DNA from: Taibaiella chishuiensis | GTDB lineage: Bacteria > Bacteroidota > Bacteroidia > Chitinophagales > Chitinophagaceae | Assembly: GCF_003014535.1 (NCBI RefSeq) | Contig: NZ_PYGD01000001.1 | Span: forward strand, 124,001-188,000 | Reading direction: 5' to 3' | DNA: 64,000 nucleotides | In this document: positions 1 to 64,000 of the stretch, in pieces | Numbering within the stretch: the first letter of the stretch is position 1 | Layout: every line of letters starts with the position of its first letter | Made by a program: the position numbers and the translations under genes | The notes under the pieces: generated by a model | The model's input: only the letters and a program-made list of their open reading frames with translations | The model's database searches: none | Told to the model about the DNA's origin: nothing

Positions 1-57
1 AAAAAGAGAACTATATTGCAGGGACTTTGTTAGTTCAGAACATTTAAATTCAATATC

Positions 58-531
58 ATGAGTCAAAACATTGTAAGCTTCTACGACAGCCACGAACAGG
101 CAGTAGCAGCCGTTAACCTGCTGAAGCAAAACGGGTTTAACGAAAAACATATCAGCCTGCTGGGCAAAACCGATGTAGGCGATGATCTCCAGGTAAAGGA
201 TGCCACTATCGCGGCCAAAGGCGTAGGTGTAGGCGCGCTCGTGGGTGTGCTGGCCGGCGTAGGCCTGGTAGCGGTACCCGGTATCGGCGTACTGTATGGC
301 ATCGGCGCATTAGCAGGCGCCATAGCGGGTTTCGACTTCGGTGTGATCGGCGGCACCATTGCTTCCGTACTCATGATCAATAACGCCGATGCAAAAATTG
401 CCCAGCACTACGAAAACCAGTTGAAGGAGGGTAAGACCCTGCTGGCCTTTAAAGGCAGCAAAGAGGAGGTGCACCAAGCCCAAGCTGTACTCGAGGGCCA
501 TGGTATCCATACGGAACTGAATGTACACTAA
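58..531 (+). CDS. YflT/GSP17M-type general stress protein
   Basis: 157 residues. The first ~40 residues (IVSFYDSHEQAVAAVNLLKQ) resemble the heat-induced stress protein YflT / general stress protein 17M domain, a small alpha/beta fold. Residues ~50-110 form a long glycine- and valine-rich hydrophobic stretch of glycine-zipper type that could insert in or lie on a membrane. The last ~40 residues return to a small alpha/beta segment (LLAFKGSKEEVHQAQAVLEG). In this family the N-domain is linked to general stress, but the biochemical role is unknown. No signal peptide is seen. A hairpin terminator follows within 25 bases, so it is probably transcribed alone. The domain is fairly sure; the function is open. 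Confidence 0.8.
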   Translation: MSQNIVSFYDSHEQAVAAVNLLKQNGFNEKHISLLGKTDVGDDLQVKDATIAAKGVGVGALVGVLAGVGLVAVPGIGVLYGIGALAGAIAGFDFGVIGGTIASVLMINNADAKIAQHYENQLKEGKTLLAFKGSKEEVHQAQAVLEGHGIHTELNVH

Positions 532-555
532 ACCAGGCTATCCTGAGATAAATAT

Positions 556-586
556 AAAAACCGGGACCTTTCCAGGACCCGGTTTT
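556..586 (+). terminator. Rho-independent terminator after the stress gene
   Basis: An AAAACCGGG arm and a CCCGGTTTT arm form a hairpin with one mismatch inside the stem. It lies 25 bases after the stress protein stop and between two convergent genes, so it may serve both. Confidence 0.65.
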
Positions 587-666
587 CGCATTTTATAATT
601 TTCAGCGCCACACTTCCACAAGCGCCTCTTGTATTTTTCCTGCAGTAAGATCGTCACCAGGACTAT

Positions 667-1674
667 TTACAGGCCCAGCTGCGCGCTCAGCTCCAGCATA
701 CGGTCGATCGGCTTTTTAGCCGCGAGGCGCAGCTCTTCTTCCATCGTGATCTCCGGGATCTCGTACTTCATACAGAGGTACAGTTTCTCCAGGGTATTCA
801 GTTTCATATGCGGGCAATCGTTACAGGCACAGTTATTCTCCGGCGGTGCGGGAATAAAGGTTTTGTCGGGCGAGTTTTTCTGCATCTGGTGCAGGATACC
901 GGTTTCTGTAGCCACGATAAAGGAGGTTGCAGGATTGACTTCCGTATACTTCAGCAGTTGCGTGGTAGAACCTACAAAATCGGAGATCTTCAGCAGCGGC
1001 TCTTCACATTCGGGGTGCGAGATCAGTTTGGCATCGGGGTGTTGCTCCTTCAGGCGGATAATTTTTTCAAGTGAAAAAATCTCGTGTACCATACAGGCGC
1101 CGTCCCACAGCACCATATTACGACCGGTCACTTTATTGATATAACCGCCCAGGTTCTTGTCCGGTGCGAAAATGATCTTCTGGTCCTGCGGCAGGCTGTC
1201 TACGATCAGCTTGGCATTAGAAGAGGTACAGATAATATCGCTCAGGGCTTTAATACCCGCGCTGCAATTGATATAGGAGATCACCAGGTGGTCGGGATGC
1301 TCCGCCTTGAATTTGGCAAAGGCTGGCGGTGGACAGCTATCGCTCAGCGAGCAGCCCGCATTCAGGTCGGGCAGCAACACTTTTTTATCGGGGTTGAGGA
1401 TCTTAGCGGTTTCGGCCATAAAATGCACCCCGGCAAATACGATAATATCGGCATCGGTTTTGGCGGCTTCCTGCGCCAGGCCCAGGCTATCGCCAATATA
1501 ATCGGCCACGTCCTGGATATCGGGCTCCTGGTAATAGTGCGCCAGCAGCACGGCATTTTTCTCTTTCTTTAATTTCTCTATTTCTTCAAACAGATCCAGC
1601 GTGGGGTCGATCGCAACGTCGAGAAACCCACGGCGGCCTACCTGTTGTTTTGCTGTTTCAATATCTGCAACCAT
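667..1674 (-). CDS. nadA: Quinolinate synthase NadA
   Basis: 335 residues, usual length for NadA. The enzyme condenses iminoaspartate with dihydroxyacetone phosphate to quinolinate, the second step of de novo NAD synthesis in the cytoplasm, using an oxygen-sensitive 4Fe-4S cluster. The three expected cluster cysteines are visible: Cys108 in NAGCSL, Cys194 in DGACMVHE and Cys287 in CNDCPHM. The early [19 protein letters not shown] block (residues 45-63) is the substrate-binding signature. nadB and nadC are not beside it. The start ATG at 1674 gives a normal N-terminus. Identification is secure. Confidence 0.97.
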
Positions 1675-1837
1675 GTACTTATAATTTTGTTTACCTTAGA
1701 TCGGTTCCGCAGCCTTCCGTTTAGTCGGGCCATGACGAAACCGTGACACAAACTTCGCATTTTATTTCGGAAACGGATGCTAAGCCTTGTTTATATTTTA
1801 CTAATGGGACTATAGGCTGCGGCGAACACCGGCCACC

Positions 1838-2584
1838 ATGTCTTACCTCGAAACCCTGATCAATGATACCGCGCATCGCCCCTGGCCGCTACCACCCGGC
1901 AACTGGACCTATTACCAGGAGTGGAACAGGGCCCTGTTCCTGCATTGGAAAATAGACAGCGCCCTATTAATTCCCTTTTTACCCCCGGGACTTGAACCCG
2001 ATACTTTTGCCGGTTCGGCCTGGATATCGCTGGTGGCCTTTACGATGGAGCAAATACGGCCGCGACAGTTGCCCGCCCTGGCTTTCCTCTCCGATTTTCA
2101 CGAGCTCAACCTGCGTACCTATGTGCAGCATAGCGGTAAAAAAGGCGTTTACTTCCTGGGTATCGAAGCGCAGAAAATCCTTTCTGTACTGGTGGCCCGC
2201 AGCCTGTCGGGACTGCCCTACCGCAAAGCCAGCATCAGTCGTAAGCCTACGGCAACAGGCCAGCAATACGAAGTACAGAACCCCGGGGCGGGTACCCGGC
2301 TGCTGGTGCGTTACCGTACCGGTGCTCAATTGGATGCGAAACAGGAGCAGGACACCTGGCTTACCGAACGGTATTGCCTTTATACGGAAAAAGATACCCG
2401 CCTTTTCCGCTTCGACATACACCACGAGCCCTGGCCCTTGCAGGAAGTACAGTTGGAGCAACTGGAAACGCATTACCGCGTGGGCAGTTTCGACCTGGCC
2501 GGCCGCAAGCCCGACCTGCTGCATTACTCGCCGGGCATAAAAGTGCTGGCCTGGCATAAAACTTTAGTGTTGCAGGGTTGTTAG
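1838..2584 (+). CDS. DUF2071 (YqjF-like) protein
   Basis: 248 residues, typical for DUF2071. Family hallmarks seen are the opening ALFLHWKIDSALLIPFLPPG followed by AWISLVAFTM (residues ~30-65), FHELNLRTYV, and a closing block with YSPGIKVLAWHK. The fold is related to acetoacetate decarboxylase-like proteins, but no reaction is established for the family. No signal peptide or membrane segment. It stands alone, divergent from nadA and upstream of the acyl-CoA synthetase, which has its own promoter. Family call firm; function unknown. Confidence 0.85.
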   Translation: MSYLETLINDTAHRPWPLPPGNWTYYQEWNRALFLHWKIDSALLIPFLPPGLEPDTFAGSAWISLVAFTMEQIRPRQLPALAFLSDFHELNLRTYVQHSGKKGVYFLGIEAQKILSVLVARSLSGLPYRKASISRKPTATGQQYEVQNPGAGTRLLVRYRTGAQLDAKQEQDTWLTERYCLYTEKDTRLFRFDIHHEPWPLQEVQLEQLETHYRVGSFDLAGRKPDLLHYSPGIKVLAWHKTLVLQGC

Positions 2585-2636
2585 TTCAAGAGCGGCCGTT
2601 ATCTAAAGATTTACAAAGTAAGTACTTCCCTACCCC

Positions 2637-2667
2637 TTTCTTTTTTGATCGTAAACCGCTATCTTTG
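2637..2667 (+). promoter_or_regulatory. Bacteroidota-type promoter of the acyl-CoA synthetase gene
   Basis: A -33-like TTTC (2637-2640) and a perfect -7 TATCTTTG (2660-2667) are separated by 19 bases, matching the phylum consensus TTTG-N19-21-TAnnTTTG. Transcription would start near 2675, giving a ~50-base leader before the ATG at 2728. Confidence 0.6.
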
Positions 2668-2683
2668 AATGAACGTTTATTCA
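2666..2683 (+). promoter_or_regulatory. FadR-like palindromic operator
   Basis: TGAATGAACGTTTATTCA is an 18-bp dyad with one mismatched pair (TGAATGAAC / GTTTATTCA). It begins in the last bases of the -7 box and covers the expected start point, a position suited to repression. It resembles TGAATGA...TCATTCA operators bound by TetR-family fatty-acid regulators such as Bacillus FadR. The cognate regulator is not in the window, so the link is inference. Confidence 0.55.
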
Positions 2684-2727
2684 TTTTAATAACCGGCTCC
2701 TCCGGGACGTAAAACATAAGAACAGCT

Positions 2728-4527
2728 ATGCAACAACAGCGATTGTTTGATTTTGCAGATATACAAGCCGCAGACCGCCCGGGGGGCGTCATGCTGGCTT
2801 CGAAGATAAATGGCGTTTGGCAGACGATTTCCTGTAAGGAGGTAAAAAAACGTTCGGAGGACCTTGCCTCCGGCCTGTTGTCTTTAGGCATCCGCAACAA
2901 GGAACTCGTTCCGGAGCAACAGGAAAAAATTGCCATCTGCTCCCAAAACCGGCCCGAATGGATCATTACCGACCTGGCCGTACAACGTACCGGCGCTATC
3001 CTTACGCCTATCTACCCTACGGTAAGCCCACAGGATTTTGCCTTTATCCTCAACGAGGCCGAAGTAAAGATCATCTTCTTTGCCAGCAAAGAGTTGTACG
3101 ACCGTTTCCAGCCCGCCTTTAAGGATATACCCAGCCTTAAACATATTTATACCTTCGATGAACTGCCTGGTGTCGATAACTGGAACGTACTGAAACCCAC
3201 ACCCGATGGCGATGCCCAACGCGATGAGGTATGCAGCCGTATTACTACCGAGACGATCGCTACTATTATTTATACCTCCGGTACCACCGGCGCACCCAAA
3301 GGCGTTATGCTTTGCCACCGCAACATCGTCAGCAATGTGGTCGACAGTGCGCCGCTGTTTCACTTTGCCCGTAAAGACGACCGGGCACTAAGCTTCCTGC
3401 CGCTCAACCATATTTTCGAAAAGATGATCACCTATGTGTACATCAAAGGCGGCCTGGGTATTTACTATGCCGAAAGTATGGATACTATCGGCGACAACCT
3501 GAAAGAGGTGCAACCCATGGTGTTTACCTGCGTACCGCGCCTGCTCGAAAAGGTATACGAAAAGATTATGGCCAAAGGCCTTGCCCTGACCGGCATCAAA
3601 CGCGGCCTGTTTTTCTGGGCGGTGGAGCTGGGTAAGAAATACGATAATGTAAAAAAAGGCAGCCTGGGCTACCGCTTACAATTATGGCTGGCCAATAAAC
3701 TCATCTTCAACAAATGGAGAGAAGCCCTGGGCGGCCGTGTAGAAGCGGTAGTGAGCGGTTCGGCAGCCCTGTCCGAAAAACTGATCCGTATCTTCAGCGC
3801 AGCACAGATCACGGTTATGGAAGGATACGGCCTTACCGAAACTTCGCCGGTAATCTCGGTAAACCATCTCGAAAGCGAGAACCGGCGTATCGGCACCGTT
3901 GGCCCCATCCTGAAAAATGTACAGGTAAAGCTGGCTGAAGATGGCGAGATACTTTGTAAAGGCAATAACGTAATGGTGGGGTATTATAAAAACCCGGAAG
4001 CTACAGCCAAAGAGCTGACTTCAGATGGCTGGTTCCATACCGGCGATATCGGCGTATGGGTAGAAGAGCGGTTCCTGAAGATCACCGACCGTAAAAAAGA
4101 AATGTTTAAAACCTCGGGTGGTAAATATGTAGCCCCACAGGCTATCGAAAACAAAATGCGCGAAAGCCCGTATATCGAGCAAATGATGGTGGTAGGCCCG
4201 GGCCGTAAATTTGTAAGTGCACTGATCGTTCCCAATTATGGCCAGATCCGCGGCAAACTGAAGGGCGAAGGCAAATCGCTACCCGATGATAATGCCGCGC
4301 TGATCAAAGAAGAGTCGGTGATCAAGCTCATCCAGCAACAGATCGATCGTTATAACCCCGAATTCGGGCATGTGGAACAGGTGAAGAAGTTTACCCTCCT
4401 GCCTTCCGAATGGACGGTAGACAATGGTATCCTTACGCCCAAGTTGTCGATACGCCGTAAAATGGTGGAAGAAAAATACAGTAAAGAAATAGAGGCCATG
4501 TATGCCGATGGCCACGAAACGGTATAA
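2728..4527 (+). CDS. fadD: Long-chain acyl-CoA synthetase (AMP-forming)
   Basis: 599 residues, typical for bacterial FAA1/FadD15-type ligases. It activates long-chain fatty acids with ATP and CoA at the inner membrane for beta-oxidation or lipid synthesis. Motifs in order: P-loop-like TSGTTGAPKG (residues 183-192), GYGLTETSP (adenylate-binding), GWFHTGDIGVWVEE, and TDRKKEMFKTSGGKYVAP, the linker and hinge of this class. The LPLNHIFEK block marks the long-chain subgroup. No other beta-oxidation gene is adjacent. A FadR-like dyad over the promoter suggests fatty-acid-responsive control. A strong terminator follows. Confidence 0.93.
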   Translation: MQQQRLFDFADIQAADRPGGVMLASKINGVWQTISCKEVKKRSEDLASGLLSLGIRNKELVPEQQEKIAICSQNRPEWIITDLAVQRTGAILTPIYPTVSPQDFAFILNEAEVKIIFFASKELYDRFQPAFKDIPSLKHIYTFDELPGVDNWNVLKPTPDGDAQRDEVCSRITTETIATIIYTSGTTGAPKGVMLCHRNIVSNVVDSAPLFHFARKDDRALSFLPLNHIFEKMITYVYIKGGLGIYYAESMDTIGDNLKEVQPMVFTCVPRLLEKVYEKIMAKGLALTGIKRGLFFWAVELGKKYDNVKKGSLGYRLQLWLANKLIFNKWREALGGRVEAVVSGSAALSEKLIRIFSAAQITVMEGYGLTETSPVISVNHLESENRRIGTVGPILKNVQVKLAEDGEILCKGNNVMVGYYKNPEATAKELTSDGWFHTGDIGVWVEERFLKITDRKKEMFKTSGGKYVAPQAIENKMRESPYIEQMMVVGPGRKFVSALIVPNYGQIRGKLKGEGKSLPDDNAALIKEESVIKLIQQQIDRYNPEFGHVEQVKKFTLLPSEWTVDNGILTPKLSIRRKMVEEKYSKEIEAMYADGHETV

Positions 4528-4553
4528 GCTAATAATCAATTACTCGAAGCATG

Positions 4554-4585
4554 AGCCCTGCAGTTGTCGCCTGCGGGGCTTTTTT
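4554..4585 (+). terminator. Terminator of the acyl-CoA synthetase gene
   Basis: AGCCCTGCAG and CTGCGGGGCT form a 10-bp stem around a 7-base loop, followed by a run of T. It sits 26 bases after the stop codon and just before the first repeat array. Confidence 0.85.
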
Positions 4586-4591
4586 CGTGGT

Positions 4592-5921
4592 TGAAATTTA
4601 GATGTCCCCGCAGGGTCTCCTGCATTGAGACCCTGCGTGAAGGAAGGACAACAGACAGCCCTTTCGCAACGTCCCTTACAGTAGCCGTCGCGACGAAATC
4701 AACTGTTGATTAAGGGCTTGCAGTGCCGCGGCAATCGCAGAAAAATCCAGATGTCCCACGCAGGGTCTCCTGCAAAGAGCCCCTGCGTGAAGGAAGGACA
4801 ACAGACAGCCCCTTCGCAACGTCCCTTACAGTAGCCGTCGCGACGAAATCAAATTTAGATGTACCCGCAGGGTCTTCTGCAAAGAGACCCTGCGTGAAGG
4901 AAGGACAATAGACAGCCCCTTCGCAACGTCCCTTACAGTAGCCGTCGCGACGAAATCAACTGTTCTGTTTAATATCTCGCAGTGCCGCGGCGATCGCAGA
5001 AAAATTTAGATGCCCCCGCAGGGTCTGCTGCAAAGGGACCCTGCAGAAGGCAAGGAACAACAGACAGCCCCTTCGCAACGTCCCTTCGCAGGAGACGTCG
5101 CGACGAAAATCAACTGGTCCGTTTAATATCTCGCAGTGCCGCGGCGACCGCATAAAAATCCAGATGTCCCCGCAGGGGCTCCTGCAAAAGGACCCTGCAG
5201 AAGGCAAGGAACAACAGACAGCCTCTTCGCAACGTCCCTTACAGTAGCCGTCGCGACGAAATCAACTGGTCTGTTTAAGGGCTTGCGGTAGTGCGATGAT
5301 CGCAGAAAAATTTAGATGTCCCCGCAGGGTCTCCTGCAAAGGGACCCTGCGGGAAGGAAGGACAATAGACAGCCCCTTCGCAACGTCCCTTCGCAGGAGA
5401 CGTCGCGACCAAATCAAATTTAGATGTCTCCGCAGGGTCTCCTGCAAAGGGACCCTGCGGAAGGAAGGACAACAGACAGCCACTTCGCAACGTCCCTTCG
5501 CAGGAGACGTCGCGACGAAATCAACTGGTCCGTTTAATATCTCGCAGTGCCGCGGCGATCGCAGAAAAATCCAGATGTCTCCGCGGGGTCTTCTGCAAAG
5601 AGACCCTGTGAAAGGAAGGACAACAGACAGCCCCTTCGCAACGTCCCTTTGCGGGAGACGTCGCGACCAAATCAACGGATCTGATTAAGGACTTGCGGTG
5701 GCACGGCGATCGCAGAAAAATCCAGATGTCCCCGCGGGGTCTTCTGCAAAAGGACCCTGCGGAAGGAAGGACAACAGACAGCCCCTTCGCGACGTCCCTT
5801 ACAGTAGCCGTCGCGACGAAAATCAACTGGTCTGTTTAATATCTCGCAGTGCCGCGGCGATCGCAGAAAAATCCAGATGTCCCCGCAGGGTCTCCTGCAA
5901 AGAGACCCTACGGGAAGGAAA
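4592..5921. repeat. Hairpin repeat array 1 (10 copies, ~151 or ~107 bp units)
   Basis: Ten head-to-tail copies, each marked by (C/T)AGATGTCCCCGCAGGG near 4601, 4751, 4859, 5010, 5164, 5315, 5422, 5573, 5724 and 5875. Spacing is ~151 bases, or ~107 when a 44-base linker is absent. Each unit has module A, an inverted repeat CCGCAGGGTCTC / GAGACCCTGCGG with a 7-base loop; a short link (AAGGACAACAGACAGCC); module B, CGCAACGTCCCTT...CGTCGCGACGAAATC, in two forms (ACAGTAGC or CGCAGGAGA inside) and also dyad-rich; and usually linker C with a GCGATCGC octamer. The last copy stops after module A at 5921. Long reading frames here are by-products of the repeat and lack protein features. No coding gene lies between 4528 and 5928. 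Not a CRISPR: no short constant repeat with unique spacers. Confidence 0.9.
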
Positions 5922-5928
5922 AAGTCGA

Positions 5929-6735
5929 TTATTCCATATCCCCATTGCCAATATACGGAACTCCCCGTTTGATCCTCCGGATCACCACAGGGAGCTCTTC
6001 GGCACCAAACGAACACCAGGCGCAGGTATTGACGGAGCCCCGCTTACGGGAAATCATACGCATTAGTTTACGCTCTTTATCATTAAGTCTTAGGCCCTGC
6101 CGTTTCAGTTGCACAAAGGCATCATACCCATACAACTGTTTTTCAGTATTGGTTGCCTGCAGCCAGGACAAAAGCGCCACCCGGTTGCGGTATTTAACCA
6201 GGCTGTCGGTTACAAGCCGTTCGTCCGGTACCGCGCCGCCAATGCCACACTGGTAACCGAATACAATGCCATCGCGAAACAATTGGGTAGTATCCATCGA
6301 TGCTCCGGTGGTTTGTTTGAACCCCTGCTGCAGCTGCACGTAGTCTGCAACATCCCGGTATGCGCCCCGTTGTACGAAACGGATCGAATCGGGTTGTTCC
6401 TCATTACCGTTTACGACCTGCATCAGTTTACCTTCGATCATTTTATCTTTCCGGGTAATCACCCATAGTTGATATTCCTCATAAGGGTACTTACCTGCGG
6501 GAGCGGTGGGCAGGTAGTGGTCGTAGGTAAATATACCCTCTTTATAATCGCCGTAAAGGGTTCGATAATAAACGGTATCCAGTCCATCCTTTCCTACCCG
6601 GCGACCTGGCCGTCCTGCAAACTGCTTAAATGGAGAGAGGCCTTTGCTGGCCATCACCCGGTGCCATAGATCCAACATTTGCCCATGCGCAAACGCGGAA
6701 TAAAACAGGCAAACCAACAGAATAAGGCGTTTCAT
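5929..6735 (-). CDS. Unrecognised secreted protein, paralogue of the upstream gene
   Basis: 268 residues from the ATG at 6735, chosen because it gives a clean signal peptide (MKRLILLVCLFYSAFAHGQ). I do not recognise the family. The mature part starts MLDLWHRVMASKGLSPFKQF and shares with the next gene the blocks ALLSWLQATNTEKQLYG, QLKRQGL and KRGSVNTCAWC. Two cysteine areas, QCGIGG mid-protein and NTCAWC near the end, suggest disulphides in the periplasm or outside the cell. No lipobox and no type IX C-terminal domain are seen. It lies 79 bases downstream of its paralogue on the same strand, so the two may be co-transcribed. The pair sits between two halves of a repeat array. Confidence 0.75.
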   Translation of the reverse strand: MKRLILLVCLFYSAFAHGQMLDLWHRVMASKGLSPFKQFAGRPGRRVGKDGLDTVYYRTLYGDYKEGIFTYDHYLPTAPAGKYPYEEYQLWVITRKDKMIEGKLMQVVNGNEEQPDSIRFVQRGAYRDVADYVQLQQGFKQTTGASMDTTQLFRDGIVFGYQCGIGGAVPDERLVTDSLVKYRNRVALLSWLQATNTEKQLYGYDAFVQLKRQGLRLNDKERKLMRMISRKRGSVNTCAWCSFGAEELPVVIRRIKRGVPYIGNGDME

Positions 6736-6814
6736 AAGCGGGTTTTGATCAGTAATTATGCACAAACCATAAACAGTAAACGGGCAACAGGCTTTACCCT
6801 ATCCGGGTATGGGG

Positions 6815-7636
6815 CTACCAGTCGTAGTTAAACAGTCCCGTCCGGTCTGCGACCTCCTTTGGCCTGTGCTTAACCTGGTGAATAATATGATGAATCTCCG
6901 GCCTTCCATGCCTGTAAGCTGCACAACTATTTATCGTTCCCTTCTTAGCCGAAATCTTTTTTATCAGATCCTGCTCAAAGCGTGTAATCGGGAGGCCTTG
7001 TCTTTTAAGCTGGTAACTGGCATCCAGGCCATATAGTTGTCGCTCCGTATTCGCAGATTGCAGCCAGGATAGTATTGCTGCTTTATCCTTATGCACAATA
7101 AGTGTATCCATCAGCACTCTTTCATCCGATGGCGTTGAGCCAAAGCCACAGCCATGACTAAACTCAATATTATCCCGGAGCAGCTCCGATGCTTTTATAT
7201 CGGCCCCGAATGTCTGTCTGAAGGATCTGTGCAGCAGGCTGTAAGAAACGGAATCCTGGTAGAAAGCTCTTTCGGCAAAGCGCAGAGAATCCGGATCATC
7301 GGCAGCCTTTTTATTATCTTCCAACAACCTGGCATAAATAATTTTGTCCCGCCGGGTTATGACCCGGAACTGATAGCTTATTCTGTAAAGCCCGCCGGGC
7401 CTGGTATCGCCAACCCACCTATCATAAATAAAAAGACCTTCATAAAAATCGTCACACAGGGTACGGAAATAAAGAGTATCCAATTTATCCTTATCCTCCT
7501 GGTAGCTTTCCTGTCCTGTAAATTGCTTAAAAGGAGCAAGGTCCTTGCCTGCAAGTATTTGGTTCCACAAGCCTGGCGTTTGTCCGTGGACACGTAGCGT
7601 AGAAATAAGCACCAATAAGAGTATAAATTGTTTCAT
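6815..7636 (-). CDS. Unrecognised secreted protein, paralogue of the downstream gene
   Basis: 273 residues from the ATG at 7636. The reading frame stays open upstream into the repeat array, but MKQFILLLVLISTLRVHGQ is an obvious signal peptide and fixes the start. The mature protein begins TPGLWNQILAGKDLAPFKQF, aligned with its paralogue. Shared blocks are AILSWLQSANTERQLYG, YQLKRQGL and KKGTINSCA; single cysteines in HGCGFG and NSCA match two cysteine positions of the paralogue. Mostly charged and hydrophilic otherwise, with no catalytic motif I can name. Probably a lineage-specific duplicated exported protein. Function unknown. Confidence 0.75.
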   Translation of the reverse strand: MKQFILLLVLISTLRVHGQTPGLWNQILAGKDLAPFKQFTGQESYQEDKDKLDTLYFRTLCDDFYEGLFIYDRWVGDTRPGGLYRISYQFRVITRRDKIIYARLLEDNKKAADDPDSLRFAERAFYQDSVSYSLLHRSFRQTFGADIKASELLRDNIEFSHGCGFGSTPSDERVLMDTLIVHKDKAAILSWLQSANTERQLYGLDASYQLKRQGLPITRFEQDLIKKISAKKGTINSCAAYRHGRPEIHHIIHQVKHRPKEVADRTGLFNYDW

Positions 7637-7733
7637 GGATAGTATGGTATAGCCGATACCATTCCAAAATACAAAAAATTGATTTGTTGCTCCGTAATGT
7701 AGCCTATATACATAAGCTATTCTGCACATTCCG

Positions 7734-8376
7734 TTCGCAACATCCCTTACAGTAGTCGACGCGACGAAATCAACTGATCTGATTAAGGACTTGCGGTGGC
7801 ACGGCGATCGCAGAAAAATCCAGATGTCCCCGCAGGGTCTTCTGCAAAAGAACACCGTGGTAGCAAGGACAATAGACAGCCCTTCGCAACGTCCCTTTGC
7901 GGGAGACGTCGCGACCAAATCAACTGTTCTGTTTAAGGGCTTGCAGTGCCGCAGCGATCGCAGAAAAATTTAGATGTCCCCGCAGGGTCTCCTGCAAAGG
8001 AACCCTGCAGAAGGAAGGACAACAGACAGCCCCTTCGCAAAGTCCCTTACAGTAGCCGTCGCGACGAAATCAACGGATCTGATTAAGGGCTTGCAGTGCC
8101 GCAGTGATCGCAGAAAAAGGTTTTGATGTCCTCGTAGGGTCTCCTGCAAAGAGACCCTGCGGAAGGAAGGACAACAGACAGCCCCTTCGCAACGTCCCTT
8201 TGCGGGAGACGTCGCGACCAAATCAACTGTTCTGTTTAATATCTCGCAGTACCGCAGTGATCGCAGAAAAATTTAGATGTCCCCTCAGGGTCTCCTGCAA
8301 AGGGACCCTGCAGAAGGAAGGACAACAGACAGCCCCTTCGCAACGTCCCTTACAGTAGCGGTCGCGACGAAATCAA
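7734..8376. repeat. Hairpin repeat array 2 (4-5 copies, ~151 bp units)
   Basis: Same family and orientation as array 1. It opens directly with module B (TTCGCAACATCCC at 7734), then has full units with module A near 7823, 7974, 8126 and 8277 at ~151-base spacing, and ends on module B at 8376. Copy 7823 has a decayed right arm (AAGAACACCGTGG in place of the normal arm). Together with the truncated end of array 1 this suggests one array split by the two-gene cassette. The stretch 7637-8474 contains no gene that I can support. Confidence 0.88.
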
Positions 8377-8420
8377 ATAGAAAAAATTCTGCTGCTGCGT
8401 GTTTAGCCTGAATAAACATA

Positions 8421-8446
8421 AAAAACCGCCCTATAAGCGGCGGTTT
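8421..8446 (-). terminator. Terminator of the small FlbD-like gene
   Basis: Perfect AAACCGCC / GGCGGTTT stem with an 8-base loop. On the minus strand it is followed by a T run and lies 28 bases past the stop at 8475. Confidence 0.8.
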
Positions 8447-8474
8447 CTATATTGCATATCCTATTACTGGCAGC

Positions 8475-8675
8475 CTACACCAATTGTGCAGCCAGGGTTT
8501 CGAAACTTTCTACCGCATGGAAGAAAGATTGCATCTCTTTATATTCATGCGTAGACAGGTTGATTACCGTAGTGCCGTCTACCGCCTCTGCGATGGAGAT
8601 GATGCTGTCTTTACGGATCAATACCCTTAAGTGCTTGTCGTCTGTAATTGTTGTTATCTGGATAAAACCATTCAT
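8475..8675 (-). CDS. Small FlbD-like hypothetical protein
   Basis: 66 residues from the ATG at 8675; the longer open frame upstream has no coding character. The sequence runs MNGFIQITTITDDKHLRVLI, then an IRKDSIISI strand, a GTTVINLS turn-strand and a helix ending ESFETLAAQLV. This layout resembles small all-beta proteins of the FlbD type and similar short Bacteroidota proteins that start FIxIT, but the match is by pattern only. No membrane segment. It has its own terminator and lies between the repeat array and the efflux operon, with a further terminator separating it from the operon. Confidence 0.65.
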   Translation of the reverse strand: MNGFIQITTITDDKHLRVLIRKDSIISIAEAVDGTTVINLSTHEYKEMQSFFHAVESFETLAAQLV

Positions 8676-8740
8676 TGCTTTTGTTTTTTGTACAGAGATA
8701 TAACAAGGTAACAGGCACAAAGTTGGATAGTTCCCCAACA

Positions 8741-8770
8741 AAAAGGACCGGCTGTTGACCGGTCCTTTTA
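8741..8770 (-). terminator. Terminator of the RND efflux operon
   Basis: Perfect 11-bp stem AAAAGGACCGG / CCGGTCCTTTT with a 7-base loop, 18 bases after the RND pump stop codon, with T on the minus strand afterwards. Confidence 0.9.
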
Positions 8771-8787
8771 CCACTATTGCTAAAATA

Positions 8788-11700
8788 TTACTCCGGTACG
8801 ACCACCTCTACTTTAGGCGGCAGTAATTTATACACTACCGGCGTTACGATGCGCGACAGCAAGGTGGAACTGATGAGGCCACCGATCAGCACGATGGCCA
8901 GCGGGGCAATCAGTGGGTTGGTCGATATCGCGATGGGTATCAAACCACCGATGGCCGTAAGTGAAGTCAATACGATGGGCAGGAACCTGATCTCGCCCGC
9001 CTCGCGTATGGCCGTATCCAGGTCGCGGCCCTGCATCCGCAACTGGTTGGTAAAGTCGACCAGCAGGATGGTATTTTTAACCTCGATACCTGCCAATGCG
9101 ATCAACCCGATAATGGCTACGAAGGATAAAGAGTTGCCGGTAAGCCACAGTGCGATAGCGGCGCCCACGATACCCAGCGGTATTACCGACAGTACGATCA
9201 GCGTGCTTTTAAAGGTCTTGAACTCCAGGATCAGCACGGCAATAAAAAGGAACAAGGTAACGATGATAATGCTGCCGAAGCCGCCGAAGGAGTCCTGCCG
9301 CGATTCCACCTCGCCCCCCATACCGTACTTATAACCGGCAGGCATTTTCATCTTATCCATCTTCGCTATGGTCTCGTTGATGATACGGTCGGCCAGGAAA
9401 CCCTTTTTCACAAAGGCTTTTACGGCTACTACCCTTTGCTTCTCGTGGTGGTTAATGTTTACCGGCGACTGCTCCAGCTTCAGCGTAGCCAGCTGGTTCA
9501 GCGGCACCACACCGCCCTGCTGGTTGTTGACATAAAGATTATTGAGCACATCGAGATCGGGCCTGCCGGGCTTGCTGCGGGTTACTACAATGTTGTAATC
9601 GTTGCCATTGGCATCGTTATACTTGCCTACATCGAGACCGGCAATAGCCAGGCGCACCATACGGTCTATGTTTACGGTAGGCACGCCCAACATCTGCGCT
9701 TTCTCGCGGTTAATGGCAACGCGCATATCGCTCTTCAGGATGCTCATTGGGTTGTTTACATAGATTGTGCCCCCGATCTGCTTCAACAAGGTTTCGACCT
9801 GGCCGGCGATCTGCCGCAGGGTATCCATGTTTTCGCCATAGATGCGTACCTCTACCGGGGCAGTAATACCTGTACCCTGTTCAAAGTTTTTGAGCTCTAC
9901 TTTAGCGCCCGGGTAAGGCGTCCAGCGTTTCTGGTATTTTTCGATCAGGGCCAGTTTTTCGGCCGGTGTGGTGTGCTTGTCGAGCTGTACAAAGATCTGG
10001 GCATAGTCGGAGCGTTCGTTCTCCTGCATCTCGTTGTAATAGATACGCGGGTTGCCCTTGCCTATGTTGGCGGCATAATACTGTACGGCTTTTTCATGCT
10101 TCAGTTCGGCTTCGATCTGCTGTGTGATCTTATTGGTATAAGCCAGGTTGGACTGTGGCGGCGTATTGATATTGATCAGGAACTGTGGTTTTTCAGAAGC
10201 AGGGAACAGGCTAAAGCCAATTACCTGGAAAAGATAAACCGAACCCGCAAAGATCAGTACAGCGATGACCACGGTTTGCCAGGGATGCTTCAAAGCCCGC
10301 TCCAGTAAAGGCGCATAGCTTTTATGAATGCCTTTTTTAAGCCCGCGCATAAAGATATTGCCTTCGGGATTACCCACATGTTCCTTGAGCAAACGGCTCG
10401 AAAGGAAAGGGATAACGGTAAGCGATACCAGCATGGAGGCCAGTACGGAGAACATAACCGCCAGCGGCAGGCTGCGGATAAAGTCGCCCGAGCCCTCGGG
10501 CATAAAGGCGATAGGCAGGAAGGCGATGATGAGCATAGCCGTACAGCCCATTACCGCAAGACCGATCTGCCTTGTGGCCTTTAAGGTAGCCTCCATACGC
10601 GAATGTCCTTCGAGCATCCAGCGTTCTATATTTTCAACCACTACGATGCTATCATCTACCAGCAGGCCCAGCGCCACCACAAGGCCCACGATACTGAGCT
10701 GGTTAAGGTTGTAGCCGAAAAGATTGAGCAGGATAATACCAATGGCCAGCGACAACGGGATGGAGATCATTACGATCAACGCAGGCCGCGAGCCCAGGGG
10801 CAACAAGGTTACGGCGACCAGCAGGATAGCAATCAGGAAGTCTTTGCCCAGGCCGCTGAGCCTGCTGTTTACATTATCGGCCTGGTCGAAATGCGCCACG
10901 AAGTCGATGTTCTGCGGCTGGGTCTTTTTGAACTTTGCGATTACGGGTTGATAGCGTTCCTGCGCGCTGCTGATATTGGCGCCGTCTTTGAGGGCCGCGG
11001 TTACGAATACCGCGCGGTGACTGTTGAGGCGGGTACTGTACTTCTCGTCTTCATAACCATAGTATACCTTGGCGATATCGCGCAGCAGGATGTTCTTGCC
11101 ATTCATGGAGAAGACGATGGTCTGCTGAATCTCGTCGAGCGACTCGTAATTGCCGCTGGTCTTGATGTTGAAGGTTTTGTTGCCCGCATCGATACTACCG
11201 CCGGGTATATTGGCGATCTCGCTCTGCAGGTTGCCGATCACGGCAGTAACCGGTATATTCATCTGGGCCATCTTATCGAGGTCCAGCTCTACGCGTACCT
11301 GGCGGTCGGGCAGGCCGTGTATCTTCACGTTTTTCAGTTCGGGTATTTTCTCAAGGTCTTCCTGCAGATCTTCGGCATATTGCTTCAGGCGTTCGCGCGG
11401 TGCATTTTCCGAGATCAGGGCCATCTGCAGGATATTTACATCGGAGGGTTGCCACTTCTCTACCACGAGGCTATAGATCTCGCGGGGCAACTCGGCCTGC
11501 TTGCTGTTAACCAGGCGTACCACCTCCTGGTACTTGGCCTCTACATCGCTGCTGTATTTATAGTCTACGCGGATCACGGCAAAACCATCGCCGATCACGG
11601 TGCGCAACCTTTTTATATTTTCGAGCTGGTAAATTTCTTTTTCGAGCGGGTCTACCACCAGGTCTTCCATGTCTTTAGGACTGGCGCCGGGATAGATGGC

Positions 11701-11844
11701 CGTAACCGTGTACACAGGCGCATGCATCTCGGGGTCCTCGCTGCGGGGCATATTCAGTATAGTACTGATACCCAGTACCACGATCATGATCACGATAATG
11801 AGCGTGAACTGGTAATTCTTTACGGCGTAATCAGATATTTTCAT
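8788..11844 (-). CDS. RND efflux pump inner-membrane subunit (HAE-1/AcrB type)
   Basis: 1018 residues, typical for AcrB-like transporters, which pump drugs or lipids across the envelope using the proton gradient. The layout is one transmembrane helix (residues ~10-30), a periplasmic loop, helices 2-6 around residues 335-550, a second periplasmic loop, and helices 7-12 near the C-terminus. Proton-relay residues are present: the Asp pair in GLLVDDSIVVVENIER (TM4) and the Lys in LAGIEVKNTILLVDF (TM10). It ends an operon with the TolC-like and adaptor genes, 46 bases after the adaptor, giving a complete tripartite pump. The local TetR regulator is the likely controller. Substrate unknown. Confidence 0.95.
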   Translation of the reverse strand: MKISDYAVKNYQFTLIIVIMIVVLGISTILNMPRSEDPEMHAPVYTVTAIYPGASPKDMEDLVVDPLEKEIYQLENIKRLRTVIGDGFAVIRVDYKYSSDVEAKYQEVVRLVNSKQAELPREIYSLVVEKWQPSDVNILQMALISENAPRERLKQYAEDLQEDLEKIPELKNVKIHGLPDRQVRVELDLDKMAQMNIPVTAVIGNLQSEIANIPGGSIDAGNKTFNIKTSGNYESLDEIQQTIVFSMNGKNILLRDIAKVYYGYEDEKYSTRLNSHRAVFVTAALKDGANISSAQERYQPVIAKFKKTQPQNIDFVAHFDQADNVNSRLSGLGKDFLIAILLVAVTLLPLGSRPALIVMISIPLSLAIGIILLNLFGYNLNQLSIVGLVVALGLLVDDSIVVVENIERWMLEGHSRMEATLKATRQIGLAVMGCTAMLIIAFLPIAFMPEGSGDFIRSLPLAVMFSVLASMLVSLTVIPFLSSRLLKEHVGNPEGNIFMRGLKKGIHKSYAPLLERALKHPWQTVVIAVLIFAGSVYLFQVIGFSLFPASEKPQFLININTPPQSNLAYTNKITQQIEAELKHEKAVQYYAANIGKGNPRIYYNEMQENERSDYAQIFVQLDKHTTPAEKLALIEKYQKRWTPYPGAKVELKNFEQGTGITAPVEVRIYGENMDTLRQIAGQVETLLKQIGGTIYVNNPMSILKSDMRVAINREKAQMLGVPTVNIDRMVRLAIAGLDVGKYNDANGNDYNIVVTRSKPGRPDLDVLNNLYVNNQQGGVVPLNQLATLKLEQSPVNINHHEKQRVVAVKAFVKKGFLADRIINETIAKMDKMKMPAGYKYGMGGEVESRQDSFGGFGSIIIVTLFLFIAVLILEFKTFKSTLIVLSVIPLGIVGAAIALWLTGNSLSFVAIIGLIALAGIEVKNTILLVDFTNQLRMQGRDLDTAIREAGEIRFLPIVLTSLTAIGGLIPIAISTNPLIAPLAIVLIGGLISSTLLSRIVTPVVYKLLPPKVEVVVPE

Positions 11845-11890
11845 GGACAGCTGTTTTTATTGCTGAATGTTTGCTTTCGGGATAAGGCGA

Positions 11891-12958
11891 TCAGGGTATT
11901 ACTTTAATGCGGCTTTTATCGTTGAGGTAAGCACTGCCTGAAATGATGAGCGACTGCGCATCTTCGAGCCCCTGCTGTATCCAGATGCGGTCTTTGTCCA
12001 TACCGGCAATGGTCACCTTTATCTTTTGGGCCGTTTTGTTATCATTGGTTACGAATACATAACCGGTACTGCCATCGCCATCCAGCAGCGCATCGTAAGG
12101 TATGGCCCAGGCCGAGCCTGTAGTAGCGGTAGCTGCTGCAGCGCCCGTGCTGATTACGGCACGACCGTACATACCGCTGGCCACGGGCATGCCCTCGCCG
12201 GCATCGAGTTTGATATCGATAGCAAATGCGCCGGTATAGGGGTCTACACTTTCGGCACGGCGGAATACGATGCCTTTGTATGACTTGCCCGACACGGATT
12301 CTGAACTGACCACAGCCTTGTCGTTGACCCGGATGGCCGCCCAGTCGCGGTCGCTGACACCGATACGCAGGAACCAGGCGCCACTGCCCGCGCCGTTGGT
12401 TTGTAATACCGGTGTACCGGGACCAGCCACCTGGCCTTCATTGGCCAGTTTACGCAATACATAACCGGCACGGGGCGCCCTGATCTCAGAGTAACTGCGA
12501 TTAAACTGTGCGGCCGATAACTGTTGCCGCGCCAGGTCCAGCGCCGTTTTGCTGTTTTGTAGTTGTTCGAGCGAAGCCACGCTATCCTGGTACAGGTTGC
12601 CGGTACGCTGGTGGTCGCGCTGGGCCTTTTCGAAGCCGGCCTTTGCCTGGCCTACCTGCGCATCGATCTCGGTAAGATTGAGCGTGGCCAGCAATTGCCC
12701 GGGCTTGATAGCATCGCCTTCTTTAACGAGTATCTTGTTGATAATACCGCCCGTCTTAAAGGACAGGTACACTTCATCGTCGGTGGTAAAGCGGCCCGAA
12801 GCCGTTACAGTACTGGCTGCCGTCGATTTATTGAGGGGCAACAGTTTTACCGGGATTACATCGGCAGTCGTAGTGGCAGGTTCTTCTTTTTTACCGCCGC
12901 AGGCCGCCAGCGTGATGGTGATGGCTGCGATCAGGGGTAAAATTTTTATGTATTGCAT
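11891..12958 (-). CDS. RND efflux periplasmic adaptor (MFP/HlyD family) lipoprotein
   Basis: 355 residues. An N-terminal lipoprotein signal ends in LAACGGKKEE, so Cys20 would be lipidated and anchor the adaptor. Family features: the biotinyl-lipoyl half motif GDAIKPGQLLATLN, a helical hairpin (FEKAQRDHQRTGNLYQDSVA), the returning lipoyl strand (APRAGYVLRKLANEGQVAG), then beta-barrel and membrane-proximal domains. It joins the RND pump to the outer-membrane channel. It lies 44 bases after the TolC-like gene and 46 bases before the pump gene, consistent with one transcript. Confidence 0.94.
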   Translation of the reverse strand: MQYIKILPLIAAITITLAACGGKKEEPATTTADVIPVKLLPLNKSTAASTVTASGRFTTDDEVYLSFKTGGIINKILVKEGDAIKPGQLLATLNLTEIDAQVGQAKAGFEKAQRDHQRTGNLYQDSVASLEQLQNSKTALDLARQQLSAAQFNRSYSEIRAPRAGYVLRKLANEGQVAGPGTPVLQTNGAGSGAWFLRIGVSDRDWAAIRVNDKAVVSSESVSGKSYKGIVFRRAESVDPYTGAFAIDIKLDAGEGMPVASGMYGRAVISTGAAAATATTGSAWAIPYDALLDGDGSTGYVFVTNDNKTAQKIKVTIAGMDKDRIWIQQGLEDAQSLIISGSAYLNDKSRIKVIP

Positions 12959-13002
12959 AAGCTATAGTTTATACCTGGGTCATTAGTATATAGAGGAAGA
13001 AA

Positions 13003-14361
13003 TTAAAGGGGATAAGCAGCCTGGCTGCGTTCGAGGGCCGCCAGCGCGATCCAGATATCGGTGCGGGCTACGGCAAGCTGCAAGCGTGCGCCGGTAAGCT
13101 GGTTTTGGGCATCGAGCAGTTCGATATACAACAACTGTCCTTCTTTGTACACTTTGAACTGGTCGTTGTAATAACGCTCCGAAAGGCTGGCCTGGACCTG
13201 GGCATTATTGTAATTGGTCATGGCCGTATTGAGGTTATTGCGGGCCTGCGCCTGTTGCAGTTTAAGCGCCAGTTCGGTCTGGTCCAGCTGGGCTTGTGCT
13301 TGTTTCAGTTCGGCATCGGCCTGGCGTATTTTGGTATTGTTGCGGCCACCGGCAAAGAGGTCCCATTGCAAGCTGATACCACCGAAGTAATACAGCGTCT
13401 TACTGTCTACTTTAAAATTGAACGCCTGTGAACCCAGGTCCAGGAAGGCATTCAGCTTGGGTATACGGTTGCTTTGCTGCATATCTTTCTGCAGGGAGAA
13501 GGCCTGTTGCGCGGCTTTGATCTGCAACAGTTCTTCGCGCTGACCAACCCCTTCAAAGCTGGCCGGGGGCTGTGCCGACAGGGCTGTCGTGTCCAGTTCG
13601 ATATCAGCCAGCAGGTCGCGGTTTAGCAGGAAGTTGAAGTACTGTTTGGCGTTCTTCACATTGTTCTGCTGTTCGTTGATCAGGGCTTCCGTCTTCTGGC
13701 CTTCGGCCTGGGCGCGGGTTAGCGCCGTGGCATTGCGCGAACCGTTGCGGTACAGGCTTTCGTTTACCCGTATGTTTTCGCGCACCAATGCCTGGGCCGC
13801 CTGGTAGATGGCTACCGCCTGCGTGGCCTGGTAGTAGCGGAAGTAAGCGGTTTTGATATCTTTTACCAGCTCCCTTTTATATACATTGATGGTTGCCTGC
13901 TGCCGGCTGATCAGCTCCTTACGGATCTGCTTGTTGTAACCGATCTCCATATTGACCAGCGGTAAGGTAGTATGCAGTTTGGCATCGTAAAAGTTACTGG
14001 GGTTAAGCAGTACGCTCTCGTTGCTGATCTGTGGGAAACGGTTGCTGGCCGTAAGCTGGTTGAGGGTGCTGTACACGGGATTCATGAGGTCGCCGATAGG
14101 CAGGTCGATGGTACGGCCGCCATCGGCCAGGGTGTAGTTGGCATTGAAGCTAACATTGGGCAGGTAGTAGGACCGGGCTTCCTGCAAGGCATACACGGCT
14201 TTATCAAGATTGAGCCACTCCTGCTTCAGGCCCTGGTTGCCGGCAAAGGCATCGCGAATGTACCCGTCCAGTACGGGTTGTGCCCCTGCTCCCGCCGAAA
14301 GGCTTAGTAAAGCGCCAAGGATCAGTTTTCTTTTTATAAATACTGTAAACATAATGAACAA
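13003..14361 (-). CDS. TolC-family outer-membrane efflux channel
   Basis: 452 residues with an N-terminal signal segment (IKRKLILGALLSLSAGAGAQ) and two long heptad-like helical repeats typical of OEP/TolC, for example ELKQAQAQLDQTELALKLQQ. It forms the trimeric outer-membrane duct of the pump and is first in its operon, ahead of the adaptor and pump genes. ATG codons at 14361 and 14352 are both possible. Both overlap a copy of the TetR operator, so the leader must be very short or the promoter must lie further upstream than in tetR. Family call secure; exact start uncertain. Confidence 0.93.
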   Translation of the reverse strand: MFIMFTVFIKRKLILGALLSLSAGAGAQPVLDGYIRDAFAGNQGLKQEWLNLDKAVYALQEARSYYLPNVSFNANYTLADGGRTIDLPIGDLMNPVYSTLNQLTASNRFPQISNESVLLNPSNFYDAKLHTTLPLVNMEIGYNKQIRKELISRQQATINVYKRELVKDIKTAYFRYYQATQAVAIYQAAQALVRENIRVNESLYRNGSRNATALTRAQAEGQKTEALINEQQNNVKNAKQYFNFLLNRDLLADIELDTTALSAQPPASFEGVGQREELLQIKAAQQAFSLQKDMQQSNRIPKLNAFLDLGSQAFNFKVDSKTLYYFGGISLQWDLFAGGRNNTKIRQADAELKQAQAQLDQTELALKLQQAQARNNLNTAMTNYNNAQVQASLSERYYNDQFKVYKEGQLLYIELLDAQNQLTGARLQLAVARTDIWIALAALERSQAAYPL

Positions 14362-14370
14362 TGTTTAGTA
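14352..14370 (-). promoter_or_regulatory. Second TetR operator, at the tolC start
   Basis: TAATGAACAATGTTTAGTA matches the tetR operator at 16 of 19 positions and keeps the dyad TGAACA-n-TGTTTA. It overlaps the candidate tolC start codons. A TTTG lies upstream and a TATGTTTA follows directly, imitating the layout in front of tetR. Confidence 0.7.
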
Positions 14371-14393
14371 AACAGGCAAAATTTTTTTAAAAC

Positions 14394-14411
14394 GTCCCCC
14401 GCAGGGGACTG
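14394..14411 (-). terminator. Terminator between tetR and tolC
   Basis: GTCCCC / GGGGAC hairpin immediately after the tetR stop, followed on the minus strand by TTTT and an A/T run. It suggests tetR is terminated separately from the pump operon. Confidence 0.65.
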
Positions 14412-14412
14412 G

Positions 14413-15027
14413 TTATTGACGGATCATACGGAGAAACTCCTGTACTATATGTTGTACCATAGGCTCTACCGCCACCTCCTCGTTTTGTATTATTTTTAAA
14501 CGGCAGCACAGGTTCAGCGACAAAATGCCGTGGCCCATAGCCCATACCGATAAGGCAGCCGTTGGCACATCCTTATAGCGCAGCAAGCCTTTGTCCATAC
14601 AGCCCTGCACACAATTGATCAGGAAGTCGAAGGCCGACTGGCCGTTGGCCCAGTACTCGTCTTCGTCGATCACGTTCATCGGTGCTTTGTTGATGAACAT
14701 CAGCGTGTAGAGTTCGGGCTGCTCGATACCGAACCGCACATAGGTTTCGCAAAGCTGCTCCAGGCGCTTCCAGGGGCTTTTACTCACCACCCTCTGTTCG
14801 AACAGGTCCAGCAATTGTTTGAAGGCTTCGCCCTGCACATCATAGAGCAGTTCGTCCTTGTCTTTATAATACAGGTAAATAGTGGCCGGGCTGTATTCGA
14901 TCTTATCGGCGATATTACGGATCGAGGTTTTCTCATAACCTTCCTCTATAAACATAGCCAATGAAGCGTCGATAATACGCTGGCGCATCTCCTGCCGCTC
15001 TCTTTCTTTTCGCTCTGATATTCCCAT
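14413..15027 (-). CDS. TetR/AcrR-family repressor of the efflux operon
   Basis: 204 residues from the ATG at 15027. A longer frame starts at 15054, but that lies inside the promoter -7 box and operator, so it is unlikely. The N-terminal helix-turn-helix is typical (ASLAMFIEEGYEKTSIRNIA, then YSPATIYLYYKDKDELLYDV). The C-terminal ~140 residues form the variable ligand-binding part. It sits just upstream of the pump genes on the same strand. Matching palindromes lie in its own promoter and at tolC, so autoregulation and pump repression relieved by a ligand are likely. The ligand is unknown. Confidence 0.93.
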   Translation of the reverse strand: MGISERKERERQEMRQRIIDASLAMFIEEGYEKTSIRNIADKIEYSPATIYLYYKDKDELLYDVQGEAFKQLLDLFEQRVVSKSPWKRLEQLCETYVRFGIEQPELYTLMFINKAPMNVIDEDEYWANGQSAFDFLINCVQGCMDKGLLRYKDVPTAALSVWAMGHGILSLNLCCRLKIIQNEEVAVEPMVQHIVQEFLRMIRQ

Positions 15028-15038
15028 AGTATACACTG

Positions 15039-15071
15039 CAAATTTACTGAACACTGTTCAGTATTTCCAAA
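15039..15071 (-). promoter_or_regulatory. tetR promoter
   Basis: On the minus strand, TTTG (15071-15068) and TAAATTTG (15046-15039) are 21 bases apart, a near-perfect Bacteroidota promoter. The TetR palindrome fills the spacer. Confidence 0.75.
15045..15063 (-). promoter_or_regulatory. TetR operator in the tetR promoter
   Basis: TACTGAACACTGTTCAGTA is a perfect 19-bp palindrome around one central base. It lies between the -33 and -7 boxes and shares the first TA of the -7 box, so bound repressor would block RNA polymerase. Confidence 0.85.
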
Positions 15072-15111
15072 TTAATTGCTGCATTTATTTTTTGCCCCGG
15101 CTTTTTGATAC

Positions 15112-15143
15112 AAAAAATGCCGGACCAGGTCCGGCATTTTTTT
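15112..15143 (-). terminator. Terminator of the glycan operon
   Basis: Perfect ATGCCGGACC / GGTCCGGCAT stem flanked by A and T runs, 18 bases after the stop of the GT39-TPR gene. It ends the four-gene minus-strand unit. Confidence 0.92.
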
Positions 15144-15161
15144 AGCGTAGGTTGCTGCGGG

Positions 15162-17270
15162 TTAACGGGCACCTGCCTGTTGTGCCGCAGCTGCGTATTT
15201 CTGTGCGGTAGCCATATCGCCCTGTTGCTGGTAAATGTAGGCCAGGGCCATATAAGCCTGTGGCGCAATATTGCCATCGAGTGCTAATGCTTTATTGAGG
15301 TTATCGATCGCCATCGGGTAGTTTTTCAACCCGGCATAGGCTTGTCCCAGGCCCAGCCAGCCTTCGCCCATCAGCGGATAGTCCTGGGTCATTTTTCCAA
15401 ATACCTGCAGCGCCTTATTGAAGTCGCCGATTTGCATATATACACCACCCGCAGTACTTGCATTTTCGAGATCGAGCGACGAGATCGCGTAAGCCTTACC
15501 GATAGCCTCCGCTGCGCCGGCCTTGTTGCCGGTCTGGAAATAAGTAATCGCCAGGTTGCGCCAGTTTTCCACGTCTTTGGGATATTGTTGAACCGCCTTT
15601 ACAAGCAGGGGCAGGGCTACCGTATCCTGGCCCGCCTTCAGGGCCTCGAAGGCCTTCAGGCCTTTCCGTTCGGGATCATTCTGCAGCACGGTGGTCAACG
15701 GCACGCCATCGGCCGACTCGATATGGATCGGGTTGTCGCCGGGGAAATAGCCATTCTGCAACTGTTCTTTATCCAGGAAGCGGCTCATAAATACGCCATA
15801 GTCCCAATTACTCTGGTTACGCTGGTAATACCGTACATAAACGAATTTAAAGGGTACCGGCGATATCTTCTGGTATTCGATAAAAAGCGCGGGCGCATTG
15901 GAAGCAATGATTATAGAATCGCCGGGCTTCCTGCCTGCCGCATCTTTTTTCAGCTTGTTTTCTACCAGCCAGTTCAGGGCGCCTTTCATAGAATTGAAGT
16001 AGTAATCGGTTTCGTACTCGCCGTACGCGCCCTTAATACCACCGGCCAGTTCGTTGAAGTAAACATATTCGTTGGGATAATTGGCAAACATAAACCGGGC
16101 GGGCAATGCAACCAGTACCAGCGTAACACCGGCAACGGCGTATTGTATCGCCTTTTTACCCGCAAACAGCTGCAGCAGGTAATCGTAAAACAGCGCTGCA
16201 AGTATAACGAACAAAGGCAGTACGAACAGGATATGACGCATACCGTCGTATACCACCGATTTCTTATAAATGATATATACTATGGGGAACAGCGCTGCGA
16301 AAGCCAGTAACAGGTAATACGTATGCTTGCTTGTTTTGGTCCACTTGAACAACAGGACCAGCGCCCCGATAAAGCCAATGAGAATATACAGCGGCATACC
16401 GATGCTGATCCAGCGGGGCAGGTATCCCGGGGGAATCTCCGTAGTCCGGATCTTCATACCCTCGTACAGTGTGCTTACATTAAGCGGATACGCACTCATT
16501 ACCTTAACGGCATCTATAGGGTGACTGATCACGTCTTCGAGGGCATAAGGCCACCAGATACAGGCGCCGAGCCAGCCGATAATACCGGCTACTACCAGAT
16601 GTTTGATAGACCCGGTAAATACCTTCGTGCCAAACTTTTTGGTACGCCATAGTTCTATAAGCCAGAAAAGGCCCAGATAGGCGATAACCAATATCCCACC
16701 CACACGCACACTGATCGCCAGGGCAATGGAAAGACCGAGTAATATAGTTGTTTTCCAGGAAGGGGTTTCCAGGTTTTTCAGCCATTTAACGATGCAGAGC
16801 AAGGCCGCCAGGTAACCCGTAGCGAAAGGAATGTCTTTGGGGTTATTGAACATTTCGCCGAAAATACGCGGCGTAAATACCATAAAGATCACCGTAATGA
16901 TAGCGGCACGCCAACCGGCGAACTCCCTGGCCAGCAAACCTGCAAAAACAATACCCGCAAAACCGAAAATCATATTCCAGTAGTGGCGCAACAGGAACTC
17001 ATCTTTAGGATGAAAGATATCGATCAGCATGGCGGCAAACCCATCGAAGAAACCACCGTACATCGCCTGGGTATTTTCGAGATAGGTACCACTTACCGCA
17101 GTTTTATCGGCACCGAAGGTCTTAAGGTAGTTCCATACGGAGGTACCGTATTTCCACTGGGTTACTTCATCGCCCGTAATCCCGTATTGCGGTACCATAA
17201 ACAACATGACCACAAAAATGAGGGCGAGCAGGCCCCAGAAAATTTTTGGCAGATTTTTTTGATCCATCAT
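15162..17270 (-). CDS. GT39-type membrane glycosyltransferase with TPR C-terminus
   Basis: 702 residues. The first ~430 residues carry about ten transmembrane helices, with the early periplasmic GDEVTQWKYG segment matching the acidic motif of PMT/ArnT-like (GT39/GT83) transferases that use polyprenyl-phosphate sugars. A soluble region follows. The last ~170 residues hold tetratricopeptide repeats (YPKDVENWRNLAITYFQTGN, EGWLGLGQAYAGLKNYPMAI, PQAYMALAYIYQQQGDMATA), likely for protein contacts in the periplasm. It is last in the operon after a GT2 enzyme that could make its lipid-linked sugar donor. Acceptor unknown. Confidence 0.85.
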   Translation of the reverse strand: MMDQKNLPKIFWGLLALIFVVMLFMVPQYGITGDEVTQWKYGTSVWNYLKTFGADKTAVSGTYLENTQAMYGGFFDGFAAMLIDIFHPKDEFLLRHYWNMIFGFAGIVFAGLLAREFAGWRAAIITVIFMVFTPRIFGEMFNNPKDIPFATGYLAALLCIVKWLKNLETPSWKTTILLGLSIALAISVRVGGILVIAYLGLFWLIELWRTKKFGTKVFTGSIKHLVVAGIIGWLGACIWWPYALEDVISHPIDAVKVMSAYPLNVSTLYEGMKIRTTEIPPGYLPRWISIGMPLYILIGFIGALVLLFKWTKTSKHTYYLLLAFAALFPIVYIIYKKSVVYDGMRHILFVLPLFVILAALFYDYLLQLFAGKKAIQYAVAGVTLVLVALPARFMFANYPNEYVYFNELAGGIKGAYGEYETDYYFNSMKGALNWLVENKLKKDAAGRKPGDSIIIASNAPALFIEYQKISPVPFKFVYVRYYQRNQSNWDYGVFMSRFLDKEQLQNGYFPGDNPIHIESADGVPLTTVLQNDPERKGLKAFEALKAGQDTVALPLLVKAVQQYPKDVENWRNLAITYFQTGNKAGAAEAIGKAYAISSLDLENASTAGGVYMQIGDFNKALQVFGKMTQDYPLMGEGWLGLGQAYAGLKNYPMAIDNLNKALALDGNIAPQAYMALAYIYQQQGDMATAQKYAAAAQQAGAR

Positions 17271-17291
17271 AATTAAAAAGCAATTCCCGTT

Positions 17292-17951
17292 TTAGACCTT
17301 GGCCATATACAACCAGTCGCCGTCTATCTTACGGCACTCATAGCTGGGTAACTGGAACAGGCTGGATACGGAGTATTCGTTAGGAAAGAAATGAATATGC
17401 AGGTCGAGGGTATAAAAGTAATAACGCTGGCAGGGGGTTGCGATGATGATCTGTTTCCTGGCTACCCTTTTCATCTCTTCGATGGCTTTGGGCAGGTTTT
17501 TAAGATGCTCGATCGTATGCTGGCAGGTAACGATATCGAAAGACTTATCGGGAAAGGGCAGGGCTTCAACATTGCCCCGGCAATAGGTGGCGCGCTTCAT
17601 AGGTACATCATCGAAAAAGTCGACACCGGTAAGCTCCAGCCCCGGGAAACGGTCGGCAACCAGGTCGAGCCAGTAACCACGGCCACAGCCGACATCGAGC
17701 ATATTCGTCGCACCCGGATCCAGGTTTTCCAGGATATGATCGATTGTAGCCTGGTTCGTATCCGTAGGCCGGTCTTTAGACAGGTTGGAGGTGGTCCTGT
17801 AAATATCAGCGAACTCTTCGTCCGTCATGGTGCTGACATTTTTCTTGAAGTTCATCACTTTATCCAGATTACTATTCTTGAACCATATCTTAAAAAAAGG
17901 ATACATAAACCAACGGCTATCCCTGATAACCGGCGGGATGCATTCATCCAT
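17292..17951 (-). CDS. Class I SAM-dependent methyltransferase
   Basis: 219 residues from the ATG at 17951; a start 12 codons upstream is possible. The SAM-binding motif I is MLDVGCGRGYW, followed by GVDFFDD, GNVEALPFPDKSFDIVTCQHTIEHL (motifs II-III shown in two parts) and RVARKQIIIATPC, a Methyltransf_11 layout. The ~85 residues ahead of motif I look helical. No membrane segment. It lies between the GT2 and GT39 genes in the glycan operon, so methylation of a sugar or lipid-linked intermediate is the likeliest role. Substrate is not predictable from sequence. Confidence 0.88.
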   Translation of the reverse strand: MDECIPPVIRDSRWFMYPFFKIWFKNSNLDKVMNFKKNVSTMTDEEFADIYRTTSNLSKDRPTDTNQATIDHILENLDPGATNMLDVGCGRGYWLDLVADRFPGLELTGVDFFDDVPMKRATYCRGNVEALPFPDKSFDIVTCQHTIEHLKNLPKAIEEMKRVARKQIIIATPCQRYYFYTLDLHIHFFPNEYSVSSLFQLPSYECRKIDGDWLYMAKV

Positions 17952-18008
17952 TATGAAGCGTATCTTATTGGTTGTACTCCTTTTCATTTGTTGTATAAGA
18001 ACAGGAAC

Positions 18009-18740
18009 CTATTGCGATGCAGCGGATCCTCTTTTGTTTTTTCGTTTAAATTTATACATCACGCCCATCAGTATCCAGATATCTTTAAAGGCTTTGATCA
18101 CCGTTTTGAAAGATGATCCCTTACTGACCCCATAGATACGCGGCAGGTATTTTGATTGTACTTCTTTAACCCCTACACCGAGATAAAGCAATTTCGAGCA
18201 AATCTCGGTTTCCACCAGGGAGCTTTTGAGCTGGAGGTCGAGCTGTTTCAGATGATGCTGCTTGATGATCTTCGACCAGTTCACATCTTTTATCTTAACA
18301 CCCAGCAGGTATTCGTTCATTTTTTTATTGACCCAGCTCAGCCAGTTCCGGTAAAAACTATATACCGTATTTTCCTTGCGGTAAAAAGATACAAAGCTAT
18401 CGGGGGCTACATAAGCAAAGGGGAGCAGTTCGTCCAGGTCGAACTGGCCGTCGCCCGCGGTGAGAAAAACATTTTCGTAACGCACATGCTCATAAAAGGA
18501 ATTAATACCCATACCAATCCCTTTATTGGTAGCATGGATCACAGGCACCACCTGTTTATATTGTGCTGCCAGTTCGCGTATTGCCTCTGTGGATCCGTCC
18601 TTACTGCCATCATCAACGATAATCAACTCATACTCCGAAGCAATAAGCTCCAGGTTGCGCAAGGCCTTCTCGGCAACATCCCTGATTGTTTTTACTTCGT
18701 TGTAACACAATAGTCCAACGGACCAGCTTTGCTTTTGCAT
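18009..18740 (-). CDS. Family 2 glycosyltransferase (DPM1-like)
   Basis: 243 residues. GT-A fold motifs are visible: LLCYNEVKTI near the N-terminus, LIIVDDGSKDGSTEAI (nucleotide binding), and the metal-binding TAGDGQFDLDELLPF. There is no clear C-terminal membrane pair, so it resembles the short polyprenyl-phosphate hexosyltransferases of the DPM1 type. Its start codon directly abuts the DegT stop (18741), suggesting translational coupling. It probably builds the lipid-linked sugar used by the GT39 enzyme at the end of the operon. Confidence 0.9.
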   Translation of the reverse strand: MQKQSWSVGLLCYNEVKTIRDVAEKALRNLELIASEYELIIVDDGSKDGSTEAIRELAAQYKQVVPVIHATNKGIGMGINSFYEHVRYENVFLTAGDGQFDLDELLPFAYVAPDSFVSFYRKENTVYSFYRNWLSWVNKKMNEYLLGVKIKDVNWSKIIKQHHLKQLDLQLKSSLVETEICSKLLYLGVGVKEVQSKYLPRIYGVSKGSSFKTVIKAFKDIWILMGVMYKFKRKNKRGSAASQ

Positions 18741-19841
18741 TTAATTATAGGCGTTAATGGCATCAATTACCTGTTGCACGGCATCGTCTTTCAGCTCTGC
18801 ATAGATGGGCAGCGACACGCAATGCTCCGCCAGGTATTCGCTGTTAGGAAAATCGCCTTGTTTATAACCCAGGTGCGCATAGGCTTTCTGCAGGTGGCAG
18901 GGTACCGGGTAGTGTAGTCCGGGGTAAATATTTTTGCTGTTCATGTACTGCATAAAATGCTCGCGGTCGGCTACCGTAACCACGAAAAGGTGGTAGGACG
19001 AATCGGCCCATTCGGGCATCGCCTGGAAGGTGATTGCCTTATTGGTAATTTCGGTTTTGTAGCGGGCGGCGATCTCTTTCCTGCGGTTGTTCCAGCCGTC
19101 AATGTATTTGAGCTTCACTTCGAGTATCGCGCCTTCAATACCGCCCATGCGCCAGTTATAGCCGATCTCGTCGTGGTAGTAACGTACGGTGCTGCCGTGG
19201 TTACGCAGGCTGCACATGCGTTTGTAATAATTTTCGTCGTTGGTAATTACACCACCGCCTTCGCCGAAGGTGCCCAGGTTCTTACCCGGGTAGAAGCTGA
19301 AGCAACCCATGTGCCCGGTATTGCCTACATGCCGGCCTTTATAGTAGGCCCCATGCGCCTGCGCACAGTCTTCGACCAGGTACAGGTTATGTTTATCGGC
19401 AATGGCTTTTACGGCGTCGATATCGAAGGTTTGCCCGTAGAGGTGTACGCCGGCAATGGCTTTGGTTTTCGGGGTAATTTTTGCTTCGATCAGGGCAGGA
19501 TCTATTTCCCAGGTATCGCTGGTACAATCGACAAAAACCGGGGTAGCACCGGCATGCGACACGCCCCATGCGGTAGCGATAAAGGTATTGGCCGGAACGA
19601 TCACCTCGTCGCCGGGACCGATATTGAGGGTTTGGAAGGCCAGCTGCAATGCAATGGTACCGTTACTTATACCGACAGCGTATTTTGCGCCGGTCCACGC
19701 GGCAAATTTCTCTTCGAAGGAAGCGACAAAAGGCCCACCGGAAAAAGCAGTCTGATCCATTACCTTTTCCATAGCCTGCCAGGCTTCTTCTTTGATCTGC
19801 AGGTACTGTTCTTTAAGGTCTAAAAAATTAATGCGTTGCAT
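18741..19841 (-). CDS. DegT/DnrJ/EryC1/StrS sugar aminotransferase
   Basis: 366 residues, standard for the family. It transfers an amino group to a keto nucleotide sugar using PLP. The PLP lysine is Lys187 in SFYPGKNLGTFGEGG, and the pocket motifs EDCAQAHGA and NTFIATAWG are intact. With the Gfo/Idh dehydrogenase and GNAT of the adjacent operon it could form a 3-keto, 3-amino, N-acyl sugar route, as in WbpB/WbpE-type pathways. First gene of its unit: a -7-like TATTTTTG lies on the minus strand at 19898-19891, about 50 bases before the ATG, and a terminator separates it from the dehydrogenase gene. Confidence 0.94.
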   Translation of the reverse strand: MQRINFLDLKEQYLQIKEEAWQAMEKVMDQTAFSGGPFVASFEEKFAAWTGAKYAVGISNGTIALQLAFQTLNIGPGDEVIVPANTFIATAWGVSHAGATPVFVDCTSDTWEIDPALIEAKITPKTKAIAGVHLYGQTFDIDAVKAIADKHNLYLVEDCAQAHGAYYKGRHVGNTGHMGCFSFYPGKNLGTFGEGGGVITNDENYYKRMCSLRNHGSTVRYYHDEIGYNWRMGGIEGAILEVKLKYIDGWNNRRKEIAARYKTEITNKAITFQAMPEWADSSYHLFVVTVADREHFMQYMNSKNIYPGLHYPVPCHLQKAYAHLGYKQGDFPNSEYLAEHCVSLPIYAELKDDAVQQVIDAINAYN

Positions 19842-19983
19842 GCAGCGGCTCTTTATATGTTATTATTGGTTTGCTGAATAAATAATCGTCCAAAAATAAT
19901 GGAATTCTTCAAGATACCTTGGCCGCAGGGCAATTTTGCCGGTTTTTTTTTGCCCCATGCCTCACTGCATCTGCATAAATGAA

Positions 19984-20013
19984 AAAGATCCGCAGCGACA
20001 GCCACGGATCTTT
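19984..20013 (-). terminator. Terminator after the Gfo/Idh gene
   Basis: Perfect AAAGATCCG / CGGATCTTT stem, followed by T on the minus strand, 43 bases after the dehydrogenase stop. It ends the ACP-to-dehydrogenase transcription unit. Confidence 0.85.
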
Positions 20014-20055
20014 ACCTTTTCTTTAATTTATAATATTACCCCGGATAGCCGGTTG

Positions 20056-21066
20056 CTATGCGTTCACCTTTACTTCCCTGCCCTTGTCTTTGATACTCTC
20101 CTGCGCGGCTTCCAGCAGGGCCACCACATCGCGCCCCAGCTGCCAGTTCGATAAAGGTTCTGACCCGGTGCGGACGGCCTGTATAAAGTCGGTAGCCATG
20201 CCGAACAAAGCTTCCTTCTGTGCCAGCTTAGGCACGAATATATCGCCGGTACGGTAGTCGATCAGCAGTTTCCGCTTTTCTTCATCGTTGGTTACATTAT
20301 AACCGGTGTCGTATACCTTTACTTTTTCGGAGGGTTCCACATCGTCGAAAAGCACCATCTTTTTACTCCCGCCGATCAGGATGGTCCGTAGCTTTACGGG
20401 CGAGGTCCAGGAGCAGTTAAAATGCGCGATCTTGGGCACATTATAATTAACCGTAAGGTAAGCGATATTCTCGATACCGTTTGGCGTATGGGATACGCCG
20501 GTAGCGCAAACACTTACCGGGCGCTCTTTTACGAGGTGGAACAGGATGGAGATATCGTGCGGGGCCAGATCCCAGAGCACATTCACGTCCTGTTGAAAAA
20601 GCCCGAGGTTGATCCGTGTGGAATCGAAGTATTCGATCTCGCCGATCTCTTTGGAATCGATCAGCTCTTTGATCTTCTGTACCGCCCCGGTATACAGGAA
20701 GGTATGGTCGACCATCAGCACAAGGCCTTTTTCCGAAGCCAGCGCACCCAGCTCATCTGCTTCTGCGACCGAAGGCGTCATCGGCTTTTCGAGCAGTACA
20801 TGCTTGCCGGCCTGTAGTGCCTTCAGGGCCAGCGGGTAGTGCGTCTGCACCGGCGTTGCGATGATTACGGCATCCACTCCGGCATCCGAAAAGATATCTT
20901 CTACATCCGTGGTAACACCGATACCCGGGTATTGCTTACTGATCAGGTCCAGCCGGGGCTGCCGCAGGTCCGAAACCCACTTCACCTTACAGTTGTCCAC
21001 TGCATTAAAATTGCGTACAAGGTTAGGGCCCCAGTAGCCATAACCGATTATTGCGACATTGGTCAT
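20056..21066 (-). CDS. Gfo/Idh/MocA-family sugar dehydrogenase
   Basis: 336 residues. The Rossmann motif GYGYWG (residues 8-13) binds NAD(P), and the family signature LEKPMTPSVAEA (Lys94 of EKP) is present. The second domain has the WDLAPHDISILFHL block, close to WbpB/WlbA-like enzymes that oxidise C3 of nucleotide sugars. Last gene of its unit, 29 bases after the GNAT gene. Beside an acetyltransferase and upstream of a DegT aminotransferase, oxidation before amination is the natural proposal; the exact sugar is unknown. Confidence 0.9.
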   Translation of the reverse strand: MTNVAIIGYGYWGPNLVRNFNAVDNCKVKWVSDLRQPRLDLISKQYPGIGVTTDVEDIFSDAGVDAVIIATPVQTHYPLALKALQAGKHVLLEKPMTPSVAEADELGALASEKGLVLMVDHTFLYTGAVQKIKELIDSKEIGEIEYFDSTRINLGLFQQDVNVLWDLAPHDISILFHLVKERPVSVCATGVSHTPNGIENIAYLTVNYNVPKIAHFNCSWTSPVKLRTILIGGSKKMVLFDDVEPSEKVKVYDTGYNVTNDEEKRKLLIDYRTGDIFVPKLAQKEALFGMATDFIQAVRTGSEPLSNWQLGRDVVALLEAAQESIKDKGREVKVNA

Positions 21067-21095
21067 TGCATAATTGGATTGAAACGATTTATAAA

Positions 21096-21647
21096 TCAGG
21101 CTTCGGCCGGCAAAGATAGGTTATGAAACCCTTTGAATTTCTGCAACATAGCCGGGAACTGTTCTTTATAAAACTCGTAAAATATATCAAGATCCGATTC
21201 CCTGTAAATATGTGCGCCGTAAGAAAGATGGAATTTAACCACATTCCTGTTTTCGATACGCACATCGGACAAGGTCTTTTTCAATCCCAGGATATGAAAT
21301 GCGATATAATAAACCAGCATAGCGCTTTCCATGGCGGTATACATCGGCGCATCGGGATGTATGATCCAGCGCCCCCAGTTAAAGGTACCCGCCTGCTCGT
21401 CGATCTGGTAAATGGCTACAGCGCCCAGCCTGTTGCCCGCCAGGTCTTTGATGGTAAAATTATAATCGCCCGGCTTATCGTATACCATACGAATCCAGTT
21501 CTCCTGGTCCTCTACTTTCGGGCTCGTCGGATTGAGATGCTTGTTCAGCGCAGGGTCCATTCTCAGTCCGAGAATAAAGGCAGCATCTTCTGCTACAGAA
21601 GAGCATAATTGTATGCGTTTGCCGGTTACGGGTTCTTTTAAATGCAT
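21096..21647 (-). CDS. GNAT-family N-acetyltransferase
   Basis: 183 residues with a RimJ/RimL- or PseH-like layout: RIQLCSSVAEDAAFILGLR at the start, a GAVAIYQID strand, then LSDVRIENRNVVKFHLSYGA, where the N..V..F..LG(A) pattern contacts acetyl-CoA. It probably N-acylates an amino sugar or amino lipid made by this locus. It starts 12 bases after the TylF-like gene. A tight acyl-CoA loop (Q/RxxGxG/A) is weaker than usual, so the donor might be an acyl-ACP from the same operon; this is speculation. Confidence 0.8.
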   Translation of the reverse strand: MHLKEPVTGKRIQLCSSVAEDAAFILGLRMDPALNKHLNPTSPKVEDQENWIRMVYDKPGDYNFTIKDLAGNRLGAVAIYQIDEQAGTFNWGRWIIHPDAPMYTAMESAMLVYYIAFHILGLKKTLSDVRIENRNVVKFHLSYGAHIYRESDLDIFYEFYKEQFPAMLQKFKGFHNLSLPAEA

Positions 21648-21659
21648 TGTAAAAATATT

Positions 21660-22424
21660 TTACCAGATAATATAAGATACATAGTTGCCATTGGGCGAAC
21701 GTACGAGATTCCGTTGTGCAATATCCAGCTCCTCCATGAAGGCCTGGGTCTCACCGGGAAACTGGGCCATACATAATTCGTCGAAGGCTACTACGGCGCC
21801 TTTCACCAGGTACTTTTTCAGCAGTTGCAGACACTCTTTGGTAGGTTTATAAATGTCCATATCGAAATATGCAAAGGCGACAAGCGTTTCTTTCTGTCTT
21901 TCGAGGTATTGCTTCAATTCTGCGCCTGCATCACCTTTGATGATCTCAAATTTTTTGTGGTGATTATTGGGGTTGATGCTTTCATGGTACTGCATGATGC
22001 GCTCAAGATACTGATCGTAGCTTTGATCGCCCAGGTCCTGCGTTTTGTAGCTGCCCTCATGAATAAGATCGTGATTACCGTCTTCTTTCGTCGTGCCTTC
22101 GAAACCTCCGAAGGTATCGAAGCCAATAATTTTCCGGGAAAGATTATAGGGCTCATACATGGCGCGCAAAGAGGCTATAAGCGCGAGGTTTTGTCCGTAA
22201 CGGCAGCCGAATTCCATAACTACACCATGCGTATTGATAATTTTTCGGTACAGCTCATCGAGAAACAGGATACGGGAAAGTTGCCAACGGTTGATGAACA
22301 GCCCCTGGTGCGCAAACAGTTCCCCTTTCGGGATCGGGCAATGATCATAGAGCTCGATTAATTCTTGCTTTGCCGCGATTGCAGCCGGCGAAGAAAAGGT
22401 GCCGGTTAGATTGGGATGGGTCAT
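21660..22424 (-). CDS. TylF-like class I methyltransferase
   Basis: 254 residues from the ATG at 22424; the longer upstream frame crosses the LuxC stop and has no protein character. Features: VVMEFGCRYGQNLALIA (SAM-binding motif I), IIGFDTFGGFEGT, and the metal-site block AYFDMDIYKPTKECLQLL, all typical of macrocin O-methyltransferase/TylF relatives often found with sugar biosynthesis genes. It lies 55 bases after the LuxC-like gene and 12 before the GNAT. O-methylation of a sugar or hydroxyacyl group is likely. Confidence 0.84.
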   Translation of the reverse strand: MTHPNLTGTFSSPAAIAAKQELIELYDHCPIPKGELFAHQGLFINRWQLSRILFLDELYRKIINTHGVVMEFGCRYGQNLALIASLRAMYEPYNLSRKIIGFDTFGGFEGTTKEDGNHDLIHEGSYKTQDLGDQSYDQYLERIMQYHESINPNNHHKKFEIIKGDAGAELKQYLERQKETLVAFAYFDMDIYKPTKECLQLLKKYLVKGAVVAFDELCMAQFPGETQAFMEELDIAQRNLVRSPNGNYVSYIIW

Positions 22425-22479
22425 ATTATTGCGGTTTATTCTATAAAATCTTTTCTCCCTTCTTTTTCGTAAAGCCGGT

Positions 22480-23724
22480 TTATCTTTCCAGGTATATCTT
22501 CCGGGATAATGCTTCGAGCAGGTTATAACCGTCCCAGATATAGTTAAAATCAAGTGCATGCCCCAGGGGAACAATGCGGTCTATACCTTCTCCCCGGCTC
22601 AATGACACAAGCGCATCCAGTGCTGTATCATCCAGGCCGAAATAAGATACTGTTTGCAGCTTGTTGTCCACAAAAGGCAACAGCCCATCCACCGAGTCGA
22701 GCCGGCGGGTATAAAAGTAACCGCCCCCGCAGGAATGTGGCAAAGCTGCTTCCGTTGCGTCCTGCGTGCGCAATGCAGCAAAAGTCACATAATTATCGCC
22801 CCATTTATGATCAATGGTCCTGTCCAGGGTATCGTCGACCATGCGGTTCAGCTTGAGCGAAGCGATGGAAGCAATATCCGTATCGTAGCGGCCGGCTATA
22901 GCACCTGACAGCAGGCTGACCATTTCTGTTACACAGGTTTCGTAAGCGGCTTCGTCGCCCAGCAGGAATACCGATTGCGGCGACGAACAGCCTTTCTGAT
23001 CGAAGGTATAGGCATCGTTAAAAAACAGGCGGGCAAAGTTTTCCCGGCCTTTTGCGTCGAGCTCATTAAAGGCATTGCAATCGATACACAACAAGGAGAC
23101 CCTGTCGGCAAACACGATATCACGGGTGCGCGGTGCAGGTTTAAAATCGCGGAATGCAGCAATCGTACTGTCGCCACCCCATATTACACGGGCATTGCAG
23201 CGCCCCGAGATGGCGGTGCTTATTGCATCGTTGTGCGGGTAAGTTATGATATGGATATAATCCCGGAACAGTGCGAATTCTGCCAGTCCCAGGAGTTCAT
23301 TTAATGTATCGAACAGGAACGTGATCTGCGGCGCCTCCATACGCGCCGATATACGCAACAGGTTTTTATTCCCCATCAGTACCGATACCGCCAGGCTATA
23401 GATAAACATGGTATCTACATTGGCCGGGCAAACATGGAATACACGCCCCAGCGGGCTTAGTGAAAAATGTGCCTGTCCGAAAAGATGACTGTTTTCCTTT
23501 TGTATCTGCAGCAGGTTGGCCCTCCTGATCCAAAACGCCAAAGCTGCGATTTCCGGCAGCCGGTTTACGCTCCGGTCTGCAAGCAGCTTTTTAGAGAAAG
23601 TATCAAAGAAAGCAAGCGTCCGTTCGTCGAAGGGCGCCAAGCCGTATACCGTAGTGGTATCAAAAAATGGCAATTCGTTCAGATCGGTATCCCGGCGTTC
23701 GGGTGTCAGTAGCTGGACATTCAT
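22480..23724 (-). CDS. LuxC-like acyl-CoA/acyl-protein reductase
   Basis: 414 residues. It matches the LuxC family, aldehyde-dehydrogenase-fold enzymes that reduce an acyl thioester to an aldehyde with NADPH. The catalytic cysteine is Cys246 in FDQKGCSSPQ, and the nucleotide-site blocks RVFHVCPANVDT and VIWGGDSTI are intact. It starts 2 bases after the LuxE-like stop, so the two are surely coupled, as in lux operons where LuxE hands an acyl group to LuxC. No luxAB luciferase is present, so light emission is not implied. Confidence 0.9.
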   Translation of the reverse strand: MNVQLLTPERRDTDLNELPFFDTTTVYGLAPFDERTLAFFDTFSKKLLADRSVNRLPEIAALAFWIRRANLLQIQKENSHLFGQAHFSLSPLGRVFHVCPANVDTMFIYSLAVSVLMGNKNLLRISARMEAPQITFLFDTLNELLGLAEFALFRDYIHIITYPHNDAISTAISGRCNARVIWGGDSTIAAFRDFKPAPRTRDIVFADRVSLLCIDCNAFNELDAKGRENFARLFFNDAYTFDQKGCSSPQSVFLLGDEAAYETCVTEMVSLLSGAIAGRYDTDIASIASLKLNRMVDDTLDRTIDHKWGDNYVTFAALRTQDATEAALPHSCGGGYFYTRRLDSVDGLLPFVDNKLQTVSYFGLDDTALDALVSLSRGEGIDRIVPLGHALDFNYIWDGYNLLEALSRKIYLER

Positions 23725-23726
23725 GA

Positions 23727-24797
23727 TTATCGGGATTTAAAAGTGTCGCTGCAACCCCGCAATTCCGCTTTTTTAGCCCTGCCGGTCACCTTAAAATATT
23801 TTCCTTTCCAGCCATTGCTGGCATCGTCTTCTCCCATAATCACCCCGATATCTTCGGTAAGCAGGGAGTGCCCGGGATAACTTTGCGGCAATACACTGAT
23901 AACCTGTACGAGGCCCGGCACCCCATGTGGCTGTACCGAAAAGTCGGCAGGATTACGGATAATAACATCCGCAAAATTAGGACAGTGCAGGTAGCCGTCT
24001 GAGTTTTCTAAAAATACCGAGCCGATCTGTTCGATCATTCCATAAAAGTTGTAGATCTGGTCCAGGCCAAACCGGTCTTTCAGCGAGGCACGGAATACGG
24101 AGTTATCTACCGCCATATCCGTCATTTTTTTCCAGCCGCCGCTATGGATCAGTATAGCCTTACTCAGGTCGTAGCGCTTGCCAGTTTTAGCATTAAACAG
24201 GTAGAGCCATACCATAAAAGTAAAGCCGAAAATAAAAAAGGGTTGCCCGTCGTAGCGTTCGAGAAAGGACGCCAGTACCTGTTCGTCGAATTCGAAATTA
24301 TCGTCAAGCACATAAGTATGGTCCTTACCAAACACCGACAAGCCCAGGATACCCGCACCCCGTGCGGAATAGGATTGTTTATTGGCGAATACGGCCTTGG
24401 AGTCGATGATCAGCATAGGCAGACGCGCCTTGCCCAGTACATGGGTGATGATCTTGGATAAGGCCAGCGACTGCAGCTGTGCCGTTTCTTTATTCAGGAA
24501 AATACGGCTTACTGCATCGCCCGTAGTACCGCTTGATGTCAGCACTTTGAACACCTCGCTATCCGGGATGCTCTTCAGTTCATGATTTTTAAAGGCAGAT
24601 ACCGGCAGGAAAGGCAGATCGGCAAGCGTTGCAGGCTGCCGTATGCTACCCTCAAACACGGTATTGTAAATATCGCGATAGGCCGCACAGGATCCCAGGT
24701 GCCACTGATGCCGTTCCAGCAGAAGCGGCAGCAGCTCCCGGTTTTTTTCATCCCGGGTGAGCGAATATTGTATGGTATTTAAAAGATCGTTCAACAT
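23727..24797 (-). CDS. LuxE-like acyl-protein synthetase
   Basis: 356 residues from the ATG at 24797, which overlaps the stop of the AMP-ligase gene by one base (TAATG). LuxE enzymes adenylate a fatty acid and hold it on a cysteine for LuxC. Visible motifs: LTSSGTTGDAVSRIFLN (ATP/AMP binding), NFYGMIEQIGSVFLE, and the C-terminal ELRGCSD with Cys349, placed like the acyl-carrying cysteine near the end of Vibrio LuxE. Strict coupling to both neighbours argues for one enzyme line with the ACP. The acid activated is unknown. Confidence 0.88.
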   Translation of the reverse strand: MLNDLLNTIQYSLTRDEKNRELLPLLLERHQWHLGSCAAYRDIYNTVFEGSIRQPATLADLPFLPVSAFKNHELKSIPDSEVFKVLTSSGTTGDAVSRIFLNKETAQLQSLALSKIITHVLGKARLPMLIIDSKAVFANKQSYSARGAGILGLSVFGKDHTYVLDDNFEFDEQVLASFLERYDGQPFFIFGFTFMVWLYLFNAKTGKRYDLSKAILIHSGGWKKMTDMAVDNSVFRASLKDRFGLDQIYNFYGMIEQIGSVFLENSDGYLHCPNFADVIIRNPADFSVQPHGVPGLVQVISVLPQSYPGHSLLTEDIGVIMGEDDASNGWKGKYFKVTGRAKKAELRGCSDTFKSR

Positions 24798-26167
24798 TAT
24801 CGTTCCGCGTACATTTTTTGTATCCTGGTATAATCTGTTTTGCCATTGGCCGTAAGCGGCAGCTCCGGCACGGTCCACACTTTCACAACCGAAGGATGCA
24901 ATTTGAGCGTCGTCGTTATCAATGCTGCCACAGTCTGCTCATCTACTTCCGGCCGGTCGGTTACCAGCAGCATCAACTTATCTTCTATGCCCACAGCTTT
25001 AACCGGTACATCCAGGTTTATCGCAAGCAACTGTTCCACTTCATCAAGATTGATACGGCTGCCAAACAGTTTGACAAACCGGTTGATCCTCCCGGTGATG
25101 TAATAGAAGCCGTCTTCATCTTTGCGCGCCAGGTCGCCGGTACGCAACCAGGCTGGCTGGCTGTAATCCGACAGGTCATTAATACCGGTTACATAACCAC
25201 CAAACACATTCGGCCCGGCGTACAACAGTTCACCATTATCCGGATCGATATCGAAAGTACCTCCCGGAATAGGGACCCCTATAGCAGAGGGATGGCGCTC
25301 CAGTTCGGCAGGGGGAAGATAGGCCATACGGGCCGTCGCTTCCGTTTGCCCGTACATCACATAAAATGCATAGCGCTTTTCTGAGGCATAGGCAGCGAAC
25401 TTATGAACAAGCGCTTCGCGCAAACGGCCGCCGGCCTGGGTAAAATATTTTAAAGAAGGGTAGTCTTTTTTCGTGAAGCCGATACGGTCCAGCATTTCGT
25501 AAACGAAAGGTACGCCCGCAATGGAAGTATATCCCAGTTGCTCCATACCCGACCAGAATTCGCGGTTGAGGATATCGGTATGACAGCAAACCAGGGTACC
25601 GCCGAAAATGGCGTTGCTGGTCAGTACGGATAAACCGTAGGAGTAGTAGACCGGTAGGTTAAGGGGGGTTACATCGGTACCGCAGACCGGCAGGTAGCCG
25701 GCAATAGACTTTGCATTTTCCAGCAAGTTGTTTTCCGAAAGCTTTACAAACTTAGGAGAGCCCGTGGTGCCGGAAGTACTCAGCAATAGCTTTACATCCG
25801 GGTGTATATTCACGTCCTTAAGCGTATCGCGCGTAAAAAGGGGTTGATCCGCCGCGTACTGGTACCCGGTTATATCGGTTCTGGCAGGATCGTAGATATA
25901 AGCAGGTTCGTAACGCCGCTCCAGCTCGTCCTTGAAATGTGGCGCCAGATCGGGGCTCAGCAGGGCACAGACATGCGGGCTTTTCAAAAAGGACAACAAA
26001 ATAGTAATAGCAGGGAGTGTATTATCCAGGTAGAGCAAGGCCAGCCGGCGGGTATTACCCGGTAAGGATAACAGGGAGAGGTCTTCCAACCGGAATACTT
26101 TACCGGGATCCGCTTCGTTAATGAAGCGCAGCTGTTGGTTTGCCTGTATTTCGTTGAAGAGTTTCAT
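24797..26167 (-). CDS. AMP-forming acyl ligase (acyl-ACP/CoA synthetase type)
   Basis: 456 residues, shorter than FadD and close to stand-alone adenylation enzymes that load carrier proteins. Motifs: STSGTTGSPKFVKLS (residues 130-144), YVMYGQTEATARM, LRTGDLARKDEDGFYYITGR, and the catalytic lysine Lys443 in TANGKTDYTRI. It begins 4 bases after the SDR stop and ends in a one-base overlap with luxE. With the ACP two genes upstream, its likely job is loading a free acid onto that ACP. No condensation domain is attached. Confidence 0.87.
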   Translation of the reverse strand: MKLFNEIQANQQLRFINEADPGKVFRLEDLSLLSLPGNTRRLALLYLDNTLPAITILLSFLKSPHVCALLSPDLAPHFKDELERRYEPAYIYDPARTDITGYQYAADQPLFTRDTLKDVNIHPDVKLLLSTSGTTGSPKFVKLSENNLLENAKSIAGYLPVCGTDVTPLNLPVYYSYGLSVLTSNAIFGGTLVCCHTDILNREFWSGMEQLGYTSIAGVPFVYEMLDRIGFTKKDYPSLKYFTQAGGRLREALVHKFAAYASEKRYAFYVMYGQTEATARMAYLPPAELERHPSAIGVPIPGGTFDIDPDNGELLYAGPNVFGGYVTGINDLSDYSQPAWLRTGDLARKDEDGFYYITGRINRFVKLFGSRINLDEVEQLLAINLDVPVKAVGIEDKLMLLVTDRPEVDEQTVAALITTTLKLHPSVVKVWTVPELPLTANGKTDYTRIQKMYAER

Positions 26168-26171
26168 AATC

Positions 26172-26918
26172 TTAGAGCATCATACCTCCATCCACACCAA
26201 TAACCTGTCCTGTTACATAACCCGAAAGCTCCGAGGCCAGGAACAGCGCAACCCGTGCCACATCTTCCGGTTTCCCGGCGCGTTTCATACCGATACTGGC
26301 CAGGGTCTTTTCCCTCGCCGGCGCGGGAAGGCCGGCAACCAGCTCCGTTTCTATAAAACCCGGAGCAATAGCATTAACCCTTATGTTTAATGGGGCCAGT
26401 TCTTTGCTGAGCGACCGGGTAAACCCGATCACCCCGCTTTTTGCGGCAGCATAGGCCGATTGCCCGGCGCTGCCGTTGGTGCCCACGATAGAGCTCAGGT
26501 TGATAACCGATCCGCCTCTCCGGCGGATCAGCGATTTCACTGCGGCCTGTGTTACATGGAACGTGCCATACAGGTTCACTTCTACGTTCTGCCTCATAAC
26601 CTCCGGCTTCAGGGTAAGCAGGGAGGCATCTATCATCTGGCCGGCGTTATTGACCACGATATCAATATCCATCTTTGCACCAGTAATCGTCGCGAAAACA
26701 GCTTTTACCTGTTCCGGATCAGACACATCGGCTGTATAAACGGTAACGGAAACGGGATAAACCTCTTCCAGTTTTCTTTTTTGCTGTTCCAACTGGTCGC
26801 TGTTACGTGCCAGCAGGATCAGGCCGGCGCCTTCGGCGGCAAACAATGTGGCGATAGCTTCGCCTATGCCCCTCGTAGAGCCGGTAATAAGAGCCGTTTT
26901 ACCTTTTAGCAGCGACAT
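26172..26918 (-). CDS. Short-chain dehydrogenase, FabG-like
   Basis: 248 residues with every classical SDR element: TGSTRGIG (residues 12-19, NADP binding), NNAG (90-93), catalytic Ser143, Tyr156 and Lys160, and the closing GQVIGVDGGMML. It is most like 3-oxoacyl-ACP reductase. The start overlaps the ACP stop by one base (TGATG), which fits acting on acyl groups carried by that ACP. In this setting it could make a 3-hydroxyacyl unit or reduce the aldehyde product of LuxC to an alcohol; the two cannot be told apart here. Confidence 0.9.
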   Translation of the reverse strand: MSLLKGKTALITGSTRGIGEAIATLFAAEGAGLILLARNSDQLEQQKRKLEEVYPVSVTVYTADVSDPEQVKAVFATITGAKMDIDIVVNNAGQMIDASLLTLKPEVMRQNVEVNLYGTFHVTQAAVKSLIRRRGGSVINLSSIVGTNGSAGQSAYAAAKSGVIGFTRSLSKELAPLNIRVNAIAPGFIETELVAGLPAPAREKTLASIGMKRAGKPEDVARVALFLASELSGYVTGQVIGVDGGMML

Positions 26919-27157
26919 CAGAATACGATGTTATACTTGGTCAGGATCTCTTTCGCCTTTCCTACAGAGCTCAGATCAATCACATCGTCGGTATCGATAG
27001 CAACACCAAAGGTATCCTCCAGCTGGCTGATCAGGATCATATGCGTTATAGAATCCCACTCGGGAATAGCCTGGTAAGCCAAATCGTCTTGAATGGTTTC
27101 CTGGGGAACGGCTAAAGCTTCTGAAAATGCATGGATCAGTTTTTCGGTATTGCTCAT
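26918..27157 (-). CDS. Acyl carrier protein
   Basis: 79 residues. The phosphopantetheine serine is Ser36 in the motif EWDSITHM, and the helices around it (IHAFSEALAVPQETIQDDL; LISQLEDTFGVAIDTDDVID) give the usual four-helix, acidic profile. The WDS form rather than ADSLD separates it from the housekeeping fatty-acid ACP and points to a dedicated pathway. First gene of the acyl-glycan unit, with its own promoter 43 bases upstream. No phosphopantetheinyl transferase is in the window. Confidence 0.93.
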   Translation of the reverse strand: MSNTEKLIHAFSEALAVPQETIQDDLAYQAIPEWDSITHMILISQLEDTFGVAIDTDDVIDLSSVGKAKEILTKYNIVF

Positions 27158-27199
27158 AAAAGTTATTAACTACCTTTTTTAATTATCGGTAAAGGGTTA

Positions 27200-27231
27200 C
27201 AAAAGTAGTTATAATTTGGCACAAAGAGAAA
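27200..27231 (-). promoter_or_regulatory. Promoter of the ACP-led operon
   Basis: Minus-strand TTTC (27231-27228) and TACTTTTG (27207-27200) with a 20-base spacer fit the Bacteroidota consensus. The leader to the ACP start is about 35 bases. Confidence 0.6.
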
Positions 27232-27679
27232 GCCGGCGGGCAGCGCATAACCCCTTCAGAATGCGGCAACAGAAAGGCATTGCCCGGCATTCAGGCATCG
27301 AACTATGGAAAAACCCGGCGCTGCTCTGCCCAGGCAACCGTTGCGGAGTCTTCGTCCGCTACACGTAAGCTGACCAGCAATGAAATACACAAAAAGCACA
27401 TACGTAATTTACTCCTGAGCAGCGCCGCTTTTTTATACCGGCGAACCCGCGACAGCGCTTACAGGGGCACAACAAACGCCTGCAGCAGACAGCTATTGCA
27501 CTACGAACGGTACTATTTTCTTTACGAGCGGTAGGCAGGATCAAAAAAGGGTAAAAGCTCCATAATTAATGTATAAATTTATGGGCTTTAACCTGTCTTT
27601 GTTTACGTTAAAGAATATCTTTACAATTCCGCTTCAGGTATACCGTACTCAGGACCATCATTGCATGTCATTTTAACCC
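27232..27679. other. Gene-free divergent intergenic region
   Basis: Together with the promoter region this leaves about 520 bases between the divergent ACP operon and the LytTR regulator. An 84-codon open frame at 27280-27534 has no start signal, signal peptide or recognisable domain and looks accidental. A TATCTTTA (27616-27623) about 55 bases before the regulator could be a weak -7 box, but its upstream TTTG is only 14 bases away. Confidence 0.6.
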
Positions 27680-28468
27680 ATGGAAACGCTTAACCTACTC
27701 CTCGTTGACGACGAACAGGAAGCCTGTATGAATTTAAAGCATATCCTGCTGGATTATATAGATAAGGATATCAATATTCTCGATGTTGCACACAGCACGA
27801 AAGATGCCGAGGAAAAAATTGCACGGTTAAAGCCCAATGCGGTGTTTCTTGACATTGCCATGCCCAACGAGAACGCTTTCCAGTTCCTGGAAAGGATTAG
27901 CCCTATCAATTTTGAGATCGTATTTGTAACGGCCTACGACGAGTATGCAGTAAGAGCCTTCAAACTGAATGCCGTAGACTACGTACTCAAACCGATTCAT
28001 ATCGAAGACCTGCGCAATGCGGTGGAAAAGCTGAAAGAAAAAGTATTCTACAGGAATATAGTGAACAATGTACCGGTATACAATGAACTATCGCTGCAGA
28101 TCGGCCAGAAGAAGAAGCAATCGCAGATCATCCTGAAGGATAACCACATCATGGAAGCCGTGCCTTTTAAACACATCCATTATATTAAGGCTATGGGCAG
28201 CTATTCGATGATCTACTATTTCAAAAACCGGGAAGAAAAAACCTTCCTGATGTCACGACCTATATCCGAATACGAGGACCTGTTACCGAAGGACTCTTTC
28301 TTCCGGATACACCGTTCGTACCTGCTTAATTGCAATTGCATCCGGAAGATCGTTAAGGAAGAAATCCCTTCCGTGATCCTGCAGGACAATACCCATCTCC
28401 CGATCGGGCGGCGCCGTTTTTCCGCCCTGATGTCTTTTCTCGAAAACTTTAACCTGTCTGATGCCTAG
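27680..28468 (+). CDS. LytTR-family response regulator
   Basis: 262 residues. The N-terminal receiver domain (residues ~4-120) has the acidic pair Asp10-Asp11, phospho-acceptor Asp58 in VFLDIAMP and the Lys of LKPIH. The C-terminal LytTR DNA-binding domain (~150-255) shows HIHYIKAMGSYSMIY, FFRIHRSYLLNCNCIRKI and LPIGRRRFSAL. Its last 8 bases overlap the start of the sensor kinase gene, so the two form a two-component pair. Targets in this family are usually nearby or global envelope genes; none is shown here. Confidence 0.94.
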   Translation: METLNLLLVDDEQEACMNLKHILLDYIDKDINILDVAHSTKDAEEKIARLKPNAVFLDIAMPNENAFQFLERISPINFEIVFVTAYDEYAVRAFKLNAVDYVLKPIHIEDLRNAVEKLKEKVFYRNIVNNVPVYNELSLQIGQKKKQSQIILKDNHIMEAVPFKHIHYIKAMGSYSMIYYFKNREEKTFLMSRPISEYEDLLPKDSFFRIHRSYLLNCNCIRKIVKEEIPSVILQDNTHLPIGRRRFSALMSFLENFNLSDA

Positions 28469-31397
28469 GCGTTCTTACTACCTGCTGCTCGTCCTGGCTC
28501 TGGTTTCGGCCATCAATAAGGCTTGGGGACAGCTGCCCCCGATGCAGCATTTTACTGTGGACGACGGTTTACCTTCCAACCTGATCTATTCTATTAATGT
28601 AGATCACCAGGGCTACCTGTGGTTTTCGACCAACAAGGGCATTTCGCGATTTAACGGGACCTGGTTCCAGAACTTCAGCACCTTCGACGGCATGCCCGAC
28701 AACGAAGTATTTGCGGCCATGCCCGATCATAAAAATCGCTTATGGCTATCCAATTACAGCGGGCAGCTCTGTTATATGGAGCATAATGTTTTCCATACAC
28801 CGGCCAATACGCCCTGGCTCCGGTTGCCGTTCAGATCTGCGGTGTCTGGTATGTATCCACAGACCGACAGTAGCCTCAATGCCGTATTCGGCAGCGTGCA
28901 CCAATTCGTCAATATCCGCAACCACCAGCTGCGTATTATTAAAACGCCAATGATACCCAAAAGGCTGTGTTATGTCCGAAGCCTCTCCAACAGGCGTTTC
29001 CGGCTTTTCTACGCCGATTTCTGTATCGACATCGACACGCTGGGCAAGGCCTATGATACGATAAAATACACCAACCACAAGTTCTACCAGCCCATTAATA
29101 TAAAACCAAACGGTAGCTATATGCTACTGGCAGATGACGGCATCTACTCCTCCGACCTGCATAAGTTGTACAACCTGCGCAATACGAGATTCAATATTGG
29201 TTATTCAGTAGGGGCGAACATCATTGCCAACGATTGTTTTGTAGGATTGCTCAACGGGTTTACGATCAACGACTCTATCCATATCCGGATCGGGGAACAC
29301 GTCAACTTTTTCGAACAAGACAACAAGGGCAATATCTGGATAGCAACCAGGGGCAACGGCATTTATAAACTGAGCAAACATTTTAACCACATTACGGAAT
29401 ACAACAAACAATACAAAGACCAGGTATTGTATGCCCGGTATGTGGGTAATAAACTGTTCTATGTAACCAACGAAGGTAGCCTTTACGAATTCAGTAATGG
29501 TGTATCTCATTTGCGGCACCAGAATTACAGCGACTACCGCAACAACGCCATCTACTTTGCCCGTTCTAATTTCCTGATCGACAACAATGGCAATTTCACT
29601 CAGTTTTACGCGTACCAAACCGTGTTTATAACAGGACTATTGGCAGGCAAACCACAGGTACACCGCTTCTATTCTTATTGGGACAATAATATCAAAGAGA
29701 TCATCTATAACGGGAAGTACATCTACTATGTCCCCTTTTCCGATAATATCAGGCAATTTACGTATACTGACTTTTTCAAAAAAGGCGTCCCGCACTATGA
29801 GGATATCGTGACAATACCTCCCGAAAGCCAAAGCCACATTTTATCGAGAGCAGTAAACCCTGCCGATTCGAGTCTCTGGCTCTCGCATACCCTTGGCGTA
29901 TACCGGATCAAAGAAAAAGAGATCACCCGGCAATCGCAGTTCAGGAATATAAGTTTCAGGCAATTCGTATTCCACGGGCCTTACCTGCTGGGAATTACGG
30001 AAGATAATCACCTCGTAGTCTGTAACATTAACAGTGGCAGGGTCGACACGGTAACCACCCAGGATTATATCTGGGAAACTATTTACCCTATAGACCGCAA
30101 CCGTTGCCTGGTAAGCACCAATAACCTGTACTGCGTACTCACCTTTCATCCTCCCACGGACCAGGGCCGGGCCCGCTACACGATACAGCCTATCGAAAAC
30201 AGCTTTATACCGCGGCAGGCCGACTGCGTAGCGGCCGACTCAACTTACTGCTTCTTTTTCAAAAAAGGAACAATAACCAAAGTCGGCACCAGCGTTCTTT
30301 TCGGCAAGATGGCGCCGCCCACGCCGGTATTGCAATTACTGAGAACCAGTGCCGGAACCCATACCATAAGCCCGGAGATCACCATTCCCTACAGCGAATC
30401 GCGGAACATAAGCCTGCTCTTCGATAACATATCATTCTCCGGCAAGGAAGCCAGTTCGGAATATTCGATCACGGAACAAGGCCGGGAAAACTGGCGGCCG
30501 ATCGCCGGCAACGAAATCAACCTGAACCGGCCGGGCTTCGGCAGTTTTATTATAAAGGTAAGATCCAGAACACCCTCCAGTGGCTACTCCCAGCCGGCTA
30601 TCCTGCACCTTATCATCCTGCGTCCCTTCTGGGCAAGCTGGTGGTTTATACTTACGGGCATAGCCGTATCTATCGTGCTGTTTTACTTTACCCTGTTATT
30701 GCTTACCCGCCGCCGGCTGGCCAAGAAACAGAAGGAACATGACTCAGAAATGAAATACCAACAAGCGGAGTACAAAGCATTGAATGCTCTGATGAACCCA
30801 CATTTTATTTTCAACAGCCTGAATAACATACAAGGCCTGATCAATAAAAACGAGAAAAGGATCGCCAATGCGTACCTGGTTGTTTTTTCCGACCTCATTC
30901 GCCAGAATATGCACAATATCTCCCGCGGGTTTATCTCCCTGCAGGATGAGATCAACCTGGTTGAGAATTACCTCAACCTGGAAAAACTGCGATTCAAAGA
31001 GTTTATCAATTACGACATTATCGTGGACGATGAAGTAGAGGCTGACTTTATCATGATCCCACCACTTATGATCCAGCCCCTGGTCGAAAACGCAGTAAAA
31101 CATGGCCTCCTGCCTAAACAATCGGAGCAAAACAGGGTAACCATACGGGTGTTTGAGGAACAGGACCTGTTGTACATCGAGATCATTGATAACGGCGTGG
31201 GACTTACCTATGCCCGCGAGCACCTCAGTAACCTGCACGAGTCTTTTGGGCTGTCGAACCTGCAGAAGCGTGCAGAATACCTGAAAAAGATACAAAAGCG
31301 TAAACTAGACCTGGAAATAACGGAATTGAAAGATGCCGGGGGACAGATCCTGGGTACACGGGCCAGGATCATTATGGAACTCGATGAGCAATCATGA
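28461..31397 (+). CDS. LytS-type sensor kinase with two-component-propeller sensor
   Basis: 978 residues. A signal peptide (to ~residue 23, AWGQ) is followed by a periplasmic region with Reg_prop blades (FTVDDGLPSNLIYSINVDHQ, GYLWFSTNKGISRFNG, GNIWIATRGNGIYKLS), more diverged blades, then a beta-sandwich near residues 640-715. One transmembrane helix lies at ~720-755. The cytoplasmic part is a LytS-like kinase: H-box NPHFIFNSLNNIQ with His781, and ATPase motifs MIQPLVENAVKHG and EIIDNGVGL. It overlaps the LytTR regulator gene, its partner. The stimulus is unknown; such proteins often sense glycans or other surface ligands. Confidence 0.93.
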   Translation: MPRRSYYLLLVLALVSAINKAWGQLPPMQHFTVDDGLPSNLIYSINVDHQGYLWFSTNKGISRFNGTWFQNFSTFDGMPDNEVFAAMPDHKNRLWLSNYSGQLCYMEHNVFHTPANTPWLRLPFRSAVSGMYPQTDSSLNAVFGSVHQFVNIRNHQLRIIKTPMIPKRLCYVRSLSNRRFRLFYADFCIDIDTLGKAYDTIKYTNHKFYQPINIKPNGSYMLLADDGIYSSDLHKLYNLRNTRFNIGYSVGANIIANDCFVGLLNGFTINDSIHIRIGEHVNFFEQDNKGNIWIATRGNGIYKLSKHFNHITEYNKQYKDQVLYARYVGNKLFYVTNEGSLYEFSNGVSHLRHQNYSDYRNNAIYFARSNFLIDNNGNFTQFYAYQTVFITGLLAGKPQVHRFYSYWDNNIKEIIYNGKYIYYVPFSDNIRQFTYTDFFKKGVPHYEDIVTIPPESQSHILSRAVNPADSSLWLSHTLGVYRIKEKEITRQSQFRNISFRQFVFHGPYLLGITEDNHLVVCNINSGRVDTVTTQDYIWETIYPIDRNRCLVSTNNLYCVLTFHPPTDQGRARYTIQPIENSFIPRQADCVAADSTYCFFFKKGTITKVGTSVLFGKMAPPTPVLQLLRTSAGTHTISPEITIPYSESRNISLLFDNISFSGKEASSEYSITEQGRENWRPIAGNEINLNRPGFGSFIIKVRSRTPSSGYSQPAILHLIILRPFWASWWFILTGIAVSIVLFYFTLLLLTRRRLAKKQKEHDSEMKYQQAEYKALNALMNPHFIFNSLNNIQGLINKNEKRIANAYLVVFSDLIRQNMHNISRGFISLQDEINLVENYLNLEKLRFKEFINYDIIVDDEVEADFIMIPPLMIQPLVENAVKHGLLPKQSEQNRVTIRVFEEQDLLYIEIIDNGVGLTYAREHLSNLHESFGLSNLQKRAEYLKKIQKRKLDLEITELKDAGGQILGTRARIIMELDEQS

Positions 31398-31449
31398 ACC
31401 AGCCACAGGGCGGCAGATCAGCCGCTTACTAATATTTTTCCGGCAAAAG

Positions 31450-31480
31450 TTTTAAAGTATCACCAGGAAAATTATCTTTG
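31450..31480 (+). promoter_or_regulatory. Promoter of the PorT-like outer-membrane protein
   Basis: TTTTA (31450-31454) and a perfect TATCTTTG (31473-31480), 18-19 bases apart, end 20 bases before the ATG at 31500. Confidence 0.55.
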
Positions 31481-31499
31481 TTTGATTAAAAATACCGGG

Positions 31500-32222
31500 A
31501 TGAAAAAAATTTTAAGCATTATTACCTTAATTGGGCTCGGCTCCCCGGCTATGGCTCAGGACATTAAAGTGGGGCCGGAAATAGGCGCTACTTACAATAC
31601 CATGTATCAGAAGCTGAACGGGGCCAAAAGGGAAACCAATTACCAGGTAGGCTTTAAAATAGGCGGTGTGGTAGACCTGCCCCTCAACGAAATGTTTTCG
31701 CTGCAGCCGGGCCTGTTCCTCTCCCTGAATAACGGCACGGAAAGCTATTACGAACGCAATTTCAAATCCGGTGCAGGTGTACCGAACGCCCAGCGCGACC
31801 GCAGGAATTACGGCGTCACTTATGTACAACTCCCGGTATATGCTTTATTTAAAACAGGTAAGGAATATGACGATCCCCATTTCTTTTTCGGTATAGGCCC
31901 TTCTTTCAATTATGCTGTGGGCGGCGGTTTCAAACAGGAATTCACCAATACCATTAACGGCGAAGACCGCACCTCCCGCTACGATTACAGCATTCCTATC
32001 GGTAACAGCAAAACCAAAGATAAGATCAGGCCTTTCGATATCAGCGCCAATGTAACCGTTGGTTACGAAGCGCCTTTCGGGCTCTTCTTCCGCGCTTATT
32101 ACGGCGTAGGCTTGCTTAACCTCGCGCCATCCGGCGACTCGGACAATAAGTTCCGGGCGCATGGCGGTGGTCTCTCGGTAGGCTTCCTCTTTAATACCAC
32201 CCACGGACCGCGTTGGCGATAA
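31500..32222 (+). CDS. Outer-membrane beta-barrel protein (PorT-like family)
   Basis: 240 residues from the ATG at 31500, which begins a clean signal peptide (MKKILSIITLIGLGSPAMAQ). The mature protein shows the eight-strand barrel pattern of the OMP_b-brl_2/PorT group: KVGPEIGATYNTMYQ, YQVGFKIGGVVDLPLNEMFS, LQPGLFLSLN, VQLPVYALFKTG and a C-terminal GGGLSVGFLFN strand. Probably a small outer-membrane barrel of unknown role. It has its own promoter and a strong terminator, so it is a single-gene unit after the two-component pair. Confidence 0.86.
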   Translation: MKKILSIITLIGLGSPAMAQDIKVGPEIGATYNTMYQKLNGAKRETNYQVGFKIGGVVDLPLNEMFSLQPGLFLSLNNGTESYYERNFKSGAGVPNAQRDRRNYGVTYVQLPVYALFKTGKEYDDPHFFFGIGPSFNYAVGGGFKQEFTNTINGEDRTSRYDYSIPIGNSKTKDKIRPFDISANVTVGYEAPFGLFFRAYYGVGLLNLAPSGDSDNKFRAHGGGLSVGFLFNTTHGPRWR

Positions 32223-32243
32223 GATAATTTAACTACTTTTGAT

Positions 32244-32272
32244 AAAGGACACCTTACCGGTGTCCTTTTTTA
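32244..32272 (+). terminator. Terminator of the PorT-like gene
   Basis: AAAGGACACC / GGTGTCCTTT stem with a 5-base loop and a T run, 21 bases after the stop. Confidence 0.9.
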
Positions 32273-32291
32273 ATCAGAAAAATTTCGACCT

Positions 32292-33389
32292 GTGTCATTC
32301 CGTAAAGCATACGCACGCACCTTTGGCCCCCTGCTCTCCGCATTCAGTAAGAGAAGAAAAAGAGATACGTATAACCCCAAGCGGGAAGCAATTACGGCGC
32401 CGGATATCCCTACCGTTTATACCATTTATGATTACAACGAAGGGAAATGTGAACGCATAGCGACCGACCAGCTGGTGCATTGCATGCCGCATACCCACGA
32501 TACGCACAACACCTGGATCAATGTGGACGGGCTGCGCAAAGAGGAAGTAGAACGGCTCTGCGCCAACTTCGGCATTCACCCCCTGCTTACCGAAGATATA
32601 CTGAGCACCGGCCAGCGGGCCAAGGCCGACGATATGGACAGCCACCTTTTTTGCCTGCTGCCCATGCTTACCTATAACCAGGATACCGGTCTGATCCATA
32701 CCGAACAACTCAGTATCGTGCTCGGCGACAACTATGTGATCTCGTTCCAGCCCGATCCCAAACAAGACCCCTTCGACCCGCTGCGCGAAAAATTGCGCAA
32801 CGACCTGGCGCCGGTACGAAAAAAAACGGTGGACTACCTGGCCTATTGCCTGATCGATGCCGTAGTGGACGACTACTTTACGGTACTGGAAAAACTCTCC
32901 GACCGGCTGGAAAAACTGGAAGATGAAGTGGTGATCAAACCCAACAGCGCCGTGTTACTGAAAATAACGTTGCTGCGCCAGGAGATCATGGTGGTGAAAA
33001 GGGCCATCAGCCCGGTACGCGAACTGGTAAACAGTTTCTGGCATTCCGATAACGAACTGATCCGCGAGATCAACCACAAGTATTTTAAAGATATCTACGA
33101 CCATATATCGCTGGCGATCGAATACACGGAGAACTATCGCGAGGTGGCGATCAACCTGCAGGACCTGTATATGAACCAGGTGAACACGCGGATGAATGAA
33201 GTGATGAAGATACTGACCGTGGTAACAACGCTGCTGGCGCCGGCAACCGTGATTGGCGGTATCTTCGGAATGAACTTCGATATTATACCCTTCCAGCATC
33301 ACCACCACGGCTTTATAATTGCCGTAGTGTCGATGTTATCCATATCGGTGCTGATGCTGTTGCTGTTTCGCAAAAAGGGCTGGTTCTAA
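32292..33389 (+). CDS. corA: CorA-type magnesium/cobalt transporter
   Basis: 365 residues starting with GTG at 32292; no better start is seen. The large N-terminal cytoplasmic domain precedes two C-terminal transmembrane helices. The selectivity motif GMN is at residues 326-328 (GGIFGMNFDI) between the helices. The connecting loop carries QHHHHG instead of the usual acidic MPE-like segment, a small oddity. Long helix LEKLEDEVVIKP and RREIMVVKR-like blocks are typical. It imports Mg2+ (or Co2+/Ni2+) as a pentamer. Its end overlaps the end of the convergent ABC gene by 4 bases. Confidence 0.93.
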   Translation: MSFRKAYARTFGPLLSAFSKRRKRDTYNPKREAITAPDIPTVYTIYDYNEGKCERIATDQLVHCMPHTHDTHNTWINVDGLRKEEVERLCANFGIHPLLTEDILSTGQRAKADDMDSHLFCLLPMLTYNQDTGLIHTEQLSIVLGDNYVISFQPDPKQDPFDPLREKLRNDLAPVRKKTVDYLAYCLIDAVVDDYFTVLEKLSDRLEKLEDEVVIKPNSAVLLKITLLRQEIMVVKRAISPVRELVNSFWHSDNELIREINHKYFKDIYDHISLAIEYTENYREVAINLQDLYMNQVNTRMNEVMKILTVVTTLLAPATVIGGIFGMNFDIIPFQHHHHGFIIAVVSMLSISVLMLLLFRKKGWF

Positions 33390-35143
33390 CTTTCCCGTTT
33401 CCCTTCCAGCAGCATATGCAGGGCATTATCGAGCGAGCCGGCGGTAATAATGGTACCGGCATTTACGAAGAAGATCTCGTCGGCATTCTCGATCGTATTC
33501 AGGCGGTGTGCGATAATGACCCGCGTGGTTTCGGGGGGCAGCAATTGCAACACTTCCTGTAACTGCCGCTCGGTTACGGTATCGATATTGGCCGTGGCCT
33601 CGTCGAGCACCAGCAGGGCAGGCTTACGCAATACCGCACGGATAAAGGCTATGAGCTGGCGTTGCCCCAGGCTTATGCCTTCGCCACCCGAGGCTACCGG
33701 TGTATCGAGCCCCTGGTCGAAGCGTATGAGCAGGCGATCCAGCCCGGTTTCCTGCAACAGTACCATCAGGGCCTCGTTACTGATGTCCTGGTACTTACGG
33801 TTGCCATACAGGATATTGTCCCTGAGCGTGCCGGTAAAGAGTACCGGCTCCTGCAGGATAAAGCCGATCAGCCCGGTACGTTCCTCTTCGGTATAATCTT
33901 TTATATTCCTCCCTTTCAGGTACACGATGCCTTCTGTAGGATCATAGAGCCGCGCGATCAGCGAAGCCGTTGTGGTTTTGCCACCGCCTGTAGGTCCTAC
34001 CAGGGCATAGGTCTTACCCTGTTCCATACTGAAGTTGATATCGTGCAGTACTTTTTTGCCATCGGGATACTGGAACGATACGCCCGAGAACTGCAACAGC
34101 GAAGCCGACACTTTGATGGTATTGAGCTCAGGCACTTTGGCGCCATCACTGGGCGCTTTCATTTCGAGGATCAGCGCGATGCGGTCCCAGGCAGCCATTG
34201 CCGTCTGGAAACCCGCCCAGAGTGCTGCCAGCTGGCGCAGGGGCATGTAAAAATTCTGTACGTACACCACGAAGCTGATGAGCAAACCCAGGGTAAACGA
34301 ACCGGCGGCAATCAGGGAGATACCGTATACCAATACAATAAGCAGGGCAATATTGGAAAACAGGCCGAATACCGGGGCAAAGATATTATTGGCCAGACCC
34401 GCACCTATAGCGGCTTTGTAGTTCTCGGCATTGGCATCGTCAAAACGTTTCCGGAAATAGTCGCGCCGGTTAAAGGTAATGATGGTCTTAAAGTTCTGCA
34501 GGCTCTCCTGGATCTCGGCGCTCAGGCCGCCGGTATGTTTCATACTCGCCGCATTCTTTTTCTTTACCCAGCCCGATGCCAGTTGTACAAACACCAGGAT
34601 GAGCACGCCCGGCAACAGCGAAGCACCGCCCAGCTTCACATTGATACACAGCAGGAAGATCGCCGCACCGGCCATCGTAAAGATGCTGTCGACGAACTGC
34701 ATCAGGGATTGCGAAAAAAACTGGTTGACCTTATCGGTATCGTTGTTGATCCTGGAGATCAGGTCGCCGGTTTTGTTCTGGTTAAAGAAAGCCACGGGCA
34801 GTTGCTGCAGTTTGCCAAACACCTCGTTGCGCAGGCGGTACAGCATACGCTGGCCCACGCCGCCCATCAGTTTGGTCTGCAGGTATTCGGTGCCGGCCCA
34901 TATGATATACATAACCAGCAGCAGGCCCGAAAATACCGCCAGGCCGTGGTAATTGCCCTGCGCGATGTAGTGATCGATGGCATAGCCCATAAGGTAAGGC
35001 GTCAGCATGGTAATACCTGCGTTCAGCAGCATCACGAAAAAGGCGAGGAACAACTCCCGCTTTTCGGATTTCATAAACTGGAGCATCTTACCCAGGGCTG
35101 CCCGGGTCGATGTTTTCTGATCGGTATTAAGACTATAATTCAT
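33386..35143 (-). CDS. ABC exporter half-transporter, consensus Walker B subunit
   Basis: 585 residues from the ATG at 35143; the extra upstream frame (to 35233) overlaps the partner gene and is arginine-rich, non-typical. An N-terminal six-helix export domain is followed by an ATPase domain: Walker A VGPTGGGKTT, Walker B LLVLDEATANID with the catalytic Glu, switch His in VIIAHRLNT. The signature is ISLGQRQ rather than LSGGQ, so this half supplies the degenerate signature. It is paired with the gene just upstream (37-base gap) as a heterodimeric exporter of the LmrCD/TM287-288 class. Confidence 0.92.
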   Translation of the reverse strand: MNYSLNTDQKTSTRAALGKMLQFMKSEKRELFLAFFVMLLNAGITMLTPYLMGYAIDHYIAQGNYHGLAVFSGLLLVMYIIWAGTEYLQTKLMGGVGQRMLYRLRNEVFGKLQQLPVAFFNQNKTGDLISRINNDTDKVNQFFSQSLMQFVDSIFTMAGAAIFLLCINVKLGGASLLPGVLILVFVQLASGWVKKKNAASMKHTGGLSAEIQESLQNFKTIITFNRRDYFRKRFDDANAENYKAAIGAGLANNIFAPVFGLFSNIALLIVLVYGISLIAAGSFTLGLLISFVVYVQNFYMPLRQLAALWAGFQTAMAAWDRIALILEMKAPSDGAKVPELNTIKVSASLLQFSGVSFQYPDGKKVLHDINFSMEQGKTYALVGPTGGGKTTTASLIARLYDPTEGIVYLKGRNIKDYTEEERTGLIGFILQEPVLFTGTLRDNILYGNRKYQDISNEALMVLLQETGLDRLLIRFDQGLDTPVASGGEGISLGQRQLIAFIRAVLRKPALLVLDEATANIDTVTERQLQEVLQLLPPETTRVIIAHRLNTIENADEIFFVNAGTIITAGSLDNALHMLLEGKRES

Positions 35144-35180
35144 TTGCGGGTATACAACCTGTTTAATACTTTTTTTGCGG

Positions 35181-36929
35181 TTAAGATTCCTGGTCCTGCG
35201 GCAGCGATTGCTGCGAGTCGTAGATCTGCACATATTCAGGGCAGGCCGCCATCAGTTCGGTATGGGTGCCGCTGGCTACCACTTCGCCTTCCATCAACAG
35301 TATGATCTGGTCGAAATCCTTTACGGAGCTTACTTTCTGCGTAATGGACAAGAGCGTGATGCCGGGATAGTTCTGCCGCACATTTTCCAGTATCTTCTCT
35401 TCTGTAGCGGCATCTACACGGGCGGTAAAGTCATCGAGCAACAGGATCTTAGGTTCGATCGCCAGGGCCCTGGCCAGCATTACCCGTTGTTTTTGTCCGC
35501 CCGAAAGGCTGTTGCCCCGTTCAGATACCAGGGTGTCGAGCTGCTGGGGTAAGGTGGCTACAAAGTCCTGCAGCTCGGCCGTACGGATCGCTTTATCCAT
35601 GGCCGCATCACTCACCGCCGTGTTGAAAGCGATATTCTCGCGCAGGCTCATATTGAAAATGATGCTATCCTGGAAAGCCAGTCCCACCTGGGCCAGCAGC
35701 GACTCCTGCCTGTATTCGGCAATGGGGATACCGTCGTAACAGATCGTGCCTTCTTTGGGCCGGGTCAGCGTGGTCAGCAGGTAGAGCAATTGCGTTTTGC
35801 CCGCCGCTGTAGGGCCGATGATGGCCGTTCGCGACCCTGCTTTCACTTCGAAGGATATGTTTTTCAACGCAGCCTTTTCGCCATAAAACACGCTCACATC
35901 TTTTACTTCGATATTGCCATCCAGCTCCCGGCTTACCGTACCGCCGTCTACCGTATCGGGCGCATGCAATGTGCTGTAGATACGGGCATAGGAGGCCGAG
36001 GCGCGGGCAATGACATTGCTCATAAACCCGATCACCAGGATCGGGAAGATCAGGATGGCGATATAACTGTTGAAGGCGGCAAACTCGCCCAGGGTCATGC
36101 CACCGGAGATCACGTAATGCCCGCCCAGCGCCAGCACGGCCAGCCGGGCCATATTGGCGGTAAATACGATAACGGGTATCAGCATGGCAAACAGGCGCAG
36201 GATGGACATACCCAGGCTTTTGGCCTCCTTGCTGATGTCCATAAACTTGTTGTACTCCGTGGCCTGGGCATTCAGTACGCGGATCAGCGCGGCGCCCAAT
36301 ATACTTTCGTTGATGACCTTGTTGAGCTTATCGACTACTTCCTGCCCTTTCTTAAAGAGTATCCTTACCTTCTTCAACACGAACATGAACGTGAGCGCGA
36401 TAACAGGGATAATGAGCAGTACGATCAGCCCCAGTTTCCAGTTGATCTGGAGCAACAGGACAGCCGCGCCGATGATGAGTACGATTGAAGAAACGATAGA
36501 CACGATGGCCTGCGACACGAACATCTTGATCGCATCCACATCGGAAGTAAGGTTGGTAAGCAATTTGCCGGGTGTAGCCTCCTGGATATAGAGGTAACTT
36601 TGTTGCGATATCTTGGCGGAGAGCCGGGTACGCAGGTCGCGGGCAACCTTTTCTGAAGCATAGGTTTGTACGATGCTCTGGAAATACATGAAGATAAAGA
36701 TGAGCACTGCCGCCAGCGAGAAAGACAACAGGATGTGCTTTACATCAAACACGCCTTTACCATAGTTGTCTATACCCTGTTGTACGATTTTAGGGATAAC
36801 GAGGTTCAGTGCATTACTAAGCAGGGCGAAGAGCAATAGGGCCAGGATGAGCCTGGAATAAGGCTTGAGCAATTGTATGATGCTGGGCTTGGGCCCTGCC
36901 GCTGCAGATTTTCGATCGGGTGCTTTCAT
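35181..36929 (-). CDS. ABC exporter half-transporter, degenerate catalytic subunit
   Basis: 582 residues from the ATG at 36929 (a TTG one codon upstream is less likely). Six transmembrane helices precede the ATPase domain: Walker A IGPTAAGKTQ, canonical signature LSGGQKQR, but Walker B LLLDDFTARVD with Asp in place of the catalytic Glu, and SITQKV where the switch His is normally found (Gln instead). This makes its own ATP site non-hydrolytic, while its good signature completes the partner's active site. Such asymmetric pairs export drugs or lipids. No regulator is adjacent. Confidence 0.92.
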   Translation of the reverse strand: MKAPDRKSAAAGPKPSIIQLLKPYSRLILALLLFALLSNALNLVIPKIVQQGIDNYGKGVFDVKHILLSFSLAAVLIFIFMYFQSIVQTYASEKVARDLRTRLSAKISQQSYLYIQEATPGKLLTNLTSDVDAIKMFVSQAIVSIVSSIVLIIGAAVLLLQINWKLGLIVLLIIPVIALTFMFVLKKVRILFKKGQEVVDKLNKVINESILGAALIRVLNAQATEYNKFMDISKEAKSLGMSILRLFAMLIPVIVFTANMARLAVLALGGHYVISGGMTLGEFAAFNSYIAILIFPILVIGFMSNVIARASASYARIYSTLHAPDTVDGGTVSRELDGNIEVKDVSVFYGEKAALKNISFEVKAGSRTAIIGPTAAGKTQLLYLLTTLTRPKEGTICYDGIPIAEYRQESLLAQVGLAFQDSIIFNMSLRENIAFNTAVSDAAMDKAIRTAELQDFVATLPQQLDTLVSERGNSLSGGQKQRVMLARALAIEPKILLLDDFTARVDAATEEKILENVRQNYPGITLLSITQKVSSVKDFDQIILLMEGEVVASGTHTELMAACPEYVQIYDSQQSLPQDQES

Positions 36930-36980
36930 CAAAATGGGAATAAAGTATAACCGGCTTACTGCCGGCAGCAGGTTTTACTA

Positions 36981-37019
36981 CCGGTTGCCCGCAGCCCGGG
37001 GCTGCAAACGGGCAACCGG
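36981..37019 (-). terminator. Long hairpin after the TonB receptor gene
   Basis: Arms CCGGTTGCCCG and CGGGCAACCGG pair over 11 bases, with a smaller CAGCCC/GGGCTG hairpin inside, 10 bases after the receptor stop. There is no strong T run on the minus strand, so it may be a weak terminator or an mRNA-stabilising stem. Confidence 0.55.
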
Positions 37020-37028
37020 CAAATGTAC

Positions 37029-39194
37029 CTACAATTCGTCCTTGTCAAATTTACTTAGCGAAATATTAACCCCGGCAAAAATGGTGCGGAACATCGCGGG
37101 CTGTACCGGGTAGCGGTTCTGGCCATCGGCCGAGTAACGGTAGCCGAATATGTTTTTCCGGTTCATCACATTGTCCACGCTCAGGTAAAATACCGTAAAC
37201 CATTTGCCGATGCTGCGCAGGTAACTTACCTGCAGCGCTACATTGTGGTAGTCGGGGGTACGGTCGCCCAGGAATACCGGGTTGGCCGGGTTATAATAGG
37301 GTTTGCCGCTGGCATAGCTATACGTACCGCTTACCATGGTCGACCACTTTTCGATCCAGTACTTGGTTACCAGGCTCAGGTTATGATCCGAAATAAAGTC
37401 GGGTGTAGCCTCGGCCGGGAAATTCTTGTACAGCCTTTTGGTATTGATATAACTGTACGACAACCAGTATTCGAAGTTCTTCACTGTTTTCTTATCGCGC
37501 CAGAACAGCTCCAGGCCCTGCGCATAGCCATCGCCTGTATTGTTGACCAGGCCCTGGATAAAACGGTAACTATTGGGATCATAATTGCTGACCTGTTCTT
37601 TTACCAGCTCATGGTAGCTCTTGTAATATCCTTCCAGCCTCAGGGTACGGTCGTTTTTAGCGTACATATAGTTGGCGATATAGTGCACGGCCATCTGCTG
37701 CCCCGGGCGATAGCCCTGCAACAGGTATTGCTTATCGGCATTCTGGTAAAAGAGGCCGCCTGCCACCGATACACTGCTGAAGTTACCGGTTTTGATAGAG
37801 GCTGAAAAGCGGGGCGACACATTGGTCGTAAGTAGCAACCGGCTGTGCTCTACCCTTACACCCGGCCTGAAAGCCAGCCAGTACAGTGGCGTCCACTCCG
37901 CTTCCGCATATCCGGCAATTTGTGTTTCGGTAAAACCACCTACCATACTGTCGAATGTCCTTTCGACTTTAAAATGCTGCACTTCGGCGCCCGCTACGAT
38001 GTTAAGCCGCGACACGGCATACCAGGTAAGCTCGCTGCGTACCTGCGCCCTGCGCTCCTTACTGCCTGTAGGAAAATTACCCCATTTGGAATCGTCGTTG
38101 TTGTAGGAATAAGAAGCCGCGCTAAACCATTTAAACTTGCTGCCGAAAGCCTGTTTGAACGTAGCCTGGGTGTAGGCATTTTTATTCTTCATGGCAAAGT
38201 TCATCATATCGCCGGCCGTGAAGGGGTTGGGCAGCAGGATACCCGATTTATTTTCGGAGTAATTACCCATGATCTTAAAAAGGCCGCCGGACTTCGTTTT
38301 CCAGTCGTAACCTACAGAACCGCCTCCACCTTTGGGCACATCATAAAAGTCGAAATTGGTTTTGGCAATGCCATAAAAAGGAGAGAGATTGGTATAGTTG
38401 GCAGAAGCCCTTACCGCCATAGTATTATCGTTGAAGATCTTGGAGCCCGAGGCATAAAGCCCGGCCATATGGGCGCCGAGATTGATCGTGCTTTCGTCGG
38501 GCATATCCAGGGTATTCATTTCCAATACCGAAGACATGGCCTGCCCGTAACGTGCACTATAACCGCCACTGCTAAAGGCTATGCCTTTGAACTGGAATGC
38601 GCCGAAGCGGCTGCGTTGCTGTACACCGGGCGCATCGCTGAAAAAGGGGTTCTGTAATACCAGCCCATCAACTACGATGGCGGCTTCGCTCGCATCGCCT
38701 CCCCTTACCATCATACCGGTTTGGGTACCATTGCGCTGCACACCGGGCAACATTTGCATGGCGGCAATAGGGTCAGCGCCCGAGCCTGCCGTGGTTACGA
38801 TATCGAGCGGCTCCAGCACGGTTTTCTGTGTACCGTCGGCCGAGCCGAAGCTGCCGGCCGTAATGGTTACCTGCTGCAGGGTATTGGCCACATTTTTCAT
38901 GGTCATGGCAATATCGCCGCTGAGCGCATCGAGGTTAACCGGCTTCGAAACCGGCTCGTAACCGATAGCCGTTACCGCCAGAACCTGCTCGCCCTTTTCG
39001 CTGGTATTCAGTACAAACTTACCCGCAGTATCGCTGGTTGTACCGTCAAGGGTATTTTCGAGCGATACGCTGGCGCCGCTTACGGGAGCGCCCTTCGGAT
39101 CTTTAACGGTGCCTTTGAGCGTGACTTGTGCCTGTGCGGCGGTTACTGCGAAGAAGCTTAAAATAGATAGTAGATAGGTAAAGGATCGATTCAT
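37029..39194 (-). CDS. TonB-dependent outer-membrane receptor
   Basis: 721 residues with a signal peptide to AAQAQ (~residue 22). Residues ~25-110 form a CarboxypepD_reg-like domain (LKGTVKDPKGAPVSGASVSL), then a plug (PIAAMQMLPGVQRNGTQTGM; VRGGDASEAAIVVDGLVLQN) and a ~500-residue barrel. It takes up a large ligand across the outer membrane with TonB energy. There is no SusD partner, so it is not a classical polysaccharide locus; the N-domain group includes siderophore and peptide receptors. The ligand cannot be told. It has its own promoter. Confidence 0.92.
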   Translation of the reverse strand: MNRSFTYLLSILSFFAVTAAQAQVTLKGTVKDPKGAPVSGASVSLENTLDGTTSDTAGKFVLNTSEKGEQVLAVTAIGYEPVSKPVNLDALSGDIAMTMKNVANTLQQVTITAGSFGSADGTQKTVLEPLDIVTTAGSGADPIAAMQMLPGVQRNGTQTGMMVRGGDASEAAIVVDGLVLQNPFFSDAPGVQQRSRFGAFQFKGIAFSSGGYSARYGQAMSSVLEMNTLDMPDESTINLGAHMAGLYASGSKIFNDNTMAVRASANYTNLSPFYGIAKTNFDFYDVPKGGGGSVGYDWKTKSGGLFKIMGNYSENKSGILLPNPFTAGDMMNFAMKNKNAYTQATFKQAFGSKFKWFSAASYSYNNDDSKWGNFPTGSKERRAQVRSELTWYAVSRLNIVAGAEVQHFKVERTFDSMVGGFTETQIAGYAEAEWTPLYWLAFRPGVRVEHSRLLLTTNVSPRFSASIKTGNFSSVSVAGGLFYQNADKQYLLQGYRPGQQMAVHYIANYMYAKNDRTLRLEGYYKSYHELVKEQVSNYDPNSYRFIQGLVNNTGDGYAQGLELFWRDKKTVKNFEYWLSYSYINTKRLYKNFPAEATPDFISDHNLSLVTKYWIEKWSTMVSGTYSYASGKPYYNPANPVFLGDRTPDYHNVALQVSYLRSIGKWFTVFYLSVDNVMNRKNIFGYRYSADGQNRYPVQPAMFRTIFAGVNISLSKFDKDEL

Positions 39195-39213
39195 GTTTGC
39201 ATTTTTTGCGATA

Positions 39214-39242
39214 CAAAAGTAAAGCGTTTCCAGCTTAGCAAA
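39214..39242 (-). promoter_or_regulatory. Promoter of the TonB receptor gene
   Basis: Minus-strand TTTG (39242-39239) and perfect TACTTTTG (39221-39214) with a 17-base spacer, ending 19 bases before the start codon. Confidence 0.65.
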
Positions 39243-39415
39243 ATAACATTTCGGTTACCGGCAGCAAGGTTTCGGTAAATGGACCGGATGCCGCTGTCAG
39301 CCGCTTCGGGACAAGGCCCCGCCACGAGGGCCGATGTGCATAAATAAGCCCCGCTTTAACAAAAAAATCTGCAAATTTCAGCTAAGTTTGTCGTCATCAC
39401 AATCGGAATATTTTT

Positions 39416-40585
39416 ATGGAAGCCCGCATGCTCAGCCTGTTTGACGACGAAGACTTTTTACCCCAGGAAAAGCCCAAAACCGCTAAGCCTAAAAAGTCGC
39501 CGGCAAAAAAGGAAAGTGCAACGGCCCCGACAGAAGATGCGCCCCAGGAAGAAGAGGAGCAGGTAGCAACCCCGGCGCCGGTAGCGACCGGTATACCGGA
39601 AGAGCCTGCCGTTGCAGACAGCAGCAATGCGCCTCACCTGGAAATGCCCCAAACACCGGAGCCCGCCCAGGCTACAGCCATACCCGCTGAAACCGAGGTT
39701 ATCGATACCCCTCACGAAGATGAGGTGCAGCCGGAACCCGCAGTTGACGAAGCCGAGGAGACTGCAGCAGCAACAGCGTCCGTTAACACCCATCACGAAG
39801 AAGAAGCGCAGCCGGAACCCGCAGTAGACGAAGCCGAGGAGACTGCAGCAGCAACGGCGTCCGTTAACACCCATCACGAAGAAGAAGCGCGGCCGGAACC
39901 CGCAGTTGACCAAGCCGAGGAGACTGCAGCAGCAACGGCGTCCGTCGCGCCCCATCAAGAAGATGAAGCGCAGCCGGAACCCGCAGCAGACGAAGCCAAG
40001 GAGACTGCAGCAGCGCCGGTAACACCGGCGGCTGCAGATGAGGAACTGAACCGCCAGATCTTGAGCGAGCTCATCCTCAGCGACTATACAGCGCTGATCC
40101 ATAAGGAATACCCCTTCGACCTGAAACACGCCGAGGTTGTAAAAAAAGATAAAGAGGTAAAGACGCCCGACCCGGTACGGAAGCCGGTAATAGCAGTACA
40201 GGAAGAACCCGAGGAGCCTGAAATGGAAGAAGAAACCGATGATGAGCCGGTAGCCCCCTTACCCGAATGGGATCTCGACAAAAGGTATTATACGATCGGC
40301 GAGGTAGCGCAATTGTTTAAAGTAAACACCTCGCATATCCGTTTCTGGACCAATGAATTTAAGCTGCGGCCGCGTACTACGCGTAAAGGCGACCGCCTGT
40401 ACAGTCCCGAAGACATTGCCCAGCTTCGCCTGATCCACCACCTGGTTAAAGAAAAAAAACACACCATAAAAGGCGCCAAAGAGAAGCTGAAAGCGGGCAA
40501 AGAAGCCGTAGGCCAGAAGCTCGATCTTAAGGACTCCCTGGTATCGCTGAAGGAAATGCTGATCCGGATCAAAGAGCAACTGTAA
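39416..40585 (+). CDS. MerR-family regulator with repetitive acidic N-terminal extension
   Basis: 389 residues, about three times a plain MerR-like HTH protein. The DNA-binding part is at the extreme C-terminus (residues 290-389): YYTIGEVAQLFKVNTSHIRF, WTNEFKLRPRTTRKGDRLYS, PEDIAQLRLIHHLVKEKKHT. This subtype is common in Bacteroidota. Residues ~10-290 are Pro/Ala/Glu-rich and disordered-looking, and hold four tandem 27-residue repeats. The opening MEARMLSLFDDEDFLP followed by basic KPKKSPAKK may be a functional N-terminal tag. A -7-like TAAGTTTG lies at 39383-39390. Target genes unknown. Confidence 0.85.
   Translation: MEARMLSLFDDEDFLPQEKPKTAKPKKSPAKKESATAPTEDAPQEEEEQVATPAPVATGIPEEPAVADSSNAPHLEMPQTPEPAQATAIPAETEVIDTPHEDEVQPEPAVDEAEETAAATASVNTHHEEEAQPEPAVDEAEETAAATASVNTHHEEEARPEPAVDQAEETAAATASVAPHQEDEAQPEPAADEAKETAAAPVTPAAADEELNRQILSELILSDYTALIHKEYPFDLKHAEVVKKDKEVKTPDPVRKPVIAVQEEPEEPEMEEETDDEPVAPLPEWDLDKRYYTIGEVAQLFKVNTSHIRFWTNEFKLRPRTTRKGDRLYSPEDIAQLRLIHHLVKEKKHTIKGAKEKLKAGKEAVGQKLDLKDSLVSLKEMLIRIKEQL
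39728..40020 (+). repeat. 81-bp in-frame tandem repeat inside the MerR-type gene
   Basis: Copies begin at 39728, 39809, 39890 and 39971, exactly 81 bases apart; the fourth is partial. The encoded unit is QPEPAVDEAEETAAATASV plus an eight-residue NTHHEEEA tail. Copies differ by few substitutions, so the expansion is recent. A decayed partial copy may precede the first. Confidence 0.93.
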
Positions 40586-40729
40586 CCCGGAGCAACCGTT
40601 TTTATAACCCGGCTTCGATAAAACCAATAACAGGACCGGTGTAAATCCGTTATTTTTGAAGCAACAGGCGCCGGGCTCCCGGAAATGGCCGGATCCGGTA
40701 CGGGGCCACAACCCCATAAAATAACGATA

Positions 40730-41245
40730 ATGAAAAGAATCCTCTTATTGCTTTCCTTAACCCTTGGGTATATGAGCGTACAGGCGCAAAACAAGTCTGA
40801 TTATGAAGTAATACCTTCCGAGAATAATACGGAAGTGATCTATAAAGGGCAATGCACTTTTGACGATATCGGTAAAGTAGCGGCCTTCCACCTGCAGGAA
40901 AATGCAGCCGCCTATAAACCTGATGCCGCAGTTACCGCCGCGCTGAAAGAAAAGCTGGGCGCTTACCGGCTTACCTTATTCCTGGGTACCTGGTGCGAAG
41001 ACTCCCACTACCTGGTACCACAGTTGTACAAAGTGCTCGAAGCCGCAGGATATCCCCTGAACACCATTACGCTTTATGCCGTAGACCGCGCAAAAAAAGC
41101 GAGGAACCACGAAGAAGAAACCTATGCCATCACGAATGTGCCCACCCTTATCGTATCGCAGGGCGACAAAGAAACCGGCCGCATCACCGAATCCGTACAT
41201 AAAAGCGTAGAGCAGGACCTGCTCGATATCATCGTAAAAAAATAA
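40730..41245 (+). CDS. Exported thioredoxin-like protein with WCxxS site
   Basis: 171 residues from the ATG at 40730, which opens a signal peptide (MKRILLLLSLTLGYMSVQAQ). The thioredoxin-like core is visible: LTLFLGTWCEDSHYLVPQLY with Trp88-Cys89-Glu-Asp-Ser92, and the cis-Pro region NVPTLIV. The second active-site cysteine is replaced by Ser, so normal disulphide exchange is not expected; a thiol peroxidase-like, monothiol or binding role is possible. A separate Cys42 exists in the mature N-terminus. It lies 53 bases before the flavoenzyme gene, possibly co-transcribed. Confidence 0.82.
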   Translation: MKRILLLLSLTLGYMSVQAQNKSDYEVIPSENNTEVIYKGQCTFDDIGKVAAFHLQENAAAYKPDAAVTAALKEKLGAYRLTLFLGTWCEDSHYLVPQLYKVLEAAGYPLNTITLYAVDRAKKARNHEEETYAITNVPTLIVSQGDKETGRITESVHKSVEQDLLDIIVKK

Positions 41246-41298
41246 CCGGGTTATACCTTACCCTTCGCCCCCTGTACCTTTACAGGCTATCCGACAAC

Positions 41299-42561
41299 AT
41301 GAATAACCCATCCTATCCCGTAATCATTATCGGCTGCGGACCGGCAGCCGCAGGCGCATCCATGTTCCTGAGCAAAGCCGGTGTCCGTCACCTGATCCTC
41401 GAAAAAGACAGTTTCCCGAGAGACAAAATATGCGGCGATGGCTGCAGCGGTAAAACAGCGCTGGTGCTTCGCAAAGCAAATCCTGCCTATCTCGATGAGA
41501 TATTTGCCGATGGAGAGCGCTTCCTGCCCAGCTTTGGCGTGGTGTTTGCCGCACCCAATGGCAAAGCGATCGATATTCCCTTCGGCACTGATAAAATCGT
41601 GGAAGGCCGTCCGCCGGGCTTTACCGTTAAACGCGAAATATTCGATCATTTCCTGTTCAGCAAACTGCAGGGCCCGCATACTACCATTATCCAGCGTGCC
41701 ACGGTAACCGGTATCGATACCTCAAGCGGAGGTTATACCGTAACTTACAAAGACAACAGCAGCCCGGATGGCGCCTTACAATCGGTACAATGCAGCCTGC
41801 TTATCGGCGCTGACGGCGATAAAGGCATTTCCCGCAAAAAGTTATTGCAGCAGGATGTGCTCAGCAAGTCGTCCTTTGTAGGCCTCAGGGCTTACTATGA
41901 CGGTGTTACCGGCATGCATCCGCAAAATTTTATCGAGCTGCATTTCCTTAAAGACGCGCTGCCGGGTTACTTCTGGATCTTCCCCCTGCCCAACGGGCAA
42001 GCCAATATCGGTATCGGTATGGATTCGGAACTCGTCCGGAAAAAGAAGATCAACCTGCGCGAGCTTATGCTTAAGGCCATCAGCGAAAATCCCAATATCC
42101 GCCACCGGTTTACCCATGCCCGTATTACCGATAAAATATATGGCTGGGGCCTGCCGATGGGCGTTGAAAAAACCAGGGTATCGGGCGATCATTTCCTGAT
42201 GACCGGCGATGCCGCTTCGCTGATCGATCCCTTTACGGGCGAGGGCATCGGCAATGCGCTGTACAGCGGCATGCTGGCTGCAGAAGCCGCAGCCAAAGCC
42301 CTGGAGCATAACCGGTTCGATGCCGCATTCCTCCAGGAGCATTATGGCGATGTATTGTTTCGCCGGATCGGCGACGAACTGAAACTCAGCTATACCATGC
42401 AACGCCTGGTGCGTTATCCCTGGTTATTCGACTTTGTGGTGAACAAAGCACATAAAAGCCCGGCATTACAACAAACGATCAGCAGTATGTTTGCCGATCT
42501 GGACATGCGGGCCCTGTTGCGCAAACCCTCCTTCTACTGGAAGATACTAACCAACCAGTAA
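41299..42561 (+). CDS. Geranylgeranyl-reductase-family FAD oxidoreductase
   Basis: 420 residues. FAD-binding GCGPAAAGASMFLSKAG (a GxGxxxxG-type loop) near residue 12 is followed by LEKDSFPRDKICGDGCSG, the GGR family signature, and the second FAD motif GDAASLIDPFTGEGIGNAL around residue 305. Family members reduce isoprenoid double bonds or act on related lipids; in Bacteroidota they may work on menaquinone or carotenoid precursors. No isoprenoid gene is adjacent. The substrate is therefore unassigned; the fold call is firm. Confidence 0.9.
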   Translation: MNNPSYPVIIIGCGPAAAGASMFLSKAGVRHLILEKDSFPRDKICGDGCSGKTALVLRKANPAYLDEIFADGERFLPSFGVVFAAPNGKAIDIPFGTDKIVEGRPPGFTVKREIFDHFLFSKLQGPHTTIIQRATVTGIDTSSGGYTVTYKDNSSPDGALQSVQCSLLIGADGDKGISRKKLLQQDVLSKSSFVGLRAYYDGVTGMHPQNFIELHFLKDALPGYFWIFPLPNGQANIGIGMDSELVRKKKINLRELMLKAISENPNIRHRFTHARITDKIYGWGLPMGVEKTRVSGDHFLMTGDAASLIDPFTGEGIGNALYSGMLAAEAAAKALEHNRFDAAFLQEHYGDVLFRRIGDELKLSYTMQRLVRYPWLFDFVVNKAHKSPALQQTISSMFADLDMRALLRKPSFYWKILTNQ

Positions 42562-42603
42562 CCTGGCGATGATCCGCAATTTCGTTGTACAATTCCAGAC
42601 ATA

Positions 42604-42630
42604 AATAAGGAGGCGCAAGCGCCTCCTTAT
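42604..42630. terminator. Bidirectional hairpin between convergent genes
   Basis: Perfect ATAAGGAGGCGC / GCGCCTCCTTAT stem with a 2-base loop between the flavoenzyme and the Ig-like lipoprotein genes. The T run is short, but position and stem strength fit a shared terminator. Confidence 0.75.
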
Positions 42631-42636
42631 CCGTTA

Positions 42637-44205
42637 TTATTTCTGCTCTGGATCTTTGGGTTTATCCGGCTGTTTATCCGCTTCTTCTTTGTGTTCCGGA
42701 TCGGCAGCTTCCGGCTCTTCTGTTTTGGGGGGCACAGGCGCCAGGAAGTCGATATCGCTTTCCCAGCCCGCCTTCAATGATATTTCCGGGGTATATGGAA
42801 TCACCTTTTCGGGCTGTATCTTTTTAAACAACACCCCTTCGTCCCATTTGCCGTTTTTATTGGCATCCACGATAATACGCATACCGTAGGCGCCCGGCTG
42901 GAGCAAAGACAGGGTGATCACCGAATCCTTAACCGGCTTTTGGTATATAGAGTCTGCTCCTTTATAAACGACAAGCACGAGACTATCGCTCAGGTATTGC
43001 CGGTCCATATGAACCCGGATCGTACCATAGTCTTCTTCCTGTTTGGTACGGAAGATGTATTTGCCCGGCGGCAGCTCTGCTCCTGCCGTATCTTTAGCCC
43101 AGCCTTTTACCAGCCTTAAGGTATATACTTTGTCGGGTTGCCATTGGGTATGGATCCTGATGCTGGTGTCTGAAGCCCGCAGTTGCTGTACGGCTTCTAC
43201 TTCGATACCGCCATTATCGTAACTGAGATATACCTTGCCCGTATCCAGTTTGGACAACTCTTTATAAAGTTCGATAGTAAGCGGCTGTGTCAGTTCGAAA
43301 GTACGTAAGCGGCTGCTGGTATCGGCGAGTACCTCGTAACCGATCTTACTTTTTTTGCGGCTTGAAAAGTCGCGGGCGCCACGGCCGGCAACCGGCGTAT
43401 GTACACTGTCCCGCGTACGGACACTATCCGTGCTATGGGCCAGGGCGGTAGTATCAACAAACTCTTTAAATATTGGGAATACCAGCGAATCGGGTTGCAT
43501 CGCGGGCACCACCGTCTCTCCTAAAAAGCCCACTTTTTCCTGCCCCATATCATAGATATAGTTACTGTTCAGGTCCTGTACTGCGTAGATCCGGAAAGGC
43601 TTTTGCGGCAGGTACTTCAGCGCAAAATAGCCGCGGTTATTGACCTTTACGGCGTACTGCGGTTTATGGCGCAATAATGCCGAGTCGCTTTCTGTTGCAG
43701 GATACAACATCACCACCGAAGCGGTATCCGGCGCCCCGGTAGCCGCGTCGAATACCCGGCCCCTCAGCTGCAGGGAGTCAAAATAATCGCCGGTACTGAA
43801 TATATACACGAAGTTCTTATAGGGCGTGGCCTCGCGGTTATCTACGAGTGCGTTGCCCAGCGACAACCGGTAGGTGGTATTGGGCGGCAGGGTATCGGCG
43901 ATCTTGATCTCGATACGTTTACCATAGGAAATAACCGATGGATTGATGTTGAGAAAGGGCGACATCTGCAGGTGCTTTTCCAGTTCGCGCACTTCCATAT
44001 ATTTATTGAAATACAGCTCAAGTTTCGTGATCCGGGTATTCTGCGAGGAGTCCGGCGGATCGATACGGAGCAACACCGGGGGTGTCTCATCCTTTTTGCC
44101 TCCTTCGGGCGGCACAATATTGGCGCAGCCTTGCACCAGGAAGAGGAACAGGATATAAAAAAGGGTCCGGACCGGGCCGGATCTGAGGGATAAAAAAGAG
44201 TGCAA
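42637..44205 (-). CDS. Ig-like (SbsA-type) domain lipoprotein
   Basis: 522 residues. A lipoprotein signal ends LVQGCAN, giving lipidated Cys27. Next comes a bacterial Ig-like domain of the SbsA/Big_5 type (PPVLLRIDPPDSSQNTRI, LELYFNKYMEV, LPPNTTYRLSLGNALVDN), then several beta-rich segments (YAVKVNNRGYFALKYL; FRIYAVQDLNSNYIYDMG) resembling carboxypeptidase-regulatory folds, a KTEEPEAADPEHKEE-type charged tail. A widely conserved Bacteroidota lipoprotein type, function unknown, probably at the outer membrane facing the periplasm or the outside. Confidence 0.85.
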   Translation of the reverse strand: MHSFLSLRSGPVRTLFYILFLFLVQGCANIVPPEGGKKDETPPVLLRIDPPDSSQNTRITKLELYFNKYMEVRELEKHLQMSPFLNINPSVISYGKRIEIKIADTLPPNTTYRLSLGNALVDNREATPYKNFVYIFSTGDYFDSLQLRGRVFDAATGAPDTASVVMLYPATESDSALLRHKPQYAVKVNNRGYFALKYLPQKPFRIYAVQDLNSNYIYDMGQEKVGFLGETVVPAMQPDSLVFPIFKEFVDTTALAHSTDSVRTRDSVHTPVAGRGARDFSSRKKSKIGYEVLADTSSRLRTFELTQPLTIELYKELSKLDTGKVYLSYDNGGIEVEAVQQLRASDTSIRIHTQWQPDKVYTLRLVKGWAKDTAGAELPPGKYIFRTKQEEDYGTIRVHMDRQYLSDSLVLVVYKGADSIYQKPVKDSVITLSLLQPGAYGMRIIVDANKNGKWDEGVLFKKIQPEKVIPYTPEISLKAGWESDIDFLAPVPPKTEEPEAADPEHKEEADKQPDKPKDPEQK

Positions 44206-44381
44206 AGGAACAGGTTTTCGGGCTTCAAAAATACGCTTAATTCCCTTAATTACCGGAAAACAGGTTTTACCGGATACTTGGGGAGGGCTGCATAACGTTA
44301 TCAGAATAGTACAGGCATAGTAGCATACAGCGAAAATTTAACGTACTTTGCCCTCAATTATTATTATTTGCAGCGCTCTGA

Positions 44382-45662
44382 ATGAATATTACCCATTACC
44401 CATCGGCTACCCGGGGAGAAAAGGCTTATGAGTGGATAGCCTGTATCTGTTGCCTCGGCATGATCGCAGGTTTATTCTTTTCGAGGGCCATACTTTCCCT
44501 CTCCATGTTTATCATGTTGCTGAATGCCCTGCAACCTGCCCGGGTACGCGACAACTGGCAGATATGGAAGCAAAACAGGTTTGCGCTTTTTGCCGCCCTG
44601 TTTTTCGGTACCTACCTGGTTTCCGGGTTGTGGAGCGGGGACAAAGACTTCTGGTGGGCGGCCACACTCAACAAGTTGCCCTTCCTGGTGCTGCCCTTTG
44701 CCTTTACCTCCGCACCCTTACATAAGGAATACTACCGGCGCGTGGTCATTACCGGTATTGTGCTGATGCAACTTGGCGTAGTGACCTACAGCCTGGCCTG
44801 CCTGGCGCTTAACCCCGACTACTACCTTTCGGGGTACAGTTTTTCCAACCCCTTGCCCACCACCAAGTATAACGACCATATCCGGTTTAGCCTCTCACTG
44901 GTCCTGTCCCTGCTGATGTGTTTCTTCCTGCTTTTCGAAAAACAGGAGCGCCCATTGCCCCGGTGGCTGCGTTATTTACTTAGCGGCTGTTGCCTGCTCT
45001 TTATAGGCTACCTGCATATCCTGGCCGCTAAAACGGGCCTGGTATGCCTGTACTTCCTGCTGGCTGCTTACATTATCGTTAAGTTATATAAACGGCACAA
45101 ACTGCTCACTTTTACCTTCATAGCTTTGCTCGCCCTTGTTCCGGTAGTGTCTTATTTTACGGTCAATACCTTCCAGACCAAGGTTAAATATGTACTTTAT
45201 GAAATCGAGAAATCGAAGCGGGAACAACGGTACGATTATACCCTGAGCGATGCGGGGCGTATGATTACCTACGACATCGGCGCCAAAGCGCTGGCTGCGC
45301 ACCCGCTGGCCGGCACCGGTGCGGGCGACCTGATGCACGTAATGCGGGAGGGCTACGCGGCCTACTACCCCGAGGTGAGCGCCGACCAGCAATACGGCCC
45401 CATCAACCAGTTTATGTATACTGCGCTCAGCGTAGGTATACCGCTAAGCCTCATTCTTTGCGCCATGGTCTTTGCACCGCTGTTTGTTGCCGTGCCCGGC
45501 AGGCTGTACCTTATTATTACGACCCTGTTGCTCTGGATCGCCATTATGGTGGAAGCTATGCTTGAAGTACAATTTGGTGTATTTACTTATTTATTTTTTG
45601 TACTTTTCTGGCTATCAGCACTCGCTAACAAACCAATACAGCCGAAGAATTCAAGACTATGA
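44382..45662 (+). CDS. O-antigen ligase/polymerase-family membrane protein (first copy)
   Basis: 426 residues with 10-12 predicted transmembrane helices. The Wzy_C/WaaL-type loop lies near residue 300 (KALAAHPLAGTGAGDLMHVM) and is followed by NQFMYTALSVGIPLSLIL, matching the H-P-x-x-G-x-G...N-x-F/Y pattern of the superfamily. Enzymes of this class join or ligate lipid-linked glycans on the periplasmic side. Its stop overlaps the start of a close paralogue (ATGA), so both are translated from one mRNA. Ligase or polymerase cannot be decided from sequence. Confidence 0.87.
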   Translation: MNITHYPSATRGEKAYEWIACICCLGMIAGLFFSRAILSLSMFIMLLNALQPARVRDNWQIWKQNRFALFAALFFGTYLVSGLWSGDKDFWWAATLNKLPFLVLPFAFTSAPLHKEYYRRVVITGIVLMQLGVVTYSLACLALNPDYYLSGYSFSNPLPTTKYNDHIRFSLSLVLSLLMCFFLLFEKQERPLPRWLRYLLSGCCLLFIGYLHILAAKTGLVCLYFLLAAYIIVKLYKRHKLLTFTFIALLALVPVVSYFTVNTFQTKVKYVLYEIEKSKREQRYDYTLSDAGRMITYDIGAKALAAHPLAGTGAGDLMHVMREGYAAYYPEVSADQQYGPINQFMYTALSVGIPLSLILCAMVFAPLFVAVPGRLYLIITTLLLWIAIMVEAMLEVQFGVFTYLFFVLFWLSALANKPIQPKNSRL

Positions 45663-46924
45663 CAACATCCACAACGCAAAAGATCACGAGGTACTGGCCG
45701 CTCCGGGTACAGGAATACCTGGCCTGTGTGTGCTGTATCGGCATGGTAGCCGGCATGCTGTTTTCCAGGGGACTGCTATCCGTATCCATGATCGTTATGG
45801 TGCTGAATGCGCTGCACCCCGCCACCCTGCAGGAAAGCTGGGCACGTTGCCGCGGCAACCGGTTTGCGCTGTTCAGTCTTTTATTTTTCCTGTCTTATGC
45901 CGTATCCGGCTTCTGGAGCCAGGATATCGGTAACTGGTCGCGGATCCTGCAGATCAAACTCCCCTTCTTGTTCCTGCCCTTTGCTTTTATCAATGCGCCG
46001 CTGCACGAGGTAAGGCTGCAACGTTATACTATTTACGGCATCCTGCTCACCCTGCTCGGCGGCATGGTCTACAGCATTTCCTTCCTCGTTGCCGACCCCG
46101 GTTATTTCAGCGTCAATCCACACCTGCCCTCTCCGCTCGAGGGCGATTATATCCGGTTCACGATTGCCCTCGTACTCGGGCTTCACCTGATCTTTTACCT
46201 GTTTTCGGAGAAGAACTCCTTCTTGCTGAAAGGCGCAGAAAAGGCGCTGCTGGTGTTGTGGAGCGTAGCGGCCATAGCCTATATCCATATACAGGCGGCC
46301 AAATCGGGTATGCTGTGCCTGTACCTGCTGATCATCATATACATCGTTGCCCGGTACATCAGGAAAAGACCGGGACTGGGTTTTGCCTTTCTCTTCCTGC
46401 TGGGCGCAGCTTCTATTATCGGTGGTATGACGATACCTTCTATTAAAAGCCAGGTAAAGAATATCGTGAAGGAACAGAAAATGTGGGAAAGCAATAATAC
46501 GGCTCAATTTAATAACGCCTCCTCTTTTGTACCGCGGCTCATCTCGTACAAGGTGGCGCTGGAACTGATCAGGGATCAGCCCTTGACCGGCGTGGGCACC
46601 GGCGATGTAAAAGCAGAAATAGACAAAAAGTACAAAGCCGAATACCCGGGCATGAGCGAATACTTCCGGCTTATCCCGCATAACCAGTTTATATTTACGG
46701 CGCTGGTAGTCGGCATCCCGTTGTCCTTACTATTGGTCCTGCTGGTTTTTGCGCCATTGATGCGGCAAACCAGGAACGTGTATACCGTAGCTACGCTTAT
46801 GATCATGTTTGTGGGGCTCAGTATAGAACCCATGCTGGAAGTACAGAACGGTGTTTTCGTATACCTGTTTTTTACGCTTTTCTGGATGGCGGTATTTAAA
46901 CGCGATACACAAACCTTACCTTAG
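45659..46924 (+). CDS. O-antigen ligase/polymerase-family membrane protein (second copy)
   Basis: 421 residues, clearly a tandem paralogue of the gene before: both have ACICCLGMIAG-like starts (here ACVCCIGMVAGMLFSRGLLS), a GFWSQD/GLWSGD turn, the loop LIRDQPLTGVGTGDVKAEI and the NQFIFTALVVGIPLSLLL block. The first His of the loop is replaced by Gln (RDQPL) in this copy, while the G-x-G-T/A-G-D part is kept. It has 10-12 transmembrane helices. Its 3' end overlaps the convergent coiled-coil gene by 9 bases. Duplicates may have separate acceptors. Confidence 0.86.
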   Translation: MTTSTTQKITRYWPLRVQEYLACVCCIGMVAGMLFSRGLLSVSMIVMVLNALHPATLQESWARCRGNRFALFSLLFFLSYAVSGFWSQDIGNWSRILQIKLPFLFLPFAFINAPLHEVRLQRYTIYGILLTLLGGMVYSISFLVADPGYFSVNPHLPSPLEGDYIRFTIALVLGLHLIFYLFSEKNSFLLKGAEKALLVLWSVAAIAYIHIQAAKSGMLCLYLLIIIYIVARYIRKRPGLGFAFLFLLGAASIIGGMTIPSIKSQVKNIVKEQKMWESNNTAQFNNASSFVPRLISYKVALELIRDQPLTGVGTGDVKAEIDKKYKAEYPGMSEYFRLIPHNQFIFTALVVGIPLSLLLVLLVFAPLMRQTRNVYTVATLMIMFVGLSIEPMLEVQNGVFVYLFFTLFWMAVFKRDTQTLP

Positions 46925-47836
46925 GCTTACCGAACCTTTACCGATAAGATAGCCTTCGTGGTAGATCTCGACGGTATAAGCGCCCTTTTCATATTCGGCG
47001 CTTTGCTGCCAGTCTACATTGATGTCCTTAACCGGGAGGTCGGCCTGCAGGCTTACGTTCTTGGATACGGAGAAGAATTTGGATTGTCCCTGTGCTGTTT
47101 TAAAACTGCCGGAGCCTAAGGCTGCATTACTCAGCAGTTCACCATCGGGATTAATGATGCAGATCTTAAGTTCTTTAACGCCGCTCTCCGCGATCCTGTT
47201 TTCATCGATATCAAAAGTAACGCGCAGCAGGTCTACCCTTTTTGCCTTGGTCGTTTCTTTTTCCTTGCGGCCACCCTTGCGCAGGTCGATAGCGGTCATA
47301 CGGATATTGGAAGCATGTAATACTTTAGCCAGGTTTACTTTTTCCTGCAGGGCGCTGTTATTGGTTACCACCGAATCGCGTTCTACAGTAAGCTGTGTAT
47401 TTTTTTCCTTGAGGACAACAATCTGTTTTTCGTAATCGGCGATCCTTACGTTCAGTTTGCGGATAAGGCCGCGCGCTTCGTTAAATTCTTTTTCTGTTGC
47501 GTTGGATTTAGCCAGTATCTCCTGTATCCTTGCCTTGGTTTTAGCCAGTTCGGAGTTTTTGGCCTTCAGCTGGTTGTCCAGTTGTGCATTCTTACCGGTA
47601 AGGTCGTCCAGCCGGGCCAGCGAAGCGTTGTATTCATTCTGCAAAGCTTCTTTGGAAGAAGAGACTTGTTTAAGCTCCTGCGTTACTACTGATTTCTCTT
47701 TCGTAACATTGTTTTTTTGCAGGAACAGGTAAACATTGGTTCCCAGCAATAATACAATGATAACAGCATAGATCCAGGTATTGTTACGCTTGTTACGCAT
47801 GGGCTGTTCCGTCGTCTCCGGCTTAGCATCTTCCAT
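46916..47836 (-). CDS. Membrane-anchored coiled-coil protein
   Basis: 306 residues. A short N-terminal tail is followed by one transmembrane helix (residues ~20-42, WIYAVIIVLLLGTNVYLFLQ), then a long coiled coil (~45-175) rich in Lys/Glu/Asn with heptads (ELKQVSSSKEALQNEYNASL; LDNQLKAKNSELAKTKARIQ). The last ~110 residues form a beta-rich domain (LLRVTFDIDENRIAESGVKE; YTVEIYHEGYLIGKGSVSL). I recognise no named family; similar proteins exist in Bacteroidota. A minus-strand TATATTTG (47891-47884) is a likely -7 box, interleaved with the promoter of the divergent exonuclease gene. Confidence 0.8.
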   Translation of the reverse strand: MEDAKPETTEQPMRNKRNNTWIYAVIIVLLLGTNVYLFLQKNNVTKEKSVVTQELKQVSSSKEALQNEYNASLARLDDLTGKNAQLDNQLKAKNSELAKTKARIQEILAKSNATEKEFNEARGLIRKLNVRIADYEKQIVVLKEKNTQLTVERDSVVTNNSALQEKVNLAKVLHASNIRMTAIDLRKGGRKEKETTKAKRVDLLRVTFDIDENRIAESGVKELKICIINPDGELLSNAALGSGSFKTAQGQSKFFSVSKNVSLQADLPVKDINVDWQQSAEYEKGAYTVEIYHEGYLIGKGSVSLR

Positions 47837-47896
47837 TATGCTTCAATTTATTTTTTTTAAATTTGAGTAGGCAAATTACAAAACAAATATAGGCTT

Positions 47897-48640
47897 ATGA
47901 TTACGCAAAAGATAAATGACAGCATATATTTTCACAAAACATTAATTATTGATATTGAAACAGTACCGCTTAGCGGGGATTGGCATGAATTACCCGAAGC
48001 CCTGCAAAAGCACTGGCTTCATAAATCGGGATTCCTGTCGCTTAATGAAGCCGAAAAAACCGACCCTGCTTATGCCTTCCGCAACCGGGCCGGTATATAT
48101 GCCGAGTTTGGAAAGATCGTATGCATTGGTATGGGTTTTATTACAAAACAGGACGAAAAACATGTGATACGGCTTAAATCTATATGTAATGATAATGAGC
48201 AGGCCCTGCTGCAGGAGTTCTGCGATACGCTGCACTCCTTCGAAAGGCAACATAAAGACGTGCTGTTATGCGGCCATAACATAAAAGAGTTCGACATTCC
48301 CTACATTTGCCGCCGGTTACTGATCAACAATATGCCCCTGCCCCGTACCCTGGATCTTGCCGGCTTAAAACCCTGGCAGGTAGTACACCAGGATACGCTT
48401 GAGCTCTGGCGGTTTGGCGATCATAAACATTATACATCGCTCGACCTGATCGCGCTGGTGCTGGGGCTGCCCTCTTCCAAATCGGATATAGACGGCAGCA
48501 TGGTAGGAGAAGTGTACTGGCAAAACGGCGACCTGGAACGGATTGCCGCCTATTGTCTTAAGGACATCTATACTACCGCCCTGGTATACCTGCGCCTGAA
48601 AGGCTGCAAAGATATTTATCCCGAAGCCGTATATGCCTGA
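47897..48640 (+). CDS. PolB-type predicted 3'-5' exonuclease
   Basis: 247 residues of the DNA_pol_B_exo2 (PF10108-like) group. DEDD-type motifs are visible: Exo I LIIDIETVPL (Asp/Glu metal ligands), Exo II LCGHNIKEFDIPYICRRLL, and Exo III YCLKDIYTTALVYLR. It likely trims single-stranded DNA in repair or processing. The next gene is HolA, 25 bases on, so both belong to a DNA metabolism unit. A plus-strand TAAATTTG at 47858-47865 gives a plausible -7 box 31 bases before the start. Confidence 0.88.
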   Translation: MITQKINDSIYFHKTLIIDIETVPLSGDWHELPEALQKHWLHKSGFLSLNEAEKTDPAYAFRNRAGIYAEFGKIVCIGMGFITKQDEKHVIRLKSICNDNEQALLQEFCDTLHSFERQHKDVLLCGHNIKEFDIPYICRRLLINNMPLPRTLDLAGLKPWQVVHQDTLELWRFGDHKHYTSLDLIALVLGLPSSKSDIDGSMVGEVYWQNGDLERIAAYCLKDIYTTALVYLRLKGCKDIYPEAVYA

Positions 48641-48665
48641 GCCCGCAGGCCCGGCGCCACAGCTT

Positions 48666-49661
48666 ATGAAGACATTTTCACAAATCCTGCAGGATCTGCA
48701 AAAACAACAATACGCTCCCGTTTACCTGCTCGACGGGGAGGAGCCTTATTATATCGACCTGCTGCTGCATCATTTCGAAGAAAAGATACTGCAACCCGAA
48801 GAACGCGACTTTAACCTGATTACATTATATGGTAAGGAAAGCGAATGGAAGGATGTCGTGAATGCGGCCCGCAGGTTCCCGATGTTTGCCGAGCGCATGG
48901 TGGTGATCCTGAAGGAAGCCAGCCAGATGAAGGACCTTAACGAACTGGACGGTTATATCGCCAACCCCTCGCCTACCACGATACTTGTCATCGAACACCG
49001 CTTTAAAAAACTGGACGGTCGCGGCAAGCTTGCCAAAAGTGTTCCTAAAAAAGGCGTGTACTTTACCTCAGAAAAACTGAAAGACGATGAAGTACCGCAA
49101 TGGGTAAGCGGTTTCGGTCAGCAGAAAGGATTGAACATCGGCGGGCAGGAAGCGGAAATGCTATCGGTATACCTGGGTAACGACCTGCAGAAAATCGCCA
49201 ATGAACTGGAGAAGATCTGCATCAACGAACCGGAACTGAAACAACTGAGTGTAGAACATATCGAAAAATATATCGGCGTAAGCCGCGAGTACAATGTATT
49301 CGATCTGCCGGACGTGATCTTCCGGGCCGACCATCATAAGCTGGCCCGTATGATCAGCTACTTCAGCGCCAACCCGAAAGCGGCGCCCATGGCGTTGGTA
49401 ATCGGTACCTTCTATGGCTACCTCAACAAACTGTTTCTTTGTTATTTCAGCAAGGCCGATTTCCAGGCCGATCGTAAAATGGGTATCTGGTCGCATCACC
49501 GCAAAGCCGCGCAACACTTCAGCCTGCCGCATATCCACAGGAGCATCGCGCTGCTCGAAGAATTCAGTCATAAGATGGTGGGGATCGGCAATGTACATAA
49601 CGACAGCGCCCTGCTGAAAGAGATGACCGGTAAGCTGAATAATATTCTTTACGGGCATTAA
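48666..49661 (+). CDS. holA: DNA polymerase III subunit delta
   Basis: 331 residues from the ATG at 48666; an ATG at 48633 overlapping the exonuclease stop is possible but adds an atypical Pro-rich lead. Delta-subunit features: PVYLLDGEEPYYIDLLLHHF at the N-terminus (AAA-like domain), VVILKEASQMKDL, ILVIEHRFKKLDGRGKLAK, LGNDLQKIANELEKIC and the collar-domain end SALLKEMTGKLNNILYG. It is the clamp-loader wrench that opens the beta clamp during replication. A tRNA promoter follows directly. Confidence 0.92.
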   Translation: MKTFSQILQDLQKQQYAPVYLLDGEEPYYIDLLLHHFEEKILQPEERDFNLITLYGKESEWKDVVNAARRFPMFAERMVVILKEASQMKDLNELDGYIANPSPTTILVIEHRFKKLDGRGKLAKSVPKKGVYFTSEKLKDDEVPQWVSGFGQQKGLNIGGQEAEMLSVYLGNDLQKIANELEKICINEPELKQLSVEHIEKYIGVSREYNVFDLPDVIFRADHHKLARMISYFSANPKAAPMALVIGTFYGYLNKLFLCYFSKADFQADRKMGIWSHHRKAAQHFSLPHIHRSIALLEEFSHKMVGIGNVHNDSALLKEMTGKLNNILYGH

Positions 49662-49679
49662 AAAAAATTTCGGAAAACT

Positions 49680-49712
49680 TTTGGAAATTGATCGCGATTT
49701 GTTTTACATTTG
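49680..49712 (+). promoter_or_regulatory. Promoter of tRNA-Ala
   Basis: TTTG (49680-49683) and perfect TACATTTG (49705-49712), 21 bases apart. The start point would be near 49720, ~30 bases before the mature tRNA. Confidence 0.75.
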
Positions 49713-49751
49713 CACTCCTTCCGGAAAAGAAGGACAGTTCTTATCAATCGC

Positions 49752-49825
<74 letters not shown>

Positions 49826-49831
49826 CAACTT

Positions 49832-49864
49832 AAAAGCACCTATGATCTCCATAGGTGCTTTTTT
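49832..49864 (+). terminator. Terminator of tRNA-Ala
   Basis: AAAGCACCTAT / ATAGGTGCTTT stem with a 7-base loop and a following T run, beginning right after the tRNA. Confidence 0.93.
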
Positions 49865-50619
49865 ATTTTGTATGTTTTCCCGTTGGGACCAGATCAAGAT
49901 GCCTTGTACGGATCAAGCGGAATTCCTGTGGGATTAATAAAAAGCCTTGTTCTTAAATCGAATCATCATTTGCCAAACACTTTACTTCTTAACAATTCGT
50001 AGTGTCTCGTTACGAATTTATCTGGCCTGGCAGCTAATACTATTTGCAGCGGTGGAATACGAGTTTTTTTCTCGCGGCGATGCGGCGACGCAGCGAACGG
50101 GTGCATATTGGTCGTAACACCTGGCACCTGGCCACCTACCGCGTAGGCATGCTACGTTCAACACTCGTTACATACACTGCCGGGACGTCAAGCCAGGAAA
50201 AAACCGAACATATCGACCTTTAGAAAAAGGGCGTTAATAAACCGCGTAGCGCTCATGAGCACCAACAGGACAATAAAAAATACAGCGAATAAATGCTGCA
50301 GGACGCCGTATAAAAAGAAATACAGTTGCCAAAGCCTGGCCCTGTACTTTAGTTCGTTCGTCATTCCTTCGTCCATTTTTTACTACTGCCCGGGCTTATT
50401 TCTTTTTAGGCATACAAGGCATTTTTAGCAATTTTCTACAGTCTTGATTTTTGCTTCTTTGTATTAAGACAAAGAAGAATAAAAAAACAGAATAAGTATA
50501 CCGGGGCCCACCAACTTTTCCGCTTGATCCCCAAAAAGTACAAAGAAACATTTTAGGCCCGATAAATCGATTCGTCTAATCTGTCCCTATTTTATGGTCT
50601 CGCTGCGGCGCGGCGAGAC
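49865..50619. other. Gene-poor region before the third repeat locus
   Basis: No supported gene. A 62-codon minus-strand frame at 50188-50376 encodes a hydrophobic segment (LYFFLYGVLQHLFAVFFIVL) that could be a small membrane protein, but there is no clear ribosome site or relative to name, so it is not called. Several short inverted repeats and A/T-rich patches occur. With the following repeats the gene-free stretch runs to 51201. Confidence 0.55.
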
Positions 50620-51180
50620 CATAAAATTCAGGGGAGCACATTCGCCCGCCAGGACCTGGCATGGTCAGGCTCGATTTTGGATGTCCCCGCAGGGTCTCCT
50701 GCAAAGGGACCCTGCGGAAGGCAGGCAACAACAGCAGTAAATAGCATCAAATGCGTATCCCTACCGACCAGATAAACTGCCACCCACCCGCAACGTCCCT
50801 TACAGTAGCCGTTGCGACGAAAATCGGCCGACCTGTTTGAGGGCCCACGGTGACCGCCACGAGACTATAAAATTCAGGGGAGCACATTCGCCCGCCAGGA
50901 CCTGGTATGGTCAGGCTCGATTTTGGATGTCCCCGCAGGGTCTCCTGCAAAGGGACCCTGCGGAAGGCAGGCAACAACAGCAGTAAATAGCATCAAATGC
51001 GTATCCCTACCAACCAGATAAACTGCCACCCACCCGCAACGTCCCTTACAGTAGCCGTTGCGACGAAAATTGGCCGACCTGTTTGAGGGCCCACGGTGAC
51101 CGCCACGAGACTATAAAATTCACGGGAGCACATTCACCCGCCAGGACCTGGTATGGTCAGGCTCGTTTTTTAATACTCCC
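50620..51180. repeat. Repeat locus 3: 245/247-bp tandem units containing the same hairpin modules
   Basis: Two full tandem units start at 50621 and 50868 (247 and 245 bases), with a third partial one from 51113; each begins ATAAAATTCAGGGGAGCACA. Inside each unit is module A (CCGCAGGGTCTC...GGGACCCTGCGG) and a module B-like CGCAACGTCCCTTACAGTAG...GCGACGAAAAT, as in arrays 1 and 2, but separated by ~50 bases of new sequence (GCAGTAAATAGCATCAAATG onward) and with a different linker. The copies are nearly identical, so the duplication is recent. Confidence 0.88.
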
Positions 51181-51201
51181 CTAAATTGCGCCTGGCCTGG
51201 A

Positions 51202-51648
51202 TTACCGCCACCAATGGTAATAGTTGTGCAATCCATCGTATGCAAAACCACAACGCGGGTAAAGCCGGTTACCGATATCATTTATCTTCTCGGTTTCGAG
51301 CATCAGGCCACAAGCGCCGGTTTCGGTGCACCATTGCTTGCTGCGGTCGATCAGGGCCACCGAAAGTCCTTTACCCCGGTGATCGGGGTGTACAAACAGA
51401 TCGCTGAGCAACCATTGCAGGTCCAGCTTTACATAGTGATACAGGGCATACAATTGCACAAAACCAACGGCCTCATCGTCCGCATATACCAGGAAGATAT
51501 GCGACTGCTCCTGCCGCAGCCGGTCGGCTATAAATTGCTTACACCTGTCATAGTCGCTGCTTTGCCGGTAAAAAATGCGGTACAGGTTGAACAGGGTAGC
51601 CGCTGCTTCCAGATTATCCAGGCCTGCTTTTTTAATCGTGTAGTTCAT
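51202..51648 (-). CDS. GNAT-family acetyltransferase
   Basis: 148 residues from the ATG at 51648. Acetyl-CoA binding loop LFVHPDHRGKGLSVALIDRS is textbook GNAT (R-G-x-G), followed by LMLETEKINDIGNRLYPRCG and the closing FAYDGLHNYYHWW. No fusion or membrane part. It is divergent from the MocR-type regulator across 89 bases with TGGACTA boxes, so it is the probable target of that regulator. Substrate unknown; an amine, amino acid or polyamine is usual for this small type. Confidence 0.9.
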   Translation of the reverse strand: MNYTIKKAGLDNLEAAATLFNLYRIFYRQSSDYDRCKQFIADRLRQEQSHIFLVYADDEAVGFVQLYALYHYVKLDLQWLLSDLFVHPDHRGKGLSVALIDRSKQWCTETGACGLMLETEKINDIGNRLYPRCGFAYDGLHNYYHWWR

Positions 51649-51692
51649 TTCGGAAAAATTGTTTTGAATGAGGCCGCAAATTATCCGCAAGC

Positions 51693-51735
51693 TGGACTAC
51701 TTTTATAGTCCAGTTTTAAGATAAAAGGTAGTCCA
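51693..51735. promoter_or_regulatory. Three TGGACTA-type boxes between the GNAT and MocR genes
   Basis: TGGACTA (51693-51699), inverted TAGTCCA (51706-51712) and a third TAGTCCA (51729-51735) ending 2 bases before the MocR start. The outer pair forms a wider dyad, TGGACTAC-TTTTAT against ATAAAAGGTAGTCCA. Similar GGACTA boxes are known for PdxR/MocR regulators. They likely control both divergent genes. Confidence 0.7.
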
Positions 51736-51737
51736 AT

Positions 51738-53219
51738 ATGTTTCCTTTCGAAAATGTAATTGTCCTGGATAAAACAAGCCGGCAACCCGTTTACCGGCAG
51801 ATTGCCCATTGCCTGATCCAGGCGATCAGGAGCGGCACACTCAAAGCAGGCGCCCACCTGCCCGGCAGCCGCGAATTGGCGCAGAGCCTGGGGGTACACC
51901 GTAAAACGGTACTTGCTGCCTATGAAGAGCTGGACCGCCAGGACTGGATCACGATCATACCCAGGAAGTATACCGCGGTATCCGACCGTATCCCTTTATT
52001 GAAACCACGCCCCTGGAACCAGGCCGCACGGCCACCGGGATATGCACGGGACCTTGCCTTACCATTCAGCACGATAGCGGGTAACCCGGCCGTTGCAGAT
52101 AGCGTGCCCGGTATACTTATCGACGACGGGCATCCGGATGTACGGTTATCACCCATCGACCATTTGCTAAAAACCTACCGGGCGCTTACCGCGCGCAAAC
52201 ACCGGGTTAAAAACGCTGCAACCGGCACCGCGCAAGGCATTCAGCCGCTTCGCGACATACTCGCCGCTTACCTGTCGGAAACACGCGGTCTTAGCCTTAC
52301 CGCCGACAACCTGCTGATCACACATGGCGCACAGATGAGTATTTACCTCGCTGCTAACCTGTTGCTCCACCCCTCCTCGGTAATGATTACCGGCAGGCCG
52401 GGCTACCCCGCAGCCCGGCAAACATTCGAAGCCACAGGGGCCAAAGTAATCGAGGTACCGGTAGACGATAACGGTATCGATACCGATGCGATCGAAGCTG
52501 TTTGTAAAAAGAAAAAAGTAACTGCGGTATATGTCATTCCCCACCATCACTACCCCACTACGGTAACCTTAAGCGTGGAACGGAGAATGAAATTGCTGGA
52601 ACTATCCGGTAAGTATTCGTTTGCGATTATCGAAGACGATTACGATTACGACTACCATTATACCGCCGCGCCCTACTTGCCCCTGGCCAGTGCCGCGCAC
52701 GATGGCCAGGTTATTTACACGGGCTCCTTCTCCAAGATGCTGGACCCATCGCTGCGGATCGGCTTTATGGTGGCGCCGGCCAATTTTATCAGGCAGTGCA
52801 CCGCCCTGCGCCAGCTTATCGATGTAGGCGGCGACGGCTATATGCAATACGCATTGTCGATACTGATCAGGGAAGGCGAACTGAAAAGGCACCTGAAAAA
52901 GGCGAAGAAATGTTACCACCAACGGCTCAACTTTTTAGATACCTTGCTGAAAGCACGGCTGGGAGCCTATCTCGACTATACGTTGCCCGGGGGTGGCATG
53001 GCAATATGGATAAAGCTGAAACCCGGCTACCCGGTCGACAGGCTGCTGGAGTGCCCACAACTGCGGCTACTCGGGGCAGACCGCGGGCAGCAGGCCTTCC
53101 GCTTTGGCTTTGCCGCTATGAATGAACAGGAGCTGGAGCAGGCCGTGGACCTGCTACACAGCATATTGCGAACTATAAAAGCACCTCATAAAAAAGGAGC
53201 AGCCAGGGACCGGCACTAG
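51738..53219 (+). CDS. MocR/PdxR-type GntR regulator with aminotransferase domain
   Basis: 493 residues. The N-terminal GntR winged helix (QPVYRQIAHCLIQAIRSGTL; LPGSRELAQSLGVHRKTVLA; AYEELDRQDWI) is joined by a linker to a fold-type I aminotransferase domain (residues ~130-480) with NLLITHGAQMSIYLAANLLL, YVIPHHHYPTT, AIIEDDYDYDYHY and the PLP lysine region YTGSFSKMLDPSLRIGFM. Such proteins sense PLP or amino compounds and often act on a divergent gene. The start lies two bases past an operator box, implying a very short leader. Confidence 0.92.
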   Translation: MFPFENVIVLDKTSRQPVYRQIAHCLIQAIRSGTLKAGAHLPGSRELAQSLGVHRKTVLAAYEELDRQDWITIIPRKYTAVSDRIPLLKPRPWNQAARPPGYARDLALPFSTIAGNPAVADSVPGILIDDGHPDVRLSPIDHLLKTYRALTARKHRVKNAATGTAQGIQPLRDILAAYLSETRGLSLTADNLLITHGAQMSIYLAANLLLHPSSVMITGRPGYPAARQTFEATGAKVIEVPVDDNGIDTDAIEAVCKKKKVTAVYVIPHHHYPTTVTLSVERRMKLLELSGKYSFAIIEDDYDYDYHYTAAPYLPLASAAHDGQVIYTGSFSKMLDPSLRIGFMVAPANFIRQCTALRQLIDVGGDGYMQYALSILIREGELKRHLKKAKKCYHQRLNFLDTLLKARLGAYLDYTLPGGGMAIWIKLKPGYPVDRLLECPQLRLLGADRGQQAFRFGFAAMNEQELEQAVDLLHSILRTIKAPHKKGAARDRH

Positions 53220-53356
53220 CGGCCCGAACAGCGCTATTACACTACCGAGCGCCGGCAATGGCGCGGCTAAGGGACAGCCACTATCGGGGCATATACATAA
53301 AGCGCGTCCCGGCACAAGGGTACCGGAACGCGCGCTGCAAGCGGTTTATATACGGG

Positions 53357-53921
53357 TTAACGCTTTAAGACTTTAAAATGCTCCAGGAGGCCGGTACCGT
53401 TTACCGTTACGAGGTACATACCGGCAGGCGCGGCGGGCATTGCCACATCGGCACTAAAGGTATTGCCGCTAACCGGCAGCGAGGTGGTTTGCAGGCACCG
53501 ACCGCTGATATCGTAAATGGCAATATCGGCTTTACTGCCCGTGCTGTAGTTCAATCCCATCGAAGGCATATTGACCTGTATGGCAGCAGTACTGCCTGCA
53601 CGCAGCTCGGCATATCCGCCCGGTACGGTGTAGAAATCATTGTCCTTAGCTGTTGTAAGGATAGCGGCACCAACGGTTGCGCATGTTGACAAAGAGTTCG
53701 TCGCGAACATCGTAGATAGCCGGACGGGGGAGTACGGCATTTTCGACATAGCGTTTATTATCGCCTATTTCCCGGCACAACATATTTGTTTTCCTGTTGC
53801 CGTCGCATTGTTCTTCCGCAACGCCGTCAACCATCAGCAAGGGGTTACGCACATTCAGGGGTCCCCTGTTATAACGGCATACATTGTCGTAACCCTCATC
53901 ACTAAAGCGGGATACCGGTAA
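53357..53921 (-). pseudogene. Broken type IX secretion cargo gene, C-terminal remnant
   Basis: Two overlapping frames read as one damaged gene. From 53921 down, a frame gives SRFSDEGYDNVCRYNRGPLN, then REIGDNKRYVENAVLP and DELFVNMRN before a stop at 53646. A one-base shift near 53690 restores the other frame: ATVGAAILTTAKDNDFY, AELRAGSTAAIQVN, then a type A sorting domain (IAIYDISGRCLQTTSLPVSG; PAGMYLVTVNG) ending FKVLKR at 53357, which is a type IX secretion signal. A stop at 53924-53922 cuts the upstream part, and no N-terminal signal peptide exists. So this is a remnant with a frameshift and no start. Confidence 0.65.
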
Positions 53922-53966
53922 TCACATCAAAAGGGGTATACGCAAGCCCGGATCAGGGAGGAAGCA

Positions 53967-56942
53967 TCAATATATTTTCAGCAACAGGCGCAATAGCGTA
54001 CCACGCCCGGGAACACTGTCGCAGCTCAGCTCGCCGCCGATCCGTTTGGCGCGGTTATTCATATTGCCGAGCCCGTTGCCTTTACCAGTGACCGAGGTAT
54101 CGAAACCTTTGCCATTATCGAGCAATTCGAATACAAGCAATTCGCCCTGGCGGCTTACCTTAAGCGCAATGCGGGTAGCCTCGCCATGCTTCAGGCTATT
54201 GGTGATCGCCTCTTTAAAGATCATGATCATGTTGCGGCTGTAATCGATGGGCAATTTAATATGGGTATCGGACAGGGTATCCTGCTCGAAGTCGAATTGT
54301 ATATCCGAATCCTGCAGCATCTCCTCGGCATTCTGCCTTATCCGCAGGATAATCTCCTCGAGGTAATCACTCTGGGGTTGCAGCGACCAGATAATATCTT
54401 TCGACCCGTTGTAAAGCGAGGTTACATTGGCCTGTATCTGGCCCAGTATACCCTTTACTTCCGGGCTGGAGGCAGGCAGCTTGCCGGTAGCGATGGTAGC
54501 CAGCAGGTTGATCCGGGTCAGTTTATTGCCGATCTCATCGTGAAAATCTTCGGCGGTCTTCTGGCGTACACGCGCCTGCTCCTCTTCGCGCAAACGGTCC
54601 TCCCACCTGCGCCGCAGCTCTTTCTGATGATTGCGGTAGTAAACAACCGCCAGGAAAATGCCGATCAGCAGGAAGGCAATGCCCAGCCTGAAATACCAGG
54701 TGGTATAATAAGGCGCATTGATGATAAAGGGGTAACTGACCACATTGCTGTGCCAGTTGCCGGCAGCATCGGAAGCCCATACCTTAAACACATAACTGCC
54801 AGGCGGCAGGTTGGGATATACAACGGTATTCTGGTTGGTTTCGGTAAAGGTTTTATCTGCGCCCATAAGCTGGTAGCGATACCGCACCTTTTCGGGGCTC
54901 GACAGGAATACACCTTTAAAACTGAAGGTTAGGTGGTTTTGCGAAGGCGGAAACACAGGATGCAAAGGCAGGTCGCTGAAAGGCAGGGTACTATCGGCGT
55001 ATTTCTGCTCCGGTATATCTTTCGAGAAAAGCTTTACCCCCTGCAGCACCACGCGGGGCGCATGTTCGGGGGCCGCCGAGGTATAGGGGTTAAAGCGGAA
55101 CAGGCCTCTTGTCGTGCCAAACCAGAGATAACCTTCCCGGTCTTCGAAAGAGGCATTGGCATTATTTTCCACCCCGAGCAATCCATCCGACTTACCGAAG
55201 CTGCGAATCTTCATACCCTTATCGGTAAACGAAATTTTATCGATCCCGCAACCCGTGCCTACCCATATGCTACCGTCCTTATCCCGGAGCAGGCTGTATA
55301 CATAATCGCAGCTAAGCCCTCTTTTCTGATCGATATTACTGAGCTGGTGCGTGCCCCGGTTCCAAAGCACTACACCACGGTCGTCAGTACCGATATACAC
55401 GTACCGGTTGTCTGCCGCCAGGCACAGCGTGGTCGTATTATCCAGCAAGGGTTGCGGCAGCAGTTTACGGGTATCCGTCCGGTAGAGGTACACGCCTTTA
55501 CGCGTGCCGAGCAGCATAGAGTCGGTACCGATCATCAGCGTGGCATAAATCTCGCGGGCCTTGGGCAAGGGGTCGTACAGGATGGAATCGCCGGCCAGGT
55601 GGTACAAGCCGTTAACCGAGGATATCCAAAGTGTGCCCTCGTATTGGTACAGGTAGGTAATGTTGCGCGGTATCACCTTATTACGTGCTACGAAGGGCCG
55701 GGTGCTGCGCCCGTCGAGGTACCAGAGGCCGGCGCGCTGGGTACCGATCCAGAGCCTTCCGAAAGTATCGACCTGCAGGCTGTTTACACCCGATGCATAA
55801 GCGGGTATCGGCACCGGCTCCACGTTACTGTTGTTGCCGAGGCGATACAGGCCGGCATTACTGCTGGCCAGGTATATACTGCCGTCCTTGTATTGGGCCA
55901 TGCTCATTACACTGGGCGAGGCCAGGCCGCTGGCCCTGTCGTAATAGGTAAAGAGGCTGCCGGTGTAGGAAAAAATACCGGAGCCGTTGGTACCGATCCA
56001 GATATTGCCTTCCGCATCTTCAAAAAAATGGGTAACGTTATCGTCCGTCAACCCGTTATCATAGTTGTAGTGAATCCATTTACTGTTGCTGTACACCCAG
56101 GCGCCGCCATCCGAAAGCGACAGCCATATAATGCCGCGGCGGTCTTCGTACATGGTATTGAAGAAACCGTTTGCCGGCAAGCCTTTCAGGAATTCGGGGT
56201 AACGCAGCTGGCCTTTGTCTACCGCCAGCGGGCCACGGCTCGTATTACAATACAAGGTACCCGAATAAGCGCCGAAGCTCATATCGGCTATCACCAGATC
56301 GGGCTCGTGCTGCAGGTCTATTTCTTTTTTCCATCCCTGGCCGTTCCATACAAAAATGCCTTTACCCGGGTTTACCACCCAGGCCTTTTCACTTTTATCC
56401 AGGGTAATACTCAGGGTAGTTCCGATGGTGGTATCGCGTACAAACCGGCTGCCCGAAAAGCGGTACAGCTTATCATTAACGATGGTCCATACGTTGTTAT
56501 ACCGGTCGACAATGATCTTGCGGATTACATTTTCGCCGGCTTTAGAGGAGGGGTAATAGGTATGAAATTGTTGCCCGTTAAAAAAAGCGATCCCGTCGTT
56601 CGTACCGATCCAGGTATTTTTGTTGCGGTCGGTAGCCAGCGCCGTTATCACGTTGTTGGGCAGGCCTTTGCTTTTGTTGTAGTTAACAAAAAAGGAGCCG
56701 TCGAACACCGACAGGCCACCAAAGGTGCCGATCAGCAATTCGTTGTTCCTGTTCTGTGCAAATACAGTGGTCTGCGATTGCGCCAGGCCGTTCTCTACAT
56801 TAAAGTTGACGAAGTTCTGCTTTTGCGCATACAGGGAGGATATACCAAAAAGCAGGACTAAAAAAAACAAACAACGCGTTGCTCTTTGAGTCCGGATCCG
56901 GATGCTTTCGCGTTGTTTGTTTTCGCTTGTCATTCTAGTCAT
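53967..56942 (-). CDS. Orphan propeller-sensor histidine kinase (NarL-class)
   Basis: 991 residues. After an N-terminal membrane/signal segment (~25-42) lie Reg_prop blades (FNVENGLAQSQTTVFAQNRN; NTWIGTNDGIAFFNGQQFHT; GNIWIGTNGSGIFSYTG; GSIWVGTGCGIDKISF), a Y_Y_Y domain (KVRYRYQLMGADKTFTETNQ; LPPGSYVFKVWASDAAGNW), a transmembrane helix (~745-765), and a HisKA_3/HATPase core: His801 in DFHDEIGNKLTRINLL, then KEAITNSLKH and LLDNGKGFD. It has no adjacent response regulator; a distant NarL-type partner is expected. Confidence 0.92.
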   Translation of the reverse strand: MTRMTSENKQRESIRIRTQRATRCLFFLVLLFGISSLYAQKQNFVNFNVENGLAQSQTTVFAQNRNNELLIGTFGGLSVFDGSFFVNYNKSKGLPNNVITALATDRNKNTWIGTNDGIAFFNGQQFHTYYPSSKAGENVIRKIIVDRYNNVWTIVNDKLYRFSGSRFVRDTTIGTTLSITLDKSEKAWVVNPGKGIFVWNGQGWKKEIDLQHEPDLVIADMSFGAYSGTLYCNTSRGPLAVDKGQLRYPEFLKGLPANGFFNTMYEDRRGIIWLSLSDGGAWVYSNSKWIHYNYDNGLTDDNVTHFFEDAEGNIWIGTNGSGIFSYTGSLFTYYDRASGLASPSVMSMAQYKDGSIYLASSNAGLYRLGNNSNVEPVPIPAYASGVNSLQVDTFGRLWIGTQRAGLWYLDGRSTRPFVARNKVIPRNITYLYQYEGTLWISSVNGLYHLAGDSILYDPLPKAREIYATLMIGTDSMLLGTRKGVYLYRTDTRKLLPQPLLDNTTTLCLAADNRYVYIGTDDRGVVLWNRGTHQLSNIDQKRGLSCDYVYSLLRDKDGSIWVGTGCGIDKISFTDKGMKIRSFGKSDGLLGVENNANASFEDREGYLWFGTTRGLFRFNPYTSAAPEHAPRVVLQGVKLFSKDIPEQKYADSTLPFSDLPLHPVFPPSQNHLTFSFKGVFLSSPEKVRYRYQLMGADKTFTETNQNTVVYPNLPPGSYVFKVWASDAAGNWHSNVVSYPFIINAPYYTTWYFRLGIAFLLIGIFLAVVYYRNHQKELRRRWEDRLREEEQARVRQKTAEDFHDEIGNKLTRINLLATIATGKLPASSPEVKGILGQIQANVTSLYNGSKDIIWSLQPQSDYLEEIILRIRQNAEEMLQDSDIQFDFEQDTLSDTHIKLPIDYSRNMIMIFKEAITNSLKHGEATRIALKVSRQGELLVFELLDNGKGFDTSVTGKGNGLGNMNNRAKRIGGELSCDSVPGRGTLLRLLLKIY

Positions 56943-57004
56943 TTCCGTATTACAAAATACCGGTATTCCCGGGAGTATCCTGTCCCCCTGTAGACGTTAA
57001 AAAA

Positions 57005-57613
57005 CTACCGGATCTCTACTTCCAGCAGTTTTTCGTTGTTGAGGTAGCCCTCAAGCGAGTCGAAGGGCAACACCGCGCCTACGCCTTTTGGGGTACCGGT
57101 AAAGATAAGATCGCCGATCTGGAGTGTAAAATAGTTGGACACATAGCTGATTATTTTCTCGAAAGAGAATAACAGGTCTGAAGTATGCCCGCGCTGTACG
57201 GTTTCCTTGTTCACCATCAGGGAGAAAGAAGCGCCGTACAGTTCGCCTGGATCAAAAGGGATAAAGCGTCCTACGGCTGCAGAGTTGTCAAAACCTTTGG
57301 CAATCTCCCAGGGTAAACCTTTGGCCTTCAGTTTTGCCTGTACATCCCGGGCCGTAAAATCGATGCCAACGGTCCAGGCGTCGAAATACTGGCGGGCAAA
57401 CCGTTCCGGTATCTGGCGCCCGTTTTTACACACGCGCAGCACCACTTCACATTCATATTGCAGGTTATCCGTAAACTCCGGGTAATGAATGGGGGCGCCC
57501 GGTCTGGCGATGGCAGATTTGGGCTTCATAAAAATAACAGGTTCCTCAGGCACGGGATTGTTCAGTTCTTTGGCATGTTCCGCGTAATTTCGCCCGATGC
57601 AAATAATTTTCAT
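57005..57613 (-). CDS. Fumarylacetoacetate hydrolase-family protein
   Basis: 202 residues, the short form of the FAH superfamily. The start MKIICIGRNYAEHAKELNNP is the usual lead-in, PVIFMKPKSAIA follows, and the metal ligands are in LQYECEVVLRV (Glu-x-Glu) and in VGIDFTARDVQ. The C-terminal GDLIFTGTPKGVG motif is intact. Such enzymes act on acylpyruvates or decarboxylate oxaloacetate. It is the end of the minus-strand stretch and divergent from the thioesterase gene by 27 bases. Confidence 0.93.
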   Translation of the reverse strand: MKIICIGRNYAEHAKELNNPVPEEPVIFMKPKSAIARPGAPIHYPEFTDNLQYECEVVLRVCKNGRQIPERFARQYFDAWTVGIDFTARDVQAKLKAKGLPWEIAKGFDNSAAVGRFIPFDPGELYGASFSLMVNKETVQRGHTSDLLFSFEKIISYVSNYFTLQIGDLIFTGTPKGVGAVLPFDSLEGYLNNEKLLEVEIR

Positions 57614-57640
57614 TGTACTTTTTTTTAAGCCCTTTTGATT

Positions 57641-58102
57641 ATGGCGCGTGTAAAATTAATTTTTCCTTCGAAAAATCCTATTTTCAGCACAGAAATTCCT
57701 TTAAGGATCACAGATATGAATTATGGTAATCATTTAGGGAACGATGCCGTGCTCTCCCTGATGCATGACGCCAGGATGCGATTCCTGGCATCCCATAACC
57801 ATACCGAACTGGAAATAGGTGGTTGCGGCCTTATTATGGCCGATGTAATGATTGCTTATAAAGGACAAGGGTATTATGGGGATTTATTAAAAATTGAACT
57901 CTTCTGCACCGAAATCAGTTCCCGGTCTTTCGACCTGATGTACAAAATTACTGCAATTCGTAATAATACTTATATAGATATTGCAGATGCAAAAACAGGA
58001 ATGGTTGCTTTCGATTATACCAGCAACAAGGTTACCCTGATCCCCGCGGCTTTCCTGCAGTTGATCGACCCGCCGGCACCGCCATCCGGCGCGGCTTCCT
58101 AA
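57641..58102 (+). CDS. 4HBT hot-dog acyl-CoA thioesterase
   Basis: 153 residues from the ATG at 57641 (an upstream TTG is unlikely). The hot-dog fold is recognised by TEIPLRITDMNYGNHLGNDA, where the acidic Asp and NHLGND loop carry the active site, followed by LMHDARMRFLASHNHTELEI. It likely cleaves a medium or long acyl-CoA, or acyl-ACP. The next gene on this strand is the palmitoyltransferase-like enzyme, 95 bases on with its own promoter, so a link to sphingolipid-type synthesis is possible but unproved. Confidence 0.87.
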   Translation: MARVKLIFPSKNPIFSTEIPLRITDMNYGNHLGNDAVLSLMHDARMRFLASHNHTELEIGGCGLIMADVMIAYKGQGYYGDLLKIELFCTEISSRSFDLMYKITAIRNNTYIDIADAKTGMVAFDYTSNKVTLIPAAFLQLIDPPAPPSGAAS

Positions 58103-58109
58103 GCCCCTG

Positions 58110-58138
58110 TTTCGTACCGTATTATTTTATTAATTTTG
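58110..58138 (+). promoter_or_regulatory. Promoter of the palmitoyltransferase-like gene
   Basis: TTTC (58110-58113) and perfect TAATTTTG (58131-58138), 17 bases apart, give a ~55-base leader before the start at 58198. Confidence 0.6.
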
Positions 58139-58197
58139 CCGGGTTGCCGTAATTTTCGGGATCATTCATCTTAAACACATAACAGTTCAGACTTAAT

Positions 58198-59451
58198 ATG
58201 GACATATTTGCCAAATTTCAGAAGGACAGCGGGCCCATTGGCCAGTATAAAGAACAAGCACATGAATACTTTGCCTTTCCTAAACTCGAAGGCGAGATCA
58301 GTAACCGAATGATGTTCAGGGGTAAGGAGAAAATAGTATGGAGCCTGAATAACTACCTGGGGCTTGCCAACCATCCTGAAATCCGCAAGGCAGATGCTGA
58401 AGCCGCAGCCCAATGGGGTATGGCCTACCCGATGGGCGCCCGTATGATGAGCGGTAACTCCAATTACCACGATCAGCTGGAGCGTGAATTCGCTGAATTT
58501 ATCGGCAAAGAAGATGTAATGCTGCTCAACTATGGCTACCAGGGTATGTCCTCGGCCATCGACTCCCTGCTGTCGCGCCACGATGTGGTGGTATACGATG
58601 CAGAAAGCCATGCCTGTATTATCGACGGCCTGCGTATGCATATGGGCAAACGTTTCAAATTCAACCATAACGACGTAGACGATTGCGCCAAACAACTGGA
58701 ACGCGCCGCCAAACTGGTAGAAGGTACACCCGGCGGTATCCTCGTGATTACCGAAGGCGTATTCGGCATGAATGGCAACCAGGGCCGTATCGCAGATATT
58801 ATCGCCCTCAAGAAACGATATGACTTCCGCCTGTTCGTAGACGACGCCCACGGCTTCGGTACTATGGGTGAAAAAGGTGCGGGTATCGGCGAAGAACAAA
58901 ATTGTACGGAAGGCATCGACCTGTACTTCTCTACTTTCGCTAAATCGCTTGCCGGTATCGGCGGCTTTATCGGCGGCAATAAAGACATTATCTATTACCT
59001 GCGTTATAATATGCGCTCACAGATCTTTGCCAAATCGCTGCCTATGACGATGGTGATCGGCGGTCTGAAACGCATGGAGCTGATCCGTACCCGTCCCGAA
59101 CTGAAAGCCAAACTCTGGGAAAACGTGAACAAGCTGCAGAACGGCCTGCGCGAACGCGGTTTCAATATCGGCACCACCAATACCCCCGTAACCCCGGTAT
59201 ATATGGAAAGCGGCGTAACCGACGCTACCCAGCTGGTAGTGGACCTGCGCGAAAACTACCATATTTTCTGCTCTATGGTGATGTATCCCGTTATCCCGAA
59301 AGGACACCTGATCCTGAGGCTGATCCCTACAGCGGTACATACCGACGAAGATATCCAGATCACGCTGGATGCCTTCTCCGAAGTAAGAAACAAATTGGAA
59401 AAACAACTGTATCCCAAAGAGATACCCCAGGTAAGCAATGCACTTGCCTAA
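58198..59451 (+). CDS. Serine palmitoyltransferase-like alpha-oxoamine synthase
   Basis: 417 residues. This PLP family condenses an amino acid with an acyl thioester. The PLP lysine is Lys249 (STFAKSLAGIGGFIGG), the ring-stacking His is in ESHACIID (His138), and the VDDAHGFGTMG block binds the cofactor. In Bacteroidota the close relatives are serine palmitoyltransferase for sphingolipids and cysteate acyltransferase for sulfonolipids; sequence alone does not separate them. A shared terminator follows, then the minus-strand gldC. Confidence 0.85.
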   Translation: MDIFAKFQKDSGPIGQYKEQAHEYFAFPKLEGEISNRMMFRGKEKIVWSLNNYLGLANHPEIRKADAEAAAQWGMAYPMGARMMSGNSNYHDQLEREFAEFIGKEDVMLLNYGYQGMSSAIDSLLSRHDVVVYDAESHACIIDGLRMHMGKRFKFNHNDVDDCAKQLERAAKLVEGTPGGILVITEGVFGMNGNQGRIADIIALKKRYDFRLFVDDAHGFGTMGEKGAGIGEEQNCTEGIDLYFSTFAKSLAGIGGFIGGNKDIIYYLRYNMRSQIFAKSLPMTMVIGGLKRMELIRTRPELKAKLWENVNKLQNGLRERGFNIGTTNTPVTPVYMESGVTDATQLVVDLRENYHIFCSMVMYPVIPKGHLILRLIPTAVHTDEDIQITLDAFSEVRNKLEKQLYPKEIPQVSNALA

Positions 59452-59466
59452 GCATTATTTATAATA

Positions 59467-59501
59467 AAAGGTCCGGTACAGATGATGTACCGGACCTTTT
59501 T
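59467..59501. terminator. Bidirectional terminator between palmitoyltransferase-like gene and gldC
   Basis: Perfect AAAAGGTCCGGTACA / TGTACCGGACCTTTT stem with a 5-base loop, T runs on both strands, between convergent genes. Confidence 0.92.
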
Positions 59502-59519
59502 ATGTTACAGCAGTTTGCT

Positions 59520-59870
59520 TTATCCTTTCTGCTCTTCTTCCATCATTTTTTTATCTGCCTTTACTTTAAAGTCGCGGGCAAAAGTTTTCAGCTCGTCGGC
59601 CAGTTCGGCATTGCGGGTAGCACGGGTATAGGTATCGGCCATGGTCATCAGGGTCTGGAAGAAAAAGTCATTCATTTCATCCACCATCATTTTCTTGGTC
59701 CACAGGTCAATACGCAATGCGGTCTTCTCGTTACCGTCCCAAAGGGAAAGCAATACCCCTTTAGCGGGCGTTGCGGTATCCGAATTGTTACCGGAAGCGC
59801 TCCAGTCGATATGCTCCGGCATTTTCTCATTGTCTAGTATTACATTGATATTGATCGAATGCTTATTCAT
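59520..59870 (-). CDS. gldC: Gliding motility protein GldC
   Basis: 116 residues. It starts HSININVILDNEKMPEHIDW and ends with a coil rich in Lys/Glu; the block LLSLWDGNEKTALRIDLWTK and VDEMNDFFFQTLMTMADTY are characteristic of GldC. GldC is soluble and needed with other Gld proteins for gliding, or conserved in non-gliding Bacteroidota without a clear role. It stands alone here. Its presence is strong evidence for the phylum. Confidence 0.92.
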   Translation of the reverse strand: MNKHSININVILDNEKMPEHIDWSASGNNSDTATPAKGVLLSLWDGNEKTALRIDLWTKKMMVDEMNDFFFQTLMTMADTYTRATRNAELADELKTFARDFKVKADKKMMEEEQKG

Positions 59871-59944
59871 AATTTTTTATTGAATTAATGCGCAAAGGTG
59901 AGTAATTTATTGAAATTGCCCGCAGGAAATCTCTTATAAGCCCA

Positions 59945-60751
59945 TCAGTTGTCGGGGGTAACGTAAATATCGAGCTTATTGGCATAGAGGAAATACATGC
60001 GCTTGCGCTCGATACGCACATCGACCAGGTCGGCCGTATGCGGCAGGGGTATTACTTTAAGCGACAGGCTTTTGAGATCGTAGGCATTGAGGGTATCGCC
60101 CCGGCGGTACACCAGCTGGCTGCCGAAAGCCTGCATCCGGCTTACGCCCTTTATCTCCAGGGTATTGATAAAACTGGCAAACCGGTCGAAGGTGTAAATC
60201 CCTTTCTCTGCATCGCAAAGATATACTTTGCCCTCTCTTTCAATCATACAGGTGGGCTCGGGCACCGTACCCGATTCGATACGCATATCGTTGCTGGTAT
60301 TGGTGGCGTTCAGCTGATCGTCAATCTTTTTGAGCCGTGCATTATTAAAGTCGTATACCCAGATACGCCCGTCTACCGAAATGCCTACCGCGGGTGCATT
60401 AAAAATCCCGATCGTTTTCAGGTCCAGCTCGTTTTTCGGGGTCAGCATGCGGTCGAGCAGGATGATCTTCGAAAAATCGGCATAGAACAGCAGGATACGC
60501 AGTGGGTTGGTAGCGTCGATCCAGCTGAGATCGCCGTTCTGTATACTCCGGAAGTTGCCGGTGCTGTCGCCGTCCTGGCTGTACCGGATCAGCGAATTAT
60601 CGCCCCGTACCAGGTACACATTACCCATCTCGTCGGTGGTCATCAGGCGGGCATCCGCCACGGGTACCGACTTCAGCAGTTCCTGGGCAGGCAATCTGCC
60701 GCAGCAAAGGGCCAGGAGGAAAAGTGGCAGTATGGCATAAATGTATTTCAC
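59945..60751 (-). CDS. Exported beta-propeller-like protein
   Basis: 268 residues with a signal peptide (to ~residue 22, GRLPAQE). The mature part has repeated strands of an NHL/TolB-like pattern (DEMGNVYLVRGDNSLIRYSQ; SVDGRIWVYDFNNARLKKID; REGKVYLCDAEKGIYTFDRF; SQLVYRRGDTLNAYDLKSLS), about five or six blades. I do not recognise a named family. It starts 32 bases after the LptB stop on the same strand, so it is likely co-transcribed with lptB and may act in the periplasm at the lipopolysaccharide export site; this is inference. Confidence 0.78.
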   Translation of the reverse strand: MKYIYAILPLFLLALCCGRLPAQELLKSVPVADARLMTTDEMGNVYLVRGDNSLIRYSQDGDSTGNFRSIQNGDLSWIDATNPLRILLFYADFSKIILLDRMLTPKNELDLKTIGIFNAPAVGISVDGRIWVYDFNNARLKKIDDQLNATNTSNDMRIESGTVPEPTCMIEREGKVYLCDAEKGIYTFDRFASFINTLEIKGVSRMQAFGSQLVYRRGDTLNAYDLKSLSLKVIPLPHTADLVDVRIERKRMYFLYANKLDIYVTPDN

Positions 60752-60783
60752 GATAAAAAGTTTTTTTGACCGGGTTTGTTGTA

Positions 60784-61845
60784 TTACGCCTCTGCCTGCA
60801 ACAGCTCCAGGATAGCCTTCAGCTCCCGGTTCATGATTCCGGGATCGCTGGATAACTGCGTCGCCCGCTTCATGATGTCTTCTTTATGATGTGTCCTGGC
60901 ATAATCGAGTATCGCATTCCTGGTTTCCCGCATCTGCGCGAGGTAGGCAGCCACAGCCGGATCGTTATCCTCACCGGCCCCACCATTAAATTTGCCCTGT
61001 TCTTCCAGTTCCTGATACCCGTTTATAACAGCTTCCAGCGACCGGCTCAGCGACTCCGGGGTTACCGCTGTCTTTTCGCCCTTGGCTTCATCATGCAGCC
61101 AGTCTTTACGGCGCAGTACGAAGTCGCGGCCCAGGTACAGTTTCTTTACCTGTTCGTCGGTAGCCAGGTCCTCTGCCGTACCGGCCTTCAGCAGTTTACC
61201 TTCAAACATGAGGTAAGCGCGGTCGGTGATCGACAGGGTTTCGGTTACGTTGTGGTCGGTAATGAGGATACCGATATTTTTATACTTAAGCTTGGCCACG
61301 ATACCCTGGATATCTTCTACCGCGATGGGGTCGATACCGGCAAAGGGCTCATCGAGCAGGATAAATTTAGGATTAACAGCCAGGGCACGGGCTATTTCGG
61401 TACGCCGTCTTTCGCCGCCGCTCAGTACATCGCCGGGACTTTTGCGTACGTGCTGCAGGCGGAATTCGGCCAGCAGGCTTTCCAGCTTTTCCTTTTGCTG
61501 CGCGCGGGTCTGCTTCGTCATTTCCAGCACAGCGCGGATATTATCTTCCACCGACAGCTTACGGAATACCGAAGCTTCCTGGGGCAGGTAACCGATGCCC
61601 ATCTGCGCCCGTTTGTACATGGGCAGCTTGGTTATGTTCTCTTCATTGAGGAATACATTGCCTTCGTCGGGCTTTACCAGGCCTACTACCATATAAAACG
61701 AGGTGGTCTTGCCGGCGCCGTTGGGCCCGAGCAACCCTACGATCTCGCCCTGCGAGACCTCGATAGAACTGTGGTTGACCACAGTACGGCCCCGGTAACG
61801 CTTGACCAGGTCTACCGTGCGGATCTTTTCTTTTATCTCTTTCAA
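60784..61845 (-). CDS. lptB: LptB-type ABC ATPase with long C-terminal extension
   Basis: The ATPase part (~residues 8-240) is typical Lpt[21 protein letters not shown] (Walker A), [20 protein letters not shown] (Q-loop), [32 protein letters not shown] (Walker B) and the switch His in [10 protein letters not shown]. It powers lipopolysaccharide transport to the outer surface. The last ~110 residues form an extra helical region ([40 protein letters not shown]) absent from standard LptB. The start is uncertain: the TTG at 61881 lies inside a -7-like TAAATTTG (61886-61879), so the TTG at 61845 (353 residues) is preferred. Confidence 0.88.
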
Positions 61846-62040
61846 AACTGTATGGCCGATAAGGCTTTTGGAATGCTGCAAATTTAAAAATTTAACGGAT
61901 GCACCGGGCTTTTATTATTAAAGCCGGGGCCTGCACTCTGCCCCCTTCCGGGGGATATGCAGGGTCATTCCCCCCGGATGCGGTATTTTTTCCCTATTTT
62001 TAACGCCGCTTAAATCTTTACAACCATTATTTTACTGAAT

Positions 62041-64000
62041 ATGTCAAAAACCAAACTTGGAATTATGCTCCTTTCCGGCTCATTGCTTTTCTCGGCCTGC
62101 GGCGGGAATAAAAGCGGAGAACAACCCAAAGGGGAAACCCAAACCGCAGCTTCAGGCTATGATCCTAACTTTAAAGTATTGGGCGAGGCCTTTGCCGACC
62201 TGCAACTGCTGCGCTACCAGGTACCGGGCTGGAACGAACTGAGCCTGCAACAGAAAACGCTGGCTTACTACCTGTATGAAGCCGCGCTCTCGGGCCGCGA
62301 TATCTATTACGACCAGGCCAATAAATATGGTCTTACCCTGCGTAAAACCATCGAAGCGGTTTATGGCACTTATAAAGGCGATAAAAACAGCGAAGACTGG
62401 AAAAAATTTGCCGAATATGCGGGCCGCGTATGGTTCAGCACCGGCAACCACCACCACTATTCCAAAGATAAATTTGTACCGGAATGCTCTTTCGAGTATT
62501 TCTCCGAATTGGTAAAGAACAGCGACCAGGGCAAACTGCCCCTCAACTCCGGCGAAACGGTCGACGCCTTCCTTACCCGTATGAAACCCGTGATCTTCGA
62601 CCCGAAGTTCCAGCCTAAAATGGTGGACCTGCGGGCCGGTATCGACAATATTGCTGCATCATCCGTTAACTTCTACGAAGGTGTAACCCAGAAAGAGGTG
62701 GAAGCTTTCTATGGCAATACCGCCATGTTCGGCCACTCTGACCAGGAACCGGAATGGGGCCTCAACAGCAAAGTGGTAAAAGAAAACGGCCAGCTGGTTG
62801 AAAAAACCTGGAAAGTAGGCGGCATGTATGATGCAGCCCTGAAGAAAGTTGTGTACTGGCTGGAAAAAGCGGCCACCGTTGCCGAAAACGAACAGCAGAA
62901 GAAAGCGCTGACCCTGCTGACCGAGTACTACAAAACCGGCGACCTTAAAAAATGGGATGAATACAATATTGCCTGGGTAGCCGATACGGCCAGCCGCATC
63001 GACATCAGCCACGGCTTTATCGAAGTATACAACGACCCGATCGGTAAAAAAGGAAGCTTCGAAAGCGTATTGTCGCTGAAAGACCTGGAAACAACCAAAA
63101 CGATCGCTGCGATCGCCAAGGAAGCCCAGTGGTTCGAGGACAATTCGCCGCTGATGCCCGAGCATAAGAAAAAACAGGTAAAAGGTATTACCGCTAAAGC
63201 GATCACTGTAATCGTAGAAGCGGGCGATGCTGCTCCCAGCACGCCTATCGGCATTAACCTGCCCAACTCCGACTGGTTAAGGAAAGAGCATGGCTCCAAA
63301 TCCGTGTCGCTCAGCAATATCGTACACGCCTATAACGAATCCAGCGCCGGCAGCGGTATGCTCGACGAGTTTGTAGCCGATCCGGCCAAGCTGAAACGCA
63401 TGAAAGAATTCGGCAACCTGGGCAGCGACCTGCATACCGATATGCACGAATGTATCGGTCACGCATCCGGCCAGATCAACCCGGGTATCGCTACGCCGGA
63501 TAAAACGTTGAAAAACTATGCCTCCTGCCTGGAAGAAGCCCGTGCCGACCTGGTAGCCCTGTACTACATCATGGATCCTAAACTGGTTGAGATCAAGGTA
63601 ATGCCATCGCTCGAAGTCGGTAAAGCCGAATACGACAGCTATATGATGAACGGCCTGATGACCCAGCTTACCCGTCTTAAACAAGGCGACAATATCGAGG
63701 AAGCGCACATGCGTAACCGCGCCCTGAATGCCTACTGGGTATACGAAAAAGGTAAGAAGGACAACGTAGTCGAGTTTATCAAGAAAGATGGCAAGACCTA
63801 TGTACAGATCAATGATTATGAGAAACTGCGCGTACTCTTCGGCGACCTGCTGAAAGAGATCCAGCGTATCAAATCGGAAGGCGACTTCAATGCCGGTAAG
63901 AACCTCGTGGAAACTTACGGTGTAAAAGTAAACCCCGCTTTGCACAAAGAAGTGCTTGAGCGTTATGCCAAGCTGAACCTGAAAGCCTATAAAGGCTTTA
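62041..64000 (+). CDS. Dipeptidyl-peptidase III-type zinc lipoprotein, incomplete at the window end
   Basis: At least 653 residues; the frame is still open at the window end. A lipoprotein signal ends LLFSACGGNK, giving lipidated Cys20. The protein matches peptidase family M49: the zinc motif HECIGH (residues 469-474) and the third-ligand motif EEARAD (498-503) lie at the usual spacing. DPP III enzymes release dipeptides from peptide N-termini; here it would work at the envelope. The upstream halves (SGRDIYYDQANKYGLTLRKT; FEYFSELVKNSDQGKLPLNS) also fit the family's fold. Divergent from lptB. Confidence 0.92.
   Translation, partial: MSKTKLGIMLLSGSLLFSACGGNKSGEQPKGETQTAASGYDPNFKVLGEAFADLQLLRYQVPGWNELSLQQKTLAYYLYEAALSGRDIYYDQANKYGLTLRKTIEAVYGTYKGDKNSEDWKKFAEYAGRVWFSTGNHHHYSKDKFVPECSFEYFSELVKNSDQGKLPLNSGETVDAFLTRMKPVIFDPKFQPKMVDLRAGIDNIAASSVNFYEGVTQKEVEAFYGNTAMFGHSDQEPEWGLNSKVVKENGQLVEKTWKVGGMYDAALKKVVYWLEKAATVAENEQQKKALTLLTEYYKTGDLKKWDEYNIAWVADTASRIDISHGFIEVYNDPIGKKGSFESVLSLKDLETTKTIAAIAKEAQWFEDNSPLMPEHKKKQVKGITAKAITVIVEAGDAAPSTPIGINLPNSDWLRKEHGSKSVSLSNIVHAYNESSAGSGMLDEFVADPAKLKRMKEFGNLGSDLHTDMHECIGHASGQINPGIATPDKTLKNYASCLEEARADLVALYYIMDPKLVEIKVMPSLEVGKAEYDSYMMNGLMTQLTRLKQGDNIEEAHMRNRALNAYWVYEKGKKDNVVEFIKKDGKTYVQINDYEKLRVLFGDLLKEIQRIKSEGDFNAGKNLVETYGVKVNPALHKEVLERYAKLNLKAYKGF

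Follow-up and report, generated by a model that had tools for sequence, protein, structure and literature searches.

A cassette of five genes (ACP, SDR, AMP-ligase, LuxE and LuxC) in the 64-kb stretch of DNA analysed here (the window) was interpreted, with a rough probability of 0.6, as a portable five-enzyme maker of a short hydroxyacyl-ACP that feeds a sugar N-acyltransferase. Its most likely product is a small acid for attachment to an amino sugar; a fatty product, or one serving light emission, is less probable. That the five-gene cluster runs into sugar-modification genes, as pointed out in an earlier note on this DNA, was confirmed as a real observation. The gene calls, the carrier, the LuxE/LuxC pair and the amino sugar of that note were retained, while its order of steps and its view that the product could not be named were revised.

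All genes of the operon, from the ACP through the SDR, AMP-ligase, LuxE, LuxC, methyltransferase and GNAT to the Gfo/Idh gene, are located on the minus strand (Table 1). The five acyl genes overlap or nearly touch, as originally described: the ACP/SDR and AMP-ligase/LuxE junctions are 1-base overlaps (TGATG and TAATG, respectively), and gaps of 4 and 2 bases follow the SDR and LuxE genes. The listed LuxE reading frame (to 24878) starts too early, and the gene was placed at 23727-24797. These are separate reading frames in one tight operon, for which the word "fused" was apt only figuratively. Subsequent gaps are 55 bases (LuxC to methyltransferase, if the latter starts at the ATG at 22424), 12 bases (methyltransferase to GNAT) and 29 bases (GNAT to Gfo/Idh). 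A second unit (DegT, GT2, methyltransferase and GT39-TPR) is separated from the Gfo/Idh gene by 214 bases.

Table 1. Features of the operon and the second unit (positions in the window)
Feature	Position	Strand	Evidence
Promoter-like box TANNTTTG	27200-27207	-	about 43 bases upstream of ACP start
Acyl carrier protein (ACP), dedicated, 79 aa	26918-27157	-	PF00550 29.7 bits; DSI-motif Ser = residue 36
FabG-like SDR	26172-26918	-	adh_short_C2 220 bits
AMP-forming acid ligase	24797-26167	-	PF00501 104.8 bits; TSGTTG loop and NGK motif
LuxE-like acyl-protein synthetase	23727-24797	-	PF04443 163.5 bits; SSGTTG loop, Cys349
LuxC-like acyl-protein thioester reductase	22480-23724	-	PF05893 91.4 bits; Cys246
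CalS11-like nucleotide-sugar O-methyltransferase	21660-22424	-	candidate start ATG 22424; Methyltransf_24
FdhC-like GNAT, proposed sugar N-hydroxyacyltransferase	21096-21647	-	Acetyltransf_3; PDB 5kta
Gfo/Idh/MocA oxidoreductase, proposed sugar 3-dehydrogenase	20056-21066	-	PF01408 98.4 bits
Terminator-like hairpin	19984-20013	-	13 pairs, loop 4, T-rich tail; 3' of Gfo/Idh gene
DegT/DnrJ/EryC1/StrS aminotransferase, QdtB-like	18741-19841	-	PF01041 405.9 bits
GT2 glycosyltransferase, proposed polyprenyl-phosphate sugar transferase	18009-18740	-	PF00535 56.4 bits
Second SAM methyltransferase	17292-17987	-	PF08241 (Methyltransf_11) 65.3 bits
GT39/PMT-like membrane glycosyltransferase, C-terminal TPR repeats	15162-17270	-	PF02366 29.3 bits, TPR

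Hairpin sites numbered 7 in the stretch against 9.4 in shuffled sequence; the site following the Gfo/Idh gene has the longest stem and lies just past a gene end. It coincides with the left edge of the range given in the earlier note. Promoter-like boxes similar to TANNTTTG numbered 48 in the window against 41.4 expected by chance and are thus not above chance.

Twenty window proteins of the 64 kb were scanned against Pfam, and every protein of the operon and the second unit received family support, including the GNAT and Gfo/Idh genes (Acetyltransf_3 and GFO_IDH_MocA) that had been placed after the methyltransferase and the four families named for the second unit. Neither a ketosynthase nor a luciferase family was found among these 20 proteins, as the note had also stated, and none matched luxD, luxA or luxB families. 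No iron-ADH family was found among the operon proteins, where an SDR is present instead; nor did any of the scanned window neighbours match a ketoisomerase family.

The ACP, described earlier as a dedicated carrier and here a PF00550 gene standing first of the five, accounts for one of the genome's 20 PP-binding matches and lies in a frame of 83 codons. In the SDR, the GSTRGIG loop at 13 and YxxxK at 156 are both kept; its top-scoring NCBIfam models are 3-oxoacyl-ACP reductases, with 261 of 297.75 bits (below cut-off) on TIGR01830. The AMP-ligase, for which the ACP is the putative partner, best matched an oxalate-CoA ligase in the PDB and also matched malonyl-CoA synthetases; reading its substrate from these structures was rejected, as they are too distant to indicate specificity. 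LuxE Cys349 and LuxC Cys246 align with the cysteines of the bioluminescence LuxC-LuxE proteins (PDB 7xc6) and are invariant in 5/5. LuxE/LuxC look like an intact carboxylate-reducing pair, and their reducing role in the earlier note was retained. The families and both cysteines are thus common to the two systems, but the window adds the ACP, SDR and ligase, has no luxD, luxA or luxB family among the scanned neighbours, and falls far below the curated lux equivalog scores (66 of 550 bits for LuxE and 29.3 of 750 bits for LuxC).

Among the sugar-modification proteins, the first methyltransferase barely exceeded the Methyltransf_24 cut-off (26.9 vs 26.3 bits). It is a methyltransferase as originally called, although the TylF-like label is less informative than its best PDB match, the TDP-rhamnose 3'-O-methyltransferase CalS11 (3tos/4gf5, E 5.2e-48). 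The GNAT is homologous to FdhC across the GNAT domain (PDB 5kta, residues 20-166 aligned, E 2.8e-20). The best NCBIfam model for the Gfo/Idh protein was UDP-GlcNAc 3-dehydrogenase (133.9 of 450 bits, below cut-off), and no sugar 3-dehydrogenase was named among its PDB matches. For the DegT protein, the best PDB match was QdtB (3frk, E 4.3e-99) and the best NCBIfam model was PseC, below cut-off. The NCBIfam matches of the GT2 protein, undecaprenyl-phosphate aminoarabinose transferase among them, were weak and all below cut-off. Homologues of the GT39-TPR protein were found in 4 of 4 genomes of the genus, its own included.

Conservation of the cassette was determined across 86 loci, 30 of which are from Amycolatopsis, or 49 lineages when counted by lineage. 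The search for the gene order in other genomes, proposed in the earlier note, recovered the full collinear ACP-SDR-AMP-LuxE-LuxC arrangement in 68 of the 86 loci, and cassette loci were distributed over eight phyla (Actinomycetota, Bacteroidota, Deinococcota, Acidobacteriota, Ignavibacteriota, Campylobacterota, Bacillota and Proteobacteria), often with surface-sugar genes nearby. This recurrence exceeds chance, and the outcome that would have spoken against the note, an order conserved in no other genome, did not occur. Within the family of the window (Chitinophagaceae), LuxC was present in only 1 of 147 genomes. In a sister species (G530), the same locus has Gfo (66%), hexapeptide acyltransferase and DegT (62%) genes without the cassette and with no GNAT match. 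A recent foreign origin, judged by base composition, was rejected given no clear GC step. A scan with LuxC found no relative on viral contigs, and a plasmid scan with LuxC or LuxE returned annotated relatives. Plasmid matches at about 23-28% identity (Salmonella, Priestia, Pantoea, Streptomyces and others) resemble other LuxE systems and were set aside; one Salmonella locus (L007) was kept among the 86 and scored as a miss.

In 53 of the 86 loci, an acyl-transferring enzyme (GNAT or hexapeptide/LpxA-like) is encoded on the cassette strand no more than 400 bases away. In a proximity control, this was the case for 52/86 cassettes vs 62/904 other genes of the same loci, a contrast inflated by census seeds that were themselves cassette neighbours and by the 30 Amycolatopsis loci. 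Counted by lineage, the enzyme was found within 400 bases in 21 of 49 and within 3 kb on either strand in 32 of 49. Acyltransferases of the two sought kinds were absent from 16 loci, only 6 of them on contigs shorter than 9 kb; three loci of one actinomycete clade (L004, L078 and L085) have the full cassette and 21-25 kb of context with no such enzyme. The window's GNAT gene does not adjoin the cassette but follows it as the second gene, 836 bases downstream, and close homologues of this GNAT are uncommon next to cassettes, with 4 weak matches and a best E of 1.6e-6. The gene directly before the cassette belongs to one cluster in 35 loci, and the member tested was most like acyl-ACP--UDP-GlcNAc acyltransferase (174 of 226 bits). 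DegT-type genes were present in 67 loci, and a same-strand Gfo/Idh-DegT pair in 39 (the window and 38 actinomycetes). Pseudaminic-type genes (PseB, PseH and PseI) occur at some other loci, and the amino sugar served by the cassette thus seems to differ between loci. No PseB or PseI gene was found near the window cassette; two NeuB-family genes are located elsewhere in the genome. The earlier guess of an amino-sugar destination was a good one.

The protein families, conserved catalytic residues, conserved gene order, association with aminotransferase and acyltransferase genes, and differing locus in the sister species were observed directly. We infer from them a pathway whose individual reactions and their sequence, as well as the acid and the acceptor, are all proposals. 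LuxE with ATP would activate one carboxyl of a small acid and hold it on Cys349, LuxC would accept the acyl group on Cys246 and reduce it to an aldehyde, and the SDR would convert the aldehyde to an alcohol. The AMP-ligase would then activate the remaining carboxyl of the hydroxy acid and load it onto the dedicated ACP, the hydroxyacyl donor with which the FdhC-like GNAT would N-acylate a 3-amino sugar nucleotide supplied by the Gfo/Idh and QdtB-like DegT enzymes. The CalS11-like enzyme would O-methylate the sugar or the acyl group, and the GT2 and GT39-TPR proteins would deliver the sugar to a surface acceptor, probably via polyprenyl phosphate. Our favourite acid would be a C4 compound such as malate, which would give 2,4-dihydroxybutanoate.

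The order of steps distinguishes this reading from one close to the original proposal, in which the ACP first takes up an acid, the SDR acts on the bound form, and LuxE/LuxC then reduce it to a free aldehyde. The aldehyde would be joined either to a carbon skeleton or, through imine formation or reductive amination, to an amino sugar. The end product of LuxC in glowing bacteria is an aldehyde, and a FabG-like SDR suits ACP-bound chemistry. The resemblance to 3-oxoacyl-ACP reductase likewise counts against the preferred order, as it fits ACP-bound beta-keto groups better than an aldehyde. Split transketolase genes about 6 kb or less from the LuxE-LuxC block could lengthen an aldehyde by two carbons, but turned up in just 3 of the 86 loci (Rhizobium L006, Kurthia L072 and Duganella L080). 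The free-aldehyde route leaves unexplained both the second acid-activating enzyme besides LuxE and the frequent nearby acyltransferase, and was considered unlikely. The nearby acyltransferase in 53 loci suggests that what is delivered is acyl-ACP instead of an aldehyde, making decoration of the sugar by an aldehyde as the last step doubtful. Two acid-activating enzymes are more easily explained if reduction comes first and ACP loading last.

Reduction first and loading last also agrees with the available descriptions of the tetronate genes of Vibrio cholerae O1 (RfbK-O), which, likened from those descriptions, appear to offer the closest published logic; the product was thus less unnameable than first supposed. 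There, a 2,4-dihydroxybutanoyl group is attached, with RfbN as the LuxE/LuxC protein (PMC3441752, PMC4772473, PMC9201469, PMC12208996), and RfbL is described as activating 2,4-dihydroxybutanoate and putatively attaching it to CoA or the carrier protein RfbK (PMC12208996). By Pfam families against published gene names, the window has ACP, AMP-ligase, LuxE and LuxC together as in that pathway. Carrier protein, AMP-type ligase, acyl protein synthase, acyl-CoA reductase, dehydrogenase and acetyltransferase-type genes are common to both as described, and in both the set serves the acyl group of an amino sugar (proposed for the window). According to the same descriptions, LuxE- and LuxC-type activities are both assigned to the single gene RfbN, against two reading frames in the window, the dehydrogenase is iron-type rather than an SDR, and the sugar is perosamine (4-amino) rather than a proposed 3-amino sugar.

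The sugar itself may be compared with FdhC/QdhC-type 3-amino sugars (Fuc3N and Qui3N with 3-hydroxybutanoyl), given the QdtB-like DegT and FdhC-homologous GNAT, although a Gfo/Idh dehydrogenase takes the place of the ketoisomerase among the neighbours scanned. fdhC has been called a 3-hydroxybutanoyl transferase gene in the text consulted on Hafnia (PMC4869667), which would suit two unrelated supply lines: the AMP-ligase, ACP and SDR would provide 3-hydroxybutanoyl for the GNAT, with the FabG-like SDR possibly forming the 3-hydroxyl from acetoacetate, and LuxE/LuxC would provide an aldehyde, for example for a GT39 acceptor or a cell-wall lipid. The five genes stay together in eight phyla and in varied contexts, suggesting one pathway, and the main text on the 3-hydroxybutanoyl loci of Hafnia mentions neither luxE nor luxC (PMC4869667), both of which are present in the window. 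Two separate lines seem slightly less probable than the free-aldehyde route.

The five-gene set is already in print from Aeromonas flagellin islands, where it was interpreted as genes for fatty acids or a "liposugar". For the group II polar-flagellin glycosylation island, the listed order is orf1-orf2-orf3-luxE-luxC, with fatty-acid synthesis proposed (PMC7874193). Compared by description, the order of the five families is identical to that in the window, where they lie on one strand. The published island adjoins pseudaminic acid genes and flagellin glycosyltransferases, whereas the window has Gfo/DegT, GNAT and GT39 genes, and no pseudaminic synthase in the operon. Enterobacteriaceae flagellin islands are reported to hold the same family set (Acp, LuxE, LuxC1-4, CaiC and FabG, each in 71-80 strains) in a flagellar context, read as glycan lipoylation (PMC4875605). 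Strain AH-3, from the Aeromonas island group with the five genes, is reported to carry a 376.14-Da pseudaminic acid derivative (PMC7874193). Mono-acetyl Pse plus C4H6O3 has a computed mass of 376.148 and fits this value, which seven formulas match within 0.02 Da. A long-chain product destined for a liposugar or lipid, either a fatty aldehyde or a fatty acyl group, suggested by the family names and by the authors' readings for Aeromonas (PMC7874193) and Enterobacteriaceae (PMC4875605), was judged the least likely alternative in view of the low scores on the curated bioluminescence models, the lack of ketosynthase or LuxD-like families among the scanned operon proteins, and the reported 376-Da mass of the AH-3 linking sugar, which is too low for a pseudaminic acid bearing a long acyl chain.

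Other published systems were considered. The Shewanella sfm operon was rejected as a cassette, its genes being described as NeuB, a TPP enzyme, an oxoacyl reductase, a methyltransferase and ATP-grasp (PMC3765264). Psychrobacter marincola was rejected as a 4-hydroxybutanoyl example: its pseudaminic acid is described as carrying lactic acid instead, and 4-hydroxybutanoyl appears in the text consulted only in a reference title on Idiomarina (PMC7281560). No glycan masses were found in the portion consulted of an A. caviae paper (PMC9290775), and luxE/luxC are not mentioned in the main text on V. cholerae O159/O170 (PMC6434791).

A broader reading is offered more tentatively, at somewhat less than even odds. 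The cassette may be a general acyl-tailoring system, spread horizontally over eight or more phyla, in which reduction of a small acid leads to a C4-type hydroxyacyl-ACP destined for amino sugars. In that case the flagellin-island genes labelled "liposugar" would have been misread, the 376-Da pseudaminic acid of Aeromonas AH-3 would be the cassette's product, and in the window genome an O-methylated 3-N-(hydroxyacyl) amino sugar would replace the plain N-acyl sugar of the sister species. If true, a widespread gene set now named after fatty-acid and bioluminescence genes would gain a testable function, and flagellin, capsule and actinomycete glycan loci would be united by one small-acid chemistry. 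Bacteria with unusual surface hydroxyacyl amino sugars would become predictable, the five enzymes would be usable for making such acyl donors, and the O-methylated amino sugar of the window genome would be one not previously described.

The eight-gene unit lies on the minus strand of the window, which covers positions 124001-188000 of contig C1 in a 5.84-Mb genome assembled in 24 contigs. Its first five genes (the cassette) encode an ACP, a FabG-like SDR, an AMP-ligase, LuxE and LuxC; the other three encode a methyltransferase resembling CalS11, a GNAT and a Gfo/Idh oxidoreductase. From ACP to Gfo/Idh, the junctions measure −1, 4, −1, 2, 55, 12 and 29 bases, which bears out the earlier note's description of nearly touching acyl-handling genes that continue into the methyltransferase, GNAT and Gfo genes. 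A 13-pair terminator-like hairpin was found 3' of the unit, and a promoter-like TANNTTTG box lies about 43 bases upstream of the ACP start, such boxes being no more frequent in the window than expected by chance. A second unit (DegT, GT2, methyltransferase, and GT39-TPR) was located 214 bases past the first, and the gene families of both units were backed by Pfam. The expected motifs were all found: the serine of the ACP, YxxxK in the SDR, the two adenylating loops, and Cys349 of LuxE and Cys246 of LuxC, these cysteines aligning to their counterparts in the solved LuxC-LuxE complex 7xc6. Elsewhere in this genome, contigs C8 and C11 contain long open frames (1290 to 6180 codons) in which PP-binding domains are numerous and which probably belong to NRPS/PKS clusters.

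Coordinates of individual features in the window and at other loci
Feature	Stretch	Positions	Remark
Response regulator and large sensor kinase	Window	27680-31397	Named by eye; transcribed away from the operon
AcrB-type pump, HlyD, TolC-type and TetR genes	Window	8788-15054	Adjoin the GT39 gene
LuxE-like gene, AMP-binding ORF also matching LuxC, PaaK-like gene	L007 (Salmonella plasmid CP053580)	6629-11506	Peptidase-domain ABC transporter further away
Split transketolase genes	L108 with L099 (sister species G101)	8999-9829 with 2838-3740	Corresponding locus in G101, which has no cassette

The same gene order was then sought in other genomes by using a five-sequence LuxE alignment as the query against 84,980 species genomes, and the best 80 of at least 579 relatives were examined, to which the window itself and five loci on plasmids were added. 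In these 86 loci, a sample ranked by LuxE similarity in which 30 are from Amycolatopsis, the complete collinear set was recovered 68 times and across many phyla, so the order is conserved. Going by the labels in record titles, full sets were distributed among Actinomycetota (52), Bacteroidota (7, window counted) and Gammaproteobacteria (2), with one each in Alphaproteobacteria, Betaproteobacteria, Deinococcota, Acidobacteriota, Campylobacterota, Ignavibacteriota and Bacillota. Five of the other 18 loci are contigs of less than 9 kb that start inside the set (L014, L018, L021, L026, L033), and the remainder are partial, interrupted or rearranged. In a LuxE tree of 64 rows, the 62 cassette rows were separated from two outgroups with full support. 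The Salmonella plasmid (L007), also one of those 18 loci, with LuxE and LuxC only and both distant, appears to carry a different LuxE/LuxC system. One locus (L077) has a second, distant ACP/AMP/LuxE set besides its cassette. The cassette variants at L038, L006 and L080 are accompanied by members of a gene cluster to which an annotated FabZ of L006 belongs, and two additional SDR matches occur at L038; these additions may provide further ACP-bound steps.

Within the family of the window, LuxC was detected in one of 147 genomes, the window's own (E up to 1e-10). LuxE matches at 1e-40 or better occurred in five of 395 genomes of the phylum, four with the whole set and one with distant LuxE and LuxC only, and the cassette was present in one of four genomes of the genus. 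The closest LuxE among those examined (70% identical) came from a Chitinophaga-labelled metagenome bin. This patchy distribution suggests that the cassette spread horizontally, although base composition around it has no clear step to match.

In the genus, gene content varies by species in the stretch from the sensor-regulator genes, where the three sister species have two or three tandem copies of the sensor, to the GT39 gene. In the sister genome G530, counterparts of the window's Gfo (66% identity) and DegT (62%) flank a hexapeptide acyltransferase; a PglD-like gene and two further aminotransferases, interspersed with a GT2 and an epimerase, come next, and GT39 (63%) stands last. Gfo and DegT are thus common to both, whereas in the window Gfo is preceded by the cassette, methyltransferase and GNAT, and no hexapeptide gene separates it from DegT. 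The cassette was absent from G530, and the window GNAT had no match in 36 kb of its locus. Given that the GNAT precedes Gfo and the hexapeptide gene follows it, the two acyltransferases are not in identical positions. In the second sister (G101), split transketolase genes stand with an epimerase-GT2 ORF and with methyltransferases ahead of GT39 (31%), and the third (G001) has GT2 and GT39 (34%). Split transketolase genes also lie near the cassette in Rhizobium (L006), Kurthia (L072) and Duganella (L080); such an enzyme could add two carbons to an aldehyde.

At 53 of the 86 loci, an acyltransferase of the GNAT or hexapeptide kind was found no more than 400 bases from the cassette block and on its strand; counted by lineage, the figure is 21 of 49, rising to 32 of 49 when the limit is 3 kb and both strands are allowed. 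The control gave 62 of 904 other genes of the same loci versus 52 of 86 cassettes and is a guide only, its seeds having been drawn from cassette neighbours and the loci not being independent. Counting against the association, no such acyltransferase was found at 16 of the 86 loci, including complete long-context cassettes (L004, L017, L077, L078, L085). The GNAT label changed at least four times by well-supported branches of the LuxE tree. At L039 and L077, which group with L021 and L103 in a single LuxE clade, the cassette lies next to further genes that look ligase-like by inspection and clustering, and no acyltransferase was found. DegT-type genes were present at 67 of the 86 loci, and a Gfo/Idh-DegT pair on one strand at 39 (38 actinomycetes and the window; ORF starts are rough). 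In 35 actinomycete loci, the gene directly upstream of ACP belongs to one cluster, the tested member of which was closest to acyl-ACP--UDP-GlcNAc acyltransferase (174 of 226 bits); actinomycetes are not known to synthesize lipid A. Pseudaminic-type genes exceeded curated cut-offs at several loci (for example, PseI in L035, PseB in L078, and PseH in L008 and L046). Within 10 kb of the cassette, a NeuB-family match was present at 11 of 86 loci and a PseB-like match, other epimerases counted in, at 23.

The window GNAT shares homology with FdhC (E 2.8e-20), the gene for which is described as encoding a 3-hydroxybutanoyl transferase for Fuc3N (PMC4869667), and the nearest solved structures were QdtB for DegT (E 4.3e-99) and CalS11 for the methyltransferase (E 5.2e-48). 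From these likenesses, the simplest product of the neighbours would be an N-acylated, O-methylated 3-amino sugar, to which the cassette would supply the acyl group. For the presence of two acid-activating enzymes, the best explanation would be that one carboxyl group is reduced first, by LuxE and LuxC, after which the SDR would form the alcohol and the AMP-ligase would finally put the hydroxy acid on ACP. This order agrees with the published account of tetronate in V. cholerae O1, where VC0248-VC0252 are given as the tetronate group and a wbeL (rfbL) deletion strain is reported to be without O1 antigen (PMC3441752), and a LuxE domain is noted in RfbN (PMC4772473). Two features of that pathway, the joint RfbN and the iron dehydrogenase, were sought in the operon and not found, and on present evidence the cassette would work like the tetronate pathway; we do not claim that it belongs to it.

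A fatty-acid or liposugar role was suggested for the five genes by the Aeromonas authors (PMC7874193). Aeromonas piscicola AH-3, in the island group carrying them, is described there as having a flagellin-linked pseudaminic acid derivative of 376.14 Da, the sole sugar remaining after fgi-1 deletion with the five genes still in place (PMC7874193). Adding C4H6O3 to mono-acetyl pseudaminic acid gives a computed mass of 376.148, as with a dihydroxybutanoyl or O-methylglyceroyl amide; since seven formulas fall within 0.02 Da of 376.14, this match is consistent with such an acyl group and not proof of it. A separate 102-Da moiety, reported as unknown in that paper (PMC7874193), has the same nominal mass as C4H6O3. 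The 376-Da sugar does not bear out the fatty-acid or liposugar role.

The five-gene order had already been published for Aeromonas (PMC7874193), as had the set of genes, from flagellin islands of Enterobacteriaceae (PMC4875605), and none of the open-licence papers found in our search names the cassette product. Within that literature, what is new is the breadth of the cassette across phyla, its occurrence in Bacteroidota next to a Gfo-DegT-GNAT-GT39 module, the difference between the window and its sister species, and the reading of the cassette as a probable supply of small hydroxyacyl groups rather than lipid.
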